Below are positions 1 to 64,000 of a DNA stretch of 64,000 nucleotides, piece by piece (positions within the stretch are counted from its first letter, which is position 1; each line of letters opens with the position of its first letter). The stretch is from Deltaproteobacteria bacterium. Its GTDB lineage: Bacteria > Desulfobacterota > Syntrophorhabdia > Syntrophorhabdales > Syntrophorhabdaceae. The translations under genes were made by a program, and so were the position numbers. The stretch is taken from positions 1 through 64,000 of the forward strand of contig JAKORG010000025.1 of the NCBI GenBank assembly GCA_029777945.1, written 5' to 3'. The notes beneath the pieces were generated by a model. That model was not told the DNA's origin, ran no database searches, and worked only from the letters and a program-made list of their open reading frames with translations.

Positions 1-370
1 ACTGGACGGAAAAAAGGATAAAGGGACATTTCTTTATATGCTTTCTTGCATTTTTGGTTCAGAGAACCCTGGAGTTAAATCTCAAAAAATCAGAGATAGA
101 TATTACATCATCAAAGATAAGAGAATCAATAAACAACATGAACTTTGCAAAATTTGATTCCAGTGGTCAAACCTATCTACTTAAAACCAGATATGACGAC
201 TTAGGCACAAAGATATTAAGAACCTTTAAAATCCCTTCACCTAAAACCCTATCAATCTTAAAAGACATAAATCCTTAATCCAAAAAACCTTGTAGTGGCA
301 AAATGAACTTTTTTAAAAAAAGAATTATGTAATATCAATGGGTTACGGAATATAACTGTCAAAGTCGGGA
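1..370 (+). mobile_element. right end of an IS1634-like insertion sequence (left part outside window)
   Basis: This stretch holds the last part of a transposase reading frame (to 278) followed by a short non-coding tail that ends in tgtcaaagtcggga (357-370). That tail (tgtagtgg..., aatatcaatgggtta..., ctgtcaaagtcggg) resembles what I remember of the right ends of IS1634-family elements. The left end and most of the element lie before the window, so the exact boundary and any target duplication cannot be checked. The 3' boundary at 370 is an inference from a second, diverged copy of the same 40 bases at 498-537. Confidence 0.6.
3..278 (+). CDS. transposase, IS1634/IS4-like, C-terminal fragment (5' end outside window)
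   Basis: The frame is open from base 3, reads WTEKRIKGHFFICFLAFLVQ and ends with TAA at 276-278. The WTExRIKGHxFICFLAF block is typical of the C-terminal part of DDE transposases of the IS1634 group, after the catalytic region. The ATG/TTG codons inside the frame are not real starts, because the frame continues off the left edge. About 90 C-terminal residues are visible; catalytic acids are not in the window, so activity cannot be judged. Confidence 0.75.
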   Translation, partial: WTEKRIKGHFFICFLAFLVQRTLELNLKKSEIDITSSKIRESINNMNFAKFDSSGQTYLLKTRYDDLGTKILRTFKIPSPKTLSILKDINP

Positions 371-497
371 ATATATGATGCTATGGGATTAAAACTCTCT
401 TCAGTTCCATTTCAAATTAAATAACTCATAAGACAACCTCTCTCTCAGGAAAGTTGAAATAAAAAATGTAGTGCTTAACTATTTTTTAAAATCCTTT

Positions 498-537
498 AAT
501 ATCATACAGTTATAGAAATAAGTGGTCAAAGTCGGGA
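498..537 (+). repeat. diverged second copy of the IS right end
   Basis: These 40 bases align without gaps to 331-370 (about 28 of 40 identical) and end in the same 13 bases, gtcaaagtcggga. A tgtagtg also precedes both copies (291-297 and 467-473). The two copies lie in the same orientation 167 bp apart. This looks like the decayed right end of an older, related element. The gene-free stretch 279-637 thus holds the IS tail, this relic and otherwise nothing I can recognise. Confidence 0.5.
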
Positions 538-637
538 TTTACAAAATTGTTTTGTATCTTCCTAATAAAACATGCTCAACTTTGTAAAAAACCAGTAAGT
601 TCATTATGTTACTTTTTGGTATATTTCAGAATTAACA

Positions 638-823
638 ATGGATATGAAAAAATTTATGAAGAAGTTGGAGGTGGGGGTGAATGTTCATTATTTATATCCC
701 TATCTAAGAAGAATCGGTAATAATGCCATTGTGATCCTTGGCGTTGACAAGACAGAGGAGGCACAAAAGGTTCTTCAGCAGAACTGGATACATACGCTCG
801 GTAAAGAAGCGTATAATTTTTAG
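638..823 (+). pseudogene. ACT-domain protein, C-terminal remnant
   Basis: The 61-residue frame (EVGVNVHYLYPYLRR, then NNAIVILGVDKTEEAQKVL, then GKEAYNF) looks like the last ACT repeat of the roughly 140-residue tandem ACT proteins that often accompany phenylacetate-CoA-ligase-type enzymes in anaerobes. The first ACT repeat and the start of the second are missing; upstream in frame there is a stop at 596-598 and IS debris. I infer a gene truncated by insertion or deletion. A short genuine gene starting at 638 is possible but no good ribosome-binding site is seen (aattaacaATG). Confidence 0.5.
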
Positions 824-853
824 TAAAGGAGTTTTTTACAATAAAGGCTAAGA

Positions 854-1159
854 TTACAATTTTCTGTGACATTGGACGCATTCATTAAAGGCCTTTTTAC
901 CTTCATGACAAAAGAAACACTTTTTATCAGTAAAGTGCTCATCCATTGTAAACAGAGCTTTTTTACATGTATTAAAAAGGGTTAAATGACAATCTTTGCA
1001 GATAAACCCCTTAGAAGCATGAATCTGATGGTCGAATATTACCTTGCCCTGTCCTCCTCCCCAGTATACTAAAACATTATTATCCATCAAAGAAATTGCT
1101 AAATTGCTTGCCAGGAAGACAAATGAGATTGCTAAAATTATAAAAAGCATTTTCTTCAT
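854..1159 (-). CDS. periplasmic triheme c-type cytochrome (c7/c3-like)
   Basis: This 101-residue protein starts with an export signal (MKKMLFIILAISFVFLASNLA) and carries three CxxCH haem motifs: CKDCH, CFFCH and CVQCH. The block GKVIFDHQIHASKGFICKDCH is typical of the small c7/c3-like cytochromes of Deltaproteobacteria, where an upstream His serves as distal haem ligand. It should be an electron carrier in the periplasm. It follows the exported FMN alpha-hydroxy-acid dehydrogenase on the same strand, with a hairpin between them, so it may receive electrons from that enzyme; this is inference from neighbourhood. Confidence 0.8.
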   Translation of the reverse strand: MKKMLFIILAISFVFLASNLAISLMDNNVLVYWGGGQGKVIFDHQIHASKGFICKDCHLTLFNTCKKALFTMDEHFTDKKCFFCHEGKKAFNECVQCHRKL

Positions 1160-1192
1160 GCTATACCCCGTTTAAGAGTTAAAATGGATATT

Positions 1193-1217
1193 GTCGCTAA
1201 TATAAAATTTTAGCGAC
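1193..1217 (-). terminator. hairpin between dehydrogenase and cytochrome genes
   Basis: GTCGCTAA (1193-1200) and TTAGCGAC (1210-1217) form a perfect 8-bp stem around a 9-base loop, just after the stop of the dehydrogenase gene read on the minus strand. No clear U-run follows, so it may be a weak terminator or an mRNA-processing/stability element that sets a different level for the cytochrome. Confidence 0.4.
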
Positions 1218-1233
1218 CACTCTCTTTCAATAA

Positions 1234-2436
1234 CTACACTATAATCTTTCTGTTTACCTTTTTAACATCCGAAGTTCCAGTCAACACCATAGAATCTATT
1301 AGTTCTGATTTCATCTTGTTTATCATAAGGGCAACACCTTCTTTGTCTCCACCCACTGCACCCCTTAAAAGATGTCTTCCTGAAAGCACTGCATCAGCAC
1401 CAAGGGCTAACATCTTTAGGACATCTGTTCCATATTTTATGGCACCGTCGGCAAATATAATTGTCTTGCCCTTTACTTTATCAGCAATCTTAGGTAACAC
1501 CTCTGCTACACCTGGTGTGTAATCGAGAACCCTTCCTCCATGATTAGAAACAACAATAGCAGCTGCACCTGAGTCAATGGCCATCTCTGCCTCTTCTATA
1601 GTCATTATGCCTTTTATAATAAAAGGTAATTTAGTTGACCTTGCAATCTCTTTTAATTGTTTTGGAGTTTTTGGTTCAACAGTTTGACCAGGGAGAGCAC
1701 GGGCAGCACGGCCTGCTGAATCTATATCTATTGCAAAGGCAAGGGCACCAGCCTGTTCTATCATTTTTATACGTTTTATAATCTCATCCTGGGTTCTGGG
1801 TTTTATAGTGACTATGGCCTTACCATTGTATTTTTTAACAGCCTTAAGTCTTATCTCAAACACTTCTATCGGGTCACCGATGCCATCGGCAGCAAACCCT
1901 ATTGTGCCTGCCATTATACAACCGCCTAATATGGCATCTATGTATTCATCGTCTGTCATTTTTCCTTTTAATCCCATGTTGTATGTGGTTCCACCTGTAG
2001 GGGCTGCAAGAACGGGAAGGGAAAGTTTTTCACCCCAGAGGGTAATGGATGTGTTTACCTTTTTAACATCATGAAATGTCCTCATATTCAGTTGTATCTT
2101 TTGAAGGGCAATAAAGTTATTTTTAAATGATTGACCAGAGCCAATTCCTCCCATGCCTGGCACCTCTCCTGCGCATGCCACACCATCACATTCATGGCAT
2201 ACCCGACACTTAGGATATAATCTTTCACGGGCTTTTTTCAGCACATCTTCTATTTTTAAAGGTTGGTTCTTTGGCTCATCGATTCTTTTTGTCTGCTCGT
2301 TAGCATGCAGTTTATCGGTTTTGGCAAGGGTAGCCATCGCAATTGCCCCTGCTGTACCCATTGATATGTTTTTTATAAAATCCCGACGGCTAAAACCTTT
2401 ATCCTCTTTGTCTTCGGTAAGATTGTTTTTAGACAT
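1234..2436 (-). CDS. FMN-dependent alpha-hydroxy-acid dehydrogenase with Tat signal
   Basis: The 400-residue protein has a Tat signal (SRRDFIKN followed by a hydrophobic stretch), a cysteine cluster CRVCHECDGVACAGEVPGMG, and then an FMN alpha-hydroxy-acid oxidase/dehydrogenase barrel. The barrel shows FIIKGIMT (flavin-binding Lys) and SNHGGRVLD (catalytic His, substrate Arg). It probably oxidises a 2-hydroxy acid such as lactate or glycolate outside the cytoplasm. I place the start at 2436: the ATG at 2448 overlaps a GGAGG that is ideally placed (5 nt) for the second ATG. A TTAACA-17-TATAAT promoter lies upstream. Which acid is used cannot be told; the cysteine cluster occurs in anaerobe members of the family, with no Tat signal in many of them. 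Confidence 0.8.
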   Translation of the reverse strand: MSKNNLTEDKEDKGFSRRDFIKNISMGTAGAIAMATLAKTDKLHANEQTKRIDEPKNQPLKIEDVLKKARERLYPKCRVCHECDGVACAGEVPGMGGIGSGQSFKNNFIALQKIQLNMRTFHDVKKVNTSITLWGEKLSLPVLAAPTGGTTYNMGLKGKMTDDEYIDAILGGCIMAGTIGFAADGIGDPIEVFEIRLKAVKKYNGKAIVTIKPRTQDEIIKRIKMIEQAGALAFAIDIDSAGRAARALPGQTVEPKTPKQLKEIARSTKLPFIIKGIMTIEEAEMAIDSGAAAIVVSNHGGRVLDYTPGVAEVLPKIADKVKGKTIIFADGAIKYGTDVLKMLALGADAVLSGRHLLRGAVGGDKEGVALMINKMKSELIDSMVLTGTSDVKKVNRKIIV

Positions 2437-2463
2437 AACATCCTCCATTTATATTTTTCCATT

Positions 2464-2492
2464 ATTATAGAATTGAAAAGTTTTTATGTTAA
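2464..2492 (-). promoter_or_regulatory. sigma-70-type promoter for the dehydrogenase-cytochrome pair
   Basis: On the minus strand TTAACA (2492-2487) and TATAAT (2469-2464) are separated by 17 bp, with transcription expected to start near 2457, about 20 bp before the coding start at 2436. This suggests that the pair is transcribed independently of the ilvE operon, which ends at 2595. Confidence 0.6.
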
Positions 2493-2594
2493 GTTATCCT
2501 CAAGGGTTTTTATCCTGAGTTTCATATTTTTTTATTTTTGTTTATTTTGTACAAGTTACAGATGTTGATATTTATAGCAAAAAAGTAAAAACAT

Positions 2595-3506
2595 TTATAT
2601 ATATGTCAACCAATCCCTGTATTCTTCATGCATGCCTCGAGCAACCTCAAAGAATTTTTTCTGTATCTTAAGTGTTATAGGTCCGGGTTTACCTTGACCA
2701 ATGCTTCTTCCATCCACCTCCCTCACAGGGGTTACTTCTGCCGCTGTGCCTGTAAAGAATACCTCGTCTGCTATATAAAGCTCGTCTCTTGTAAATCTCT
2801 CTTCTTTTACCTCGTAACCCATGTCCTTTGCAAGTTTTATGACCGCTGCCCTTGTTATGCCTGGCAAAATGGATGTTAGGGGCGTTGTCTTGATTACATC
2901 CTTTCTTATCATAAAGACGTTTTCTCCACTTGCCTCTGAAATATATCCGTCCGTATCGAGCATTATTGCCTCATCATATCCTGCTGCTATTGCCTCTCTT
3001 TTTGCGAGGATAGAGTTAACATAATGACCACAAATTTTGCCTTTAGTCATACAGGAATCAACATGATGTCTCAAAAAAGATGAGACTTTAGCCCTTATTC
3101 CATTTGCAAGGCCTTCGTCACCTAAATATGCACCCCATACCCAGCTTATTATTGCAAGCCTTACCTTAAATTCCTTAACATATAACCCGAGTTGCCCATC
3201 ACCCATAAAAGCAATGGGTCTTATATAGCATTCGTTAAATTTATTCACCTTTACTATTTCTTTGCATATCTGTTTTACTTCTTCTTTGGTATACGGTATG
3301 TCAAGCTGAACAATATGGGCTGAGTCAAAGAACCTGTCTATGTGTTCGTTTAGCATAAAAATGGCACTTTTTCCATCATGGCACCTATAGCATCTGATGC
3401 CTTCAAAGACACCCACACCATAGTGTAGCGTATGGGTGCAAACGTGGACATTTGCATCATCCCAGTCAATAAATTTTCCGTCTAACCAAATCTTATCTGC
3501 TCTCAT
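2595..3506 (-). CDS. ilvE: branched-chain amino acid aminotransferase
   Basis: At 303 residues this has the usual length of a class IV PLP aminotransferase. [14 protein letters not shown] at the N-terminus, Lys157 in [10 protein letters not shown] (Schiff-base lysine by alignment with E. coli IlvE), [12 protein letters not shown] and [11 protein letters not shown] match IlvE well. It transfers amino groups between glutamate and the branched-chain 2-oxoacids in the cytoplasm. It is the last gene of the long fab-rib operon, two bases after nusB, with AGGAG before its ATG. A D-amino-acid aminotransferase is a less likely reading. Confidence 0.9.
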
Positions 3507-3507
3507 T

Positions 3508-3924
3508 TTATGCTGCTCCTTTTTTAATATTTTCTTTTAAAACTCTATCTAACACACCGTTTATAAAATTTTTTGAGTCTTCGCTTCCATATTTTTTTGC
3601 GAGCTCAATTGCCTCATTTATTGCTACCTTTGGCGGACAGTCTATGGAAAATATCATTTCAAACACACCTATCCTTAATATATTTCTATCCACATAGGTA
3701 ATTCTATTGAGATTCCAGTTTTCACAGGATGAATCTATATATCCATCGATCTTATCCATCTCTTTTTTTATGCCCGATAGCAAATATCTTGCATAATCTA
3801 TTATATCAGACTCATGGGGAAACACCTCGCAGTATCTTTCAAGGCCGTATTCAGGGTCATTGCCCGATGTTTCCATCTGATATAACATTTTAAGTGCTAA
3901 CTCTCTTGCCTTTCTTCTTCGCAC
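3508..3924 (-). CDS. nusB: transcription antitermination factor NusB
   Basis: The 138-residue protein begins with [17 protein letters not shown] and contains [13 protein letters not shown] and [17 protein letters not shown], the hallmarks of NusB. It binds boxA RNA with NusE (S10) in rRNA antitermination. The start is a TTG at 3924 and lies 28 bp inside the end of ribH; no ATG fits the family N-terminus. The ribH-nusB order is common in Proteobacteria, and the overlap suggests translational coupling. Confidence 0.92.
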
Positions 3925-4385
3925 AATTTGTTATCCTTTATCAAATTTAACAATTCTATCATAGACATGGCTGCATCGTATCCTTTGTTGCCGGATTTAG
4001 TTCCTGCCCTCTCTATGGCCTGCTCTATGTTATCGCTTGTAATAATTCCAAATGTAACGGGTTTTTCAAAATCCAGGGCAACCTGGGCAATGCCTTTTGT
4101 TACTTCATTAGCCACATAGTGAAAATGGGGTGTTGCCCCTTTTATAACTGCGCCTAAACATATAACACCATCAATATCTGGTTTTTTTACGAGGAGTTTT
4201 GCAATAAGAGGTATCTCAAAAGAACCAGGCACTTTATATATTTCAATATCCTTTTCTTCTGCACCGTGTCTCTTTAATGCATCCAGTGCACCATCGAGGA
4301 GTCTATCTGTTATGAAACTATTGAATCTGCTTACAACTATGGCTATTTTTAATCCCTTTGCTACTAATTTTCCTTCATGTATCAT
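3897..4385 (-). CDS. ribH: 6,7-dimethyl-8-ribityllumazine synthase
   Basis: The 162-residue protein shows the standard motifs: [42 protein letters not shown] with the catalytic His of the PHF(H/D)YV segment, and [12 protein letters not shown]. It condenses 5-amino-6-ribitylaminouracil with 3,4-dihydroxy-2-butanone 4-phosphate. It stands in the order ribD-ribE-ribBA-ribH, so all dedicated riboflavin genes except the pyrimidine phosphatase are here. TAAGGAG precedes the ATG. Confidence 0.95.
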
Positions 4386-4394
4386 AATATCTCC

Positions 4395-5600
4395 TTAAAT
4401 GTTATTCAGTAAATGGCCGAGTTTTTTCTGCTTTGTCTTAAGGTATGTAATGTTGTATTTTGTAGGTGAAATTTCGAGGGGAACCCTTTCAACAACCTTT
4501 AAACCATAACCTTCAAGTCCTTTTATCTTTCTCGGGTTATTTGTGATAAGCCTCATCTTTCTCACGCCGAGGTCATACAAAATCTGGGCGCCAATGCCAT
4601 AGTCTCTTAAGTCAGGTGAAAAACCAAGGGCAATGTTTGCCTCTACTGTGTCATGTCCTTTATCCTGCAAGCTATATGCCTTTATTTTGTTTAATAGACC
4701 TATACCCCTTCCTTCCTGTCTCATATATAAAAGGACACCCTTTTGTTCCTTTCCTATCATGGTAAGGGCAGTATGGAGCTGGTCTCCACAGTCACACCTT
4801 AAAGACCCAAGGACATCACCTGTAAAACATTCAGAATGGACCCTTACCAGCACATTATCATCCGGTGATATCTCGCCTTTGACAAGGGCAAGGTGGGTCT
4901 TGTTATCTATATCGTTTTCATAACCGATTAATCTAAATTCACCGCCATATTTTGTGGGCAGTGTAGTTTCTGCCACACGCCTTACAAGTTTTTCATTTTT
5001 AGTCCTGAATTTTATCAAATCGGCAATGGTAACTATTTTAAGGTTGTGTTTTTCTGCAAATTTTTCGAGGTCAGGCATACGGGCCATGGTCCCGTCTTCT
5101 TTCATGATTTCGCATATGACACCTGCAGGTTTAAGTCCAGCGAGCCTTGCAAGGTCAACAGAAGCCTCTGTATGACCTACCCTCACGAGGACACCACCTT
5201 TTTTTGCCATAAGGGGAAATATATGGCCCGGTTTTGCAAGATCATCAGGGGTGGTACTGTCGTCTATGGCAACTTGAATGGTCCTTGCACGGTCGTACGC
5301 AGATATTCCTGTTGTCACCCCTTCCTTTGCTTCAATGGACACTGTAAAGGCTGTTTTATGCGGAGATGTGTTATCTTGAACCATAAGAGGCAGTTCTAAT
5401 TCTCTGACCCTTTCTTCTGTTAATGAGAGACATATCAGTCCGCAGGCATATCTTGCCATGAAGGTAATGGCCTCTGGTGTAACCTTTTCAGCGGCAATCA
5501 TCAAATCACCTTCATTTTCCCTGTCCTCATCGTCTACGATGATAATCATCTTTCCCTGTCTTACATCATCTAAAACATCTTCTATCTTTGAGGTTGGCAT
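4395..5600 (-). CDS. ribBA: bifunctional DHBP synthase / GTP cyclohydrolase II
   Basis: This 401-residue fusion has an N-terminal RibB domain (residues about 1-200: [14 protein letters not shown] acidic loop, [24 protein letters not shown]) and a C-terminal RibA domain (about 205-401: [15 protein letters not shown] then LRCDCGDQL zinc cysteines, and [13 protein letters not shown]). Both halves keep their known catalytic and metal-binding residues, so it should feed both branches of riboflavin synthesis. It lies 4 bp after ribE and 10 bp before ribH. Confidence 0.95.
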
Positions 5601-5603
5601 CTT

Positions 5604-6251
5604 TTAATCCCCTTTAATGTATCCGTATTTATATAAAAAATCAAAATCGATTCCTTTTTTTTCAATTTTTGTTAAAAGGCTTTCCACATACTTGCCTATT
5701 ATATCCGTTTCTATATTAACCTTACTCCCTACTTTCTTATTCCCTATGGTGGTTCTTTCTGAGGTATAAGGGATTATATTAATTGTAAAAATATTATCAT
5801 CCTTGGTGTTTACTGTCAAGCTAATGCCGTCAATACAAACTGAACCCTTTACCACTATAAACCTTGCCACATCTTTTGGCACCTCGATACTTATAATCTT
5901 TGAATCACCGGAAGGTGTTATGGACTTTATAGTTCCAATGCAGTCTACATGACCTGTGACTATGTGGCCACCAAACCTATTTTGAGGTGTCATGGCAAGC
6001 TCAAGATTGACCCTGTCACTTATCCCTTTTTGACCTAATGTTGTCACTTTTAGTGTTTCAAGAGAGGCATCTGCATTGAACGTATTTTCTTTAATCTGTG
6101 TTGCCGTAAGGCAGACGCCATCTACAGAGATACTGTCCCCTTCTTTAATATCTTTTATAAGTTTTAAGGTCTTTATGGAAAACTCCCATTTCCCGCTTTG
6201 TTTTTTTATGTCTTTTATCTCACCGATATCTTCAATAATCCCTGTGAACAT
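5604..6251 (-). CDS. ribE: riboflavin synthase alpha chain
   Basis: The 215-residue protein has the two internally repeated lumazine-binding halves: [10 protein letters not shown] with DSISVDGVCLTA, and GHIVTGHVDCIG with GSVCIDGISLTVN. It dismutates two lumazines to riboflavin and the pyrimidine precursor. It overlaps the end of ribD by 20 bp, which suggests coupled translation. Confidence 0.93.
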   Translation of the reverse strand: MFTGIIEDIGEIKDIKKQSGKWEFSIKTLKLIKDIKEGDSISVDGVCLTATQIKENTFNADASLETLKVTTLGQKGISDRVNLELAMTPQNRFGGHIVTGHVDCIGTIKSITPSGDSKIISIEVPKDVARFIVVKGSVCIDGISLTVNTKDDNIFTINIIPYTSERTTIGNKKVGSKVNIETDIIGKYVESLLTKIEKKGIDFDFLYKYGYIKGD

Positions 6252-7335
6252 ATCCCTCCAGGCAGATGTCTTCTTTGAATTTTTTCATTCCGTCTATTTT
6301 AAGTTTATAGGCATCTTTTAGAAAATCTACGCCTTTTCCGCCTATAAGGTTGAGTGCAGATTTTCCCCCAATAAAGATAGGGGCGTAGAACAGTATAAAC
6401 TTGTCAATCAAACCCTCTTTTAATAATCCTCCATTTAATTCTCCACCACCTTCCACCAGCACAGTCATGATTTCCCTTTTATATAGTTCATTTTTTACAT
6501 ATTTAAGAGATACCCTTCCATTTTCATCTTTTGGGCATTTAACTACTTCTATTCCAAGGGAGGTCAGTCTTGCCTCTTTGTCAGGCCTTGAATCGTCTGA
6601 TGTAAAAACCAGTGTTTTGTATTTTTCTGCTGTCTTTACGATGTCACAGGAAAGGGGTAGCCTTAATTTGGAATCAAGGATGACCCTCAACGGATATTTT
6701 TTTACCTTTATCATCTTCGGTATGAGCATGGGGTTGTCTGTAATGACCGTATTTATACCTACCATAATGGCATCAACAGATGCCCTCAATTTATTAGTAT
6801 ATCTCCTTGATTGTTCATTGGATATCCATTTTGAATCGCATGTCTTTGTTGCTATTTTTCCATCGAGGCTTATAGCTGCCTTCATAATAAAAAAAGGCCT
6901 TGATTTCTCCATATACACAATGAATGCCTCGTTTAGTTTTTTAGCCTCTTCCTCAAGGATGCCGATTTTAACATTAATGCCGGCATCTTTTAATCTCTGT
7001 GCACCTTTACCGCTTACCTGCGGGTTTGGGTCACACATGGCCATTATAACACTTTTAATGCCTGCATTTATAATTGCCTCAGTGCACGGCGGGGTCTTAC
7101 CAAAGTGTACACACGGTTCGAGATTCACATATAGTGTTGCTCCCTTTGCCTCTTCTTTTGCATCGTTTATGGCAATGATTTCTGCATGGGGCAGGCCTGC
7201 CTTTTTGTGATAGCCCTTTCCTACTATTTTATTGTTTTTTACGATTACTGCACCTACCATAGGATTGGGGGAGGTTGTTTCCCTGCCTTTTTTTGCAAGG
7301 CTTAGTGCCAAACGCATATACTCTTCGTCACTCAT
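6232..7335 (-). CDS. ribD: riboflavin biosynthesis deaminase/reductase RibD
   Basis: The 367-residue protein has an N-terminal zinc deaminase ([10 protein letters not shown], then [16 protein letters not shown]) and a C-terminal reductase domain (from about residue 145: [48 protein letters not shown]). It performs the second and third steps of the pathway from GTP. It begins in an ATGA overlap with the nrdR stop. No FMN riboswitch exists here, because the genes abut; regulation must come from the operon promoter far upstream. Confidence 0.94.
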
Positions 7336-7793
7336 TGTTCATCCTTTTTTATAAGTAATTCCTTTAACTCTTCCATGAACTCGTTTATGTCTTTGAATTG
7401 TCTGTAAACAGAAGCAAAACGAACATAGGCCACTTCATCGAGTTTTTTAAGCTCATCCATGACCATCTCGCCAATTTCAGAACACTTTATTTCCCTTTCA
7501 TTTTTTTCAAATAAATTGTATTCAATCCTTGAAACGATCTTTTCAAGGGTTGTAATACTTATCGGTCTTTTTTCACAGGCCTTTTTAAGACCGTTTAATA
7601 TTTTTGCCCTGTCAAAAACCTCTCTTCTACCGTCTTTTTTTATAACAAGGAGCCCTTCTTCAAGTCTTTCTGCAGTGGTAAATCTCCTTGAGCACTTTAA
7701 GCATTCCCTCCGTCTTCTTATAGTGTCCATTTCTTTGTTCATCCTTGAATCAAGAACTTTACTTTCCGTATATCCACAAAATGGACACTTCAT
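7332..7793 (-). CDS. nrdR: transcriptional repressor NrdR
   Basis: The 153-residue protein has the zinc ribbon [17 protein letters not shown] with [11 protein letters not shown], followed by the ATP-cone domain ([17 protein letters not shown]). NrdR senses (d)ATP and represses ribonucleotide reductase genes. The coupling to ribD and to glyA/dCMP deaminase is the common nucleotide-linked arrangement. It overlaps both neighbours by 4 bp. Confidence 0.95.
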
Positions 7794-8236
7794 ATCTTTT
7801 TCAGTTTAATATTCGACTCTTTTATCAATTCAATGGAAAGTTCATCTTGATAACCGTCAAGATAGGTTACCTTGGTTATACCTGCGTTTATAATCATTTT
7901 CATGCAAATAGAACAGGGTAGGTGGGTTGAATAGATCTCTGCTCCATTAATGGATACGCCGTGTAATGCTGCCTGAATTATTGCATTCTGTTCTGCATGT
8001 AGACCCCTACACAGTTCGTGCCTCTCCCCTGATGCAATGTTCATCTTTTCTCTGAGACATCCCCTGTCTATACAGTGCTTGAGTCCCTTTGGTGCACCGT
8101 TATAACCTGTTGATAGGATCCTCTTGTCTTTTACTATCAATGCACCCACCTGTCTCCTGATGCAGGTTGACCTCTTTGAAACAATTCTGGCTATCTCCAT
8201 AAAATAATTATCCCAATCAGGACGGTCGATTTTCAT
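7790..8236 (-). CDS. deoxycytidylate (dCMP) deaminase
   Basis: The 148-residue protein has a zinc deaminase core: [13 protein letters not shown] (zinc His and catalytic Glu) and [18 protein letters not shown] (two zinc Cys). [21 protein letters not shown] at the start is typical of dCMP deaminase/ComEB. It supplies dUMP for thymidylate synthesis. It sits between glyA (source of methylene-THF) and nrdR, a sensible dNTP context. Confidence 0.9.
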
Positions 8237-9480
8237 ATTTTATAAATTTTTGAATAAAAAGGGAATGATAAACATAATTTTTTCACTTCTTCTTTGACTT
8301 CTTGCTGGATCTTTTCATTTTCAGGATCTTTTAAAACCTTATCTATTAATTCGGCTATTATTTCCATTTCCTTTTCTTTCATACCCCTTGTTGTAATGGC
8401 AGGTGTTCCCACCCTTATACCACTTGCAATCATTGGACTTTTTGTATCAAAGGGTATAAGATTTTTATTTATCATAATACCGCTTTTTTCCAGTGCCTCC
8501 TGTGCAATTTTACCTGTAATACCCTTATTTGTAAGGTCAACAAGGAAAAGATGATTATCAGTGCCACCGGATACGATCCTGTATCCCCTTTCCATCATCT
8601 TTTTACAGAGGTACTGGGCATTGGCTATGATTTGGCGTGAGTATTCTTTAAATTCATTGGTCATGGCATTTTTTAAGGCCACTGCCTTTGCTGCAATGAC
8701 ATGCATGAGAGGCCCACCCTGGATGCCAGGGAATACTGCCGAATCAATCTTTTTGGCGAATTCCTGTTTGCATAGGATGAGTCCACCTCTGGGACCACGC
8801 AGTGTCTTATGAGTTGTGGTTGTTACAAAGTGGGCATATTCTACTGGGCTTGGGTGATAACCAGAAACGATTAGGCCTGCTATGTGGGCAATGTCTGCCA
8901 TGAGATACGCCCCTACCTCATCGGCTATCTCCCTGAATTTTTTGAAGTCTATAATCCTTGAATATGCACTTGCGCCTGTAACTATTAGTTTCGGTTTTTC
9001 CTTCTTAGCAATATCTCTAATCTCATCATAGTCGAGCATTTCATCTTTCTGCGAAACCTTATAGCCAACTGTTCTGTAAAATTTGCCCGAAAAGCTTACC
9101 TTTGCACCGTGAGTTAGGTGTCCCCCGTGGTCAATGTCCATACCAAGGATCGTATCCCCTATATTTAAGGCAGCATAATAGACTGCCATATTTGCCGAGG
9201 AACCAGAATGGGGCTGGACATTGGCATGCTCTGCATTGAAGAGCTTTTTTGCCCTTTCTATAGCAATTTCCTCTATTTTATCGAGATAATAACAACCGCT
9301 GTAATATCTCTTGAAAGGATAGCCCTCTGCATATTTGTTTGTCAGAACACAACCCTGGGTTTCGAGAATATCTTCAAAAACGTAGTTTTCAGACGCTATC
9401 ATTATGAGGCTATACTCTTCCCTCTCTATTTCTTTTTTTACTAATCCATAGATTTCGCTATCTGATTGTTCTAATTTCAT
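8233..9480 (-). CDS. glyA: serine hydroxymethyltransferase
   Basis: The 415-residue protein shows [43 protein letters not shown], and the PLP-lysine motif [14 protein letters not shown]. It interconverts serine and glycine with THF, giving methylene-THF. The stop overlaps the dCMP deaminase start (ATGA). In this organism it links the operon to one-carbon metabolism, as do the Hut genes further along. Confidence 0.95.
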
Positions 9481-9509
9481 TTTTACTTACCTTTCTAACC
9501 TTTAATCAT

Positions 9510-9962
9510 TTACTTGAAATGCTCTTTCTCCCATTCCAATATCTTTTCCAACCTCTTTTCGTGTCTGCCACCATCAAAAGGGGTTGTAAGCCAGGTCTTT
9601 ACTATTTCTTCTGCAAGACCCTTTCCCAGAACCCTGCCACCTAAAACAAGGATATTGGCATCATTGTGTCTTCTACTCTGTATAGCAGTAAATAAATCTG
9701 TAACCAGGGCTGCCCTTATTCCTTTTACTTTATTCGCTACCACACTCATCCCAATGCCTGTGCCGCAAAAGAGGACTCCTGCATCTACCTTTTTATCTGC
9801 TACGACCTTTGCAACCTCAAAACCGAAATAGGGATAGTCTGTAGGGGCTTCGCTGTCTGTTCCTACATCTAAAACCTCGTAATCCATATCCATAAGAACA
9901 TTTTTAATATGTTCCTTTAGTTCGTATCCTGCATGGTCAGAGCCTATTGCTATCTTCTTCAA
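9510..9962 (-). CDS. rpiB: ribose-5-phosphate isomerase B
   Basis: The 150-residue protein begins with [20 protein letters not shown] and has [23 protein letters not shown] and [15 protein letters not shown], all typical of RpiB/LacAB sugar-phosphate isomerases with a catalytic Cys. It interconverts ribose 5-phosphate and ribulose 5-phosphate; the latter is the RibB substrate made for riboflavin in the same operon. It overlaps fabF by 4 bp. Confidence 0.92.
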
Positions 9963-11200
9963 GGTATATACCTCTTGAAAGCGAGTGTGCAGTTTGTTCC
10001 ACCAAAACCAAAGGAATTAGAAAGGGCCACATTTATTTCATGTTTCCGCGCATTGTTTGGAACATAATCAAGGTCACAATCAGGGTCAGGTGTCGTATAG
10101 TTTATTGTAGGAGGACATATCTGGTCTTTTATGGATAAGACGGTGAATATTGCCTCCACTGCACCTGCTGCACCGAGTAGATGACCTGTCATAGATTTTG
10201 TTGAACTCACTGGTATCTTATATGCCTTCTCACCGAATACATTTTTTATAGCCAGTGTCTCTATCTGGTCATTCAAATCAGTAGATGTGCCGTGGGCATT
10301 TATATAATCCACATCGTCTGGAGAAAGCTGTGCATCCTTTAAGGCCATCTTCATACACCTTATAAAGCCATCACCATCAGGACATGGCGCAGTAATGTGG
10401 TAGGCATCGCCGTTGTATCCGTAACCTACAATCTCAGCATAAATCTTTGCACCCCTTGCCCTGGCATGTTCAAGTTCTTCCATAATGACAATTCCAGAAC
10501 CTTCGGCCACAACAAATCCATCCCTGTCTTTATCAAAAGGTCTTGATGCCTTTTCCGGTTCGTCATTTCTCCTGGAAAGTGCCTTCATGGCATTGAATCC
10601 GCCTACAGTAAGAGGTGTTAAGTTTGCCTCTGTGCCACCTGCCACCATTACATCTGCATCTCCGTATTGGATGATTCTAAATGCATCTCCTATGGAGTGT
10701 GCACCTGTTGCACAGGCCGTTACTATGCAAAGGTTAGGACCTTTTATGCCGTGTTGCATGGCAATATGGCCTGGTGCTAAGTTTGCTATCAGCATGGGTA
10801 TAAAAAAAGGGCTTATTCTTCCAGGGCCTCTCTCCAGTAAAATACTGTGATATTTTTCAAGGGTTGGTAAGCCTCCAAGACCTGTTCCCACAACAACACC
10901 GACCCTTTCGCTATCCTCCTTTTCCATATTGAGACCGGCATCATCTATGGCAATCTTTGTGGCTGCAAGGCAGTACTGAATAAAAAGGTCCATCCTTCTG
11001 ATATCTTTCGGAGGGATGTAGTCTTCTGGATTGAAATTTTTTACCTCTCCGGCAATCTTTGTTTCAAAGTTTGTTGTGTCAAACCTCGTTATGCGGGAAA
11101 TGCCTGATTTTCCGTTTAGTATATCCTGCCATACATTGTCAATTCCAATCCCGCAAGGTGTCACAAGACCGACTCCTGTTATAACAATCCTTCTTTTCAA
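9959..11200 (-). CDS. fabF: 3-oxoacyl-[acyl-carrier-protein] synthase II
   Basis: The 413-residue protein has the KAS II catalytic triad: Cys in [15 protein letters not shown], His in [12 protein letters not shown] and His in [17 protein letters not shown]. It elongates acyl-ACP chains with malonyl-ACP in fatty acid synthesis. It lies directly after acpP in the standard fabD-fabG-acpP-fabF order. Confidence 0.95.
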
Positions 11201-11219
11201 TTTGCCTACCCCTTAATTA

Positions 11220-11459
11220 TTATTTATTTGCTAAACGCTCTTCGATATATTTTATTGCATCACCTACAGTCTCCATCTTTTCTGCATCTTCATCTGGGAT
11301 TTCAATGCCATATTCATCCTCTAATGCCATAATAAGTTCAACTATATCCAGTGAATCTGCACCAAGATCGTCGATAAATTTTGCTTCAGGCACGACCTCT
11401 GATTCCTTGATCTCGAGCTGTTTAACAATTAGTTCTTTAACTTTTTCAGCAACTGTCAT
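11220..11459 (-). CDS. acpP: acyl carrier protein
   Basis: The 79-residue acidic protein has the phosphopantetheine site [19 protein letters not shown]. It carries growing acyl chains for FabD/FabF/FabG and PlsX, all encoded beside it. GGAGG is seen before the ATG, and there is a 50-bp gap after fabG, the largest inside this section, possibly allowing separate control of ACP level. Confidence 0.96.
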
Positions 11460-11509
11460 TTTTTACCTCCTGATTTTTTTTAGTATATGCAACTTGCCGC
11501 AGTTGTTTT

Positions 11510-12235
11510 TTACATATAAAGACCGCCGTTTACGTTTATCACCTCCCCTGTGATATAACTACCGTATTCTGAAACCAAAAAATATACTACATGGGCAACA
11601 TCCATGGGTTCGCCTAATCTTTTTAAAGGAATTGCCCTAAACATCTCCTCTTTTGTCTTTTCATCAATGGTATCTGTCATCTGGGTTTTTATAAAACCCG
11701 GGGCAACGGCATTTACCCTTATGCCCCTTTCTCCGTATTCCCTTGCAATGCTCTTTGTAAAACCTATTATACCTGCCTTGCTCGCTGCATAGTTTGCCTG
11801 TCCTATATTGCCCATAACCCCTGCTATAGAAGATATATTTACAATGCTTCCCCCTGTTTTAAGCATGTGTCTAATAGCAGCCTTCGTGCAATTAAATACA
11901 CTTTTTAAATTAACCTTAATAACCCTATCCCAATCCTCTTCTTTCATCCTTATTAAAAGCTTATCTGTTGTTATCCCAGCATTGTTTACGAGGTTATTGA
12001 GCCTTCCAAAGGTCTTTACTACATCGTCTACTGCCCCTTCAACTACTTTATATTCAGAGACATCAACTTTATAAAATTTTGCCTCCACACCCTTTTGTTT
12101 TATAGCTTCTACCACATCGTAACCGTCTATTATGTCAAATATGGCTATATTTCCACCTTTTTCTGCAAGAAATTTGGCGATTGCCTCTCCTATACCCCTT
12201 GCACCACCAGTTACTATTGTAACAGTATCTTTCAT
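11510..12235 (-). CDS. fabG: 3-oxoacyl-[acyl-carrier-protein] reductase
   Basis: The 241-residue short-chain dehydrogenase has GGARGIGEAIAKFLAEKG for NADP(H), NNAGIT, the catalytic Ser in NISSIAGVMGN and the YAASKAG Tyr/Lys pair. It reduces 3-oxoacyl-ACP. It starts in an ATGA overlap with fabD. Confidence 0.94.
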   Translation of the reverse strand: MKDTVTIVTGGARGIGEAIAKFLAEKGGNIAIFDIIDGYDVVEAIKQKGVEAKFYKVDVSEYKVVEGAVDDVVKTFGRLNNLVNNAGITTDKLLIRMKEEDWDRVIKVNLKSVFNCTKAAIRHMLKTGGSIVNISSIAGVMGNIGQANYAASKAGIIGFTKSIAREYGERGIRVNAVAPGFIKTQMTDTIDEKTKEEMFRAIPLKRLGEPMDVAHVVYFLVSEYGSYITGEVINVNGGLYM

Positions 12236-13170
12236 GGAATATTACCTCTTATCGATTCAATATCCTCTAATTCTTCAACGCTTATGCACAACACATCAGG
12301 GGCTATCTTTTTTATGAGGTTTGTAAGAACCTTCTGTGGCCCTACCTCAAGAAATATTTCCACCCCTTCTTTAACCATCCGTTTCACTGAATCCTCCCAG
12401 AGTACTGGTGAAAACATCTGTCTGTAAAGTTTATCCTTTACCTTTTCCTTTTCATATGTAGGCTCTGCATCTACATTGGAAACAACGGGTATATTTAATT
12501 CTCCAACAGGGACCTTATTTAATTCATCGTTTAATCTGTCTGCAGCAGCCTTCATTAAAGGACTGTGAAAAGGTCCAGATACATTTAAAAATACGGCCTT
12601 TTTATAACCTACACCTTTTAATTTTTCAACTGCCTCTTTAAGGGCATTTATATCACCTGAAAGCACTACCTGGTCATGGGCATTTAAATTTGCAGGCACA
12701 CAAATATAATCATCATGGGATATTTCTTTAAGCACAGGCAATACCTTTTCCATAATAGGGCCTATTAATGCCACCATACCACCTTTTCCCTTTGGACACG
12801 CCTCTTCCATAAAAAGCCCTCTTTTTCTTGTAAGCATGAGGGCATCTTCAAAGGTAAAAAAACCACTTACAAGAAGGGCACTCCATTCACCAAGACTGTG
12901 GCCAGCCACAAAGGTAGGTTTAATATCTATTTTTTCTTTTAATACACTCCAAATGGCATAGCTTGTGAGAAGTAGTGCCGGCTGGGTATTGTATGTTTTT
13001 CTTAACTCATCCTCAGGGCCGTTAAAGCACAGTTCTGTTATATTAAAGCCAAGCACCTCATCAGCCTTTTTATACAAAGATTTCACATAATCGAATGTTT
13101 CATATAGCCTTTTACCCATGCCAACTTTTTGTGAACCCTGACCTGGAAAAATTATACCAATCTTTTTCAT
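12232..13170 (-). CDS. fabD: malonyl-CoA:ACP transacylase
   Basis: The 312-residue protein shows IIFPGQGSQKVGMGK and the nucleophile elbow GHSLGEWSALL, plus the catalytic His in VSGPFHSPLM. It loads malonyl groups on ACP. It follows an acyl-CoA dehydrogenase gene, not fabH as is usual for this operon. Confidence 0.95.
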   Translation of the reverse strand: MKKIGIIFPGQGSQKVGMGKRLYETFDYVKSLYKKADEVLGFNITELCFNGPEDELRKTYNTQPALLLTSYAIWSVLKEKIDIKPTFVAGHSLGEWSALLVSGFFTFEDALMLTRKRGLFMEEACPKGKGGMVALIGPIMEKVLPVLKEISHDDYICVPANLNAHDQVVLSGDINALKEAVEKLKGVGYKKAVFLNVSGPFHSPLMKAAADRLNDELNKVPVGELNIPVVSNVDAEPTYEKEKVKDKLYRQMFSPVLWEDSVKRMVKEGVEIFLEVGPQKVLTNLIKKIAPDVLCISVEELEDIESIRGNIP

Positions 13171-13191
13171 ATATCCCTCTTGTGTATATTG

Positions 13192-14352
13192 TTATTTTTT
13201 CCTTGAAATCGATTCTTTTATAAGTTCCATGGCAATGACGTTTCTTTGAATCTGGTTTGTGCCTTCGTATATCTGAAGTATCTTGGCGTCCCTCATCATC
13301 TTTTCCACAGGATATTCCTTCATGTAGCCATATCCTCCAAAAATCTGTATTGCATCTACAGTTACCTTCATTGCCATATCACTGGGAAATACCTTGCTCA
13401 TAGCAGAAACCTTTGATGTGTCTTTTGGGTTACTGTCAATGTATCTTGCCACAGCATACACAAGGGCGCGGGCTGCCTCAAGCTGGGTAGCCATATCAGC
13501 AAGCATATGCTGGACTGCCTGGAAGGTTATAATCTTTTTCCCAAACTGTTCCCTTTCCCTTGCATATTGAACCGCTGCATCAAGGGCACCCTGGGCAACG
13601 CCGACTGCCTGTGCCCCAATGCCCGGTCTTGTCCTGTCAAAGGTTTTCATGGCAAGGATAAAACCCATACCTTCTCTACCTATAACATTTTCTTTGGGCA
13701 CCCTGCAATCCTGGAATATGAGTTCCCTTGTAGCAGAGGCCCTTATGCCGAGCTTTTTTTCCTTTTTTCCAAATGAAAAACCCTCCTGACCTTTCTCTAC
13801 TATAAAGGCCGTTGCACCCCTGCCACCTTTTGTTTTATCTGTCATGGCAATAACAGTATAGATTTCTGCCTCACCGCCGTTTGTTATCCATTGTTTTGTT
13901 CCGTTTAAAATGTATTCATCGCCCACCTTTTTTGCCTCAGTCCTGATACCCTGGGCATCGCTACCTGCATTGGGTTCGGTTAAGGCAAATGCTGCAAGTC
14001 TCTCTCCCTTTGCTATCTGGGGTAGATATTTCTTTTTTTGTTCTTCAGAGCCTCCGAGGATTATAGGGTATGCACCGAGAAGGCTTGCTGCATAACTTAC
14101 CGAGACCCCTAAGCATGCACGGCTTAACTCTTCTACCACAATGCAGTTTTCAAGGGAGCCACCTCCCATACCACCATATTCTTCTGAGATGCTCACCCCG
14201 AATAGACCTGTTTCAGCGCACACCTTCATTATTTCCCAGGGAAACTCTTCCTTTTCATCGAGTTCAGCCCTCACCGGAACTATTTTTTCTTCTGCAATTT
14301 TTCTCGCCAGTTGTTGAATCTGTTTTTGCTCCTCTGTGAAAAAGTAATCCAT
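13192..14352 (-). CDS. acyl-CoA dehydrogenase (in the fab operon)
   Basis: The 386-residue flavoprotein has AFALTEPNAGSDAQGI, KQWITNGGEAEIYTV and the catalytic Glu in LQIYEGTNQIQRNV, so it is an ordinary short-chain/butyryl-type acyl-CoA dehydrogenase passing electrons to ETF. It occupies the place where fabH normally stands between plsX and fabD. It could feed or drain short acyl-CoA primers, or serve butyrate-type metabolism; the operon role is inference. Confidence 0.85.
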   Translation of the reverse strand: MDYFFTEEQKQIQQLARKIAEEKIVPVRAELDEKEEFPWEIMKVCAETGLFGVSISEEYGGMGGGSLENCIVVEELSRACLGVSVSYAASLLGAYPIILGGSEEQKKKYLPQIAKGERLAAFALTEPNAGSDAQGIRTEAKKVGDEYILNGTKQWITNGGEAEIYTVIAMTDKTKGGRGATAFIVEKGQEGFSFGKKEKKLGIRASATRELIFQDCRVPKENVIGREGMGFILAMKTFDRTRPGIGAQAVGVAQGALDAAVQYAREREQFGKKIITFQAVQHMLADMATQLEAARALVYAVARYIDSNPKDTSKVSAMSKVFPSDMAMKVTVDAIQIFGGYGYMKEYPVEKMMRDAKILQIYEGTNQIQRNVIAMELIKESISRKK

Positions 14353-14353
14353 A

Positions 14354-15364
14354 TTACTTCTCCTTTAACCTGTTTATAGATTGATAACCAGAAATCGTTT
14401 CTTTTATTGATTGGTTTAATCCCTTTTCTGCAAATTTTTTCGCCATGACTATGGCGTTTTTTATTGCCTTTTCGTTAGATTTTCCATGACATATGATACA
14501 TATACCATCTACACCCAATAAGGGTGCACCACCGTATTCTGAATAATCTGTCTTTCTTACGAGCTCTTGAAATACATCTTTTAGAAACATGTATCCCATT
14601 CTGTTTTTTATGGAGCTATTGATCTTTATTTTGAAAAAGGCATTTAGAGAGTCGGCAATACCCTCTGCCACCTTTAATGCCACATTCCCTACAAAGCCAT
14701 CACTTACTATTACATCTACCTTTCCGTTATAGATGTCTGTTCCTTCCACGTATCCTATATAGTTTATATCCATGTATTTCAATATGCTATTTGTCTCTCT
14801 TGTGAGTTCGTTTCCCTTAGTTTCTTCCTCACCGTTACTCAACAGACCAACCCTCGGTTTTTTTATCCCGATAACGGATTTGGCAAAGGCATCACCCATA
14901 ATGGCAAACTGGATAAGATGCATGGGTTTACAATCCACATTACCTCCTGAATCTATCAACACAGATGTTCCTTCGTTTACCGTGGGGTGTAGTGTGGCTA
15001 TAGCAGGCCTATCAACAGAATATATCCTCCCGAGGGTAAATATGGCAAACGCCATGGCTGCACCAGAATTACCGGCTGTAACAACGGCATCTGCATTACC
15101 TGCCTTAACGAGCTCAAATGCCTTATTCATGGAAGAATCTTTTTTCTTTCTGAGCGCTGTAGATGATGATTCGTGCATCTCCACTGTGGTGTTTGTATGG
15201 AGAATTTCTATATCTTTTGAAGTGCCCAGATGAGTTTTTATGGCCTTTTCATCACCCAATAAAACTACATGGGCTATATTTTCTTTTACAGCAAGTTCTG
15301 CACCCTTTACAATAGGACCAGGCGCAAAATCACCACCCATGCAGTCTAAAGCAATCTTAACCAT
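14354..15364 (-). CDS. plsX: phosphate acyltransferase PlsX
   Basis: The 336-residue protein has IALDCMGGDFAPGPIVKG, TAGNSGAAMAFA, SNGEEETKGN and GVDGICIICHGKS, all typical of PlsX. It makes acyl-phosphate from acyl-ACP for phospholipid synthesis. It sits 4 bp after rpmF in the conserved rpmF-plsX pair. Confidence 0.94.
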   Translation of the reverse strand: MVKIALDCMGGDFAPGPIVKGAELAVKENIAHVVLLGDEKAIKTHLGTSKDIEILHTNTTVEMHESSSTALRKKKDSSMNKAFELVKAGNADAVVTAGNSGAAMAFAIFTLGRIYSVDRPAIATLHPTVNEGTSVLIDSGGNVDCKPMHLIQFAIMGDAFAKSVIGIKKPRVGLLSNGEEETKGNELTRETNSILKYMDINYIGYVEGTDIYNGKVDVIVSDGFVGNVALKVAEGIADSLNAFFKIKINSSIKNRMGYMFLKDVFQELVRKTDYSEYGGAPLLGVDGICIICHGKSNEKAIKNAIVMAKKFAEKGLNQSIKETISGYQSINRLKEK

Positions 15365-15368
15365 TAGC

Positions 15369-15551
15369 CTATAATTCTTCTATTTTTAGAACCTGTCTTC
15401 CTTTATAATAGCCGCATTTTTCGCAAACCCTATGCGGCAATGCCGGTTCTTTACAGTTAGGACATAATATAAAATGGACGGGCTGTGCTTTATAATGGGT
15501 CCTTCTTTTGTCCCTTTTTGATTGCGATGTTTTTCTTTTTGGTACAGGCAT
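15369..15551 (-). CDS. rpmF: 50S ribosomal protein L32
   Basis: The 60-residue protein begins MPVPKRKTSQSKRDKRRTHY and has a four-cysteine zinc ribbon (CPNCKE and CEKCGYY), so it is the zinc-binding form of L32. AGGAG precedes the ATG. It is the second gene of the operon. Confidence 0.96.
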   Translation of the reverse strand: MPVPKRKTSQSKRDKRRTHYKAQPVHFILCPNCKEPALPHRVCEKCGYYKGRQVLKIEEL

Positions 15552-15578
15552 ATACTAATCTCCTCTTTTTAAAAAATT

Positions 15579-16082
15579 TCAATTTAAAAAGTTTTTAAGT
15601 TTCTCACCGAGAACTGTGTCTAATGATTTACTACAATCACATTGTTCGTAATTCATATTTTTTCCGCATACCTGGCAAAGACCTTTACACGATTCCTTGC
15701 ATAAAGGCTTGATTGGAATGTTGAGCATAATCTCTTCGTTAAGAATGGGTTCAAGTTCTATCTCATTCCCCTCATAGTAATAAATATCCATCTCATCCCT
15801 TTTAAGTTCCAGCTCAGGTTCATGGGGTGCTAAATCTTGAGACATCATCTTAAAATCTACCTTTGTATTTATCATATAAGGAAATTCATCAAGGCACCTG
15901 CTACATGTTAAATAGACAATGCAGTCCAAGTTTCCCTTTATGCTTAATGTATCCTTGTTTTTTTTAATCACCAGTTCGTAGTGCACAGGTGATGCAAGCT
16001 TACAGGCATTACTTAATGTTGCCATTTCTAAATTGCCTTTTAAGACAAAATTATCCTCTATATCCAGTAGTTTAATAATCAC
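15579..16082 (-). CDS. DUF177 / YceD family protein
   Basis: The 167-residue protein has the family signature in the C-terminal half: DIYYYEGNEIELEPILNEE, then CKESCKGLCQVCGKN and CDC, a likely zinc site. DUF177 proteins are almost always encoded just before rpmF and have been linked to rRNA/ribosome biogenesis. It starts with GTG at 16082 and is the first gene of the operon. Confidence 0.85.
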   Translation of the reverse strand: MIIKLLDIEDNFVLKGNLEMATLSNACKLASPVHYELVIKKNKDTLSIKGNLDCIVYLTCSRCLDEFPYMINTKVDFKMMSQDLAPHEPELELKRDEMDIYYYEGNEIELEPILNEEIMLNIPIKPLCKESCKGLCQVCGKNMNYEQCDCSKSLDTVLGEKLKNFLN

Positions 16083-16107
16083 AGCCTTACCTTCCTTTGA
16101 GTTTGAT

Positions 16108-16137
16108 AATATAATTGGTTTGACCTTTTATTGTCAA
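16108..16137 (-). promoter_or_regulatory. promoter of the DUF177-rpmF-plsX-fab-rib operon
   Basis: On the minus strand TTGACA (16137-16132) and TATATT (16113-16108) are 18 bp apart, with the first gene starting at 16082. No other clear promoter is seen before 2595 on this strand, so 18 genes may be read from here, although internal promoters cannot be excluded. Confidence 0.6.
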
Positions 16138-16243
16138 GTAAATTAACTTTTTGTAAATATTACATTTTATTAAAGATTGAGAAATTAAGGCGAATAGGTG
16201 TTTTATCAAATAATTAAATTTTATAAATTTTTATCCAAAACAG

Positions 16244-16259
16244 TGTAATATATGTTACA
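16244..16259. promoter_or_regulatory. palindrome TGTAA-N6-TTACA before the HAD-secA genes
   Basis: This 16-base perfect dyad lies about 30 bp before the HAD start codon and overlaps a possible -10 (TACAAT, 16256-16261). It is a candidate operator or part of the promoter; no partner regulator is evident in the window. Confidence 0.25.
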
Positions 16260-16290
16260 ATAAAATGCCAAAATTACTGAGGAGGTAGTT

Positions 16291-16761
16291 ATGATTAGTG
16301 TTTCTATTCCAGGCTGGGGTGACTTAGAGATTCAATATTTAGTTATTGATTACAACGGGACATGTGCCTTTGACGGAAAGATAAAGGAGCAGGCAAAGGA
16401 GTTACTTGAGAAGATATCGAGATATATTAAAGTCTTTATAATTACTTCCGATACCTATGGAAACATAAACAATGAAGTAAATACCATAGGTTTTAGTGTA
16501 ATTAAGGTCAGTAAAGAAAATAGCGGTGCCGAAAAGGCAAGAATCATAAAAGAATTAGGACCTGAAAAGGTGGTTGCCATAGGAAACGGTGCAAATGATG
16601 CCATGATGTTAAAAGAGGCCGGGCTCGGTATAGGCGTAATAGGAGAAGAGGGCTGTGCCAGCTTTATTTTTAAAGAGGCAGACCTCATTGTTAAAGATGT
16701 AAATGATGCATTAAATATTCTTTTGCATCCTGAGAGATTAATGGCTACATTGAGAGACTAA
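16291..16761 (+). CDS. HAD-superfamily hydrolase (P-type-ATPase-like soluble domain)
   Basis: The 156-residue protein has the HAD motifs [12 protein letters not shown] (DxxGT), VFIITSDT, and [19 protein letters not shown] (GxxxND near the end). It lacks any membrane or cap domain and resembles the small stand-alone proteins annotated as soluble P-type ATPase phosphatases. The substrate is unknown. GGAGG lies before the ATG; it is followed at 5 bp by secA. Confidence 0.75.
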
Positions 16762-16766
16762 TAAGA

Positions 16767-19382
16767 ATGATCGGGAATTTAATCAAAAAGATAGTTGGAA
16801 CGAAAAACGAAAGGGAATTAAAGAGGATTCAACCCATTGTAGATAAGGTTAATAGCCTTGAAGATACAATAAAGAGGCTCTCTGATCACGAACTTGCTGG
16901 TATGACAGGAAAATTCAAAGAAAGGATTGAAAGGGGCGAAGACCTCGATTCTATCCTTCCTGAGGCATTTGCTGTGGTTAGAGAGGCAGCAAGAAGAACC
17001 ATAGGTATGAGGCATTTTGATGTGCAGATTATAGGTGGTGTGGTATTACATGAAGGCAAGATTGCAGAGATGGCAACAGGCGAAGGCAAGACCCTTGTAG
17101 CAACACTGCCTGTTTATTTAAATGCATTAACAGGTGAAGGCGTCCACGTTGTAACAGTAAACGACTACCTTGCAAAAAGGGATGCAGAGTGGATGGGACC
17201 TGTGTATAAGTTTTTAGGCCTCTCCGTGGGGGTTATACTAAACCATCTTGATGACGATGAGAGAAAGGAGGCCTATGCATGTGATGTTACATACGGGACA
17301 AATAACGAGTTCGGATTCGATTATTTAAGGGATAATATGAAATACAGCCTCGATGACTGTGTTCAGAGGGGCTTTAACTACGCCATAGTGGATGAGGTAG
17401 ATAGCATCCTTATAGATGAGGCAAGAACCCCCCTTATCATATCCGGTCCTGCAGAGGAATCAACTGACAAGTATTACAAGATAAACAGGCTCGTATATCA
17501 ATTAAAAAAAGATATAGATTTTAAAGTGGAAGAAAAGACAAAAAGCGCATACCTAACAGAAGAAGGTGTGGCAAAGATAGAAAAAATATTGAAACTGGAT
17601 AATCTCTATGATCCGAGGCATGTAGAGTTACTCCACCATATAAATCAGGCATTGAAGGCACATCATCTGTTTAAAAGGGATGTGGACTACATCGTAAAGG
17701 ATTCAAAGGTTATTATCGTTGACGAATTTACAGGTAGGCTAATGGATGGCAGGCGTTTCAGCGATGGCCTCCATCAGGCATTAGAGGCAAAGGAAAATGT
17801 AAAAATAGAGAGAGAAAACCAGACCCTCGCCACAATAACATTTCAAAATTACTTCAGGATGTATAAAAAGCTTGCTGGTATGACAGGCACTGCTGACACA
17901 GAGGCAGTGGAATTTAAAAAAATATATAATCTCGATGTTGTTGTTATACCTACAAATAGACCTCTTATAAGAACCAATTATCCCGATGTAGTATATAGAA
18001 CTGAGAAAGAAAAATTTAAGGCAGTTGTGAAAGAGATAGAAGAGCTATATAGAATAGGAAGGCCCGTGCTTGTGGGCACACTTTCTATTGAGAAATCTGA
18101 AAGACTTTCAGAGATGCTAAAAAGAAAGGGCATACCCCACAATGTATTAAATGCCAAAAACCACGAAAGGGAGGCAGAGATCGTTGCCCAGGCAGGCAGA
18201 TCAAAGGCAGTAACCATTTCAACGAACATGGCAGGCAGGGGAACAGACATACTTTTAGGCGGTAATCCCCATTTTCTTGCCCTTTCTATGTGTAAGGGTG
18301 AAAGGGACACAGAAAAATACGAAAAAGCACTGGAAGAGTCAAAAAAGATCTGTGAAGAAGACAAACAGAAGGTAATAGCATTAGGTGGACTCCACATAAT
18401 CGGGACAGAGAGGCACGAATCGAGAAGGATTGATAACCAGTTAAGGGGTAGGGCAGGCAGGCAAGGTGACCCTGGTTCTTCAAGGTTTTATGTATCCCTT
18501 GAGGATGAAATCATGAAGCTTTTCGGTTCTGAAAGGGTATCTCTAATTCTTGCAAAGCTCGGCATGGAAGAGGATATGCCCATAGAGCATCCGTTTATCA
18601 CAAAGGCTATAGAGAACGCCCAGACGAGGATAGAAGGTCACAACTTTGAGATAAGAAAATATCTCCTCGAATACGATAATGTGATGAATAAACAGAGAGA
18701 GACAGTCTACGGTATGAGAAGGGAGATTATGTCAAACGGTGACATAACGGACCAGATATACGATATGATAGATGAAATATGCGAGGATATAGTTTTTGAT
18801 GCCGCACCGGAAAAGGTATACCCTGAAGAATGGGATTGGGATGGTTTAAAGACGAGAATTTATGAAACTTTTTTCTTTCATATAGAATTTGGCTCAATTG
18901 ATTACAAAAACATAACGAGACAGGGTCTTCTTGAACTTGTGAAGGAAAAGGTTAAAGAGGTATACGAGAATAAGAGAAGGCAATTCGGTGAGGATGAGAT
19001 GAAGGGAATCGAATCCTTTTTTGCCTTAAACTCGCTGGATTACCACTGGAAAGAGCACCTTCTTGCATTAGACCACCTAAAAGAAGGCATAGGACTCAGG
19101 GGCTATGGCCAGAAAGATCCTTTAAGAGAATACCAGAAAGAGAGCTTTGACCTATTCCTTGACATGCTTGATAGGGTAAAGGTAGATACAGTAAAAAAAC
19201 TTTTTGCAGTACAGCCTGCAAAGGTGGAACTAAAACACGAGGCACCTGTGATGTTTACAAATCTCGGTGGAGACTCTGCAGGTGTCAAAAAAGAAGAAAA
19301 GATAAGTAGAAACGCGCCATGCCCATGTGGTAGCGGCAAGAAGTATAAAAGATGTTGTGGCAGGCAACAGAAGGTCTCTTGA
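16767..19382 (+). CDS. secA: preprotein translocase ATPase SecA
   Basis: The 871-residue protein has all SecA parts: Walker [30 protein letters not shown], the preprotein cross-linking region, the helicase motif [22 protein letters not shown], and the C-terminal zinc motif [14 protein letters not shown]. It drives export through SecYEG. It appears to be complete. Confidence 0.97.
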
Positions 19383-19409
19383 TAATATTCTTATAACAAA
19401 GGAAAATCT

Positions 19410-20558
19410 ATGATAAAGGGCATAAAATTTTCCGGCATCGAATCAGGGATAAAGGCAAAGGGACTCGATCTGGGTCTTGTTTTATTCGAAGAGGATATGC
19501 ATTGTTTTGCAGCATATACAAGAAATAGGGTAAAGGCAGCGCACATTCACTACAACAAAAATCAAGACATAGATGCCATAAGGGCAATCCTTGTAAACAG
19601 CGGGTGCGCTAATGCATGTACAGGTAGGCATGGTATAGAAGACCTGATCTCAATTTCAGATAAACTGTCCAGTGCATTGGGTATTAAAAACAATCAGATT
19701 CTTTTTGCATCGACAGGTGTCATTGGAAAGAGGTTGCAGAAAGACCTGATTATAAGGAACATCCCGGAACTTTTAGCCAATCTCGATGAAAACAACATTG
19801 ATGCCTTTGCCAATGCCATCATGACAACAGATACATTTCAAAAGATTGTAAAATTTTCTTTTGAAGGGAAGAAAGAATATACCCTCATAGGTGTTGCCAA
19901 AGGTGCAGGAATGATAAACCCTTTGTTTGCCACAATGCTCGTCTTTTTATTCACAGATTATCCTGTGTTTCCTAATGCTTTTTCACAGTATTTTAAAAGA
20001 TGCGTTAAAGAAACATTCGAAAGGATTACAGTAGATGGTGAGTGTAGCACCAACGATACGGTAATGCTTTTTTCAAAAAAAGGGCATGAGGACAACTCCT
20101 GTGTTGATAAATTTAAAGATACTGTTTTTAAGGCAATGAAGGAACTGTCTTTGATGGTTGTAAAAGATGGTGAAGGTGCAACAAGGGTTATCCATATAAA
20201 TATAAAAGGTGCTAAAAATAAAAACATTGCAGAAAAGATTGCCAGAAGAATTGCCACTTCCCCTCTATCAAAGACAGCGTTTTTCGGCTGTGACCCTAAC
20301 TGGGGAAGATTTATTGCTGCAGCAGGGGACGCCGGAGTGCCTTTAGACCCAGATAAAGTAGAGATTGTTCTTGAGGGCGTAACCCTTGCAAAAAACGGGA
20401 TGGAGATACCCTTTGATGAGGAAAGATTAAAACATCTAATGAATAAAAAGGATATCGAACTAATCATAAACTTACACAGTGGAAAGGCATCTTTTGATAT
20501 ATTTACAACAGACCTCACATACGATTATGTAAAAATAAACGCATCCTATAGAAGTTAG
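19410..20558 (+). CDS. argJ: bifunctional glutamate N-acetyltransferase / amino-acid acetyltransferase
   Basis: The 382-residue protein has VNSGCANACTGRHG, FASTGVIGKRL, and the self-cleavage site FATMLVFL (Ala-Thr bond, Thr becoming the nucleophile), followed by VDGECSTNDTVMLF and GCDPNWGRFIAAAGDAG. It recycles the acetyl group from acetylornithine to glutamate in arginine synthesis. The usual second motif is DGDTSTNDT; here the Asp/Thr are Glu/Cys, a mild variation. Confidence 0.92.
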   Translation: MIKGIKFSGIESGIKAKGLDLGLVLFEEDMHCFAAYTRNRVKAAHIHYNKNQDIDAIRAILVNSGCANACTGRHGIEDLISISDKLSSALGIKNNQILFASTGVIGKRLQKDLIIRNIPELLANLDENNIDAFANAIMTTDTFQKIVKFSFEGKKEYTLIGVAKGAGMINPLFATMLVFLFTDYPVFPNAFSQYFKRCVKETFERITVDGECSTNDTVMLFSKKGHEDNSCVDKFKDTVFKAMKELSLMVVKDGEGATRVIHINIKGAKNKNIAEKIARRIATSPLSKTAFFGCDPNWGRFIAAAGDAGVPLDPDKVEIVLEGVTLAKNGMEIPFDEERLKHLMNKKDIELIINLHSGKASFDIFTTDLTYDYVKINASYRS

Positions 20559-20574
20559 TATAGTTTTAAAGTCT

Positions 20575-21840
20575 ATGAAGTTTCATATAAAAACAACGGG
20601 TTGTAGGGCAAATCAGTGGGATTCATACGTGATATCAAATACATTGAACCGCAATGGGTGTGCACAAACAAAACTTGAAGATGCAGACATATGTATTATA
20701 AATGCCTGCACACTCACTGAGGCAGCAGAAAGGGATATCAAGAGATTCATAAATCAATGCAGGGCGAGAAATCCCAAAAGCACCATTGTCCTTGCAGGCT
20801 GTCATGCTCAGGTTTATCCTGAAAAAGGCTTTGGTGCCGATTTTGTGTTAGGTAACAAAGAAAAGTTTAGCATCTTAGAATATATAGGTTTAAAAGAGAG
20901 ATCAATAAAGACCGTAGATGATACTTTTTTAGAAAAGGCAGAGATAGATGGCCTTCCAACAGGAAAAACCCGTTTTTTTCTGAAAATTCAAGACGGTTGT
21001 GATAAGTTCTGTTCATATTGTATTGTTCCCTTTGCAAGGGGTAAAGGGAGAAGTAGAAACGAGGATGAAATATTAATGGCAATGGAATCCCTTTACGAAA
21101 AAGGCGTAAAGGAGGTAGTATTAACAGGTATTGAAATTTCAGCATACAAAGACGAAAAAACAGGGGATGATTTGAACAATCTATTAAAAATCCTTGAAGA
21201 TGCTAAAACCCCGCCCAGAATAAGGTTGAGTTCCATTGATCCCATCTTTATTACAGATAAGTTTATAGACATTATGGCCAGTTCAAAAAAGATAGCCAAA
21301 AGTATACATATCTCTGCACAGAGTTTTTCTGATAAGGTCTTACATCTTATGAAAAGAGAATACACTAAAGCATACCTTGTGGACACAATTAAAAAACTCG
21401 TTAAACGTATTGAAGATATAGGCATTGGTTTAGATATAATTTCAGGTTTTCCATAAGAAGATGAAGATGCCTTTTTGGAAACCTTCAATAGCATTGAAAA
21501 CCTTGATATATACTACCTCCATGTATTTTCTTTTTCTCCAAGGCAAAAGACAGAGGCTGCCTTTATGCCAAATCAGATTCCAGATAGGGTTAAAAAAGAG
21601 AGGGTCAATAAACTACGTATACTGGATAGAAGAAAAAGGATTGACTTTTATGATAGATTTATAGGAAAAAATGCAATTATAATTCCTGAGGGTAAGGTTT
21701 ACAGGGGGAATTTTATTAAAGGATTTACAGATAATTATATCCCTGTGTTTATAAAGCACAAAAAATCATTGGAAAATAGCCTCATAGAGGTTAAAATAAA
21801 GGATATAGAAGACGGTTTTTTAATAGGAGAGTGTTTATAA
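20575..21840 (+). pseudogene. mtaB: tRNA t6A37 methylthiotransferase MtaB, interrupted by in-frame TAA
   Basis: The frame encodes a MiaB/MtaB-type radical SAM enzyme: N-terminal UPF0004 domain with GCRANQWDS, CTLTEAAER and AGCHAQV, the SAM cluster motif CDKFCSYC, and HISAQSFSDKVLHLMKR. At 21454-21456 a TAA replaces the conserved Gly of GFPGE; beyond it the same frame continues unbroken to 21840 with EDEDAFLETF, YYLHVFSFSPR and a TRAM-like tail. Both halves together make the normal length of about 420 codons. It is either a recent nonsense mutation or a sequence error. Ending at the TAA would remove the end of the SAM domain and the TRAM domain. Confidence 0.85.
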
Positions 21841-21850
21841 AAGAGGTAAA

Positions 21851-22150
21851 ATGTTTGCATTTGGTAATCTGATTTCGGCTGTGGCCTCCATAATAAATAT
21901 TATACTTGACCTTTACTTCTGGGTAATTTTTATAAGGGCAATTATGTCATGGTTTAATCCAAATCCCTATAATCCCATTGTGAGAACCATTTATAGACTT
22001 GTTGACCCCATAACATACAAAATTTCCAGGATTATTCCTACAAGGTTTGGAATGGTAGACTTATCGCCGTTTATCTTAATGCTCATCATAATGTTTTTGC
22101 AGAAATTCGTTGTTAGAACCCTTTTTGATATTGCATTGAGGATGAAATAG
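21851..22150 (+). CDS. YggT family integral membrane protein
   Basis: The 99-residue protein has two hydrophobic segments (about 5-30 and 65-90) around the family motif IMSWFNPNPYNPIVRTIYRLVDPI. YggT proteins are linked to division, osmotic stress and membrane organisation, but their biochemistry is not settled. It lies 10 bp after the mtaB frame. Confidence 0.85.
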   Translation: MFAFGNLISAVASIINIILDLYFWVIFIRAIMSWFNPNPYNPIVRTIYRLVDPITYKISRIIPTRFGMVDLSPFILMLIIMFLQKFVVRTLFDIALRMK

Positions 22151-22153
22151 GCT

Positions 22154-22489
22154 ATGGAAACAGATGAATGGGGTAAAGATCCTCAGGTGAGATTTTTAAG
22201 GCGTGTATTTTCACACATGGAAGAGGCACAAAAAGGCCTTCTCGATAAAATCGGGATTTCCTTATTCGATGAAAGGCTAAAAAGAATAAGAGATGGAGCA
22301 CTTACAATCTTCGAAAGGGCATGGGCAATGGCTTTAAGAAAAGGTATGAATTTAGAAGAGAAAGACCTTGTGCATCTCTATATTTTTTCCCTTGCATATG
22401 TGCTTGAGAGATATAAAATTTCTGTGCCCCAGGACATTTTACCTTTTAATGAAGACATAAAGAAAATTGTTTTTGAGGTCACAAGATGA
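22154..22489 (+). CDS. uncharacterised small helical protein
   Basis: I do not recognise this 111-residue protein. It is rich in charged helices (MEEAQKGLLDKIG, LKRIRDGALTIFERAWAMA, VHLYIFSLAYVLERY), has no signal peptide or cysteines, and no clear coiled coil. It starts 4 bp after yggT and overlaps the next gene by 4 bp (ATGA), so it is probably a real, translationally coupled gene. Confidence 0.6.
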   Translation: METDEWGKDPQVRFLRRVFSHMEEAQKGLLDKIGISLFDERLKRIRDGALTIFERAWAMALRKGMNLEEKDLVHLYIFSLAYVLERYKISVPQDILPFNEDIKKIVFEVTR

Positions 22490-22821
22490 TACGGTTAAGG
22501 CTATTCGGCAGGTGTCGTATATACCATGACCCTGTGAGCCCTGTGCTTAAGGCACCAGCCCAGGTGGGATGGAGCGCCTGGTTCAGGACAATTGACCTTG
22601 TAACCCCTCAGCCATTAAAGGGAGAAGAGCTTTTAAGGCGCACAAAGGGTTGGTGGACCGTAGACCCCACTGAAGTGGCTGAAGTGGTAAAAAAATACGG
22701 TAGGTTGGTTATAGGAGAACATGGAGAGCTCATGGTGGAATTCAACCACAAAAGGGATGCAGAGGCGTTATCGAACGAGCTTAAAGAAAGATTTGGTGAC
22801 CAGGTGCAGCTTGCACCATGA
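22486..22821 (+). CDS. uncharacterised small protein
   Basis: This 111-residue protein is not recognised. It has a basic beginning (MIRLRLFGRCR), a Trp-rich middle (GWSAWFRTID, RRTKGWWTVDPTEV) and a charged C-terminal part (NHKRDAEALSNELKERFGD) that looks like an alpha/beta tail. It is coupled to the previous gene and ends convergent with the molybdenum operon, 20 bp from its last gene. Confidence 0.6.
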   Translation: MIRLRLFGRCRIYHDPVSPVLKAPAQVGWSAWFRTIDLVTPQPLKGEELLRRTKGWWTVDPTEVAEVVKKYGRLVIGEHGELMVEFNHKRDAEALSNELKERFGDQVQLAP

Positions 22822-22841
22822 TGATAGAAGAAAAAATAGGG

Positions 22842-23135
22842 TTACCCCCCTGCGAGGGGATCCATATATATTTCTACAAAAATCTTATCTCCATCAAAAA
22901 CCTTTGTTCTTAGACCTTCCGGAAGATCAAAATGACTTATTCCGTTTATATATACATACCTTATATCATCACCCATTTCACCATTTTCAGTAAATCTTAA
23001 AAAAGGATAAAAGGTAGATAGTTTTTTAAGAACTGCAAGCAAGTCATCATCGGTTCCGTCGAGATTTAAGATAAAAGGAGGCTCAAACAGGTTTTTAATC
23101 TTTAGATTTGATTCTATCTTTACCTTTCTTGTCAT
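22842..23135 (-). CDS. MoaD/ThiS-like ubiquitin-fold sulfur-carrier-type protein
   Basis: The 97-residue protein ends in KIFVEIYMDPLAGG. A C-terminal Gly-Gly after a beta-strand preceded by DGD is the signature of MoaD/ThiS sulfur carriers. It is the last gene of the molybdenum-hydroxylase operon, so it may serve molybdopterin sulfur chemistry or maturation of these enzymes. It is longer than the usual 80-residue MoaD and the rest of the sequence is only loosely similar. GAGAGG lies 7 nt before the ATG. Confidence 0.65.
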   Translation of the reverse strand: MTRKVKIESNLKIKNLFEPPFILNLDGTDDDLLAVLKKLSTFYPFLRFTENGEMGDDIRYVYINGISHFDLPEGLRTKVFDGDKIFVEIYMDPLAGG

Positions 23136-23183
23136 ACTTAAACCTCTCTTTGAACCTCCGTTTATTATATTATACCATTATTC

Positions 23184-23648
23184 TTATTTTTTTGAAGTCT
23201 CTTCCACTGCCTCGATAATTTTTTTATAACCTGTGCATCTGCATATATTGGATGACATGGTTTTTACAATATCTCTTTTTTCCGGTTTTTTATTTCTGTC
23301 GAGAAGGGCTTTTGCGGTTAAAATCATCCCTGAAGTGCAAAATCCACACTGAACCGCGCCTTTTTCCATAAAGGCCTGCTGAAGGGGATGAAGTTTTTCC
23401 CCGTTTTTTAGTCCTTCAATGGTTGTAATAGATGCACCTTCAACTTCAGGGGTGAGTATAAGGCACGATCTCATGGGAGTTCCGTTTACAAGCACTGTGC
23501 ATGCACCGCATGAACCGAGACTACACGACTCTTTTGCCCCTGTCAGGGAAAGCCTTTCCCTTAATGTCTCCAGTAAGGTCTCGTAAGGTTTTACCTGAAG
23601 GGTTACCTTTTCGTTGTTGACATTAAGCATAACCTTGATTGTTTTCAT
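23184..23648 (-). CDS. molybdenum hydroxylase, [2Fe-2S] subunit (set 2)
   Basis: The 154-residue protein has a plant-ferredoxin-type cluster site (CSLGSCGACTVLVNG and RSCL) and a second, helical [2Fe-2S] site (QCGFCTSGM and NICRCTGY), as in the small subunits of xanthine dehydrogenase and 4-hydroxybenzoyl-CoA reductase (HcrC). It carries electrons between Mo and the FAD subunit. It overlaps the FAD subunit gene by 4 bp. Confidence 0.92.
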   Translation of the reverse strand: MKTIKVMLNVNNEKVTLQVKPYETLLETLRERLSLTGAKESCSLGSCGACTVLVNGTPMRSCLILTPEVEGASITTIEGLKNGEKLHPLQQAFMEKGAVQCGFCTSGMILTAKALLDRNKKPEKRDIVKTMSSNICRCTGYKKIIEAVEETSKK

Positions 23649-24592
23649 CTGCCACCTCCTGCGCCTATTCTTTTGAACGCCCTTTTAATCAAAACAGGAA
23701 CCATTTTTTTTCTGTATAATGGTGTCAAAACTGCATTCAAGACAGGTCTGGCATCTTCATAAGCCCAGTCTGCCACTTCGTTTATAGATTTTTCATTGAT
23801 TTCTTTTATTTCGTAAAGATGGGGTGAAGGTCCTATACCTGTTACTGCTACCACTGCAGCATCTTTTTTTACTGTTACTGCAACACCCACAAGGGGATAA
23901 TCTATTGAGCCCCTTACAGTAAGCTTTTCATAGGCGCCTTTTGTCTTTTTTAAAGGAATTATAATCTCTTTTAATATCTCTCCTGGTTTTATAGTGAAGG
24001 GTGAACGGCCGTCTTCGCTGAATAATTTTTCTAACCTCACAGTTCTTTCACCTTTTGCGCTTACAAGCTTTGCCTTTGCATCGATTGTCATAAGGCTCGG
24101 TGCATTATCACCGCAGTAATTTGAAAAACACGATTTTGAATTAGGAACAACATTGCATACCTTACCACCCATTTTAAGGCAGAATCCCCTTGCTGTTCTC
24201 CATTCCAGAGACTTGTTATACTGGAGACACCTGGTGTTCTGGAGAATATTTCCACCAATGGTGCCTCTCATCTGTAAGGTTTTACAGGAAGTTGCCTCCA
24301 ATGATTCAAAAAGGCAGGGAAAGTAATCCTTAATAAAAGGATTTTGCTTCAACTCGAAAAGGGTTATGTTTGGCCCCACAACAAGGGAATTGTTTATCTT
24401 CTTGATGTCTTTTAACCCATCTATACCTTTTAAATCTATTATTACTTTTGGTTGAAGTAGCCTTAACTTAATCAAAGGAACAAGGTCTGTGCCCCCTGCA
24501 AGATAAAACGCATTCCCATCGTGTTTATTGTATAATTCCAGGGCCTCTTCAATAGTTCTCGCCTTTTTATAATCAAACTTAGGTAGAATCAT
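23645..24592 (-). CDS. molybdenum hydroxylase, FAD subunit with extra [4Fe-4S] loop (HcrB-like, set 2)
   Basis: The 315-residue protein has the FAD-binding fold of the xanthine dehydrogenase family (FYLAGGTDLVPLIKLR, MRGTIGGNILQN). In place of the usual short turn it has a cysteine-bearing insertion, Cys122, Cys138, Cys146 and Cys155, with spacings of 15, 7 and 8 residues. These are, as I recall them, the very [4Fe-4S] ligand positions of Thauera 4-hydroxybenzoyl-CoA reductase HcrB. Such a cluster allows low-potential electron transfer. The enzyme could reduce a hydroxy-aryl-CoA or couple substrate oxidation to a low-potential carrier such as ferredoxin. Confidence 0.88.
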   Translation of the reverse strand: MILPKFDYKKARTIEEALELYNKHDGNAFYLAGGTDLVPLIKLRLLQPKVIIDLKGIDGLKDIKKINNSLVVGPNITLFELKQNPFIKDYFPCLFESLEATSCKTLQMRGTIGGNILQNTRCLQYNKSLEWRTARGFCLKMGGKVCNVVPNSKSCFSNYCGDNAPSLMTIDAKAKLVSAKGERTVRLEKLFSEDGRSPFTIKPGEILKEIIIPLKKTKGAYEKLTVRGSIDYPLVGVAVTVKKDAAVVAVTGIGPSPHLYEIKEINEKSINEVADWAYEDARPVLNAVLTPLYRKKMVPVLIKRAFKRIGAGGGR

Positions 24593-26868
24593 CGCTTCCC
24601 TCCCTTGTTTTTTTCTAATAGTTTCAAAACATTATCCGGTGTAAGGGGCAGTTCTTCGAAGAGCATGCCCGTTGCATTTGTAAATGCACAGGCTATGGCG
24701 CTATATGCGTTCATCCTAATTGTGAGACCACCTTCCTTTGCACCAAAAGGACCTTTCGGGTCATTAGAGCTTACAATAATCGTTTCAATATCAGGCATAT
24801 CGCATGCAAGGGGCACTTTATATTCCAGTAAATCAGGATTTAAAAGAAAACCTTTATACCACATATTGCCTTCAAAAATCGTAGCAATCCCTGCCTGTCC
24901 CACAGAACCTTCCATCTGACCCTCCACTGCCATGGGATTGATAGGTCTGCCGCAATCGTGGGCTGCAATAAATTTTGGGACCTTTATCTTTCCCGTCTCC
25001 TCATCTATTTCTATTTCTGCCACTGAAGTGCCGAAGGAATATGTTCCTGCCATCTGTCCTTCTGGTTTCGATACCCATTCCCTCTCAAGGTCAATATCTG
25101 GGAAGAAGGAACCAGTGCCTACTATAGGTTCACCTTTAAAAAATGCCTCCCTTGTTATCCAGGAAATGGGCATCCTTTTATCAGGTGTTTTTACGGAATA
25201 GGCAACGCGGTCCTTTAAATCTATCTCTTCTTCAGGCACACCTAATTTTTTAGAGGCAATGGCAATAATCTTTTTCCTTGCATCTTCACAGGCAGCCTTA
25301 ACGGCATTGGCACCTACATATGCCGCTGCCTGAGAATACGAACCTGGATCGAGGTTTGTAACTTCAGTGTCTGCGTTCACAAGGTTTATATCATCCATGG
25401 GGATACCGAGTACCTCTGAGGCAACTTGAACTGCCAGAGATTCATTTCCCTGACCGTTATCCACCATTCCAGTTATGAGGGTTACCTGACCGTCATCGTT
25501 TATCTTGACATAACACGATGAACCGGAACGGAACCCCATAGGAAAACCGCACATTATGGCCACGCAACCCATACCTATACCTTTATTTCGTGTATGTTTT
25601 TTCCATTTCTTTTTAAAATCTGATTTTTCAGCGGCTTGAATGATTGTGTCTTTTAAGCCGCAACTTATTATCTTTGATTTTGTTGCCGTTAATTCACCGG
25701 CAGTAAGACCGTTTTTCAATCTTACCTCTACGGGGTCAAGCCCTAATTCCTTTGCCATCAGATCCATTTGTGCCTCATTGCCTGCAAGAAAAGCCCTGCC
25801 ATGGCACCCATACATCCCCCTGATACCTTTATTTGTAAATACCCTGTAACCATCGTAGCGGACATTGGGTAGACGATAACATTCTTCATAAACATAATAT
25901 GGTATGGAAGTAGCAATAGGCCCTGTGGAACTATATGCACCACCATCATATATGGTCTTATACTCTTTTGCCACTATTGTTCCATCCTTTTTCATCCCTG
26001 TCTTAACAGTAGCAATAATGTCATGGACCTGTCTTGAACACATTGCATTTTCTTCCCTTGTTAAAACGAGCTTTACAGGTCTACCAGATTTTATGGAAAG
26101 AAGGGATGCTACAAGGTCACCGGGCGCAACTTCAGAACGGCCTCCAAATGCCCCTCCTGAATTTATATGTCTTACCCTTACCCTATTTAGCGGTAATTTT
26201 AAAAGGTTTGAGAGTGCCTTTGCACGGACATGGGGACCTGCATTGGGCATCCAGAGGTCAAGATAACCATTGGCATATGAGGCAACCACTGCATATGGTT
26301 CCATCATGGCATATGCCTCACCTTTTGCCTTAAAGGTATCCTCCCTTACAATATATGCCTTTGCCATTGCCTTATCCACATCGCCCACTTCTATATGGAT
26401 ATGTATGTTTATGTTGTTTTTGTATTGTTCGTGAATCTGCGGTGCTGTGTCTTTCATGGCTTCAACAGGGTCAAAAACCGCTTCCAGTGGCTCATATTCC
26501 ACTTTGATTAATGATAAGGCCTCAATGGCACTTTCTTCGTCTACTGCTGCCACTGCTGCCACATCCTCACCTATGTATCGCACCTTATCTGTAGGTAGCA
26601 TGGCATGATCCTGGGTATACCGGAATACACCCCATTTAACTCCATAGGCATCAAAGCCTGATATAGCAGCCTTGACACCTGGAACCTTAAGGGCTTTTGA
26701 TACATCGATATTTAAAATCTTTGCATGGGGATAGGGGCTCCTCAATACCTTGGCATATAACATACCCGGTAGTTTTAAGTCAGCAGTATACAAAGCCCCA
26801 CCTGTTACCTTTGCATAAGAATCGCTTCTTATAACCCTTTTTCCTACTATCTTTAGGTTTTCATCCAT
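24589..26868 (-). CDS. molybdenum hydroxylase, molybdopterin-binding subunit (set 2)
   Basis: The 759-residue protein has the family features VRYIGEDVAAVAAVDEESA, HINSGGAFGGRSEVAPGD, GIRGMYGCHGRAF and GMVDNGQGNESL. The C-terminal active-site motif, normally GAKGxGE with a catalytic Glu, reads GPFGAKEGGLT, so Leu (about residue 715) replaces the Glu. The start is placed at 26868 because GGGGG lies 6 nt before that ATG; an ATG two codons upstream is too close to it. The first bases overlap nothing, but the upstream subunit ends only 10 bp earlier. Confidence 0.88.
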   Translation of the reverse strand: MDENLKIVGKRVIRSDSYAKVTGGALYTADLKLPGMLYAKVLRSPYPHAKILNIDVSKALKVPGVKAAISGFDAYGVKWGVFRYTQDHAMLPTDKVRYIGEDVAAVAAVDEESAIEALSLIKVEYEPLEAVFDPVEAMKDTAPQIHEQYKNNINIHIHIEVGDVDKAMAKAYIVREDTFKAKGEAYAMMEPYAVVASYANGYLDLWMPNAGPHVRAKALSNLLKLPLNRVRVRHINSGGAFGGRSEVAPGDLVASLLSIKSGRPVKLVLTREENAMCSRQVHDIIATVKTGMKKDGTIVAKEYKTIYDGGAYSSTGPIATSIPYYVYEECYRLPNVRYDGYRVFTNKGIRGMYGCHGRAFLAGNEAQMDLMAKELGLDPVEVRLKNGLTAGELTATKSKIISCGLKDTIIQAAEKSDFKKKWKKHTRNKGIGMGCVAIMCGFPMGFRSGSSCYVKINDDGQVTLITGMVDNGQGNESLAVQVASEVLGIPMDDINLVNADTEVTNLDPGSYSQAAAYVGANAVKAACEDARKKIIAIASKKLGVPEEEIDLKDRVAYSVKTPDKRMPISWITREAFFKGEPIVGTGSFFPDIDLEREWVSKPEGQMAGTYSFGTSVAEIEIDEETGKIKVPKFIAAHDCGRPINPMAVEGQMEGSVGQAGIATIFEGNMWYKGFLLNPDLLEYKVPLACDMPDIETIIVSSNDPKGPFGAKEGGLTIRMNAYSAIACAFTNATGMLFEELPLTPDNVLKLLEKNKGGKR

Positions 26869-26878
26869 ACACATCCCC

Positions 26879-29167
26879 CTAAATTTTTTTTTCTCCCTCT
26901 TTTGCCTTAATAGCTGCAAGCACCTTCTCAGGCGTAATAGGCAAATCTTTTATCCTTACACCAATGGCATCGTAAATAGCATTGGCAATAGCAGGTGCTG
27001 TTGGCACAAGTCCTGGTTCTCCAATGCCCTTTGCACCAAATGGACCTTCCTTCTCCTCTGTTTCTACTATAACAGGTTGAATGGGAGGCACATCCTTGAC
27101 AGTGGGTATCTTGTAATCAAGGAAATTTCCGTTCATCAATCTTCCATCTTTGTAGATCATCTTTTCGCCGAGGGCATAGCCTATACCCTGCAGACCGCCA
27201 CCGTAAATCTGGCCTTCAAGAAGAAGGGGATTTATGGCCTTACCCACATCGTGGGCAGCTATGTAGTTTAAAATCTTCACCTTTCCCGTTTCTTTATCCA
27301 CCTCAACTTCTACACCATGGGTACCATAAGCATAAGATGCTGAGAGATTACCTTTAAATTCCTTATCAAAGTTTTCGTTGGCAGGGTCATAAAAATACTC
27401 AGCCATGAGCATCTTACCGCCAGTGGTATAGTGTATTCTCCTTAATACCTTGCCAAGGGGTATACTCTTTTCAGAATTTTTTGTTGAGAATATAATGCTG
27501 TCCTTGATATCGAGGTTTGAAGGTTCTTCTTCGAAGATCTTCGATGCTGCATCGAGAATCTGTTGCCTAATCCTATTGGCAGCACCGAGGGCAGCGTTTC
27601 CTGCAACGAATGTGGTTCTGCTTGCGTGAACGCCCACATCCCATGGACATACCTCTGTATCGTTATTGATTACATTCACATCTTCTATGGGAATACCTAA
27701 AACCTCTGCAACGATCTGGGCAATTACTGTATCAGAACCTTGACCTATATCGCTTGCACCGGTAAATACATCGACTTTGCCGAAATCGTCCATTTTTATA
27801 ATTGTGCCACAACCATCGGATTTATAAACACGGGCACCACCACCTACGTGTATTAATGATGCCATACCCACGCCCCTTCCTTTATCCTTTCCTCTTTTTT
27901 CTTTCCAGTTAAGCCTTTTTGCAACCTCTTCGATACATTCCTTCATACCACAGGATGTTATCTTGAACCTCTGTGGTGTAATTTCACCAGGTTCGTTGGC
28001 ATTTATCCTCCTTATTTCAAGGGGATCAATATCAGCCTTTTCGGCAAGCTGGTCGAGGTTTGATTCTATTGCAAATGTAGCCTGGGGATTACCGTATCCT
28101 CTCATAGCCTGGCAGTATGTATTATTTGTATAAACACATTTGGCAGTGTATTTTACATTTGGCACCTTGTAAAGGGATGATATGGGCAGCATCATAACAG
28201 ATGGCGTTGTAGCACCCCACGATGTATATGCACCGTTATCTAATATCATTTCCACTTCCCTGAATGTGAGTCTTCCTTCTTTGTCGCAACCTTGTGATAT
28301 TTTCGTTATGGTGCACTGCCGCGGGGAGGTGGCAAAGAATTCCTCTTCCCTTGTAAATATTATCTTTACAGGTTTTTTTGTCTTAAGGGCAAGTAAAATG
28401 GCGATATATTCATATGCATAGGTGTCGAGTTTACTTCCAAATCCGCCGCCTATTACAGCCTGGATAATCCTTACACGCCTATTCTTTAATCCAAAGGCAT
28501 TTAGTGCCTCTACAAAATCGTTCTGGGCAAGGGAGGGAATCTGTGTGTTACTATATAAAGTAAGGTTATTCTGCATATCAAAATGGGCAATGCAGCCGCT
28601 TGTTCCAAGGCAGCAGTGTGTAACCCATTGCGTAGAAAATGTATCCTCTGCTATGTAAGCGGATTCATCTTTTGCCTTTTCCACATCTCCGCATACAAGT
28701 CTCCAGGGCAGTTTAAGGACATTGGATTTTGCCTCCTCGTGGAGTATGGGTGCACCTTCTTTCATGGCCTCTAATGGGTCAAATATACCGGGAAGCTCTT
28801 CGTATTCTACTTCAATTAAGGATAGGGCCTCTTCTGCTATTTCTTGGCTTGTAGCTGCAACAGCGGCAATTTCATCGCGTATGGATAGAACCTTTTTTGA
28901 CTTTAAAGGTGGATTGTCTTTCATAAAACCAATTCTAAAATTGGGAGGCATATCCTTTGCTATTACAATTGCCTTTACACCTGCCAGCTTTTCTGCCTTT
29001 GATGTATCAATCTTTAAGATGTTTGCATGGGGATATTTACTGTATAATATTTTTCCGTATAGCATCCCAGGTAGTTTTATATCCTGGATATATTGTGCAA
29101 CACCTGCTGCCTTAAGGGGTGCATCTAATTTCGGTATTTTTTTTCCAACTACTTTAAGGTTTTCCAT
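26879..29167 (-). CDS. molybdenum hydroxylase, molybdopterin-binding subunit (set 1)
   Basis: The 762-residue protein shows VIGGGFGSKLDTYAYE, GASDIGQGSDTVIAQIVAE, VCPWDVGVHASRTTFVAGNA, and an intact active-site motif GPFGAKGIGEPGL with the catalytic Glu. It should hydroxylate or dehydroxylate an N-heterocyclic or aryl-CoA substrate using water-derived oxygen. In the pathway proposed for the operon this is the best candidate for indoleacetate ring hydroxylation. It differs from the set-2 subunit throughout, so the two are old paralogues, not a recent duplication. Confidence 0.92.
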   Translation of the reverse strand: MENLKVVGKKIPKLDAPLKAAGVAQYIQDIKLPGMLYGKILYSKYPHANILKIDTSKAEKLAGVKAIVIAKDMPPNFRIGFMKDNPPLKSKKVLSIRDEIAAVAATSQEIAEEALSLIEVEYEELPGIFDPLEAMKEGAPILHEEAKSNVLKLPWRLVCGDVEKAKDESAYIAEDTFSTQWVTHCCLGTSGCIAHFDMQNNLTLYSNTQIPSLAQNDFVEALNAFGLKNRRVRIIQAVIGGGFGSKLDTYAYEYIAILLALKTKKPVKIIFTREEEFFATSPRQCTITKISQGCDKEGRLTFREVEMILDNGAYTSWGATTPSVMMLPISSLYKVPNVKYTAKCVYTNNTYCQAMRGYGNPQATFAIESNLDQLAEKADIDPLEIRRINANEPGEITPQRFKITSCGMKECIEEVAKRLNWKEKRGKDKGRGVGMASLIHVGGGARVYKSDGCGTIIKMDDFGKVDVFTGASDIGQGSDTVIAQIVAEVLGIPIEDVNVINNDTEVCPWDVGVHASRTTFVAGNAALGAANRIRQQILDAASKIFEEEPSNLDIKDSIIFSTKNSEKSIPLGKVLRRIHYTTGGKMLMAEYFYDPANENFDKEFKGNLSASYAYGTHGVEVEVDKETGKVKILNYIAAHDVGKAINPLLLEGQIYGGGLQGIGYALGEKMIYKDGRLMNGNFLDYKIPTVKDVPPIQPVIVETEEKEGPFGAKGIGEPGLVPTAPAIANAIYDAIGVRIKDLPITPEKVLAAIKAKEGEKKI

Positions 29168-29169
29168 GT

Positions 29170-29634
29170 TTACCTCCCTGCTGCTACTGATTTAATAGCA
29201 TCTATAATCATCACATAGCCTGTGCATCTGCAGAGATTTCCTTCGATTGCCTCTTTTATATCATCTTCTGTGGGATTTGGTTTTTCATCGAGAAGCGCCT
29301 TGGCAGACATAATCATACCTGGGGTGCAAAAACCACACTGGACAGCGCCCTTTTCAATAAATGCCTTTTGCAGGACATGGAGTTCACCGTTTTTTGATAA
29401 TCCTTCAATAGTGGTGATGTTTTTTCCTTCTGCCTCAAGGACAGGATAAATACATGAGTTTACAGCCTTTCCTTCAATGATTACAGTGCAGGCACCGCAT
29501 TCACCGTAACCGCATCCTTCTTTTGTCCCTGTTAGCCCAAGAACCTCTCTTAAAAGATACAGAAGTGTCCACTTTGGCTCTACTTCTACTGTTACTTCCT
29601 CATTGTTCAGAGTAAATGTGATTTCTTTTCTCAT
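29170..29634 (-). CDS. molybdenum hydroxylase, [2Fe-2S] subunit (set 1)
   Basis: The 154-residue protein has both [2Fe-2S] sites: CGYGECGACTVIIEG with NSCI, and QCGFCTPGM with NLCRCTGY. It is the electron-transfer subunit of the set-1 enzyme and lies between its FAD and Mo subunit genes, 2 bp before the latter. Confidence 0.93.
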   Translation of the reverse strand: MRKEITFTLNNEEVTVEVEPKWTLLYLLREVLGLTGTKEGCGYGECGACTVIIEGKAVNSCIYPVLEAEGKNITTIEGLSKNGELHVLQKAFIEKGAVQCGFCTPGMIMSAKALLDEKPNPTEDDIKEAIEGNLCRCTGYVMIIDAIKSVAAGR

Positions 29635-29643
29635 AAATACCCC

Positions 29644-30621
29644 CTACCATAGTCTTTCTGGATAAATTTCTTCATCTGGTCTTACTATCCTGTCAATTGA
29701 TTTCATAAGTGCCCTTTTTACGAGGACCTTTATCATCTCTTTTCTATACCATGCCTCACCCCTTATGCTGTCCCTCGGTTGTGCTTCACTGGCTGCGATT
29801 TCACCGACCTCCTCAAAAAGCTCAATGGATATGATTTTTCCAGCGAGTGCCTCTTCAGCCTTTTTTGCCCTTATTGGTTTCGGTGCAACAACGCCCATGG
29901 CAATCCTTGCTTCCTCGCATTTTAGTCCTTCATCCTTCAATTGCATAAGGATGTTAGAAATGCTGTCAATGGTACACAGTAAATCTCTGCATCGTATTTG
30001 ACTGTCTTTATCCAGGCTTATAGTTATCCTTGTGGCAACTCCCAGAATGGGTAAGTCCATTGCCTCCCTTCTTGTGTGTTTTATATAAGCAGAGCCTGTA
30101 TTTTCTTTTAATCTGGGCATTGAAAACTCTTTGAGTATCTCATCTTTTTCAAGAACCGTCTTTCCTGGTCCTAAAAAGAATTCATTCAAATCCACTTCCC
30201 GTTCGCCCTTTGTCCCTATTATAACTGCCTTTGCATCGAAAATAAGTAAAGGACAGGCAGTATCTGCGGAAGGCGCTGCATTACAGATGTTTCCACCGAT
30301 AGTAGCTACATTTCTAATCTGTTTCGAACCGAGACGACTCGTTGCATCTGTTAATGCAGAATAGTATTTTTTTATGTATTCGTTTTTGTCAATATCATCA
30401 TGGGTTACTAAGCTGCCTATTTTCAATCCATCTTTGGTGTCGATGTTACGTAATTCAGAAATATTCCTCAAAGATATAAGATGCTGGGGAGATATCTTTT
30501 TCTGTCTTAGTTGCACCATAACATCAGTGCCACCGGCAATAAACTTTGCGTTGTCAAGGCCTGACATAATTTTTATGGCCTCTTCTATTGAATTTGGCTT
30601 ATAGTATTCAAAGCTTCTCAC
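29644..30621 (-). CDS. molybdenum hydroxylase, FAD subunit (set 1)
   Basis: The 325-residue protein has KFIAGGTDVMVQLRQKK and RNVATIGGNICNAAPSADT, the typical FAD loops of the XDH medium subunit, and no extra cysteine loop. It therefore resembles ordinary XDH/CoxM-type subunits and should pass electrons to a usual acceptor. The start is GTG after GGAGG. Confidence 0.92.
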   Translation of the reverse strand: MRSFEYYKPNSIEEAIKIMSGLDNAKFIAGGTDVMVQLRQKKISPQHLISLRNISELRNIDTKDGLKIGSLVTHDDIDKNEYIKKYYSALTDATSRLGSKQIRNVATIGGNICNAAPSADTACPLLIFDAKAVIIGTKGEREVDLNEFFLGPGKTVLEKDEILKEFSMPRLKENTGSAYIKHTRREAMDLPILGVATRITISLDKDSQIRCRDLLCTIDSISNILMQLKDEGLKCEEARIAMGVVAPKPIRAKKAEEALAGKIISIELFEEVGEIAASEAQPRDSIRGEAWYRKEMIKVLVKRALMKSIDRIVRPDEEIYPERLW

Positions 30622-30636
30622 AATAACCTCCTTCTT

Positions 30637-31941
30637 TTAATCTCTATTATCAAACACCCTTTTTGTTTTTCTTTCAGAGCGGGGAAGGGAACCGTAATCA
30701 ACAATCTCCACCTCACAGCTTACCATTATCTGTTTCTTTATGGCATCTTCTATTTTCTTTCTTACCTGTTTGTCAAGCTCATCTGAAGGTTTTAATTCAT
30801 GGGCCCTTTCAACCTTTACCAACATGTTATCCTTTCCACTTTTTTGATCTCTGGATAGGATTATCTGAAATTCGCTGCCTACCTCTTTTATCTTTGAGAG
30901 TATTTCATCAATATGGCTTGGGTAGATGTTCACTGCCCTGAAGATAAACATATCATCAGAACGGCCCATAATTCTGTCGTGCCTTGGCATAAGACTACCG
31001 CAAGGACATTCACCGGGGATAAGCCTTGTCAAATCCCTTGTCCTGTAACGAATAAGGGGCGCTGCCTCTTTTCTCAATGTGGTTACAACCATCTCACCCA
31101 CCTCACCTTCAGGCACAGGTTCCAGTGTTTCAGGGTTGAGTATTTCCAGTATATAGTAATCTGCCCAGTAATGAATACCTGTATGATAGCGGCAGTCAAG
31201 GTCTGTCCCTGGACCGTATAGTTCGGTCATGCCAGGTATATCAAATAGCTGGTCATAGGCAACACCTGAAAGCTCTGAAATCCTTTTTCTCATAGCATCG
31301 CTTGAACGTTCTGAACCGAATATTAATTTCTTTAATGCAATCTTTCCCCTCAAGCCCCTTTTATCAATCTCCTCTGCCATTAAAAGCCCCATAGAGGCAG
31401 TACATGTCATGACAGTTGTTCCAAAGTCCTCAAGAAACTGACACTGCATGTCAATATTGCCAGGGCCTATGGGGATTGACATGGCGCCAAATCGTTCACA
31501 GCCATTTTGAAAACCCCACCCTGCAGTCCATACGCCGTAGCCCACTGCAATCTGGATTCTGTCCTCTACGGTGCAATCTGCATATGCATAACAGCGGGCA
31601 AACATATTTGCCCAGTCATCCACATCCTTTGCTGTGTAACATAAGACTTTTCTTTTTCCTATAGTGCCACTTGAGGCATGGATACGGATAACCTTTTCCA
31701 TAGGCACACTCAATAGGGGAAAGGGATATCCCTCCTGAAGGTCTTTGCTTGTCGTAAATGGTAGCTTTTTAATATCATCCAGTGATTGGATGTCCTTTGG
31801 TTTTACACCTGCCTCATCTAATTTCTTTCTATAATGAGGTGAACCGTTGTATGCATGGTTAACTGTCCATTTTAAACCTTCAAGTTGAAGTGCCTTTAGC
31901 TCTGCTTCTGTTTTTACAGTTGCATCAAAAGGTCTTTTCAT
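30637..31941 (-). CDS. phenylacetate-CoA ligase family enzyme (IaaB/PaaK-like)
   Basis: The 434-residue AMP-forming ligase shows IHASSGTIGKRKVLCYT (phosphate loop), YGVWTAGWGFQNGCERFG, DIPGMTELYGPG, RYRTRDLTRLI and GRSDDMFIFRAVNIYPSHI, as in PaaK. It activates an aryl-acetate-like acid to its CoA ester. In Aromatoleum a relative (IaaB) is an indoleacetate-CoA ligase. The start is ATG 31941, 6 nt after AGGAGG; the GTG at 31962 contains that site within its first codons and is rejected. Confidence 0.88.
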   Translation of the reverse strand: MKRPFDATVKTEAELKALQLEGLKWTVNHAYNGSPHYRKKLDEAGVKPKDIQSLDDIKKLPFTTSKDLQEGYPFPLLSVPMEKVIRIHASSGTIGKRKVLCYTAKDVDDWANMFARCYAYADCTVEDRIQIAVGYGVWTAGWGFQNGCERFGAMSIPIGPGNIDMQCQFLEDFGTTVMTCTASMGLLMAEEIDKRGLRGKIALKKLIFGSERSSDAMRKRISELSGVAYDQLFDIPGMTELYGPGTDLDCRYHTGIHYWADYYILEILNPETLEPVPEGEVGEMVVTTLRKEAAPLIRYRTRDLTRLIPGECPCGSLMPRHDRIMGRSDDMFIFRAVNIYPSHIDEILSKIKEVGSEFQIILSRDQKSGKDNMLVKVERAHELKPSDELDKQVRKKIEDAIKKQIMVSCEVEIVDYGSLPRSERKTKRVFDNRD

Positions 31942-31974
31942 ATGTATCCTCCTATAATCCACATATAATTAATT

Positions 31975-33690
31975 TTATTTTGTCTCCCTTATCTTTCTTG
32001 TTTCTTCCCAATTTATTTCCAGTGTTGAAGGATTTATTATTACACCGTAATCATTTTTTGCGCTTTCTATGCTAATATAGCCTTCTATTACATCGTTTAG
32101 AACCATCTCAGGATCTCTCTCAAAAGGATTTCCATATCCACCACCACCAGGTGCATCAATGGTTACCACATCACCTGGTTTTAACTGTGTTAGACCATAT
32201 GGATTTCCTGGCTTATTGTTTACAAGAAACTGGCCTTTTCTGCCTGGTTTTCCCCCAAATAGACCTTCTGCAGGATACACGTATCTTCCGGCCTGTATTC
32301 CAAGATTTACAGGTGGTATAGGTGCATAGTCATCGCTGGGAACTCTAAAGACCTCTCTTTTGCCAAGACCACCTTTTGTCTTTCCTGGACCACCAGAGTC
32401 TGGTAAGAGTTCTCTTTTTTCAACAATGAGGGGTGTATCGTTTTCAAAAATTTCAACGGGTGTGTTTGCACCGTTTGCAGGAAATATATAAACATAATTT
32501 CCATCGTTTTTAGCCCCTGCACCCATGCCTTCACCCCTTATTATGACAGAATGCCAGGGTTTACCGTCTTTTCTTCTACCGTAGAATACATTCATTGCTG
32601 CAGGTGTTCCTCCTGAACCTGCAATTACCTTATCAGGCAAAACCTCTGATAATGCCCTGTATATTATTTCTGTCATAAAGTGACCCACCTGCATACGGGC
32701 TGCAACTGCTGCTGGAAACTTGCAGTTCACAACAGTGCCTTCAGGTGCATATAGTTTTATGGGCTTTGCACATCCATCATTATTGGGGATATCAGGGGCA
32801 AACATACTTTTAATAGCCATAAATACATATGCATAGGTAAAGTTAAATACTACATTTCCACCCCAGTTTACCTGAGGTGATGAGCCATCGAGATCCACAA
32901 TAATATCAGTATCTTTTACCTCGACCTTTGCATTTATAATTATATCTTCATTTCCTTTAGTCTGTTCTATTATACCTTTTGCCTGATACACACCTTTAGG
33001 AATCTTTGCTATCTCTTCTCTCATGCTCTTTTCAGTGACCCCGATTATCTGATTTGCCAGATCATCGAGATTTTCAAGATTATTATCTTTTAACATCTGA
33101 CAGATTTTCTCAGAACACACATAATTTGCTGCAATCTGAGATCTTATGTCGCCTATTACCTCGTCAGGGGTTCTAACATTCCATTTTATTAAGTCTAAAA
33201 CAGATTGATTCAGAACCCCTCTGTCATATAATTTTACAAAAGGAATAAAAAGTCCTTCCTCGAATACATCGTGATTATCCGATGCAACCCTTCCTCCTAT
33301 GTCAGAATGGTGAAATACACAGGCAGTAAATGCAACGAGTTTATCTTTATAAAAAATAGGGCTCATAACACACACATCGTTTAGATGCCCTGCAAGGGCC
33401 CATGGGTCATTAGTAATGAATACATCCCCTGGTCTGTAATAATCAGGTGGAAATTTGTTTACAAGATTTTTTATACCCAGTGCCATTGCACCTGATTGGC
33501 CAGGGGTAGCAAATGTGCCCTGTGCAAGTTCTCTACCAAATCTGTCTGTAAACATGCAGGTGTAATCGTGGGCATCTCTCAGAAGGCTTGAAAAGGTTGT
33601 TCTGGCAACGCTTGAATCTGCTTCATCTACTATGGAAATGAGCCTGCGCCACAGAATCTCCAGTGTTATGGGATCAAAAACAACTGCCAT
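31975..33690 (-). CDS. hydantoinase/oxoprolinase beta subunit (HyuB)
   Basis: The 571-residue protein has the HyuB features NDPWALAGHLNDVCVMSPIF, FHHSDIGGRV, GTPAAMNVFYGRR, LPDSGGPGKTKGGLG and DAPGGGGYGNPFERDP. With HyuA it forms an ATP-dependent lactam/cyclic-amide hydrolase or a related carboxylase. In the indoleacetate pathway this pair opens the 2-oxindole ring. It starts at TAATG with the hyuA stop, with GGAGGTGA in front. Confidence 0.9.
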   Translation of the reverse strand: MAVVFDPITLEILWRRLISIVDEADSSVARTTFSSLLRDAHDYTCMFTDRFGRELAQGTFATPGQSGAMALGIKNLVNKFPPDYYRPGDVFITNDPWALAGHLNDVCVMSPIFYKDKLVAFTACVFHHSDIGGRVASDNHDVFEEGLFIPFVKLYDRGVLNQSVLDLIKWNVRTPDEVIGDIRSQIAANYVCSEKICQMLKDNNLENLDDLANQIIGVTEKSMREEIAKIPKGVYQAKGIIEQTKGNEDIIINAKVEVKDTDIIVDLDGSSPQVNWGGNVVFNFTYAYVFMAIKSMFAPDIPNNDGCAKPIKLYAPEGTVVNCKFPAAVAARMQVGHFMTEIIYRALSEVLPDKVIAGSGGTPAAMNVFYGRRKDGKPWHSVIIRGEGMGAGAKNDGNYVYIFPANGANTPVEIFENDTPLIVEKRELLPDSGGPGKTKGGLGKREVFRVPSDDYAPIPPVNLGIQAGRYVYPAEGLFGGKPGRKGQFLVNNKPGNPYGLTQLKPGDVVTIDAPGGGGYGNPFERDPEMVLNDVIEGYISIESAKNDYGVIINPSTLEINWEETRKIRETK

Positions 33691-35783
33691 TATCTCACCT
33701 CCTTAATATCTATCCAGAGGAATCCGTATTCATCCATCCTGACATGGGCATCTTCACCTACCACAAGGGTTGATTCCCTTTCCTCTATTATTGCTGGCCC
33801 CCTAAAACTTGCCTCAGGGAAAAGTCTGTATCTATCATACACTGTGTATGGTATAAAATCCTTTGCAATGGGTGAATAGGCCAGTCTTTTCCCTTTTATA
33901 GCATCTTCTAAAGATTGACCATTCTTTCTTGTAAGTTTTGGTAGTTTAAGAAGCTTTACAGGCAGAGACGCCCTTACTTTGAAGTTTATAAACTCCACCT
34001 CTGAATCAGGGTAAGTTCTACCGTATAGTTTTTCATAACTCTCATCAAATAGTCTTCTGATGAGTTCCTTTGAAAATGTGCCAAAATCTCCCTCTGGCGC
34101 AGATATATTCACTTCTGACCCTTGACCCACAAATCTCATATCAAGGGAACGTTCAAAAGAAATGTAATCACCAGATTCCTTTTTTAATATATGGAGTGCC
34201 TCATTTTCCATCTCTTTAAAAAGTCTTTCAATCTCGTGGAAATCTACCTGACTTAAAGATACCTTGTGGCTTCTCAGTAGATCAAATGCCCTTGGTACAG
34301 TAAAGAAACCCATGGCTGAACCAACCCCTGCATTTGGTGGCACAATTATGCGTGGTGCTTCGAGTTTTTTTGCAAGACCATATGTATGGACTGGACCGGC
34401 TCCACCAAAGGCAGCTATTGTAACAATTTTTGGGTTTCCTCCTTTTTCTGCAATATGTGTTTTTGCTGCAGCTGCCATGGTTTCATTGATGAGATCGTGT
34501 ATGCCCCATATGGCCTGGACAAAGGATACACCCAGTGGTTTTGCTATCTTCTCTTCTACCCCACGCCTTGCACTTTCTTTATCTAATTTCATCTCTCCGC
34601 CAAGAAAATAGTTTTCGTCAAGGTAACCGAGGAGTAAATCTGCATCTGTTACGCACGGTTCAGTCCCCCCTCTTGCATAACAGATAGGGCCTGGGTCAGC
34701 ACCTGAACTTTCAGGTCCTACCTGGAGTGTACCGAATTTACTTACCTTTGCAATGCTTCCACCACCTGCACCTATCTCCATTAAATCCACAACAGGCACC
34801 TGGATGGTAAGACCACTGCCTTTCATAAATCTCTGAACACGACCTACCTCAAAGGTAGGCACAACGCCTGCTATACCTTTCTGTATTAAACATGATTTTG
34901 CTGTTGTGCCACCCATGTCAAAGCAGAACATCTCTGGTATATTGAAAAGCTTGCCATAATACTGACCTGCAATAACAGCAGCAGTAGGCCCTGATTCGAT
35001 AATACGAACAGGAAACTCTGCTGCAGTTTCAACAGAAGTAATACCACCACTGCTTAACATGATAAACAGTTTTCCTTTAAAACCAATGGAGGAAAGTCTT
35101 CCTGAAAGCTTTGAAAGATAACGACCTGTAAGTAGTTTTACATAGGCATTTGTAACAGTCGTGCTCGTTCTCTCATATTCTTTGATCTGGGGAAGCACCT
35201 TATAAGAAATGGAAGTAGATAACCAAGGTGCCTCTTCTTTTATAATTTCCTCTATCATTTTTTCGTGCACAGGATTTTCAAATGAATTTATTAAACACAC
35301 AGCAATAGATTCCACTCCCATTTCTATTAATGTTTTTACAACCCTTTTTGCCTCCTCTTTATCAAGGGGTTTTAGCACTTTACCGTCACTTCTTATCCTT
35401 TCATCTACTTCAAGACGTAACCTCCTTGGAACCAGTGGTTTGGGAAATTCGGCAAATATGTCATAAGGTGCATAACGGATCTCCCTTCCTATCTCGAGGA
35501 TGTCTCTAAAGCCTTTTGTTGTAATTAGCCCTGTTTTTGCACCTTTTCTCTCTATGATCGAATTTATCACAAGGGTTATTCCGTGAATAATCTCATCGAG
35601 TTTCTCCACAAAATTAGGTGTTGATTTTTCAAGTATTCTTATACCCTCTTCTACTGCATCTGAAGGGTCTTTTGGGGTTGTTAGGCATTTGGCTGTTTTT
35701 ATCTCACCTGTTTTATCGTCAATTAAAACAAAATCCGTAAAGGTTCCGCCTATGTCACATCCCAGACGAAAATACTTCTCCAT
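33690..35783 (-). CDS. hydantoinase/oxoprolinase alpha subunit (HyuA)
   Basis: The 697-residue protein has the ASKHA-type nucleotide-binding motifs RLGCDIGGTFTDFVLID and FCFDMGGTTAKSCLI, then AAFGGAGPVHTYGLA, as in HyuA/5-oxoprolinase A. It should supply the ATP-dependent activation for ring opening with HyuB. The start is set at 35783, where GGAGG sits 4 nt before ATG and the protein begins MEKYFRLG; a longer frame to 35834 would run into the mutase gene. Acetophenone/acetone carboxylases are related but use additional subunits that are absent here. Confidence 0.9.
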   Translation of the reverse strand: MEKYFRLGCDIGGTFTDFVLIDDKTGEIKTAKCLTTPKDPSDAVEEGIRILEKSTPNFVEKLDEIIHGITLVINSIIERKGAKTGLITTKGFRDILEIGREIRYAPYDIFAEFPKPLVPRRLRLEVDERIRSDGKVLKPLDKEEAKRVVKTLIEMGVESIAVCLINSFENPVHEKMIEEIIKEEAPWLSTSISYKVLPQIKEYERTSTTVTNAYVKLLTGRYLSKLSGRLSSIGFKGKLFIMLSSGGITSVETAAEFPVRIIESGPTAAVIAGQYYGKLFNIPEMFCFDMGGTTAKSCLIQKGIAGVVPTFEVGRVQRFMKGSGLTIQVPVVDLMEIGAGGGSIAKVSKFGTLQVGPESSGADPGPICYARGGTEPCVTDADLLLGYLDENYFLGGEMKLDKESARRGVEEKIAKPLGVSFVQAIWGIHDLINETMAAAAKTHIAEKGGNPKIVTIAAFGGAGPVHTYGLAKKLEAPRIIVPPNAGVGSAMGFFTVPRAFDLLRSHKVSLSQVDFHEIERLFKEMENEALHILKKESGDYISFERSLDMRFVGQGSEVNISAPEGDFGTFSKELIRRLFDESYEKLYGRTYPDSEVEFINFKVRASLPVKLLKLPKLTRKNGQSLEDAIKGKRLAYSPIAKDFIPYTVYDRYRLFPEASFRGPAIIEERESTLVVGEDAHVRMDEYGFLWIDIKEVR

Positions 35784-35805
35784 ATAACCTCCGTTTTTTA
35801 CATTT

Positions 35806-37434
35806 TTAGAACAGACTCGGCTCTTTGAATTCACCGAAAATCTGTCTAAATACGTTTGTCATTTTACCTAAGGTTGCATACACCTTACAACAATCAACAA
35901 GGTAAGGCATCACATTTTTGCCTGCCCTGGTTGCACTTTCTAACTCTTTCAATGTCCTTTTTACATCCCTTTCTGATCTCTCTCTCTTTACCTGTTTCAA
36001 GCTCTCTATTTGTTTTTTTGCTGATTCGTAGTTATATTCGTGGAGTTCTACTTCCATGGATTCACCTTCTTTATAAATATTCACACCCACCTTTAGTAGT
36101 TCCCCTGATTCAATACCCTTTTCTATTTCATATGCCTGACGTGCCACCATCCTCTGTATGTAGCCATCTGATACTGCCTTTATGATGCCACCGTAGTTTT
36201 CAATTTTAAACATCTCCTCTTCAATCTTTTCTTCCATCTGTTTTGTTAGGGTCTCCATAAAATAGCTTCCTGCAAGGGGATCAACAGTATCCCTCAGACC
36301 TACCTCGTCCATTAAAAGCTGTAATGTTCTTAGTGATATCAATGCTGAACGGGGAGTTGGTATTGTATATGCCTCATCATAACTGCAAAGGGCCGTTGTC
36401 TGGGCACCGGCAAGGGCTGCAACAAGGGCATAATAGGCACCCCTCATGATGTTGTTTTCAGGTTGGGCCTTAGTTAAACCATAGCCACCGCCACCGAAAA
36501 GACCCCTTAAAAACATATTCTGCGGTTTTTTAACACCGTATCTTTCTTTTAAATTCCTTGCCCATATTTTTCTTGCTGCCCTGAATTTTGCAATCTGCTC
36601 CCACATATTTCCAAATACATTGAGATTAAAAGAGAACCTTCCTACAAAATCATCTATATCATAGCCCCTTGCAAGGACATTATCTATATATGCATTGGCA
36701 ATAAGAATTGCATAGGCAATTTCCTGGGCAGGGGTTGCCCCTGATTCCCTGATGTGATAACCGCAGACACTAACAGGATTTGTGCGGGGCATGACCTTCA
36801 TAGAGTATTCTATGGTATCTCCTATAAGCTTTACAGCAGGCTCCACTGGAAAGATCCATGCCCCCCTGCCAATCATCTCTTTAAGTATGTCATTTTGCGG
36901 TGTTGCGGAAATCATCTTTGGGTCATAGCCGTATTTTTCTGCCACAGCCTGATACATGGCAAGCATGACAGATGCCACTGCATTTATGGTAAGACCGGTT
37001 CCTATTTTATCGAGACGAATGTCTTTAAAGGCAATTTCAAAGTCCCTGAGCGTATCAACAGCCATACCTACCCTTCCTACCTCGCCTTCTGCCATCTCGT
37101 CGTCAGAATCATAGCCCATCTGAGTGGGAAGGTCGAAGGCTACATTTAGACCTGTTTGCCCGTGGGAGATCATTAATTTAAATCTTTCATTGGTTTCTTC
37201 CGGTGTCCCAAAACCTGTATACTGCCTTGTTGTCCATGCCCTTGAACGATATCCAAGGGGGTGTATACCCCTTGTAAAAGGATATTGACCCGGGTCTGCC
37301 AGATCCATTTCATAATTAAAGCCTATCTCTTCCAGGTCCTTTGGTGAGTATAAAGGTTTTACGTGGATACCTGACTCGTATATGACATCCAAAATTTGGT
37401 CTTTTTCATCTTTTATATATCGAGCTACAGCCAT
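35806..37434 (-). CDS. B12-dependent acyl-CoA mutase, large subunit (methylmalonyl-CoA mutase family, IaaG-like)
   Basis: The 542-residue protein is the catalytic barrel of the methylmalonyl-CoA mutase family. Tyr72, Arg190 and His227 match Tyr89, Arg207 and His244 of Propionibacterium MCM (constant offset 17), so the substrate probably carries a free carboxylate. The otherwise conserved HxQTSG active-site loop is replaced by LFGGGG (residues 312-317), and TQSLHTN by AQTTALC. A widened pocket for a bulky aryl group would explain this. I propose (2-aminophenyl)succinyl-CoA mutase; an ordinary methylmalonyl-CoA mutase is the alternative. Gln in place of Arg207, expected for isobutyryl- or 2-hydroxyisobutyryl-CoA mutases, is absent. 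Confidence 0.85.
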   Translation of the reverse strand: MAVARYIKDEKDQILDVIYESGIHVKPLYSPKDLEEIGFNYEMDLADPGQYPFTRGIHPLGYRSRAWTTRQYTGFGTPEETNERFKLMISHGQTGLNVAFDLPTQMGYDSDDEMAEGEVGRVGMAVDTLRDFEIAFKDIRLDKIGTGLTINAVASVMLAMYQAVAEKYGYDPKMISATPQNDILKEMIGRGAWIFPVEPAVKLIGDTIEYSMKVMPRTNPVSVCGYHIRESGATPAQEIAYAILIANAYIDNVLARGYDIDDFVGRFSFNLNVFGNMWEQIAKFRAARKIWARNLKERYGVKKPQNMFLRGLFGGGGYGLTKAQPENNIMRGAYYALVAALAGAQTTALCSYDEAYTIPTPRSALISLRTLQLLMDEVGLRDTVDPLAGSYFMETLTKQMEEKIEEEMFKIENYGGIIKAVSDGYIQRMVARQAYEIEKGIESGELLKVGVNIYKEGESMEVELHEYNYESAKKQIESLKQVKRERSERDVKRTLKELESATRAGKNVMPYLVDCCKVYATLGKMTNVFRQIFGEFKEPSLF

Positions 37435-37448
37435 GTTGCCTCCTCCTT

Positions 37449-37856
37449 TTAAGGGGTTTTTGTTTTGTTTTTTATAAATTCTATGGTTTCTTGAAGGGGT
37501 GTCCCGCCTGGGAATACACCTTCTACACCCAATTCCTTGAGTTTAGGTATATCCTTTGAAGGTATCACGCCCCCCACAAAGACCTTCTTGTCTTCTATGC
37601 CTTTTTCTTTGAGTTTTTTCATCAGTTTTTCAGTGATGGGTATATGGGCACCTGTCATTATTGAAAGCCCTATGAAATCTACATCCTCCTGTATGGCAAT
37701 ATTTATTATCTGGTCTATTGTCTTATGGAGCCCTGAATATATCACTTCCATACCTGCATCTTTTAGTGCCTGGGCTACTACTTTGGCTCCCCTATCATGA
37801 CCGTCAAGACCTGGCTTTGCTATTAAAATCTTTATCTTATTTTTGTTATGTGGCAT
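37449..37856 (-). CDS. B12-binding small subunit of the acyl-CoA mutase (IaaH-like)
   Basis: The 135-residue protein has the base-off cobalamin motif GLDGHDRGAKV (DxHxxG), IGLSIMTGAH (SxL) and VFVGGVIP (GG). It is a stand-alone B12 domain, as in two-subunit mutases, and lies 14 bp before the large-subunit gene. The start is ATG 37856, 5 nt after GGAGG; the TTG at 37868 overlaps that site. Confidence 0.92.
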   Translation of the reverse strand: MPHNKNKIKILIAKPGLDGHDRGAKVVAQALKDAGMEVIYSGLHKTIDQIINIAIQEDVDFIGLSIMTGAHIPITEKLMKKLKEKGIEDKKVFVGGVIPSKDIPKLKELGVEGVFPGGTPLQETIEFIKNKTKTP

Positions 37857-37905
37857 GGCATCCTCCAAATACAGTTTTTATCAAAGAGATGTAAAATTAA
37901 ATTCA

Positions 37906-39045
37906 CTACTTTAAAGATTCCCTTGCTATAATTGTTTTTAATATCTCTGAGGTCCCCCCGCCAAAAAGCAGAAACCTTGCATCGCGAAAATACCTTTCCA
38001 CATCATATTCTTCTGCAATACCATATGCGCCAAATATCCTTGTCACCTGATCAACAATAAAATTTGCAGTTTCTGTGGAATAGAATTTTGCCATAGCAGA
38101 TTCTTTAACTGCAAGCTGGCCTCTATCCTTAAGCCATGCAGCATAGTAAGTAAGAAGCCATGAGGTCTTTAATCTTGTCTCCATCTCTGCAATTTTATCC
38201 TGTATAAGCTGAAAATTTCCTATGGTTTTGCCAAAGGCCTCTCTTTCCTTTGCATATTTTTTTCCTGCCTCAAATGCTGCCCTTGCAAGACCCACGCCTA
38301 AACCGGCTATCATAATCCTGATTTCACTTAATATATTTTCAAGATATTTTGCGCCTTTTCCTTCTTCTCCTAATAGATTGGTAGCTGGTATACGACAATC
38401 GTCGAATATCAACTCACCGGTTACAGAACCACGGGCTGACATCTTTTCAATCTTCTGACCAGAATAAAAACCTTGTGTGCCTTTTTCGACGAGAAAAAAG
38501 GCAAGACCGTTCAGTCGTTTTGACGGATCTATGGTTGCAACTACAGTTACAAAGTCTGCAACATCTGCATTGGTTATCCATAATTTTCTACCGTTTAATA
38601 TATATTCATTCCCACTTTTTTTTGCCCTTGTCTTTATGGCCCCAAGGTCTGAACCACAGTCAGGCTCTGTAAATGCAATGGTGCCTATTTTTTCACCTCT
38701 GATGGCTGGTATCAACAATCTTTGCCTGATATCATCTGTACCGAATCGAAAAAGAAAATCAGTGCCCATGAGACATTGCATAGTTGCTATTGCTGCAAAG
38801 GATATGGATACCCTGGCAAGTTCTTCAGTAAATATGGTAAATGTGGTGCAATCCGCATCCATTCCGCCTATTTCCTTGGGGTATCTGATGCTGTAATAAC
38901 CTAACGAACCTATTTTCTTAAAAATTTCAAAGGGAAAGGTATCAACTTTATCAATGTGTTTTGCATGGGGAGCCACAATCTCGTTTATGGTCTTAACGAA
39001 TTGTTCCCTGAAAAAGATCTGGTCCTTTGTAAAATTAAAATCCAT
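37906..39045 (-). CDS. acyl-CoA dehydrogenase lacking both usual catalytic Glu (IaaF-like, decarboxylating?)
   Basis: The 379-residue flavoprotein has TIAFTEPDCGSDLGAI and KLWITNADVADFVTV, and keeps the acyl-CoA dehydrogenase fold. The position of MCAD Glu376 is Gly363 (LLFGGGTSEIL) and that of isovaleryl-CoA dehydrogenase Glu254 is Ile242 (with a Glu next to it at 241). Loss of the proton-abstracting base is what one expects if loss of CO2 from an arylmalonyl-CoA replaces deprotonation, as described for benzylmalonyl-CoA dehydrogenase IaaF of Aromatoleum. Position beside the mutase genes supports this. Confidence 0.85.
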   Translation of the reverse strand: MDFNFTKDQIFFREQFVKTINEIVAPHAKHIDKVDTFPFEIFKKIGSLGYYSIRYPKEIGGMDADCTTFTIFTEELARVSISFAAIATMQCLMGTDFLFRFGTDDIRQRLLIPAIRGEKIGTIAFTEPDCGSDLGAIKTRAKKSGNEYILNGRKLWITNADVADFVTVVATIDPSKRLNGLAFFLVEKGTQGFYSGQKIEKMSARGSVTGELIFDDCRIPATNLLGEEGKGAKYLENILSEIRIMIAGLGVGLARAAFEAGKKYAKEREAFGKTIGNFQLIQDKIAEMETRLKTSWLLTYYAAWLKDRGQLAVKESAMAKFYSTETANFIVDQVTRIFGAYGIAEEYDVERYFRDARFLLFGGGTSEILKTIIARESLK

Positions 39046-39054
39046 CTTTTTAAA

Positions 39055-39987
39055 TCAACAATCGGGAAATATCAGACTCGATGCCTTTGATACCGCCCTG
39101 TAAAGATCCACCTCTTTTCTTTCGAGCATTTCTAAAATACCCGTGAGTTCATGATCTTGGTCCCATTTATCCATTGCCTTTGTCCAGATTTCCTCTTTTA
39201 AAAAAGAAAACATAAGCTTCTTAATTTTTTCTGACCTCGTTTTATCGAGGAGATTTTCTTCTTTTAAATGTTTTAAATGTTTTTCCGTTGCATTGACTAA
39301 TTCGTCCAATCCAGTACCTTTTTGGGCCTGGGTCATAATTAAAGGGGGTTTCCATGTATTTTTATTGTCAGAATTTATATGGGCACTTATTTCTTGCATT
39401 GCCTCTTGTGCCCCGGACATATCCGATTTATTTAGGACAATTACATCGCCGAGCTCTATCATTCCTGCCTTCATTAATTGAATTTCATCGCCGTAATCAG
39501 GGGTGAAGATTGTAATCAAGGTATCGCAAACAGAAGAGATATTGATATCCGTCTGGCCTATGCCTACGCTTTCTATTAGTATAATGTTCTTACCTAATGC
39601 CTCAAGGACATAAATGGCACCTACCGTTGCCCTTGCAATCCCACCTGGATAACCCCTATGGGCCATTGACCTAATAAAAATACCCTCTATGTTTTCAGCA
39701 TCCCTCATCCTCAGCCTATCACCGAGCAGCGCTCCTTTTGTTTTTGAACTTGTCGGGTCTATGGCAATTATCCCTATCTTTTTTCCTTTTTCTGAATATT
39801 TCAATGCCATTTTGTCTATGAGGGTGCTTTTTCCTGATCCAGGGGCACCTGTTATGCCTATTTTGTGGGCACCTCCTGTATAAGGAAATAAGAGAGAAAT
39901 GGCCCTGTATCCCTCTTCTTTGCCTTCCTCAATTAGAGAAATAAGCCTTGCTGCACTTGCCTCGTTGCCACTTAAAATCTTTTCAAT
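39055..39987 (-). CDS. meaB: MeaB/ArgK-type G protein, B12 mutase chaperone (no normal start codon)
   Basis: The frame encodes ITGAPGSGKSTLIDKMA (Walker A), IAIDPTSSKTKGALLGDR, ESVGIGQTDI and VLNKSD, which are diagnostic of MeaB, the GTPase that loads and protects adenosylcobalamin mutases. The first ATG (39810) lies after the P-loop and would destroy the protein. Upstream the frame is open to a TAA at 40015-40017 but holds no ATG, GTG or TTG. The family N-terminus (IIEKILSGNE) points to ATT at 39987, which shares one base with the GntR stop (ATTGA). Either an AUU start with coupling or a mutated start. Confidence 0.8.
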   Translation of the reverse strand: MEKILSGNEASAARLISLIEEGKEEGYRAISLLFPYTGGAHKIGITGAPGSGKSTLIDKMALKYSEKGKKIGIIAIDPTSSKTKGALLGDRLRMRDAENIEGIFIRSMAHRGYPGGIARATVGAIYVLEALGKNIILIESVGIGQTDINISSVCDTLITIFTPDYGDEIQLMKAGMIELGDVIVLNKSDMSGAQEAMQEISAHINSDNKNTWKPPLIMTQAQKGTGLDELVNATEKHLKHLKEENLLDKTRSEKIKKLMFSFLKEEIWTKAMDKWDQDHELTGILEMLERKEVDLYRAVSKASSLIFPDC

Positions 39988-40678
39988 TATTTCTATAAAT
40001 CTTAGGGTCTTTTTTTAGTTTCTTTTTGATTAGGTTTTTGCCCCTTGTAATATGTTTCCTTATTAAACTTTCAACTTGAGAGGCCTTTTTTAGTTTCATT
40101 AATTCTATCATGTCTTTATGGTCTTTTATTGATACCTCTGCCATGCCTTCGAAGCTGAAGATTAACCGTCTGAATCTATATATATAATCTCTCAAGTCGT
40201 TTATGATACTGTATAATCTCTCGCTTTTTGCAGTTCTGTAGAGTTTATCGTGGAATTCTGTATTTAATTGTATAATCTCACTTATATTTTCCAATGCTAT
40301 ACACTCTTCCTCTTTTTTTACAATCTCTTCAAGGGCCTTTATATCCTTTTCATCTGCCCTAAGCGTTGCAAGATAGCCTGCATAACCCTCAAGGACACTT
40401 CTAATACCGAAGATATCTTCTATATCTCCCTCTGTAATTTTACTTACTGCAAATCCACCCTTTGGCAGTTTTTTTATAAGCCCCTCTTTTTCAAGTTTCT
40501 GTATTGCTTCTCGAACAGGAGTTCTGCTCGTTCCTATCTCACTGGCAATCTTTTCTTCTATAAGTCTTGTATTAGGTGTTAACTTTCCGTTGAGTATAGT
40601 TGCTTTTAATTTCTTATAGACCTGTTCTCTTAAAAACTTTCCTTTTCTGATATCAGTATTGTCTTTTAGGTATTCCAT
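39983..40678 (-). CDS. GntR-family (FadR/FCD) transcriptional regulator
   Basis: The 231-residue protein has an N-terminal winged helix (LIEEKIASEIGTSRTPVREAI, LEKEGLIKKLPKGGFAV) and a C-terminal FCD ligand domain with the metal residues of NTEFHDKLY, KDHKDMI and KHITRG. Such regulators bind small acids or CoA esters. It lies inside the operon it probably controls, and two GTATAC palindromes flank the operon promoter. A pathway acid as inducer is an inference. Confidence 0.88.
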   Translation of the reverse strand: MEYLKDNTDIRKGKFLREQVYKKLKATILNGKLTPNTRLIEEKIASEIGTSRTPVREAIQKLEKEGLIKKLPKGGFAVSKITEGDIEDIFGIRSVLEGYAGYLATLRADEKDIKALEEIVKKEEECIALENISEIIQLNTEFHDKLYRTAKSERLYSIINDLRDYIYRFRRLIFSFEGMAEVSIKDHKDMIELMKLKKASQVESLIRKHITRGKNLIKKKLKKDPKIYRNN

Positions 40679-40701
40679 TCAATCCCCCTTGAGAAGTCAT
40701 A

Positions 40702-41901
40702 CTAAATAACTTTCTTTTTTCTTAATTCATCGAGTTGTTCCTTTTTATAACCAAGGACATCACAGTATATCTTTTCATTATGTTCCCCAAAACGAGGGGG
40801 GAAGGGTAATTTTCTGTTTTTAGATTTTACAAAGCTTGTTGTATAAGGTGGTGGGGCAAGATAAATGGTAATACCTGTTTTCTCATCTGTTGAAGAAAGT
40901 ATTTCTTCTTTTACATAGGGGTCTTCAAGAACTTCTTCAATTGTATTAACCTTTGAAATAGGAATCGTGGCTGCAGTAAACAATCTGATAAGCTCATCTG
41001 TTGTATAATTCTTTGTAATTTCTTCTATTGCCTTATTCAAATTGTCCACATCTTTAATCCTTCCCTCGTTTCTTGCATATTCTGGTTTTCCAAGAGATGC
41101 AAATCCTTCAATTTACAGCATCCTTTCCCATTGTATGTCATTTCCTACAGCAATATAAACGTAACTGTCTTTTGTTTTATATACACTTACAGGTGCAAAA
41201 AATTCATGGGTGTTGCCCCTTCTTGTTATTTTCTTGTTAAAGGATTTTGTCTGTGTTATCGGCACAGTAAGCCATGAGGTTGTGCTTTGGAACATGGATA
41301 AATCAATCCTTGAGCCTTCACCGGTTACAGCCTTTTTGTATAGGGCTTTCATGATAAGGCCATATGCATGTTCGCTTGTGCCCATATCAGGTAAAGGCAC
41401 ACCAATCACATAGGGTGGTCCATTTTTATCACCTGTCAGATCCATAAGACCACCCCTTGCTTGAAGAATCGGGTCATAGGCAGCCTCATTGCTTTGAGGT
41501 CCAAAACCTGTAAGCCCTACCCAGATAATATCTTTTTTTATGGATTTTACAGTTTCATAATCTATACCGAGTTTTTTATAATTTCTTGGTAACTGGTTTG
41601 TAGCGAATATATCCACATTTAGTTCTATAAGCAGCCTTTTAAATATTTCAGCACCTTCAGGTGTTCCCAAGTCAAGAGTAATAGCTTCTTTGTTGCAATT
41701 TATTGCAAGAAAATAGGTATACATCCTGTCTTCATTAAGCCTGTTTTCACCCACCCTTCTGTTTGGGTCACCATAAACAGGGTGTTCCATTCTTATTACC
41801 CTTATGCCATCTAAAGATAACCTGTAAGATAGATAAGGCAGGACTGTAGCCTGTTCAAGCGAAAGCATTGTTATGTTTTTAAAGATTTCATGGTCCTCCA
41901 T
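40702..41901 (-). pseudogene. class III CoA-transferase (IaaL-like), interrupted by in-frame TAA
   Basis: The 400-codon frame encodes a formyl-CoA-transferase-type (CaiB/BaiF) enzyme: VIRMEHPVYGDPNRR, NCNKEAITLDLGTPEG, YDPILQARGGLMDLTGD and PLPDMGTSEH with the likely catalytic Asp. At 41113-41115 a TAA follows IQWERML; the same frame then continues with IEGFASLGKPEYARNEGRI and the C-terminal family domain to 40702. The first 262 residues alone lack the closing domain. A relative in Aromatoleum (IaaL) activates phenylsuccinate-type acids. Recent nonsense mutation or sequence error. Confidence 0.85.
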
Positions 41902-41921
41902 AGCTCCCCCCTTTGCATACT

Positions 41922-41927
41922 GTATAC
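41922..41927. promoter_or_regulatory. GTATAC palindrome, candidate GntR operator 1
   Basis: GTATAC here lies in the dyad catactGTATACaaaat, downstream of the -10 box of the operon promoter (about +10 to +15). GntR/FadR-type proteins commonly bind TTGTATACAA-like sites. A second GTATAC lies 58 bp away on the other side of the promoter. Confidence 0.5.
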
Positions 41928-41943
41928 AAAATTTTTATTGCAA

Positions 41944-41972
41944 ACTATATTATCCTTAATTATTTTTGTCAA
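41944..41972 (-). promoter_or_regulatory. promoter of the molybdenum/B12 catabolic operon
   Basis: On the minus strand TTGACA (41972-41967) and TATAGT (41949-41944) are separated by exactly 17 bp, a near-consensus sigma-70 promoter. Transcription should start near 41937, 36 bp before the CoA-transferase start at 41901. It is bracketed by two GTATAC palindromes, which fits repression by the GntR regulator in the operon. Confidence 0.7.
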
Positions 41973-41979
41973 GAAATTT

Positions 41980-41985
41980 GTATAC
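41980..41985. promoter_or_regulatory. GTATAC palindrome, candidate GntR operator 2
   Basis: GTATAC in the context aaatttGTATACgaaat lies 8 bp upstream of the -35 box of the catabolic operon promoter and some 22 bp before the -35 of the divergent glycosyltransferase promoter, so it might influence both directions. Confidence 0.5.
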
Positions 41986-42006
41986 GAAATTTATATTTGA
42001 GCCACC

Positions 42007-42035
42007 TTGACATAAATACAGGCCAGTAATTAAAT
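42007..42035 (+). promoter_or_regulatory. candidate promoter of the glycosyltransferase-GH130 operon
   Basis: TTGACA (42007-42012) is followed after 17 bp by TTAAAT (42030-42035). The -35 is perfect and the -10 only moderate. The first coding start is at 42137, leaving a 5' leader of about 95 bases in which I see no known riboswitch. Confidence 0.45.
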
Positions 42036-42136
42036 TAAAATATATATAAAAATTTGCCCTTTTTGCTATACCTCATGGGCTTTTTATTGATTATAGAGAT
42101 CCAGTAATCATAAAAAGGTTCAATGGAGGTGATACA

Positions 42137-44494
42137 ATGGCAAAAAGATTTACTGGGATAGAGCGAGCAAGCTCTACTGGAGATATTTACTTTATCAGCA
42201 CCTATCCACCCAGAAACTGCGGAATAGCAACCTTTACAAGTGATTTATCCCATGCAGTAGGTGAAGAGTTAGGAAACGAACATATCCATATTGTAGCCAT
42301 AAACAACAGGGCTGAAGGCTATGATTATCCAGAAGAGGTTTCATTCGAGATATCTCAAAACCAAATACACGATTATAGGCTTGCAGCTGAATATATAAAT
42401 CTATCCAATGCAAAAGTTGTGTCTGTTCAACATGAATTCGGCATATTCGGCGGTGAGAAAGGCATATATATAACCCACCTCTTAGCAAATTTAAAAAAAC
42501 CAGTTGTTACAACCCTCCATACAGTACTTAAAAACCCTGAAGATGAATATAAAAGGGTCCTTATAGAAGTTGCAAAGCTTTCTCAAAGGCTTGTAGTTAT
42601 GAGCCATCAAGCAGAGGATATTCTACAAGACGTATATGGTATACCAAAGGAAAAGATTCGTTTTATACATCATGGCGTGCCCGATGTTGCTTTTGTTGAT
42701 CCAAACTTTTATAAAGACAGGTTTAATGTTGATGGAAGGTTTGTTATTTTAACTTTTGGATTAATAAATCCTAATAAAGGTATTGAAACGGTGATTCATG
42801 CCTTACCAAAGGTAGTGGAAAAATATCCTGATGTTGCTTATATTGTCCTTGGTGCAACCCATCCAGAGATTAAAAAACAGTTCGGTGAAGCCTATCGTCT
42901 TTCTCTTCAGAGAAAGGTAAAAGAATTGGGTTTAGAGAAACATGTGTTTTTTCATAATCGCTTTGTGACCCTCGAGGAGTTATGTGAATTTATAGGTGCA
43001 TCAGATATTTATATTACACCTTATCTTTCAAAAGAACAGATAACAAGCGGGACCCTTGCATATGCATTGGGTATGGGAAAGGCTGTTATTTCGACTCCTT
43101 ACTGGTATGCCCAGGAAATGCTTGGAGATGGAAGAGGTAGGCTTGTAGGGTTCAATGATTCTAATGCAATGGCAGAGGCAATAATAGATCTTATAGAAAA
43201 TGAAAGAGAAAGACATGCCATGAGAAAGAGGGCTTATGAATTTGGAAGGAACATGACATGGAAATGTGTTGCAAGACAATATATAGAATTATTTAGAGAG
43301 GCCATGGGCATATATGAAAAAAAATCAGATACATATATAATCAAGGGTCATTTTGTTCCACAGGATTCAGTGCCTGAAATAAATATGTCTCACATGTTTA
43401 GACTGACCGATGATACAGGCATACTGCAGCACTCTTGTTACGGTATCCCTGATAGAAGATTTGGATATTCCACAGACGATGTTGCCCGTGCCTTGGTGGT
43501 AGCACTTATGGCATACCATCAATTAAAAGATGAAAGCCTTTTAAAACTTGCTAATACCTATATTGCCTTTTTAAAACATGCTCAAATAGAAAATGGCAGA
43601 TTTCATAATTTTATGGATTATACAAGGCGTTTTTTAGATGAAGAGGGTAGTGAAGATACCTTTGGCAGGGCTTTATGGGGTCTTGGTTATGCAGTCAAAT
43701 ACGGTCCGTCCGATTGGTTTAGAATGCTTGCAAGAGAACTTTTTGAAAAAGCAATAGCAAGTTTAGACCTTCATCATCCTATGGCAAAGGCGTATGCTAT
43801 AAATGGTTTCTATTATTATTTGCAGAGATATGGCGGGGCAACATCTGCAAAAAGGATTATGCATAACCTTGCTGATTCTTTGAAAACTGCCTATAATGAT
43901 TTAAAGAAAAAAGGCTGGCCATGGTTTAGCGAATCTGTAACTTATGGCAATGCAAAATTACCGCAGGCAATGCTTCTTGTGTATAAGGTCTTTGAAGACC
44001 AAGAATTTAAAAATATAGGTCTCGAAAGCCTTGATTTTATCACAAAGGCATTTTTTAATGGTAACTATTTTGATTTCATAGGTAATCAATACTGGTTTGA
44101 AGAAAAAAACGGTAAGTCTGTATACGATCAGCAACCTATTGAGGGAGGCTATGCTGTAGAGGCATATGTAACTGCTTATGAAATCACAGGGAATAAAAAA
44201 TATTTCGAACTTGCTAAAAGTGCCTTTGATTGGTTTTTCGGTAAAAACAGGCTTGGCGTATCCTTATATGATTTTTCAACAGGTGCATGCTATGACGGTC
44301 TTACCCCATTTGGACCGAATCTGAATCAAGGTGCTGAATCGTTAATCGCTTTTCTCCTTGCGAATCTCATCATGTCACAGCAGGAGGTTTTAAATTCTCT
44401 TCTAAATAAAGACATAAACATGGGAATAAATAAGAACATCACCGATGTAGATAGTGATGTTTTTTTAAAAGAGAATAAGGTATTAAGGGTATGA
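42137..44494 (+). CDS. GT4-type glycosyltransferase fused to a C-terminal helical (toroid-like) domain
   Basis: Residues about 15-390 form a GT-B glycosyltransferase (PRNCGIATFTSDL, VQHEFGIFGGEKG, FIHHGVPDVAF, FGLINPNKGIETVI, ITSGTLAYALGMGKAVIST). Residues about 400-760 are a second domain with FGYSTDDVARALV, DEEGSEDTFGRALWGLGYA and repeating Trp/Gly helices, resembling the (alpha/alpha)6 folds of sugar epimerases and glycosidases. The fusion suggests synthesis and processing of one glycan. The sugar is unknown; mannose is suggested only by the GH130 neighbour. Strong GGAGGTGA before ATG. Confidence 0.8.
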   Translation: MAKRFTGIERASSTGDIYFISTYPPRNCGIATFTSDLSHAVGEELGNEHIHIVAINNRAEGYDYPEEVSFEISQNQIHDYRLAAEYINLSNAKVVSVQHEFGIFGGEKGIYITHLLANLKKPVVTTLHTVLKNPEDEYKRVLIEVAKLSQRLVVMSHQAEDILQDVYGIPKEKIRFIHHGVPDVAFVDPNFYKDRFNVDGRFVILTFGLINPNKGIETVIHALPKVVEKYPDVAYIVLGATHPEIKKQFGEAYRLSLQRKVKELGLEKHVFFHNRFVTLEELCEFIGASDIYITPYLSKEQITSGTLAYALGMGKAVISTPYWYAQEMLGDGRGRLVGFNDSNAMAEAIIDLIENERERHAMRKRAYEFGRNMTWKCVARQYIELFREAMGIYEKKSDTYIIKGHFVPQDSVPEINMSHMFRLTDDTGILQHSCYGIPDRRFGYSTDDVARALVVALMAYHQLKDESLLKLANTYIAFLKHAQIENGRFHNFMDYTRRFLDEEGSEDTFGRALWGLGYAVKYGPSDWFRMLARELFEKAIASLDLHHPMAKAYAINGFYYYLQRYGGATSAKRIMHNLADSLKTAYNDLKKKGWPWFSESVTYGNAKLPQAMLLVYKVFEDQEFKNIGLESLDFITKAFFNGNYFDFIGNQYWFEEKNGKSVYDQQPIEGGYAVEAYVTAYEITGNKKYFELAKSAFDWFFGKNRLGVSLYDFSTGACYDGLTPFGPNLNQGAESLIAFLLANLIMSQQEVLNSLLNKDINMGINKNITDVDSDVFLKENKVLRV

Positions 44495-45729
44495 AAAAAA
44501 AGGATAATGCGCCTATAGTTATGATATCGAGTTATCCGCCAAGGCTATGCGGAATAGCTACGTTTACCGAAGAGGCAAGGGAATTTATTCGCAAGAACCA
44601 TCCAGAAAGAGATGTTTTAGTGATTAGCCATATTGATGGTGAGGGTGAAGGGGTTTTCCCTATAATTGATATGTCTATACGCAACTGGTGGAAAATTGTA
44701 GCTGAAAAAATCAAAAAATTGAAACCTTATGTAGTCCATGTTGAACATGAATATGGACTTTATGAGTATTATGACAAAAGGGGTATTGGAGACGGTAATG
44801 AAGGCTTTTTAAGGCTTTTAGAGGCAATAGGAGAGTTTCCCATCATTGTTGAGCCTCATACCATTCACGGACGAATGAGAGATTTTGAGGCTGATTTTGT
44901 TTACCGTATGTGTGAATTGAGCGATATAGTGCTTTTTAAGTGTCATTATCAGAAATGGCGACTTGATTGGTCATTTTCAATAAGGGGGTGGAAGACACCT
45001 TTAAATATAATGGTTGTGCCTCATGGCGCAAGAACTGATAAAAGATGGGGACCAGAGGAGATACCAAAACTAAAAGAAGAGATAGGCCTAACATGTTTAC
45101 CCCACATTGGAGAACATCTCGTTGGACTTGTTGGTTGGGTTCAGTCAAATAAAAGATGGGACATTCTTATCTCAATGTGGGAAGAGATTACGACCACCAT
45201 TGAAAAACAAACAAACCAGCACTGGGATTTACTTGCGGCAGGTGCTATGAGGGATATAAATGATCTGAAAGAATATGAAAAATATAAAGCCCAGGTAGAA
45301 TTTCTTGCAAAAAAAGGTTTTGCCCATTATTACGAATTTATTCCAAGGGGAGAGATGTATTATAAAGTAATGGCTATTTGTGATTTTATAGTAATACCTT
45401 CTATTGATGAGACTCAATCAGGCACCTTGGCAAGGGTCATTGCATTAAATAAACCTTTTATTACTACAGCACCCATGGAAGGTCTAACGGCCCAGGCAAT
45501 AGAGAGCGAAGGCGGTCTATTGTTTACTACAAAAGATATGTTAAAAAAACAGGTTATAAGACTGGCATGCGATGAAAGATTGAGGTTTGAGTTAGGTGAA
45601 AACTTGAAAAAATATCTCGAAAATACTGTTGCATGGGAGAAGGTGGCTAATCAGTATGATGAGGCATATAATCTTGCAAGGGAAGCAAAGAAAAAAGGCA
45701 TAAGAATTGAATTACCCCTTGAATTTTAA
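44491..45729 (+). CDS. glycosyltransferase (GT4-like)
   Basis: The 412-residue protein begins like the first enzyme (SYPPRLCGIATFTEEA) and has HVEHEYGLYEYYD, VEPHTIHG, VVPHGARTDKRW, LVGWVQSNKRWDILI and a C-terminal ETQSGTLARVIALNKPFITT. It is a GT-B fold enzyme related to the N-terminal half of the preceding gene. It overlaps that gene by 4 bp (ATGA), and the GH130 gene begins 2 bp after its stop. Confidence 0.8.
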   Translation: MKKKDNAPIVMISSYPPRLCGIATFTEEAREFIRKNHPERDVLVISHIDGEGEGVFPIIDMSIRNWWKIVAEKIKKLKPYVVHVEHEYGLYEYYDKRGIGDGNEGFLRLLEAIGEFPIIVEPHTIHGRMRDFEADFVYRMCELSDIVLFKCHYQKWRLDWSFSIRGWKTPLNIMVVPHGARTDKRWGPEEIPKLKEEIGLTCLPHIGEHLVGLVGWVQSNKRWDILISMWEEITTTIEKQTNQHWDLLAAGAMRDINDLKEYEKYKAQVEFLAKKGFAHYYEFIPRGEMYYKVMAICDFIVIPSIDETQSGTLARVIALNKPFITTAPMEGLTAQAIESEGGLLFTTKDMLKKQVIRLACDERLRFELGENLKKYLENTVAWEKVANQYDEAYNLAREAKKKGIRIELPLEF

Positions 45730-45731
45730 AA

Positions 45732-46691
45732 ATGAGCATGGATGAAGGAATAATTACAAAAAAAGCCCATCTGTTTGAAAGAAACCCTGCAAATCCCATA
45801 CTCGATGCAAATATGTGGCCCTATAAGGTCAATTCTGTATTTAATCCAGGTGCTATTGAGGTAAAAGGGGAAATACTTCTTCTTGTGAGGGTTGAGGATT
45901 TAAGGGGTATTTCGCACTTTAGCACTGCAAGGAGTAAAAACGGCGTTTCAGACTGGAAGATTGACCCATATCCTGTAATGGTGCCTGAGCCTGAAATTCA
46001 TCCTGAAGAGGTCTGGGGAATTGAGGATCCAAGGATTGTCTGGATTGAGGAAAAACAGAGCTGGTTTATAAGCTATACGGCATATTCAAGAGGTGGTCCC
46101 CTTGTTTGTCTCGCAGAGACAAAAGACTTTAAATCCTTTAAAAGATTGGGGCCTGTCATGCCACCTGAAGACAAAGACGCTGCATTATTTCCAAAAAGAT
46201 TTGGCGGCAGATGGGCTATGTTGCACAGGCCTGTTACAACATATTTCCAGGGAAGAGGTCATATATGGCTTTCTTTTTCACCGGATATGAAACACTGGGG
46301 TGACCACCAGATAATTTTGGAGGCAAGAGAAGGTGCATGGTGGGATGCATATAAGATTGGTCTTGGCCCACCACCTATGGAAACAGAGAAGGGATGGCTG
46401 ATACTTTATCACGGCGTGAGGCAGACTGCATCAGGAAGTATATATAGATTGGGATTGGCGCTACTTGATTTAGATGACCCAAGAAAGGTTATAAAAAGGG
46501 GTGATACATGGGTTTTTGGGCCTGAAGAACCATATGAGAGGATAGGGGACGTGGGTAATGTAGTTTTTTCCTGTGGCTGGGTTTATGATAAAAATGACGA
46601 TTCAATAAAAATGTACTATGGTGCAGCAGATACTTCCATCTGTATTGCCGAAGCCAAATTGAATAGATTGCTCGATTATCTTCTCAAATAA
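45732..46691 (+). CDS. GH130 family beta-mannoside phosphorylase/hydrolase
   Basis: The 319-residue protein has the GH130 marks: ERNPANPIL near the start, WGIEDPRIVW with the catalytic Asp of EDPR, DKDAALFPKR and LILYHGV. Family members phosphorolyse beta-1,2- or beta-1,4-mannosides (some are hydrolases). Encoded with two glycosyltransferases, it may trim or recycle an intracellular mannoside; there is no signal peptide. Exact linkage cannot be told. Confidence 0.85.
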   Translation: MSMDEGIITKKAHLFERNPANPILDANMWPYKVNSVFNPGAIEVKGEILLLVRVEDLRGISHFSTARSKNGVSDWKIDPYPVMVPEPEIHPEEVWGIEDPRIVWIEEKQSWFISYTAYSRGGPLVCLAETKDFKSFKRLGPVMPPEDKDAALFPKRFGGRWAMLHRPVTTYFQGRGHIWLSFSPDMKHWGDHQIILEAREGAWWDAYKIGLGPPPMETEKGWLILYHGVRQTASGSIYRLGLALLDLDDPRKVIKRGDTWVFGPEEPYERIGDVGNVVFSCGWVYDKNDDSIKMYYGAADTSICIAEAKLNRLLDYLLK

Positions 46692-46791
46692 TCTACTTGT
46701 TTACTCCATAACCAATTTTTCGTTAAAAGTTTTCAGATAAAAAATTATTTTTATTCATCTTTACTATCACCAATCACGTATTGATGAGTTT

Positions 46792-46822
46792 AAAAAAAAT
46801 AGTTGTCTAAGATATTTTTTTT
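46792..46822 (+). terminator. A/T-only inverted repeat between GH130 and hutU
   Basis: AAAAAAAATA (46792-46801) and TATTTTTTTT (46813-46822) are perfectly complementary around an 11-base loop. The hairpin would be weak but ends in a T-run, so it could be a terminator of the glycosyltransferase operon or promoter-proximal AT-rich DNA for hutU. Confidence 0.3.
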
Positions 46823-46866
46823 AGTTAGAATTGTTTCATGTCAAAAAGCAGGAGGGGTACTTAATC

Positions 46867-48900
46867 ATGTTTACCAATGATGACATTGTAAAGGCAATGA
46901 CTATAAGACTTGATATGGTAGTCAAGGACTTGCCTTCGCCGCCATCTTTTAAAGAGGGTATCAGAAGGACACCAAAAAGGGAATTTACCCTCAATAAGGA
47001 AGAGACAATCCTTGCCCTGAAAAATGCGCTCAGATACATACCTGAAAAGTGGCATAGGAAATTAGCGCCGGAATTTCTTAACGAACTTATGACAATGGGA
47101 CGCATTTATGGTTATCGTTTTAGGCCTCATGAAAGAATAAAGGGAGAGGCAATTGACAAATACAAGGGGAGATGTATTGAAGGCAAAGCAATTCAGGTCA
47201 TGATTGATAACAATCTTGACTTTGATGTAGCTCTATATCCCTATGAGCTTGTAACATACGGTGAGACAGGGCAGGTATGCCAAAACTGGATGCAATATCG
47301 TCTCATAAAGGCATATCTGGAAATCATCACACAAAATCAGACCCTTGTCATTGAATCTGGGCATCCCCTTGGACTTTTCCGCTCATCTCCAAATGCACCA
47401 AGGGTTATTATTACAAATGGTCTTATGGTGGGTATGTTTGACAATCAGGAAAATTTTCAAAGGGCTGCCCAGCTTGGTGTGGCAAACTACGGTCAGATGA
47501 CCGCTGGCGGTTTTATGTACATAGGCCCTCAGGGAATAGTTCACGGGACATACTCGACAATTCTCAATGCTGCAAGGCTAAAATACAAACTACCAATTGA
47601 TAGTGATATGAAAGGGATACTCTTTGTTTCATCAGGTCTTGGTGGAATGAGTGGTGCACAGGGTAAGGCCGTGGAGATTGCCAACGGTGTCGCAATTATT
47701 GCCGAGGTAGACCAATCAAGAATCAAGACAAGGCTTTCACAGGGCTGGATAAAAGAGGTGGTTGATTCACCTGAAGATGCCTTCAAAAAGGCAAAGGCAT
47801 ATCAGAAAGAAAAGAAAAAGGCGTCTATTGCATTCTATGGAAATATCGTTGACCTTCTCCAGTATGCCGTTGATAATAACATAGATATAGACCTTCTTTC
47901 TGACCAGACATCGTGTCATGCTGTTTATGAAGGCGGATACTGTCCCCAGGGATTGACCTTTGAAGAACGCACATCCCTTCTTATGAGTGATCCTTCCCGA
48001 TTCAGGGCTCTTGTAGATAGATCTTTAAAAATACACTTTAACCTAATAAAAACACTTGTGGAGAGGGGCACTTACTTTTTTGATTACGGGAACAGTTTCA
48101 TGAAGACAGTGTATGATTCAGGGGTAAAAGAGATATGTAAAAACGGTATGGATACAAAGGATGGTTTTATATTCCCATCCTATGTTGAAGATATTATGGG
48201 CCCTTTTCTTTTTGACCTCGGTTACGGGCCATTTAGGTGGGTATGCTTAAGCGGAAAGCCTGAGGATCTTGAAAAGACAGACAGAGCCGCCTTATCCTGC
48301 ATTAACCCTGACCGGAGATTCCAGGATAGGGATAATTATATATGGATAAGGGATGCAAAGAAAAACAGGCTTGTGGTGGGAACGCAGGCACGGATCCTTT
48401 ATCAGGATGCAGAGGGGAGAATGAAGATAGCCTTGAAATTCAATAAAATGGTAAGGAACAAAGAGATAGGTCCTGTAATGATCGGGAGGGACCATCACGA
48501 TACAGGAGGCACTGATTCACCCTTCAGAGAGACTGCAAATATAAAGGACGGAAGTAACATCATGGCAGATATGGCAACGCAATGTTTTGCCGGTAATGCT
48601 GCAAGGGGTATGACACTGGTAGCTTTACATAATGGAGGTGGTGTGGGAATAGGAAAGGCAATCAACGGTGGCTTCGGTCTTGTCCTTGATGGTAGCAGAA
48701 GGGTAGATAGAATTATACGTCAGGCTATACCATGGGATGTTATGGGTGGAGTTGCACGGAGGGCATGGGCACGAAATACTGCATCCATAGAAACTGTTAT
48801 TGAATATAACAGGTCAAGTGGTGGGCAGGACCATATTACACTCCCCTACTTTGCCGATGAGGATATGCTTCGCAGGGTCATAGAGAAAAGCATTTCTTAA
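46867..48900 (+). CDS. hutU: urocanate hydratase (long form)
   Basis: The 677-residue protein has the urocanase NAD-binding and active-site blocks GETGQVCQNWMQYRL, IESGHPLGLFRSS, QMTAGGFMYIGPQGIVHGTY, SSGLGGMSGAQGKA and DQSRIKTRLSQGW. It is about 120 residues longer than the common 555-residue form, like urocanases of several anaerobes. It converts urocanate to imidazolone propionate. The start at 46867 follows GGAGGGG by 9 nt; an upstream TTG in frame includes that site. Confidence 0.93.
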   Translation: MFTNDDIVKAMTIRLDMVVKDLPSPPSFKEGIRRTPKREFTLNKEETILALKNALRYIPEKWHRKLAPEFLNELMTMGRIYGYRFRPHERIKGEAIDKYKGRCIEGKAIQVMIDNNLDFDVALYPYELVTYGETGQVCQNWMQYRLIKAYLEIITQNQTLVIESGHPLGLFRSSPNAPRVIITNGLMVGMFDNQENFQRAAQLGVANYGQMTAGGFMYIGPQGIVHGTYSTILNAARLKYKLPIDSDMKGILFVSSGLGGMSGAQGKAVEIANGVAIIAEVDQSRIKTRLSQGWIKEVVDSPEDAFKKAKAYQKEKKKASIAFYGNIVDLLQYAVDNNIDIDLLSDQTSCHAVYEGGYCPQGLTFEERTSLLMSDPSRFRALVDRSLKIHFNLIKTLVERGTYFFDYGNSFMKTVYDSGVKEICKNGMDTKDGFIFPSYVEDIMGPFLFDLGYGPFRWVCLSGKPEDLEKTDRAALSCINPDRRFQDRDNYIWIRDAKKNRLVVGTQARILYQDAEGRMKIALKFNKMVRNKEIGPVMIGRDHHDTGGTDSPFRETANIKDGSNIMADMATQCFAGNAARGMTLVALHNGGGVGIGKAINGGFGLVLDGSRRVDRIIRQAIPWDVMGGVARRAWARNTASIETVIEYNRSSGGQDHITLPYFADEDMLRRVIEKSIS

Positions 48901-48901
48901 G

Positions 48902-48919
48902 GATTACCATAAGGTAATC
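48902..48919 (+). other. small perfect hairpin between hutU and ftcD
   Basis: GATTACC (48902-48908) and GGTAATC (48913-48919) form a 7-bp stem with an ATAA loop, directly after the hutU stop. No strong U-run follows. It may stabilise the hutU message or reduce read-through into ftcD. Confidence 0.4.
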
Positions 48920-48943
48920 TATAAAAAAATATATGAGGTATGT

Positions 48944-49840
48944 ATGAACAGAATAGTAGAATCTGTCCCGAATTTTAGTGAAGGCAGGGACATGGAGAAG
49001 ATTGAAAGGATTGTCTCATCCTTCAAGGGAAAGGAAGGTGTTAAATTACTGGGTTATCAAAAAGATGAGGATCACAACCGTCTTGTTATTACTGTTGTCG
49101 GTGAGCCTGAGGCATTAAAAGAGGCCATAATAGAGGCTGTGGGTAATGCCATTAATTTAATTGACATGCGTTTTCATAAGGGTCAACATCCACGTATGGG
49201 TGCTGTTGATGTTATTCCCTTCATTCCGATAAAGAACATTACCATGGATGAGGCCATAAGCCTATCAAAAGAGGTTGCTGAATCTCTATGGGAAAAATAT
49301 AAGCTTCCTTCCTTCCTTTATGAAGAATCAGCAACAGACCCTGCAAGAAAGGATCTGGCAAACATAAGAAAGGGCCAGTTCGAGGGGATGGCAGAAAAAC
49401 TCAAATTACCTGAATGGAAACCTGATTATGGAGAAAGATCAATTCATCCCACTGCAGGAGTAGTGGCAGTAGGGGCACGTATGCCTCTTATTGCCTTCAA
49501 TGTGAATCTCGATACAGATAATATAGAGATTGCCAACACCATAGCAAAGGCAGTGAGACATTCAGGTGGAGGGCTTAGATATTGTAAGGCAATTGGTATT
49601 GAACTGAAAGAGAGAAGGATAACGCAGGTTTCAATGAATATGACGGATTTTACAAAGACGCCCCTTTATAGGGCATTCGAGCTTATAAGGGTTGAGGCAA
49701 AAAGATATGGTGTTAATATAGTGGGCAGTGAAATAGTAGGTTTTGTGCCCATGGAGGCCCTCGTTGATGTTGCCTCATACTATCTGGGGCTTGAGAACTT
49801 CAGTATCCAGCAGGTGCTGGAAGCAAGGATGATGGAGTGA
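48944..49840 (+). CDS. ftcD: glutamate formimidoyltransferase (formiminotransferase)
   Basis: The 298-residue protein has only the transferase part: RIVESVPNFSEGRDMEKIE, DEDHNRLVITVVG, GQHPRMGAVDVIPFIP and HPTAGVVAVGARMPLIAFNVNL. It moves the formimino group from N-formiminoglutamate to THF. The cyclodeaminase is separate (fchA, two genes on), as in bacteria with split enzymes. It overlaps hutI by 4 bp. Confidence 0.93.
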   Translation: MNRIVESVPNFSEGRDMEKIERIVSSFKGKEGVKLLGYQKDEDHNRLVITVVGEPEALKEAIIEAVGNAINLIDMRFHKGQHPRMGAVDVIPFIPIKNITMDEAISLSKEVAESLWEKYKLPSFLYEESATDPARKDLANIRKGQFEGMAEKLKLPEWKPDYGERSIHPTAGVVAVGARMPLIAFNVNLDTDNIEIANTIAKAVRHSGGGLRYCKAIGIELKERRITQVSMNMTDFTKTPLYRAFELIRVEAKRYGVNIVGSEIVGFVPMEALVDVASYYLGLENFSIQQVLEARMME

Positions 49841-51108
49841 ACAGAAACCTCATTATAAAAGATGCTGCTGAACTCGTAACAGTAAGCGGATATGCTGCAA
49901 AAAAGGGAAAAGAGATGTCATCTCTAAATGTTATCCATAACGGTTCCCTTGTTATTGAGAACGGTATTATAACAAGGATAGGTAAAACAGATGATGTGCT
50001 CGATGGCCTTGAAACATCACGTTTCGTTGTCATAGACGCTAAAGGAAAGTCTGTCCTTCCTGGTTTTATTGATCCCCACACACATTTTATCTTTGCTGGC
50101 TACCGCGCTTATGAATTCTCATGGCATCTATCAGGTATAAGTTATATGGAGATCATGAAAAGGGGTGGAGGTATAAAAAATTCTGTTTCAGAAACAAGGA
50201 AGGCAACCCTCGATGAACTCATAAATTTGGGAAAACATCGCCTTGACAGTATGCTTTCCATGGGGATGACTACCATAGAAGGCAAAAGCGGTTACGGTCT
50301 TGACTACGATACAGAGATAAGACAACTTAAGGCAATGAGTATACTTAACAATACCCATCCTGTTGACATTGTAAGCACATTTATGGGTGCCCATGCCATT
50401 CCAGAGGAATTCAAGGATAATCCAGATGGTTTTATTGATTATCTTATTGCCCATGTACTTCCAGATGTTGTAAAATCAGGTCTTGCTGAATTTTGTGATG
50501 TGTTCTGCGAAGAGGGTGTTTTTACAGTTAAGCAATCGAGATGTCTTCTTGAATCTGCACAAGCCTTGGGACTAAAGGCTAAAGTCCACGCCGATGAATT
50601 GACATCTTCTGGAGGAAGTCGTCTTGCAGTGGAACTAATGGCCATATCAGCAGACCACCTTCTTTATATATCCGATGACGATATAGACAGGATTGCCAGG
50701 TCCAATGTGGTGGCAACCCTTCTCCCTTTGACAGCATTCTGCCTTAAAGAACCCTATGCAAGGGCACGTTACATGATTGATAAAGGTTGCGCCATAGCCC
50801 TCGCAACGGATTTCAATCCTGGAAGTTGTTTTTCCGAATCCATACCCCTTGTTTTTGCATTGGCAACGATATACATGGGCATGACGCCTGAAGAGACTGT
50901 GTGTGCCATGACATTAAATGCAGCATCTGCCATAGACAGGGCAAAAACATTAGGGAGTCTCGATATTGGTAAAATAGGAGATGCAGTTATTCTTGAATTT
51001 CCTTCATATATTTATATCCCTTATCATACAGGCGTTAACAGTGTTGAAAAGGTGATTAAAAAAGGAAAAATTGTGGTGGATAAGCTATTAAATAAGGAGA
51101 ATCTGTAA
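49837..51108 (+). CDS. hutI: imidazolonepropionase
   Basis: The 423-residue amidohydrolase has the metal motif PGFIDPHTHFIFAGYRAYEF, KSGYGLDYDTEIR, GAHAIP, KVHADELTSSGG and ATDFNPGSC. It hydrolyses 4-imidazolone-5-propionate to N-formiminoglutamate. It starts at a GTG overlapping the ftcD stop and ends overlapping the fchA start, so the three are translationally coupled. Confidence 0.94.
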   Translation: MNRNLIIKDAAELVTVSGYAAKKGKEMSSLNVIHNGSLVIENGIITRIGKTDDVLDGLETSRFVVIDAKGKSVLPGFIDPHTHFIFAGYRAYEFSWHLSGISYMEIMKRGGGIKNSVSETRKATLDELINLGKHRLDSMLSMGMTTIEGKSGYGLDYDTEIRQLKAMSILNNTHPVDIVSTFMGAHAIPEEFKDNPDGFIDYLIAHVLPDVVKSGLAEFCDVFCEEGVFTVKQSRCLLESAQALGLKAKVHADELTSSGGSRLAVELMAISADHLLYISDDDIDRIARSNVVATLLPLTAFCLKEPYARARYMIDKGCAIALATDFNPGSCFSESIPLVFALATIYMGMTPEETVCAMTLNAASAIDRAKTLGSLDIGKIGDAVILEFPSYIYIPYHTGVNSVEKVIKKGKIVVDKLLNKENL

Positions 51109-51743
51109 TGTTTGTAGACATGCCGATAAAGAAATTTATCGAAATGGTAAGTTCCTCTGAACCTGTGCCAGGGGGTGGAAGCATTGCCGCTCTATGTGCT
51201 ACATTATCAACAGCCCTTATAGAAATGGTTTTACAACTTACAAAAAAGAAAGATAGTGGTAGTGAACAGGAGTCACAAATATCTTCTTTCCTTGAAAAGG
51301 TGAGACACTTAAGAGATGAGTTTATAAAGGATATTGACAGGGATGCCAATGCATTTGCAGAGGTCATGGAGGCATACCGTCTACCAAAGAAAACAGAATC
51401 GGAAAAGAATATGCGCCGCGAAGCCATAGAGATGGCTTTAAAGGAGGCTGCCCGTATACCTATGGAGGTTGCGGAAAATGCATACCAATTATTTGAACTC
51501 TCTCAATATATTGTAAGGTATGGTAATAGAAATGCAATAACAGATAGTGCTACATCGGCAGTTATGGCACGAGGGGCAGTTCTATCAGCCCTTTATAATG
51601 TGAGAATAAACATTGCATCTATCAAAGATAACAATTTTACAGAAGAGATGAAAAAAAGGGCTACCCATCTTGAGGAAGAAACAATTAAAAAAGAAAGGGA
51701 GATCCTTGGTATGGTTGATAGCATTATGGCGAAAGAGGGTTGA
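51108..51743 (+). CDS. fchA: formimidoyl-THF cyclodeaminase
   Basis: The 211-residue helical protein has SEPVPGGGSIAALCATLSTAL and DRDANAFAEVMEAYRLPK, typical of FTCD_C/FchA. It releases ammonia from formimino-THF and makes methenyl-THF, so histidine carbon enters the one-carbon pool. Confidence 0.92.
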   Translation: MFVDMPIKKFIEMVSSSEPVPGGGSIAALCATLSTALIEMVLQLTKKKDSGSEQESQISSFLEKVRHLRDEFIKDIDRDANAFAEVMEAYRLPKKTESEKNMRREAIEMALKEAARIPMEVAENAYQLFELSQYIVRYGNRNAITDSATSAVMARGAVLSALYNVRINIASIKDNNFTEEMKKRATHLEEETIKKEREILGMVDSIMAKEG

Positions 51744-51752
51744 AAAACTAAA

Positions 51753-52619
51753 ATGCAGGGATTGATAGAACAACTCTTAAACGGTATAGCCATGGGTTCC
51801 ATTTACGCCCTTGTTACCCTTGGACTTGCCCTGGTATATGGTATTATGAGGATACTCCATGTAGCCCATGCAGCAGTTTATACTGTAGGTGCCTATGCAG
51901 GACTCTATATATTCCACGGGACAGGTAATCTTTTCCTTGCGTTTATTGGTGCTATGGTGTTGTGTGCAATAATGGGTATAATAATTGAGAGGTTTCTATA
52001 TTATCCTCTTATGAAATACCCTCCCTTTGTTCCGTTGATAGGAAGTATCACAGTGCTCCTTGCTATTGAAGAGGTATGCAGGCTTGTGGCAGGTCCGTAT
52101 ATTATTACATTTCCTGCAAAACTACCTTTTCCTGAGGCACATATTGGTGGTATCTTTATCTCATCAACACTTATGGCTGTTTACTGCATTACTGCTTCGG
52201 TACTTTTTATTTTATGGTATATAACAACAAAGACATCCCTCGGTCTTGCCATGCGCGCTACTTCTCAAGACATATCTATGGCAAGTGCCACAGGCATTAA
52301 CAGCCACATGATTGTATCCATTACGTTTATTATTGGGTCTGCCATTGCTGCTATTGCCGGTATTCTTGTGGGTATATATTATAATCAGGTCTACCCGACG
52401 ATGGGAACGGTGCCTGCGTATAAAACCCTCGCACTAATTGTTGTGGGCGGACTTGGTTCTGTTCCAGGCGCTGTTGTCGCATCTCTTCTGCTTGGTATAG
52501 GAGAAACCATCCTTATCGGATATGCAAATATACCTCTTCCAAGGGATGCACTGGCATTTATTGCCATGATAGGGGTGCTCATGTGGCGTTCAGAAGGGAT
52601 TATGGGTTCATCGCGATAA
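51753..52619 (+). CDS. branched-chain amino acid ABC transporter permease LivH-like
   Basis: The 288-residue membrane protein has the LivH features QLLNGIAMGSIYALVTLGLALVYG at the N-terminus (in pieces: LLNGIAMGSIYALVTLGLA) and ALIVVGGLGSVPGAVVASLL near the C-terminus, with about eight hydrophobic helices. It forms one half of the channel of an amino-acid importer. It starts 9 bp after fchA, so the importer is probably co-transcribed with histidine catabolism. Confidence 0.88.
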   Translation: MQGLIEQLLNGIAMGSIYALVTLGLALVYGIMRILHVAHAAVYTVGAYAGLYIFHGTGNLFLAFIGAMVLCAIMGIIIERFLYYPLMKYPPFVPLIGSITVLLAIEEVCRLVAGPYIITFPAKLPFPEAHIGGIFISSTLMAVYCITASVLFILWYITTKTSLGLAMRATSQDISMASATGINSHMIVSITFIIGSAIAAIAGILVGIYYNQVYPTMGTVPAYKTLALIVVGGLGSVPGAVVASLLLGIGETILIGYANIPLPRDALAFIAMIGVLMWRSEGIMGSSR

Positions 52620-52632
52620 AAGGGGTAATACA

Positions 52633-53514
52633 GTGAGTTCATATGTGATAACAATAGGCACTCTCATTGCGATACAGGCCATTGCTGTATGTGGTTTAAA
52701 TGTGATAGTCGGTTATGCAGGTCAGATATCCCTTGGACATGCAGCCTTTTTTGGTATAGGCGCATACACTGCCGCACTATTTGCAACAAAGGCCGGACTA
52801 TCATTCTGGGCATCGCTACCTATTGTGATTGCCATAAGTGCCTTAATAGGTCTTCTTCTTGGTCTTCCAAGTATTCGCGTAAGAGAGGATTTTCTGGCAA
52901 TTACCACCATAGGAATCAATTTTATTGTTGAGGCAATCTTCCGTTACGTTCCTTTCTTCGGGGGAGCACTCGGTATCGGTGGTATTCCAAAAATCGCATT
53001 TTATGGGGTACGTTTGAAGGGCATTTCCTTTTTTATCCTCTGTCTCGTATTTCTGTTTTTGGTAATTGGATTATGTTATTGGTTGAAAAAAAGCTGGGCG
53101 AGTCTTGCTTGCTATGCAATAAGGGAAGAGGAACAGGCTGCATCCACTCTGGGTATATCACCTGTAAAGTTTAAGCTCCTTGCCTTTGTTATCGGAACGG
53201 CCATTGCAGGAATTGGTGGCTCACTCTATGCCCATTATATGCAGTTTATAAGTGCCGGTGATTTTTCTTTTCCCATCTCTGTCGGGTTTTTGAGTATGCT
53301 CGTCTTAGGCGGCATGGGAACTCTATGGGGTCCTGTTCTGGGCACATTAATTCTCGGTATACTCCCTGAGATTTTCCGTCCCCTTGTAGATTACAGGATA
53401 CTGCTGTATACTATCCTTCTGCTTATCATGATTCGTTTTCAGCCTGGCGGTCTTCTTGGGGAAGGCAGTGCTATGCGCAGAATTTTTGAACCATTATTGA
53501 GAGTAAAACGATGA
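52633..53514 (+). CDS. branched-chain amino acid ABC transporter permease LivM-like
   Basis: The 293-residue membrane protein has GYAGQISLGHAAFFGIGAY and SMLVLGGMGTLWGPVLGT, the LivM signatures, and 8-10 hydrophobic helices. It starts with GTG and overlaps the next gene by 4 bp. Confidence 0.88.
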   Translation: MSSYVITIGTLIAIQAIAVCGLNVIVGYAGQISLGHAAFFGIGAYTAALFATKAGLSFWASLPIVIAISALIGLLLGLPSIRVREDFLAITTIGINFIVEAIFRYVPFFGGALGIGGIPKIAFYGVRLKGISFFILCLVFLFLVIGLCYWLKKSWASLACYAIREEEQAASTLGISPVKFKLLAFVIGTAIAGIGGSLYAHYMQFISAGDFSFPISVGFLSMLVLGGMGTLWGPVLGTLILGILPEIFRPLVDYRILLYTILLLIMIRFQPGGLLGEGSAMRRIFEPLLRVKR

Positions 53515-54278
53515 CAGAAACGCTTCTAAGTATAAAAGGTATATCAAAGTATTTCGGCGGTCTCAAGGCAGTGGATGGGATTGATTTCAATGTGTATAAT
53601 GGCGAGATTTTTGGCATCATTGGTCCAAATGGTGCAGGAAAAACAGTGCTTTTTAATCTCATCTCCGGTATATATGAACCAACAGCAGGTGAAATTTATT
53701 TCAAGGACACAAGGATAGATCGTATGCCACCTCACATTGTGGCCCAACAGGGTATTGGCAGAACTTTTCAGATTGTAAAACCCTTTGCAAATCTTACAGT
53801 TCTTGAAAATGTCCTCGTTGCCATGGGAATCTCCCGATATCCTTATCTGACCAAATTATGGGGTTTTTGGGGAAAGAAAAAGGAGATAGATATGGCAATG
53901 GAAATCCTTGAGAAGGTCGGGTTGGAAGACATAGCCCACAGAAAGTCAGGGCTTTTGCCTCTTGGTAATTTAAGACGCCTTGAAATAGCAAGATCTCTTG
54001 TAGTGGGGCATACATTGATTCTCCTTGATGAGTCCTTTGCAGGGCTCAGGCATGAAGAGATCGAGAGGCTTGAGAATCTCATAAAGAAGATCCGTGAAGA
54101 AGGTAGAACGATAATGCTCATAGAACATAATGTGCGAGTAACCATGGGGTTGTGCGACCGTATCATTGTGCTCGATCATGGAAAAAAGATTGCTGAAGGT
54201 CTTCCAAAGGATATACAGGAGGATGAAAGGGTAATAGAGGCATATCTTGGGAAAAGAGAGAGACAATATGTTTCTTGA
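53511..54278 (+). CDS. branched-chain amino acid ABC transporter ATPase LivG-like
   Basis: The 255-residue ATPase has Walker A GPNGAGKTVLFNLISG, the LivG motif GIGRTFQIVKPF, and Walker B TLILLDESFAGL. The LSGGQ signature is replaced by LPLGNLRRLEIARSLV, as is common in LivG-like proteins (PYGxQRRLEIARAL). It energises the importer with the LivF partner. Confidence 0.9.
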   Translation: MTETLLSIKGISKYFGGLKAVDGIDFNVYNGEIFGIIGPNGAGKTVLFNLISGIYEPTAGEIYFKDTRIDRMPPHIVAQQGIGRTFQIVKPFANLTVLENVLVAMGISRYPYLTKLWGFWGKKKEIDMAMEILEKVGLEDIAHRKSGLLPLGNLRRLEIARSLVVGHTLILLDESFAGLRHEEIERLENLIKKIREEGRTIMLIEHNVRVTMGLCDRIIVLDHGKKIAEGLPKDIQEDERVIEAYLGKRERQYVS

Positions 54279-54978
54279 TGTTAAAGGCCTTTCAATCAGT
54301 TATGGAGACATCCGGGCTGTCCAGAATGTGAATTTCTATATGGAAAAGGGCGAACTAATCTCTATTATTGGTGCAAACGGGGCAGGAAAAACAACCATCA
54401 TCAATAGCTTGATGGGTCTTGTTCCAGTTCAGAGCGGCACCATTATATTTAAAGGCCAGGATATTACTAAAATGCCTGCACATAAAAGGGCGCGTATTGG
54501 AATAAGAATCGTTCCAGAACGTTCCCGTGTCTTTCCAAGGTTGACTGTGTATGAGAATCTTCTCACCGGTATGTATGGCATGAAAAATAAGGTTTCTCCA
54601 GAAAAATCCATTTTGCAGCTGTATGAAATATTTCCTATATTGAAGGAGAGAAAGAATCAGCTTGCAAGTACCCTTTCAGGGGGTGAACAACAGCAACTCG
54701 CCATAGCCAGGGCATTGGTTTCAGAACCTGAACTTCTTCTTGTGGATGAAGTTTCCACAGGTCTTATGCCAAAACTGACCCAGGAGGTTTTTTCTGTCCT
54801 CGAGACATTGAACAAAGAACACCAGCTTACCATACTTCTCGTTGAGCAGAATGCATTTGTATCCCTTGAAATATCAACAAGGGGTTATGTGCTTGAGACT
54901 GGGCAGTGCGTTCTTGAAGGCCCTGCAACTTTTTTAATGGATAATACCCGTATTAAAGAGGTATATTTAGGGCATTAG
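54268..54978 (+). CDS. branched-chain amino acid ABC transporter ATPase LivF-like
   Basis: The 236-residue ATPase has Walker A GANGAGKTTIINSLMG, signature STLSGGEQQQLAIARAL and Walker B LLLVDEVSTGLMP. I place the start at ATG 54268 (MFLDVKGLSISYG), which gives the family N-terminus; an in-frame TTG at 54247 would add seven residues. It overlaps the preceding ATPase gene by 11 bp. Confidence 0.9.
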   Translation: MFLDVKGLSISYGDIRAVQNVNFYMEKGELISIIGANGAGKTTIINSLMGLVPVQSGTIIFKGQDITKMPAHKRARIGIRIVPERSRVFPRLTVYENLLTGMYGMKNKVSPEKSILQLYEIFPILKERKNQLASTLSGGEQQQLAIARALVSEPELLLVDEVSTGLMPKLTQEVFSVLETLNKEHQLTILLVEQNAFVSLEISTRGYVLETGQCVLEGPATFLMDNTRIKEVYLGH

Positions 54979-55006
54979 ATAAAAAAATCTTTTAGGGGGT
55001 GGAAGT

Positions 55007-56158
55007 ATGAAGTATGTGAAGTTTTTTTTCTTTTTTTTGCTGGTCGGTTTTTTATTGAGTGGTGGTCTATATGCTAATGATACAATCAAGATAGGCCTTC
55101 TGGTGCCCCTCACAGGTCCTGCTGCTGCCGATGGTTTTAGTGCCCATAGTTCAGTGAAGCTTGCACTGGAAAGAGTAAACAGCACAGGTGGATTACTCGG
55201 GAAAAAGGTTGAGCTCATTGCCTATGATGACCGTGCCGATGGTAAAGAGGCTGTTGCCCTCGCTCGCAAACTTATAGAACAGGACAAGGTAGTAGCAGTA
55301 GTGGGTGGTTCCTACAGCACGCCAAGTAGGGCAGTGGCACCTATCTTTCAGGAAGAAAAGATACCATTTGTAGCAGCCTATGCAGTGCATCCGGACATCA
55401 CAAAGGCAGGGGATTATTGTTTCAGAAATGGTTTTCTTGGTACTGTTGAAGGAAAATCTGCAGCCTATGTAGCGGTAAAGATGTTAAAAGCGAAAAGGAT
55501 TGCCCTTCTTGTAAGCGACAATGACTTTGGCCGCACCCTTGCAGAGGGTTTTAAATATTACATGAATAAATATGCAAAAGGCATTGCCACCATTGTGTCA
55601 GAGCAGGCATATCCTTTTCAGGAAAAGGATTTTAAAGCCTATCTCACAAAGATAAAACAGGAGAATCCAGACCTCATCTTTGCAAGTGGTTACTATTTCC
55701 AGACAGGACCTATAGTAAAACAGGCTCGTGAGATGGGAATTAACGCCCATATCCTTGGTGAAGAGGGTGCTGATTCACCTAAACTACTGGAGATTGCAGG
55801 ACCGAGCGCCGAAGGTTTTGTCATTGTTACAAACCTTAACCGCGATGACAAGAGGAAAGAGGTTCAACAATTCTTAAAGACCTATGAAGAGAGATTTAAG
55901 ATTCAGCCTGATATGGTGGGTGCATCTGCGTATGACGCATTCATGATTATATGCGATTCCATTAAAAGGGCGAAAAGCACAAAAGGTCCTGATATACGTA
56001 ATGCCATTGCAAATATAAAAAACTACGATGCCCTCACAGGTCAGATAAAGAGCTTTGTCAAAGGTGAGGTTGTAAAGGATGTGCAGGTGCAGATTGTGAA
56101 AAATGGAAGGTTCCGTTACCTCGGAGTGGTTACAGATCCTGAACTTATTACACCGTAA
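55007..56158 (+). CDS. periplasmic amino-acid-binding protein (LivJ-like) of the ABC importer
   Basis: The 383-residue protein has a cleavable signal (hydrophobic Phe/Leu stretch, cleavage likely after LYA) and the type I periplasmic-binding fold: TIKIGLLVPLTGPAAADG, GGLLGKKVELIAYDD, VAVVGGSYSTPSRAVAPIF. There is no lipobox Cys. It delivers the substrate, a branched-chain or other amino acid (histidine is possible from the context). It is the last gene of the operon. Confidence 0.88.
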   Translation: MKYVKFFFFFLLVGFLLSGGLYANDTIKIGLLVPLTGPAAADGFSAHSSVKLALERVNSTGGLLGKKVELIAYDDRADGKEAVALARKLIEQDKVVAVVGGSYSTPSRAVAPIFQEEKIPFVAAYAVHPDITKAGDYCFRNGFLGTVEGKSAAYVAVKMLKAKRIALLVSDNDFGRTLAEGFKYYMNKYAKGIATIVSEQAYPFQEKDFKAYLTKIKQENPDLIFASGYYFQTGPIVKQAREMGINAHILGEEGADSPKLLEIAGPSAEGFVIVTNLNRDDKRKEVQQFLKTYEERFKIQPDMVGASAYDAFMIICDSIKRAKSTKGPDIRNAIANIKNYDALTGQIKSFVKGEVVKDVQVQIVKNGRFRYLGVVTDPELITP

Positions 56159-56193
56159 GGGCAAAGGTAAAAATACCTAATTTGCATCTAACC

Positions 56194-56250
56194 TTTCTGA
56201 AGGGGTGGAATTAAGCTAATAGCACAGCAATATATCCATCCCTTCAGAAA
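56194..56250. terminator. long inverted repeat between livJ-like and tldD (convergent genes)
   Basis: TTTCTGAAGGGGTGGA (56194-56209) pairs with TCCATCCCTTCAGAAA (56235-56250), 16 bp with one G-T wobble, around a 25-base loop. It lies between two convergent genes and may act as a bidirectional terminator or transcript end-protector. No U-run follows on either strand, so a classic rho-independent terminator is not proven. Confidence 0.5.
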
Positions 56251-56319
56251 AATGTGTGTCACCCAGCATGACCATACAATGGATTTATAAAAGGCATCTC
56301 TTTTTGTTTTTGTAAAAAT

Positions 56320-57702
56320 TTAGATATTTTTCCCTCCTACGACGATTTTTGGGATTCTCAGAGTGGGCTGGGCATCAGACACTGGCACTCCCTGACCATC
56401 TTTTCCGCAGGTACCAATGCCAAAACCTAAATCATTGCCTACCATATCAATCTCTTTTAATACATTTGGGCCATTACCCATCATAGTGGCATTTTTTATC
56501 ATATCGCCAATTTTACCGTGTTCAATTATATATCCTTCAGTTATTTCAAATACAAAATCACCCCTTACTGTATCCACCTGACCGCCTCCCATCTTCACAA
56601 CAAAAATACCTTCGTCTACAGAAGCAATTATATCTTCTGGATTTGCATTACCTGGCAGAATCATTGTATTACTCATCCTTGGAATTGGCTTAAATCTATA
56701 TGATTCTCTTCTGCCGTTGCCAGTTGATTTTTTTCCGTATTTCATGGCATGGAATTTATCGAAAAGGTAGTTTTTGAGTATGCCATTTTCAACAAGCACG
56801 GTCCTTTCTGATAATATCCCTTCGTCATCGCAGGCATAAGTGCCCCTCATATGGGGTATTGTCTTATCGTCCACAACACTGATTAAATCTGATGCAATCT
56901 TTTCACCTATCATGCCTTTATAGCATGAGAGTCCCTCCATTGCCAGATCTGCCTCAAGACCGTGACCTATTGCCTCATGGATCATGGTCCCACCAGCTTC
57001 TGAAGAGAGCACCACAGTTTTTATACCCATTGGTGCTTCTTTTGCTGTAAAAAGCCCCTTTAATCTATTTGTAACTTTTTTTACAAATTGTTCTAATTTT
57101 TCATCTGTAAAATAGTCAAAACCGTAAAAACCACCTATTGATTCATAGGCAGTCTGCATCTCGCCTTCTTCCTCACCAATTACAGTCATATTAAGGACAA
57201 CCTGTTTTCTTTCGTCAGATGTAAAAACTCCATCACTTGCATAGATGTTTACCTTCTGCCTGCTATCTAAGTAAAAAATTCTTACCTGTATTATCCTCTT
57301 ATCAGTGGATCTTGCCATCTCTTCAACTTTTTTTACCATTTTTAACTTAATGCCAAGATCAATATCATGGGGATCAATTTTGATTTTAAAGGGATATCCC
57401 GGTGTTATTACATTAAAATCTTCTGGCATGGTGACATTTCCGTTTTTTTTCAAAAATCTTTTTAATTCCCTTGCGATATCCATTAGGTGTTTTTCATCAG
57501 TAGAGTTTGTAGAGGCAAAAAACGTCTTCCACGGTGATATGGTTCTGAGCCCAACACCTTTGTCCATACCTTTTTCAATTTTTTCAAATCTCGAGGATTC
57601 CAGATGAATCCTTGTATACTCCCTTTTTTCTTCAAAGATATCTGCATAGATGCTATTGCCCTCTGTAAGTTCTTTTAAAATTTTTTCAGGCTCAACCATC
57701 AT
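56320..57702 (-). CDS. tldD: TldD family metalloprotease
   Basis: The 460-residue protein has the zinc motif TMIHEAIGHGLEADLAMEG (HExxxH) and RGTYACDDEG, GNGRRESYRFKPIPRMSNT, as in TldD. TldD normally works with TldE/PmbA as a cytoplasmic heterodimer that cleaves small or unfolded peptides. The partner gene is not in the window. Confidence 0.9.
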   Translation of the reverse strand: MMVEPEKILKELTEGNSIYADIFEEKREYTRIHLESSRFEKIEKGMDKGVGLRTISPWKTFFASTNSTDEKHLMDIARELKRFLKKNGNVTMPEDFNVITPGYPFKIKIDPHDIDLGIKLKMVKKVEEMARSTDKRIIQVRIFYLDSRQKVNIYASDGVFTSDERKQVVLNMTVIGEEEGEMQTAYESIGGFYGFDYFTDEKLEQFVKKVTNRLKGLFTAKEAPMGIKTVVLSSEAGGTMIHEAIGHGLEADLAMEGLSCYKGMIGEKIASDLISVVDDKTIPHMRGTYACDDEGILSERTVLVENGILKNYLFDKFHAMKYGKKSTGNGRRESYRFKPIPRMSNTMILPGNANPEDIIASVDEGIFVVKMGGGQVDTVRGDFVFEITEGYIIEHGKIGDMIKNATMMGNGPNVLKEIDMVGNDLGFGIGTCGKDGQGVPVSDAQPTLRIPKIVVGGKNI

Positions 57703-57910
57703 TTACCTCCATGTAATCAATACCATTGTTTTTCATGTCCTTAAGTATGGCAATTAAATCTTCTTCAAAAAAAGCAGAATAAATAATTTCTATGAGGCCC
57801 TTATCACCGTCAATAACGGACAATACGCCTATATCTTCATAGGATTCAAGAATAGATTTAATAAATCCTATGGCATCCCTTCTTACAATCAATCTCTTTG
57901 TTTTTTCCAT
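57692..57910 (-). CDS. DUF4911 domain protein
   Basis: The 72-residue protein (RLIVRRDAIGFIKSILESYE, GLIEIIYSAFFEEDLIAIL) matches the small DUF4911 family of Deltaproteobacteria, of unknown function. It overlaps tldD by 11 bp and shares one base with the gene before it, so it is clearly part of this operon. Confidence 0.65.
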   Translation of the reverse strand: MEKTKRLIVRRDAIGFIKSILESYEDIGVLSVIDGDKGLIEIIYSAFFEEDLIAILKDMKNNGIDYMEVNDG

Positions 57911-58908
57911 TAGTTATCCTTTTCTTTTAACATCTCGATAAATGCTTCAAGTCTCATTTTCTGCCTTGTATCAAGGGGTTTTGGTAGCTCACCCTCTATG
58001 GTTAAGATGGGGCATTCAATGGTTTCTCTTAAAATCACATCCTCCATGACCCTAAAACAGAAGGCCTGTACATAGTGTATTATGCCCTTTATACCTCTTT
58101 TTTTTATTTCCCTTTTTATGTCCCGAATCCTTGCAAAGATTTCATATGGATATGTATATGTGAGATATCTTTCTACCATGTCAGATGTGTCAAAGGGGAT
58201 GCTGAATTGCCTTTGAATTTCATTATAGACAACATGGGCACCTATTGCGTCAAGGAATTGGTATATATCAGTAATAATGGGCGGTATACCGATAAAACCA
58301 ACATTTACTCCCTGAATAGGGTTTCTTGACTTTGTTTCTTCTATAAAATCCTGTGCCATTTTGCCGTATTTTTTATAATTGCCTAACATATCCGATGACC
58401 TTATAAGCCATATGTGGTTTTCGTATCCAGTAACAACCTTTTCTCGCCAGGTCATTTCATCTATCTTTTTTAATATTTCCCTTACACCTTTTATTTCATC
58501 TTCAACTGAATTCAGGGCTTCTGGGTCTACATTGAAATACTCAATGAGTTTATCAATCTGTCTTTTTAAGGCATGTCTATCCCTATCAAAGGGAAAAGAA
58601 AAGGGGACGATATTTATACCTTTGAATTCCAGTATCTCTGCAAGGGCTTTTGTGTTGCTGCAGTCTCCTTCCATTACCATTATAACAGTATCAATGCCTT
58701 TTTCCATTACCACACCGTATATGCCTTTTATCCAGTTGCACATGCTCTTTGGAAATCCATCCCTTTCAGCCTTTTCTATGAATCTTAAAGGATTTTCATC
58801 TGTTATAAATATATTGTTCAAGTCGCATGGCACATGCCCTGCAGCAAAAATAATTTCTACAGGTATTGTTGTGGTGAATCCTATAATTTTTCTTTTAGCC
58901 TTTTTCAT
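57910..58908 (-). CDS. 2-hydroxyacyl-CoA dehydratase family protein (HgdB-like)
   Basis: The 332-residue protein resembles the iron-sulfur subunits of 2-hydroxyacyl-CoA dehydratases and benzoyl-CoA reductase: FTTTIPVEIIFAAGHVPCDLN at the start, and cysteines in PKSMCNWIKGI, MEGDCSNTK and HYVQAFCFRVMED that are positioned to bind a [4Fe-4S] cluster. It is encoded alone, without a second subunit or activator ATPase, among housekeeping genes. Its role is unknown; a stand-alone reductase or maturation function is possible. Confidence 0.75.
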   Translation of the reverse strand: MKKAKRKIIGFTTTIPVEIIFAAGHVPCDLNNIFITDENPLRFIEKAERDGFPKSMCNWIKGIYGVVMEKGIDTVIMVMEGDCSNTKALAEILEFKGINIVPFSFPFDRDRHALKRQIDKLIEYFNVDPEALNSVEDEIKGVREILKKIDEMTWREKVVTGYENHIWLIRSSDMLGNYKKYGKMAQDFIEETKSRNPIQGVNVGFIGIPPIITDIYQFLDAIGAHVVYNEIQRQFSIPFDTSDMVERYLTYTYPYEIFARIRDIKREIKKRGIKGIIHYVQAFCFRVMEDVILRETIECPILTIEGELPKPLDTRQKMRLEAFIEMLKEKDN

Positions 58909-59680
58909 GGAAAAACCTGTAAATATTTAAAAACATCTGGGGTTCCAACTGTTCTGCCCTTATGTTTAAAGGAAGGTCAAGTTTTTTATACAATTCTAAT
59001 ACCCTTTCAATTTCAAAATGCTTTATTAGGGTATTTTTCATAATTTTTCTTTTATTTTCAAAACACATTCTAATAAATGAAATATGTTTATCTGTTATAT
59101 TACCACAATCGTGTTTGAATATCATCGATAAGAACACACTGTCCACCCGTGGTGGAGGTATAAAGATATGTGGCTTTAGGTTTAAAAGAATCTTTACATC
59201 TGATACGAGTTGACATATGACAGAAAGGGCGCCATAGGTTTTATTTGATGGTTTTGCCGTAATCCTTTCACCTATCTCTTTTTGCACTGTTAGAAATGCA
59301 CTGTCCAGTATTTCTCTGTGATTAATCAGTTTGAATAAAATAGGTCCTGTGATTTTGTAAGGAATATTACCAAATACTTTTATCCTTTTATCTGAAATAC
59401 CTTTATAAAATCTCATCATATCAAATTCAAGGAAATCGCAAATAATAAAATTTAAATTTTTAAATTCTTCCTTTAGCGAATCGAGATTTTTTTGAAATGC
59501 CCTGTCTATTTCCACTGCAAAAACATTGCCCCCTTTTTCACAGAGATGGCGTGTGAGGTCACCCTGACCTGCCCCTATCTCGAGTATTGTATCATCATTA
59601 CTGATTTCAGATAGTCTAACCATTTTTTTTAAGAGGTTTTTATCTTTGATTAAATGCTGGGACAGGGATTTTTTTAACAT
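58895..59680 (-). CDS. rsmA: 16S rRNA dimethyladenosine transferase RsmA (KsgA)
   Basis: The 261-residue protein has SQHLIKDKNLLKKMV, the SAM motif ILEIGAGQGDLTRHL, and VFGNIPYKITGPILFKL (NIPY catalytic motif). It dimethylates two adenines near the 3' end of 16S rRNA. It overlaps the dehydratase-like gene by 14 bp. Confidence 0.94.
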   Translation of the reverse strand: MLKKSLSQHLIKDKNLLKKMVRLSEISNDDTILEIGAGQGDLTRHLCEKGGNVFAVEIDRAFQKNLDSLKEEFKNLNFIICDFLEFDMMRFYKGISDKRIKVFGNIPYKITGPILFKLINHREILDSAFLTVQKEIGERITAKPSNKTYGALSVICQLVSDVKILLNLKPHIFIPPPRVDSVFLSMIFKHDCGNITDKHISFIRMCFENKRKIMKNTLIKHFEIERVLELYKKLDLPLNIRAEQLEPQMFLNIYRFFHEKG

Positions 59681-59690
59681 GTAAGAAGCT

Positions 59691-60692
59691 TTATATGCCT
59701 TTTATATTGATTCTTGAAAAGCCTTTCATATCAAGAGGTGAAAATAGATTTTTTTTAAAGTAAAAATATCCTGTTACCGCTATCATGGCAGCATTGTCTG
59801 TACAGTTAGCAGGGGAAGGAAAATATACGCTCAAGCCATTTTTATCTGCCATTTCTTTAAAAAAGGACCTTAATTTTGAGTTTGATGCCACACCTCCTCC
59901 AACGACTATTCTATTTATGCCGTATGTTTTTGATGCTTTAATTAACTTACCAAACAATGAATCGAATATGGCCTCCTGAAATGAAGCAAGAACATGATGG
60001 ATGTTCTCTTCTGTTACAGTGTGTTTTTTTGCCCAATTTATAAATGCCGTCTTAAGACCGCTAAAGCTAAAATCAAAATTATTATCATCTGCCATTGGTC
60101 TTGGAAATTTGATATAATCCGTTTTTCCTTTTTCTGATAGTTTTTCGATAATTGGTCCACCTGGATAACCAAGACCTAAAAATTTTGCAATTTTATCAAG
60201 TGCTTCACCTGCTGCATCGTCCCTTGTGCTTCCTATTACTTTATATCTGCAAGGCTCTTCCATTAAAAGTATACATGTATGACCCCCTGATACGACAAGA
60301 GAAATGAATGGAAATTCAATGTCCCTTTCAAGAAAGATGCCCATTGCGTGAGCCTCTACATGGTTTATGCCTATAATGGGTTTTCTCAAGGATAAAGCAA
60401 GGCCTTTTGCAAAACATAGTCCTACTAAAACAGAACCGATTAAACCAGGACCCTGGGTTACACAGACCACATCTAATTGGTCTTTTGATACACTTGCCTT
60501 TTCTATGGCCTCGCAAAAGAGGCTGTCTATTATCTCTACATGTTTTCTCGATGCAATCTCAGGGACAACACCGCCAAATCTACTATGAAGGTCTATTTGG
60601 CTTGATACTATGTTGGACAGTATCCTATTTTTCCCCTCTAAAACAGAGATAGAAGTGTCATCACATGATGTATCAATTCCAAGTATTAACAT
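59691..60692 (-). CDS. tsaD: tRNA N6-adenosine threonylcarbamoyltransferase TsaD
   Basis: The 333-residue protein has LGIDTSCDDTSISVLE, the metal histidines in GINHVEAHAMGIFLE, VSGGHTCILLM, LGLGYPGGPIIEKL and RIVVGGGVASNSKLR. It makes t6A37 in tRNA, the substrate that MtaB would then methylthiolate; in this window mtaB is interrupted. Confidence 0.96.
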   Translation of the reverse strand: MLILGIDTSCDDTSISVLEGKNRILSNIVSSQIDLHSRFGGVVPEIASRKHVEIIDSLFCEAIEKASVSKDQLDVVCVTQGPGLIGSVLVGLCFAKGLALSLRKPIIGINHVEAHAMGIFLERDIEFPFISLVVSGGHTCILLMEEPCRYKVIGSTRDDAAGEALDKIAKFLGLGYPGGPIIEKLSEKGKTDYIKFPRPMADDNNFDFSFSGLKTAFINWAKKHTVTEENIHHVLASFQEAIFDSLFGKLIKASKTYGINRIVVGGGVASNSKLRSFFKEMADKNGLSVYFPSPANCTDNAAMIAVTGYFYFKKNLFSPLDMKGFSRINIKGI

Positions 60693-60736
60693 AAATTAAA
60701 AATTAGACCATATTAAATGCTACGACTCATCTAACT

Positions 60737-62125
60737 TTATAGGTCCTGCCAATTGATCTTTATCTTTTCCTTTTTTTTCATTTCATCGAGGAAAGATTTT
60801 AAAAATTCTTCACCTTTTTTTGAAGTAACAAAACGCTTATAAAGTTCTTTATCCCTCTCCCACTCTTTTTTATCAGGAAGTTTTTCATCCTTGTAAGAAA
60901 AGACATAGAATTTGCCTTCAATTTCTACTGGCTTTTTGTATATGGGTTCTTTCTGTGATAAAGATAAAACACTTAAATGTTCAGGAGGAATCTGTCCTAT
61001 TTTGGGAATAGCCGTGGCGTTTCTCGCAACAAAGCCAGTATTTTTTGCTGGATTAAAATCTTTTTTAGTTATCTTTTCCTCTGCAATTGTTTTTGCATAT
61101 TCCTTTGCCTTTTTTTGAATAAGTCTGTCCCTTATTTGTTTTAAAGCAACTGACTTATCCATTAGCCTGCCTTCTTCAATATCAATAACTTTAAATATAT
61201 AGGATTTATTGTCAGATCTTACAGGTAAAGAGATTTCACCCTTTTTTAGACCCTTTAATGATTCTTTTATGTTTAGATTATTAAACCTTTTTCCAAGTTC
61301 ACTCTCTTTTATACCGTTCAATTCTATAACATCAAGGCCGTTTTTTTTAGCAAAACCTTCAAAATCCTCGGTTTTAACAAGGGCGAGATATACATCATCG
61401 TCCTTCATTTTAGTTTTTTCATCTAACACGATGTATTTTAACCTGTATGTGTTTTCACCTTTTAGCATGGCCTTGTCTTTTTCATAAATATCCTCCAGTT
61501 CCTTTTCAGAGATACTAACCTTTCCAGTAAAATCAACAGGATCAATTATGGTATAGGACAGGTCAACTTGACCTTTTTCGTTTTTATAGGCATTCCATAA
61601 ATCTTCATCTGTTAAAAATACGGCATTATCTATAAGAATATTTATCAATTTTGTTGTTATAATAGATGTCCTTTCACCTTCTTCAAACTTTTTTGGGTCC
61701 ATGTTATATCTCTTTAATACCTCTTCATACAATTTTTTATCAAATTTGCCATTTCTTTTAAATGCATTCAAGGAGGTAATATGTTCTGTTAACTCCTTGT
61801 CCGACACATGGATACCCATTTTTTTTCCAATAATGAGCATAACATATCTTTCTATAAGGTCATCCATAACCTTTTCTTTAATCTTCAATGAATTTAATAG
61901 ATTTTCATCGATGTTGTCTTTATAGATCATCTTATACATATTTAAAAACCGTTTGTACGTTTCTGCGTATTCTGTGTAGTAGATTTTGTATGGTCCGACC
62001 TCTGCTACGACTTTATCTTTTTCTCTAAACGAACCTACACCCCAGAATATAAAAACAATGATAATTACAGCGAATAAGGCCTTAATCATAAAACTCGTTG
62101 CATGTTTTCTCATAAATTTTAACAT
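60737..62125 (-). CDS. PpiD/SurA-like periplasmic folding factor (SurA_N domain), membrane-anchored
   Basis: The 462-residue protein has one N-terminal transmembrane segment (MIKALFAVIIIVFIFWGVG) preceded by a basic cytoplasmic tail, then a SurA_N-like helical chaperone domain (residues about 35-200, FLNMYKMIY, MDDLIERYVMLIIG) and a long C-terminal region with weak parvulin (PpiC-like) character. This is the PpiD layout: an inner-membrane chaperone near the Sec exit. Whether it keeps prolyl isomerase activity cannot be judged. Confidence 0.8.
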   Translation of the reverse strand: MLKFMRKHATSFMIKALFAVIIIVFIFWGVGSFREKDKVVAEVGPYKIYYTEYAETYKRFLNMYKMIYKDNIDENLLNSLKIKEKVMDDLIERYVMLIIGKKMGIHVSDKELTEHITSLNAFKRNGKFDKKLYEEVLKRYNMDPKKFEEGERTSIITTKLINILIDNAVFLTDEDLWNAYKNEKGQVDLSYTIIDPVDFTGKVSISEKELEDIYEKDKAMLKGENTYRLKYIVLDEKTKMKDDDVYLALVKTEDFEGFAKKNGLDVIELNGIKESELGKRFNNLNIKESLKGLKKGEISLPVRSDNKSYIFKVIDIEEGRLMDKSVALKQIRDRLIQKKAKEYAKTIAEEKITKKDFNPAKNTGFVARNATAIPKIGQIPPEHLSVLSLSQKEPIYKKPVEIEGKFYVFSYKDEKLPDKKEWERDKELYKRFVTSKKGEEFLKSFLDEMKKKEKIKINWQDL

Positions 62126-62141
62126 TCTTTCACCCTGTATG

Positions 62142-62170
62142 TTGATTTTAAAATTCTAAAATAGTATATT
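62142..62170 (+). promoter_or_regulatory. candidate promoter of mreB
   Basis: TTGATT (62142-62147) and TATATT (62165-62170) are separated by 17 bp, with the mreB ATG at 62216. The AT-rich region also lies upstream of the divergent ppiD-like gene. Confidence 0.5.
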
Positions 62171-62194
62171 AGAACAGCTTTTTCAATATTTTAA

Positions 62195-63256
<1,062 letters not shown>

Positions 63257-63286
63257 GTAGACTTTAAAATATAAATTGAAAACAAA

Positions 63287-64000
63287 TTGAAAACCCCTTT
63301 ATTGGTTATCATTGCATCAATATTAATACTCGTTGTTTCTTTTTTTGTTTTTACAGGCACCCCTGTGTTTGTAAAGAATTATTCAAGGATAAAGACTTTT
63401 TGCAGTGAGATTGCAGGCCCTGCCTTAAAGGTTTTGGGTAAGCCTGTGGATGGGATGAAATATATCTTTAATAACTATATAAACCTTATTAACACAAAGA
63501 AAGAAAACAATGCACTTAAAAAGAGGATAGGTGAGTTAGAACTTGAAAACCAGAAGATTTATAATCTGGAAGAGGAAAATAAAAGATTAAAGAGCATTTT
63601 AAAGATAACGGAAAAAAATCCTGGCAACTATATAGTAGCAAGGGTAATAGGTGAAGATGTAAAAAACTGGTTTAAATGTATTATCATAGACAAAGGCAGA
63701 GACGATGGTCTTAAAGAAAAGATGCCCATTATTACCCCAAAAGGTGTTGTTGGTCAGGTTGTGGAGGTGAGTAAATGGCATTCCAAGGTAATGACTATAG
63801 GTGATGTGAATTCATCGGTGGATGTAAATGTAGAGGGGAGAGACACAAGGGGTATACTTGAGGGAACTGACCATACTGTATTGAGATTGAAATACATCAC
63901 AAAAAACGATGAGATAGAGATTGGAGACAAGCTCGTAACGTCTGGAAAGGATGGCATTTATCCAAAGGGCATACCGGCAGGTATAGTTATTGCTATTAAT
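63287..64000 (+). CDS. mreC: rod-shape-determining protein MreC, N-terminal part (3' end outside window)
   Basis: The frame is open from a TTG at 63287 to the window end (238 codons, no stop). It has one N-terminal transmembrane helix (LLVIIASILILVVSFFVFT), a coiled coil (about residues 65-105) and the start of the MreC beta domain (YIVARVIGEDVKNWFKCIII, KGVVGQVVEV, DKLVTSG). It is the periplasmic partner of MreB. No better start is seen than the TTG, and its ribosome-binding site is weak. Confidence 0.9.
   Translation, partial: MKTPLLVIIASILILVVSFFVFTGTPVFVKNYSRIKTFCSEIAGPALKVLGKPVDGMKYIFNNYINLINTKKENNALKKRIGELELENQKIYNLEEENKRLKSILKITEKNPGNYIVARVIGEDVKNWFKCIIIDKGRDDGLKEKMPIITPKGVVGQVVEVSKWHSKVMTIGDVNSSVDVNVEGRDTRGILEGTDHTVLRLKYITKNDEIEIGDKLVTSGKDGIYPKGIPAGIVIAIN

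Follow-up and report, generated by a model that had tools for sequence, protein, structure and literature searches.

The 97-amino-acid protein encoded at positions 22842-23135 on the minus strand of the window (the whole 64,000-nucleotide stretch of Syntrophorhabdaceae DNA that was analysed), here called MoaDq, is probably a thiocarboxylate sulfur carrier that is charged by a MoeB-like E1 and a NifS and is tied to the maturation of one molybdenum reductase, encoded by the genes moL2, moM2 and moS2; we give this reading a rough probability of 0.55. In the mechanism that we propose, the MoeB/ThiF-type E1 of the genome would adenylate Gly97 of MoaDq, a NifS-type cysteine desulfurase would supply sulfur to form a C-terminal thiocarboxylate, and MoaDq would hand this sulfur over during maturation of the moL2-moM2-moS2 enzyme. 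Candidate acceptors are the molybdopterin dithiolene (with or without MoaE), the sulfido ligand at molybdenum and a cluster-assembly step. The fold, the Gly-Gly terminus, the link to a single type of molybdenum enzyme and the neighbourhoods of the relatives were computed, and we infer the charging steps from the superfamily and from the genes that lie next to the relatives.

The MoaDq reading frame runs from an ATG to a TAA, its C-terminus reads YMDPLAGG, and its start lies 48 nt past the stop of moS2, the [2Fe-2S] small subunit of molybdenum enzyme 2 (23184-23648; PF01799, PF00111). A ribosome-binding-like AGAGAGG (23143-23149, read from the sequence) is situated 7 nt 5' of the ATG. The promoter-like pattern TTCAAA-16-TATAAT between moS2 and MoaDq (23169-23196, minus strand) represents at most a possible internal promoter, and two such patterns were seen in the region versus 1.7 expected, which is not above chance. 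The sequence-only reading had MoaDq closing a molybdenum operon, and it is indeed the last gene of its minus-strand run, the gene at 22486-22821 being convergent, but the description was incomplete, as two complete molybdenum hydroxylase sets and several further enzymes precede it on the same strand. Enzyme 2 comprises, besides moS2, the FAD subunit moM2 with an extra four-Cys loop (23645-24592; TIGR03195 at 221 bits, below cut-off, and an alignment to 1rm6_B) and the molybdopterin subunit moL2 (24589-26919), the gene that MoaDq co-occurs with; enzyme 1, assigned by profile matches, comprises the molybdopterin subunit moL1 (26879-29167), the [2Fe-2S] subunit moS1 (29170-29634) and the FAD subunit moM1 (29644-30621). 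The rest of the run encodes a phenylacetate-CoA-ligase-like protein (PaaK-like, and IaaB-like by context; 30637-31962; TIGR02155 at 415 bits, below cut-off), a HyuB of the hydantoinase B family (31975-33690; PF02538), a caprolactamase-alpha-like HyuA of the hydantoinase A type (33690-35834; NF050156 at 517 bits, below cut-off), the large subunit of a B12-dependent acyl-CoA mutase (35806-37434; TIGR00641) with its B12-binding small subunit (37449-37868; TIGR00640), and a member of the acyl-CoA dehydrogenase family (37906-39045; profile match). Elsewhere in the window, a MiaB-type methylthiotransferase-like frame recognized by eye (20575-21840, plus strand) appears to be broken into ORFs of 293 and 121 amino acids, and a histidine-degradation-like set, also recognized by eye (urocanase, formiminotransferase, imidazolonepropionase and cyclodeaminase-like), occupies 46831-51743 on the plus strand, opposite to that of the MoaDq operon.

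Single-sequence searches with MoaDq came back empty, with no match in Pfam at E 0.1, none in the PDB (phmmer, E 10) and no relative confirmed in a scan of the genome contigs, so that alignments were needed. In a set of 60 genomes, the window's own included, 31 gave a match at E <= 0.01, 25 of them strong (E < 1e-20) and six weak only. Since the search also located it in 24 of the remaining 59 genomes (E < 1e-20, 45-68% identity, nearly full length), MoaDq is, on the strength of this conservation, a real gene and no chance ORF. Family models place it at a distance: TIGR01687 (moaD_arch, NCBIfam) reaches MoaDq at E 0.039 and 14.4 bits against a cut-off of 49.5, and PF02597 scores a single family member above its cut-off (G040, 24.1 versus 22.5 bits), MoaDq itself being without a match. 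A profile built from 23 relatives returned seven weak matches in the PDB, four of them from the ThiS/MoaD/CysO superfamily (2l52, E 0.019; 2m19, 0.094; 4n6e, 0.14; 3dwg, 0.37). An AlphaFold2 model based on a 26-sequence alignment shows a b-b-a-b-b arrangement with a mean pLDDT of 86.8 and a pTM of 0.79, the last residues being less sure (block mean 66). With this model, Foldseek found the Haloferax protein HVO_2177 (2m19, E 2.8e-5) as the best match and a SAMP1 homologue (2l52, 2.3e-4) as the second. The VIA comparison gave the MoaD-related 1v8c_B (Z 10.6, rmsd 1.8, 79 residues aligned), the Urm1 chain 7q5n_H (Z 10.5, rmsd 2.6, 91 aligned), the mycobacterial molybdopterin (MPT) synthase chain 6jbz_B (Z 9.8, rmsd 2.3, 78 aligned), CysO 4n6e_B (Z 9.0, rmsd 2.7, 83 aligned) and MoaD 1fm0_D (Z 8.2, rmsd 2.8, 75 aligned), where differences of under 1 Z count as ties and, from about Z 8, unrelated proteins that share this common fold start to appear. 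A predicted beta-grasp protein of the ThiS/MoaD/CysO superfamily is thus well supported by structure and less so by sequence. The three traits put forward in the sequence-only reading have accordingly held up: the MoaD/ThiS-like beta-grasp is what the structure prediction and its top matches of the MoaD, SAMP, Urm1 and CysO types gave, the PLAGG ending is present within the tail MDPLAGG, and the protein is longer than MoaD, at 97 amino acids versus the 83-residue open frame of the other MoaD of the genome.

The moL2-moM2-moS2 enzyme is, as judged from its alignments, a 4-hydroxybenzoyl-CoA-reductase-like molybdoenzyme of the xanthine-oxidase family with a [4Fe-4S]-type loop. Against 1rm6_B, the beta chain of 4-hydroxybenzoyl-CoA reductase, moM2 aligns at E 6.6e-49; the alignment spans the extra loop, and the four Cys of the loop line up with those of 1rm6_B, which serve as [4Fe-4S] ligands in that enzyme. 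All three subunits miss the equivalog cut-offs of 4-hydroxybenzoyl-CoA reductase (moL2 598 versus 994.55 bits, moM2 221 versus 404.55, moS2 151 versus 257.8). The four-Cys loop implies that enzyme 2 may act as a reductase, and 2-aminobenzoyl-CoA is a candidate substrate.

The position beside a molybdenum enzyme, to which the sequence-only reading had drawn attention, recurs in other genomes. In 19 of the 25 genomes with a strong match, MoaDq is the gene immediately 3' of moS2 and has the same orientation, and the gap, measured in 17 cases, spans 48-246 nt; in the other six it meets a contig edge (G008, G026) or lies elsewhere (G006, G038, G040, G042). The two genes also tend to occur together. 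With moL2 orthologues defined by 65% identity or more (in 395 genomes the identities drop from 65% to 55% with none between), 45 genomes divide into 15 with both genes, one with MoaDq only, three with moL2 only and 26 with neither (p 3e-8, a value that, like those below, overstates independence because the genomes are related, and that reflects counts rather than a phylogenetic test). The MoaDq-only genome is G008, in which the contig begins just upstream, and the moL2-only genomes are G013 and G017, in which the contigs end there, and G016. Among 395 genomes of the phylum, nine have both, three MoaDq only (G008, G092, G253), eight moL2 only and 375 neither (p 9e-12), with G017, whose moL2 is split, falling below the threshold and being counted among the last. 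At the family level, all five MoaDq families are found among the eight moL2 families (p about 1e-6, on the assumption that there are 89 families, the highest family label printed). Both genes are present but unlinked in seven genomes (G006, G038, G040, G042, G127, G396 and G143, in which moS2 is cut by the contig end), which suggests a functional tie beyond shared transcription. The association is incomplete on the side of the enzyme: eight of the 17 moL2 genomes of the 395-genome set are without MoaDq, in three of them with contigs that end close by (G013, G153, G274), and genome searches found no MoaDq despite the moL2 enzyme in G016, G055, G197, G221, G361 and G378. In three loci (L030, L033, L042), moL2-moM2-moS2-MoaDq is accompanied by three other genes, and no iaa-type genes are present in the stretch seen. 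These three, 5' of the enzyme genes, encode glyoxalase/epimerase-like, saccharopine-dehydrogenase-like and class III aminotransferase proteins (L042:4653-7508, with relatives in L030, L033 and L028) and are absent from the window operon, the domain assignments coming from a scan that covered the three in L042 only.

Among the alternatives, the one that survives best is that MoaDq is simply another MoaD, acting as the small subunit of MPT synthase with the MoaE of the genome, so that its place by a molybdenum enzyme would reflect co-regulation, as for the MoaD linked to AOR, a pattern established in the accessible sections of Iyer et al. (2006; PMC1779556). We consider this rather unlikely, even if several observations speak for it. 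Chains of MPT synthase are among the closest structural matches of MoaDq, and MoaE is encoded in the window genome (C37, unlinked to MoaDq) and in 13 of the 16 MoaDq genomes of the 45-genome set. The MoaE gene of the window genome directly follows a nifU-nifS pair, whereas in family f3 the corresponding pair, 71-74% identical, follows MoaDq instead (three of three f3 genomes searched). In G022, MoaE and MoaDq are about 1 kb apart on opposite strands; the two genes are convergent with a BacA gene between them, and they were not counted as an operon. Against this interpretation stands the independent distribution of MoaE and MoaDq, the 45 genomes comprising 13 with both, three with MoaDq only, 21 with MoaE only and eight with neither (p 0.72). 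The family search yielded no MoaE match at E <= 0.001 in G038, G040 and G042, all of which carry both MoaDq and moL2, and the MoaE of the window genome as query gave E 0.26 in G038, nothing in G040 and, in G042, E 1.5e-10 to a sequence that lies at the end of a contig and is interrupted by two stop codons. That query itself is far from the Pfam model (47 bits versus a cut-off of 23.4), so that the f3 genomes could encode a MoaE too divergent to be detected. The three genomes (L141-L143, L223) have full-length molybdenum hydroxylase genes and no detectable intact MoaE. Because the distribution of MoaE is independent and three MoaDq genomes are without a detectable intact copy, MoaDq is unlikely to be just the usual, obligatory MoaD subunit of MPT synthase. 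The genome moreover has another MoaD, the 83-residue open frame, two genes from an AOR gene, which rules out MoaDq as its only one.

The suggestion of the sequence-only reading that the protein could supply the terminal sulfur of Moco gained no specific support. XdhC_C is found in 38 of the 45 genomes and, within the order, in 34 of 35, irrespective of the presence of MoaDq, and two proteins exceed the cut-off in the window genome; terminal sulfuration thus already has its usual agent, and it was rejected as the special job of MoaDq. The other MoaD and the two XdhC proteins of the genome also speak against the sulfur-carrier reading, as they make the need for a further carrier questionable. 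Other MoaD-like proteins, 92-99 amino acids long as called and without a Pfam match, were noticed at L048:2728-3027 (tail LIGGG), L051:9464-9742 (LLGGG), L053:3351-3629 (MLGGG) and L054:6138-6437 (LMAGG); their neighbours are other molybdenum hydroxylases (L048, L051, L054) or AMP-binding ligases (L051, L053).

The charging of MoaDq proposed in the sulfur-carrier reading would require an activating enzyme, and a MoeB/ThiF-type E1, for which the sequence-only reading had proposed a search, is present in the genome, though not adjacent to MoaDq. It is the only one of its type there (contig C76), is clearly homologous to MoeB (1jw9, E 4e-48), scores below the NCBIfam cut-offs and has RecD-like and phosphofructokinase genes as neighbours. 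A link to sulfur supply is seen in the three f3 genomes, where NifU and NifS genes come after MoaDq. Adjacency to an E1 is seen in two distant members of the family: only 18 nt in G092 and 11 nt in G127 separate MoaDq from a ThiF-family E1, and NifS-like, NifU-like and PALP genes are close by. In a third, G253, the run reads PALP, NifS-like, NifU-like, MoaDq, HcyBio, NIL-ferredoxin, E1-like, NifS-like and FdhD. The NifS and NifU assignments in these genomes, and the E1 of G127 and G253, are by similarity, and the others, including the E1 of G092, are by Pfam. These members are 29-46% identical to MoaDq and 32-48% identical to their best match in the family alignment (A2), and at such low identity they show the setting of the wider family rather than the function of the window gene. 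Seven loci (L028, L029, L035, L036, L037, L071, L073) have an E1 about 5.5-9 kb from MoaDq, a distance not treated as linkage; the sole case scanned was L028, where the three genes scanned between the two look unrelated.

The same neighbourhoods of PALP, HcyBio, NIL-ferredoxin, NifU-like, NifS-like and E1 genes would also suit a general CysO-like sulfur carrier for cysteine, homocysteine or Fe-S supply that was captured beside a molybdenum operon and has no private role. This we regard as unlikely, since the moL2-moM2-moS2 neighbour is kept in those 19 of 25 strong members and the seven genomes with unlinked copies have both, and since G042, of family f3, has a different MoaD-type carrier apart from MoaDq. 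That other carrier, at L218:4936-7046, is a MoaD-like protein extended at its C-terminus, and it forms one run with an E1 bearing a rhodanese-like part (recognized by eye) and a JAB protease; this run resembles known sulfur-carrier operons.

A carrier of the proposed kind depends on its tail, and the sequence-only reading had held that loss of the Gly-Gly in homologues would refute it. The tail is GG in all 25 strong members and in 31 of a set of 34 proteins (three as PLGGG), which consists of the 25 together with L062, L069, two tandem copies in L080, L079, L081, G253, G092 and G127; it was lost in one clade of three proteins that end in DGH, namely L079 (Desulfosarcina cetonica), L081 and the first tandem copy of L080 (both Syntrophobacteraceae MAGs). 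For these three, a thiocarboxylate on a Gly-Gly tail is impossible. When the complete records of L079 and L081 were searched, each gave a single match. In the tree, which resolves some tips only and places the long rows (the second MoaD of the genome, ThiS and weak homologues) unsurely, the DGH proteins cluster (support 93/90), the L080 copy with the GG tail is their neighbour (100/95), and this grouping suggests one duplication and one tail loss. In the D. cetonica draft, moL2 is split into three ORFs (L079:6298-8600), perhaps by assembly or sequencing errors.

The DGH clade still has its gene adjoining the molybdenum enzyme, for which a non-catalytic assembly factor is the natural reading. 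Extended to the whole family, this would mean that MoaDq helps to assemble the moL2 enzyme, or joins it as an extra subunit, by way of its beta-grasp surface and with no thiocarboxylate, and the six residues M54, G55, D57, N64, H68 and F69, invariant in 26 of 26 rows of the A2 alignment and as conserved as the tail, would fit such a surface role. The persistence of Gly-Gly in 31 of the 34 members, among them the three distant ones in E1 clusters, argues against it, and we consider it improbable for MoaDq. An extended form of the sulfur-carrier reading would accommodate both kinds of tail: MoaDq would be a private, MoaE-independent carrier for one class of aryl-CoA molybdenum reductases, its thiocarboxylate directly sulfurating the enzyme or its cofactor, and a Desulfosarcina/Syntrophobacteraceae sub-lineage would have turned a duplicated carrier into a GG-less assembly factor; as a whole, this scheme is put forward tentatively and is doubtful. 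Conjugation of MoaDq to lysines in the manner of SAMP or Urm1, both among its closest structures, was also raised by the sequence-only reading and is very improbable, as a scan of some of the genes around the strong members revealed no JAB-type protease and the sole JAB belongs to the other MoaD cluster of G042.

A dedicated carrier for such an enzyme, if true, would add a maturation step to the aryl-CoA molybdoenzymes by which anaerobes degrade aromatic compounds. Genomes that combine the carrier and the molybdenum enzyme with no detectable intact MoaE directly raise the question of how molybdopterin is made there. In L080, the two tandem copies, one ending in GG and one in DGH, are a natural pair in which the carrier can readily be compared in the presence and absence of a sulfur-binding tail.

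When compared with known systems, the window operon resembles the clusters for anaerobic indoleacetate degradation, a likeness of gene types rather than a gene-by-gene comparison with Aromatoleum. The iaa cluster presumably includes a hydantoinase-type pair, IaaCE. As described in the accessible part of the report (PMC8360864), that cluster encodes the CoA ligase IaaB, the mutase IaaGH and the dehydrogenase IaaF, and the window run at 30637-39045 (minus strand) likewise brings together a CoA ligase, a B12 mutase pair and an acyl-CoA dehydrogenase; unlike the iaa cluster, the window run adds two molybdenum enzyme sets and MoaDq. The moL2-moM2-moS2 enzyme shares with 4-hydroxybenzoyl-CoA reductase (1rm6) the extra loop of the FAD subunit with four aligned Cys, and differs from it in its scores, none of the three subunits reaching the equivalog cut-off. 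Proteins of the CysO type (3dwg, 3dwm, 4n6e) are, like MoaDq, beta-grasp carriers of about 90 amino acids (VIA Z 8.1-9.0), and the likeness extends to a nearby PALP gene in the distant members only; unlike for CysO, the neighbours scanned in the strong members included neither a JAB protease nor a gene of the cysteine-synthase type. SAMP1 and its homologues (2l52, 2m19, 4hro, 3po0) gave the best Foldseek matches and have the same kind of tail, whereas the MoaDq gene has a molybdenum enzyme in its neighbourhood. No account of a MoaD-like protein with this enzyme type surfaced in the literature among the matches listed, subscription papers being mostly outside the scope, and the accessible sections of the gene-neighbourhood survey of Iyer et al. 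(2006; PMC1779556) name no type found with xanthine-oxidase-family reductases. In the same sections, a MoaD adjoining the tungsten aldehyde ferredoxin oxidoreductase appears as an established pattern, and it is this AOR-linked MoaD that MoaDq parallels in its MoaD fold, its place beside one kind of Mo/W enzyme and its patchy distribution, while lacking a PF02597 match. The tie of a MoaD to tungsten aldehyde oxidoreductases is thus already in print (PMC1779556, in the part accessible), and what appears to be new here, judging by the matches listed, is the partner, a 4-hydroxybenzoyl-CoA-reductase-like enzyme of the xanthine-oxidase family.

Follow-up and report, generated by a model that had tools for sequence, protein, structure and literature searches.

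A dehydrogenase without either known catalytic glutamate

The window (the whole stretch of 64,000 nucleotides analyzed here, from a genome of the Syntrophorhabdaceae) encodes an acyl-CoA dehydrogenase (ACAD) from which both of the known catalytic glutamates are missing. Judging from its sequence and its operon, the gene probably encodes an ACAD of the type of IaaF, the benzylmalonyl-CoA dehydrogenase, in an anaerobic indoleacetate-type operon, and it may be an accessory enzyme of this type that is perhaps not the main enzyme of the step. The decarboxylating base-free chemistry itself is known and already published (PMC8360864); what is new relative to that account is a second paralogue with a Gly-Gly-Gly (GGG) motif and its arrangement with genes for ETF and ETF:quinone oxidoreductase (ETF:QO), which is a modest point. 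The gene and its active-site residues are as follows.

37906..39045, minus strand: GGG-type (probably IaaF-type) acyl-CoA dehydrogenase of clade A, 379 aa (Pfam ACAD N, M, and C domains; GGG motif; AlphaFold pLDDT 94.9)
37954..37962, minus strand: GGG motif replacing Y-E-G, codons 362 to 364, with Gly363 at the MCAD Glu376 position (phmmer; IaaF signature, PMC8360864)
38320..38325, minus strand: Glu241 and Ile242, codons 241 and 242, with Ile at the isovaleryl-CoA dehydrogenase Glu254 position (phmmer alignment)
38884..38886, minus strand: codon of Arg54, a candidate carboxylate contact (no variation within the GGG clade; not found in the canonical ACADs used for comparison)

The first-pass annotation gave the coordinates 37906-39045 exactly but did not name the strand, which is the minus strand and the only one on which the reading frame is open (39045 to 37906, 379 codons). 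Residue 363 is glycine, in the context ARFLLFGGGTSEILK (FGGGTSE), and residue 242 is isoleucine, in the context NILSEIRIMIAG (SEIRIM). Positions were assigned by phmmer alignment of the window dehydrogenase to solved structures, in which FGGGTSEI was matched to IYEGTSEI of rat SCAD (1jqi) and SEIR to DMGR of the same protein, in neither case with a gap. Butyryl-CoA dehydrogenases gave the same gapless alignment at both places, so that positions 363 and 242 can be taken as correctly assigned. The MCAD/SCAD-type catalytic glutamate (Glu376 in MCAD, Glu368 in SCAD) is therefore absent, with Gly363 in its place, and so is the helix-G Glu254 of isovaleryl-CoA dehydrogenase (IVD), with Ile242 in its place; both replacements had been read correctly in the first-pass annotation.

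In other respects the protein is a standard ACAD. The FAD-contact positions W156, T158, R268, and F271 are retained together with helix-G Arg243, and the AlphaFold model (mean pLDDT 94.9) matched SCAD, MCAD, and IVD in a fold search with TM scores of about 0.95; the solved structures and this fold search returned ordinary ACADs only and no IaaF. Ortholog dN was 0.12 to 0.13 against a saturated dS, and the gene is therefore under purifying selection. When the window protein was set against ACADs with the glutamate in either place, a comparison that had been proposed with the first reading of the sequence, it had neither. The same genome contains four ACADs with Glu at the 376 position (YEG, YEG, FEG, and VEG) and one (L007) with the IVD-type Glu254 and without the 376 glutamate (NFERTL...AGG); only the window protein and the one encoded at C65:28554-29687 carry neither.

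Several known ACADs share part of these features. Isovaleryl-CoA dehydrogenase and long-chain ACAD have a small residue at the Glu376 position, as does the window protein, but their position 254 is occupied by Glu, in contrast to the Ile of the window protein. Glutaryl-CoA dehydrogenase shares the ACAD fold and oxidative decarboxylation; however, it keeps Glu370, where the window protein has Gly363, and removes the gamma-carboxylate after oxidation, and the window protein scored 293 bits against NF045552 (GlutCoADH_Des), below the cut-off of 470. The 3-sulfinopropanoyl-CoA desulfinase (AGG) and CaiA (SGG) are Glu-less ACADs like the window protein (PMC8360864). The window protein, with its motif GGG and not AGG, fell far below the NCBIfam cut-offs for the desulfinase (216 bits, cut-off 600) and for crotonobetainyl-CoA dehydrogenase (CaiA; 197, cut-off 540), and no genes of the desulfinase or CaiA pathways were seen in the operon.

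An indoleacetate-type operon around the dehydrogenase

The dehydrogenase is part of a run of genes on the same strand, in the order CoA-transferase, GntR regulator, MeaB, dehydrogenase, small and large B12 mutase subunits, HyuA, HyuB, ligase, and two Mo hydroxylase sets. Relatives have the same gene order; those that are named are Syntrophorhabdaceae and Syntrophorhabdus MAGs.

40702..41901, minus strand: family III CoA-transferase, IaaL-like (PF02515 on both halves; in-frame TAA at 41113-41115)
39983..40678, minus strand: GntR/FCD transcriptional regulator (domain match)
39055..39996, minus strand: MeaB/ArgK-type GTPase, mutase chaperone (PF03308, TIGR00750 over cut-off; ATA start, ATG in relatives)
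37449..37868, minus strand: B12-binding small subunit of an acyl-CoA mutase, IaaGH-like (PF02310, TIGR00640)
35806..37434, minus strand: large subunit of the acyl-CoA mutase, IaaGH-like (PF01642, TIGR00641; aligned to 1req and 4r3u)
33690..35834, minus strand: hydantoinase/oxoprolinase A subunit, HyuA (PF01968, PF05378)
31975..33690, minus strand: hydantoinase/oxoprolinase B subunit, HyuB (PF02538; sole copy in the genome)
30637..31962, minus strand: PaaK-like aryl-CoA ligase, IaaB-like (domain match; below the PaaK equivalog cut-off)
26879..30621, minus strand: Mo hydroxylase set 1, with FAD (29644-30621), FeS (29170-29634), and Mo (26879-29167) subunits (FeS and Mo by NCBIfam; FAD by sequence and operon order)
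23184..26919, minus strand: Mo hydroxylase set 2, with Mo (24589-26919), FAD (23645-24592), and FeS (23184-23648) subunits (Mo by NCBIfam; FAD and FeS by ORF order and sequence only)

The two Mo hydroxylase sets, each with FAD, FeS, and Mo subunits, thus follow one another downstream of the ligase (23184-30621).

The large mutase subunit retains the Tyr and Arg aligned to Tyr89 and Arg207 of methylmalonyl-CoA mutase (MCM), with TTRQYTGF and MIGRGAW aligned to TIRQYAGF and FMVRNTY of 1req, whereas the 2-hydroxyisobutyryl-CoA mutase 4r3u has Ile and Gln where the window mutase keeps these residues. In methylmalonyl-CoA mutase this pair holds the substrate carboxylate, and since the pair is kept, a carboxylated substrate of the succinyl or malonyl type fits the window enzyme.

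In the indoleacetate pathway, a Mo hydroxylase oxidizes the ring and a hydantoinase-like enzyme opens it. By its gene content, the window operon is of the indoleacetate (iaa) type. The same genome also encodes BamA of the benzoyl-CoA pathway, with a score over cut-off, and none of the papers available for searching linked Syntrophorhabdia with indoleacetate.

Predicted reaction and substrate

The IaaF of Aromatoleum aromaticum oxidizes and decarboxylates benzylmalonyl-CoA and is inactive on phenylpropionyl-CoA, the alpha-carboxylate being required; it is enantiospecific and has low activity on butyl- and hexylmalonyl-CoA (PMC8360864). All IaaF orthologues carry the GGG motif, which has been linked to the missing base and proposed to accommodate the carboxylate; loss of this group would take the place of deprotonation (PMC8360864). 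The published iaa cluster includes the ligase IaaB, the transferase IaaL, the mutase IaaGH, and the dehydrogenase IaaF, and all members of the IaaF subbranch were said in 2021 to lie in iaa operons (PMC8360864). The window enzyme resembles this IaaF in having GGG for YEG, no base, and an operon with a B12 mutase, a ligase, and a CoA-transferase, and the decarboxylation proposed in place of deprotonation would be shared by both (PMC8360864). It differs in coming from a strict-anaerobe lineage (Syntrophorhabdia) with two GGG paralogues, one of them beside ETF and ETF:QO. Its placement beside the Aromatoleum enzyme rests on motif and operon; the IaaF proteins of Aromatoleum (WP_011236983) and Ferroglobus (WP_012966786) were not among the matches of the genome-contig scan, a tblastn search of plasmids gave a best match of about 40% and no IaaF, and the PDB gave none.

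We infer the substrate, the decarboxylation, the direction of the reaction, and the transfer of electrons to ETF for the window enzyme as follows. A Mo hydroxylase and HyuAB would oxidize and open the indole ring, and the ligase and CoA-transferase would activate the ring-opened product. The B12 mutase would then convert (2-aminophenyl)succinyl-CoA to (2-aminobenzyl)malonyl-CoA, from which the window dehydrogenase would form 2-aminocinnamoyl-CoA by moving the C3 hydride to FAD as CO2 departs from C2. The Gly-Gly-Gly stretch may make room for the C2 carboxylate, and no base would be needed because this carboxylate leaves in place of a proton; the electrons would presumably be passed on to ETF. 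The first-pass annotation had proposed a benzylmalonyl-CoA-type enzyme with a chemistry unusual for the family. The GGG motif and the operon support the IaaF type, but the natural substrate is most likely the (2-aminobenzyl)malonyl-CoA of indoleacetate breakdown and not benzylmalonyl-CoA as such, and the chemistry, unusual as it is among ACADs, has already been published as the hallmark of IaaF (PMC8360864).

It is less probable, and on balance unlikely, that the GGG dehydrogenase follows the same type of mutase on another carboxylated acyl-CoA, such as one derived from an N-heterocycle or an aryl- or alkylsuccinate. Two related genomes (L050 and L123) combine this mutase type with a GGG dehydrogenase without Hyu or Mo hydroxylase genes in the 20-kb stretches read, from which the mutase/GGG module seems to have been reused for another acid, and the weak turnover of butyl- and hexylmalonyl-CoA by IaaF would be compatible with such use. 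The window operon, however, has the Hyu and Mo hydroxylase genes that are expected for an indole ring. At L050 and L123, and in the mutase part of L171, the mutase occurs with a TRAP transporter, an acyl-CoA ligase, MmgE/PrpD, MeaB, the GGG dehydrogenase, and ETF. An 832-aa frame beside another locus (L044) was considered as a glycyl-radical alkylsuccinate synthase and dropped, as it had no Pfam match.

The base-free state among relatives

Position 363 is Gly, rarely Ala, in 111 relatives, the motif being GGG with rare AGG or GAG, and in a quick tree the GGG proteins formed one clade (SH-aLRT 100) apart from the Glu-bearing ACADs; the double absence of glutamate is therefore not a chance loss. 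The 111 GGG relatives that were counted have Val or Ile at position 242, a feature by which the set was partly chosen. Six residues (Arg54, Leu92, Met93, Thr95, Ala114, and Arg336) do not vary within the GGG clade, and the Glu-type set mostly lacks them. The base-free GGG acyl-CoA dehydrogenases are thus a large clade over several phyla, mostly of anaerobes, and not the curiosity of one denitrifier, and the clade is tied to B12 acyl-CoA mutases.

The acid that the first-pass annotation had named as a possible rescue base is Glu241, one residue ahead of the IVD position, and it is very improbable that the window protein is an ordinary acyl-CoA dehydrogenase using this residue instead. An acid, Glu or Asp, stands at position 241 in 107 of the 111 GGG proteins and in 0 of the 9 Glu-type ACADs in the alignment, as a substitute base might be. 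However, the remaining four (L080, L081, L101, and L119) have Gln, and three of these (L080, L081, and L119) come from iaa-type loci with mutase, Hyu, and Mo hydroxylase genes, while L101 adjoins Hyu genes. Judged by this natural variation, Glu241 is unlikely to be essential, and the Gln variants argue against a hidden base at this position. In the AlphaFold model the residue lies on the helix 231-267, beside and not at the substrate-facing position, and the inactivity of the published IaaF on phenylpropionyl-CoA also speaks against an ordinary dehydrogenase (PMC8360864). Among other acids, E127, D133, E346, and D355 are near-invariant in the GGG clade and conserved in Glu-type ACADs too; D65 and D332 are specific to the clade. 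Because Glu241 is Gln in four relatives and several other near-invariant acids are shared with Glu-type ACADs, a base-free mechanism appears to be the best reading for the window enzyme. The decarboxylating, IaaF-type reading advanced in the first-pass annotation is accordingly well supported at the level of sequence, by the GGG motif, the iaa-type operon, the carboxylate-type mutase, and the lack of an obvious conserved base.

Two other arrangements were seen among the relatives. In a Chloroflexi MAG, a second, divergent GGG-type copy (L082:11187-12335; GAG, 44% identical) directly follows the first as a tandem pair. In candidate division LCP-89, a GGG dehydrogenase (L118 and L120:10001-11128) lies near a sigma-70-like gene, and the roughly 10 kb to each side of it contain no mutase.

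A second GGG paralogue and a possible exit of electrons

The second GGG dehydrogenase of the genome (G000:C65:28554-29687; L002, L037:9543-10688) is 51% identical to the window protein and belongs to clade B, whose members are about 51 to 53% identical to it. In this genome, the clade B gene adjoins EtfB, EtfA, ETF:QO, and FixX, beside rpoD-, dnaG-, and mutS2-like genes, and the mutase operon lies elsewhere. Several genomes have clade B close to rpoD/dnaG, and genes of matching sizes flank it in many relatives. In other genera, clade A and a clade B copy (B2) stand in tandem inside the operon and are followed by ETF genes. The physiological electron acceptor of IaaF was open in 2021, when strict anaerobes were noted to carry an ETF paralogue (PMC8360864); the ETF and ETF:QO genes beside clade B are a concrete candidate for it.

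Ten genomes (G001, which is of the same genus, G002, G003, G006, G009, G013, G020, G038, G040, and G042) keep the operon without clade A, and clade B is present in all ten. In the seven of these in which both MeaB and the B12 subunit were found, the gap between them is 24 to 239 bp, compared with about 1,200 bp in genomes that have the gene. Of the 31 genomes covered in the order, 28 have clade B together with a close homologue of the mutase, and 3 have neither. Across 395 genomes of the phylum, a GGG-type homologue (at least 44% identity) was found in 68 and the mutase (at least 59% identity) in 78, with both in 62. In these counts the motif was read in part of the 68, and related genomes do not count as independent cases.

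Because ten relatives keep the operon without clade A, all with clade B, clade A may be accessory; the likelier candidate for the core enzyme would be clade B together with its ETF, and the window protein would then be an accessory one. A fuller scheme that we put forward only tentatively has two base-free dehydrogenases serving one pathway, an ETF-linked clade B core and an optional clade A that widens the range of substrates or stereoisomers, with ETF/ETF:QO as the electron outlet of IaaF. A comparably tentative version makes clade B the core IaaF and lets clade A act on another stereoisomer or on a related arylmalonyl-CoA. It would fit the ten genomes and their short gaps, the adjoining EtfB-EtfA-ETF:QO genes in the loci read, the joint presence and absence with the mutase in the order, the A and B2 tandems with ETF genes, and the enantiospecificity of the characterized IaaF. 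However, decarboxylating chemistry would still be implied for the window gene, and an accessory role for clade A therefore refines the IaaF-type reading and does not replace it.

The occurrence of clades A and B2 in tandem in several genera, and of a B copy in nearly every genome with A, could also be expected if the window protein were a non-catalytic partner subunit in a heteromer with the clade B dehydrogenase. We consider this quite improbable, as the FAD-contact positions and the full GGG signature are retained, clade A is dispensable at the locus, and G066, a genome outside the family, shows a single GGG gene, of the A type.

Possible damage to the operon in this genome

The in-frame TAA of the CoA-transferase (41113-41115) is CAG in relatives such as G012 and G025, in which the gene is intact at 399 aa, and both halves of the window frame are conserved; either a nonsense change or an assembly error could account for it. 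No decay beyond the single stop was seen in the C-terminal part, which differs from a relative at 21 of 136 residues, compared with 20 of 136 for an intact pair, and the gene thus shows no sign of long decay. The MeaB frame has ATA (39994-39996) where relatives have ATG, and none of the start codons ATG, GTG, and TTG occurs in it ahead of the P-loop. Unless they are assembly errors, this lost ATG and the CoA-transferase stop may leave the genome with an impaired operon. Elsewhere in the same assembly, an ETF alpha-like frame (G000:C51:27588-28301) contains one in-frame TAA and is possibly a further broken gene.
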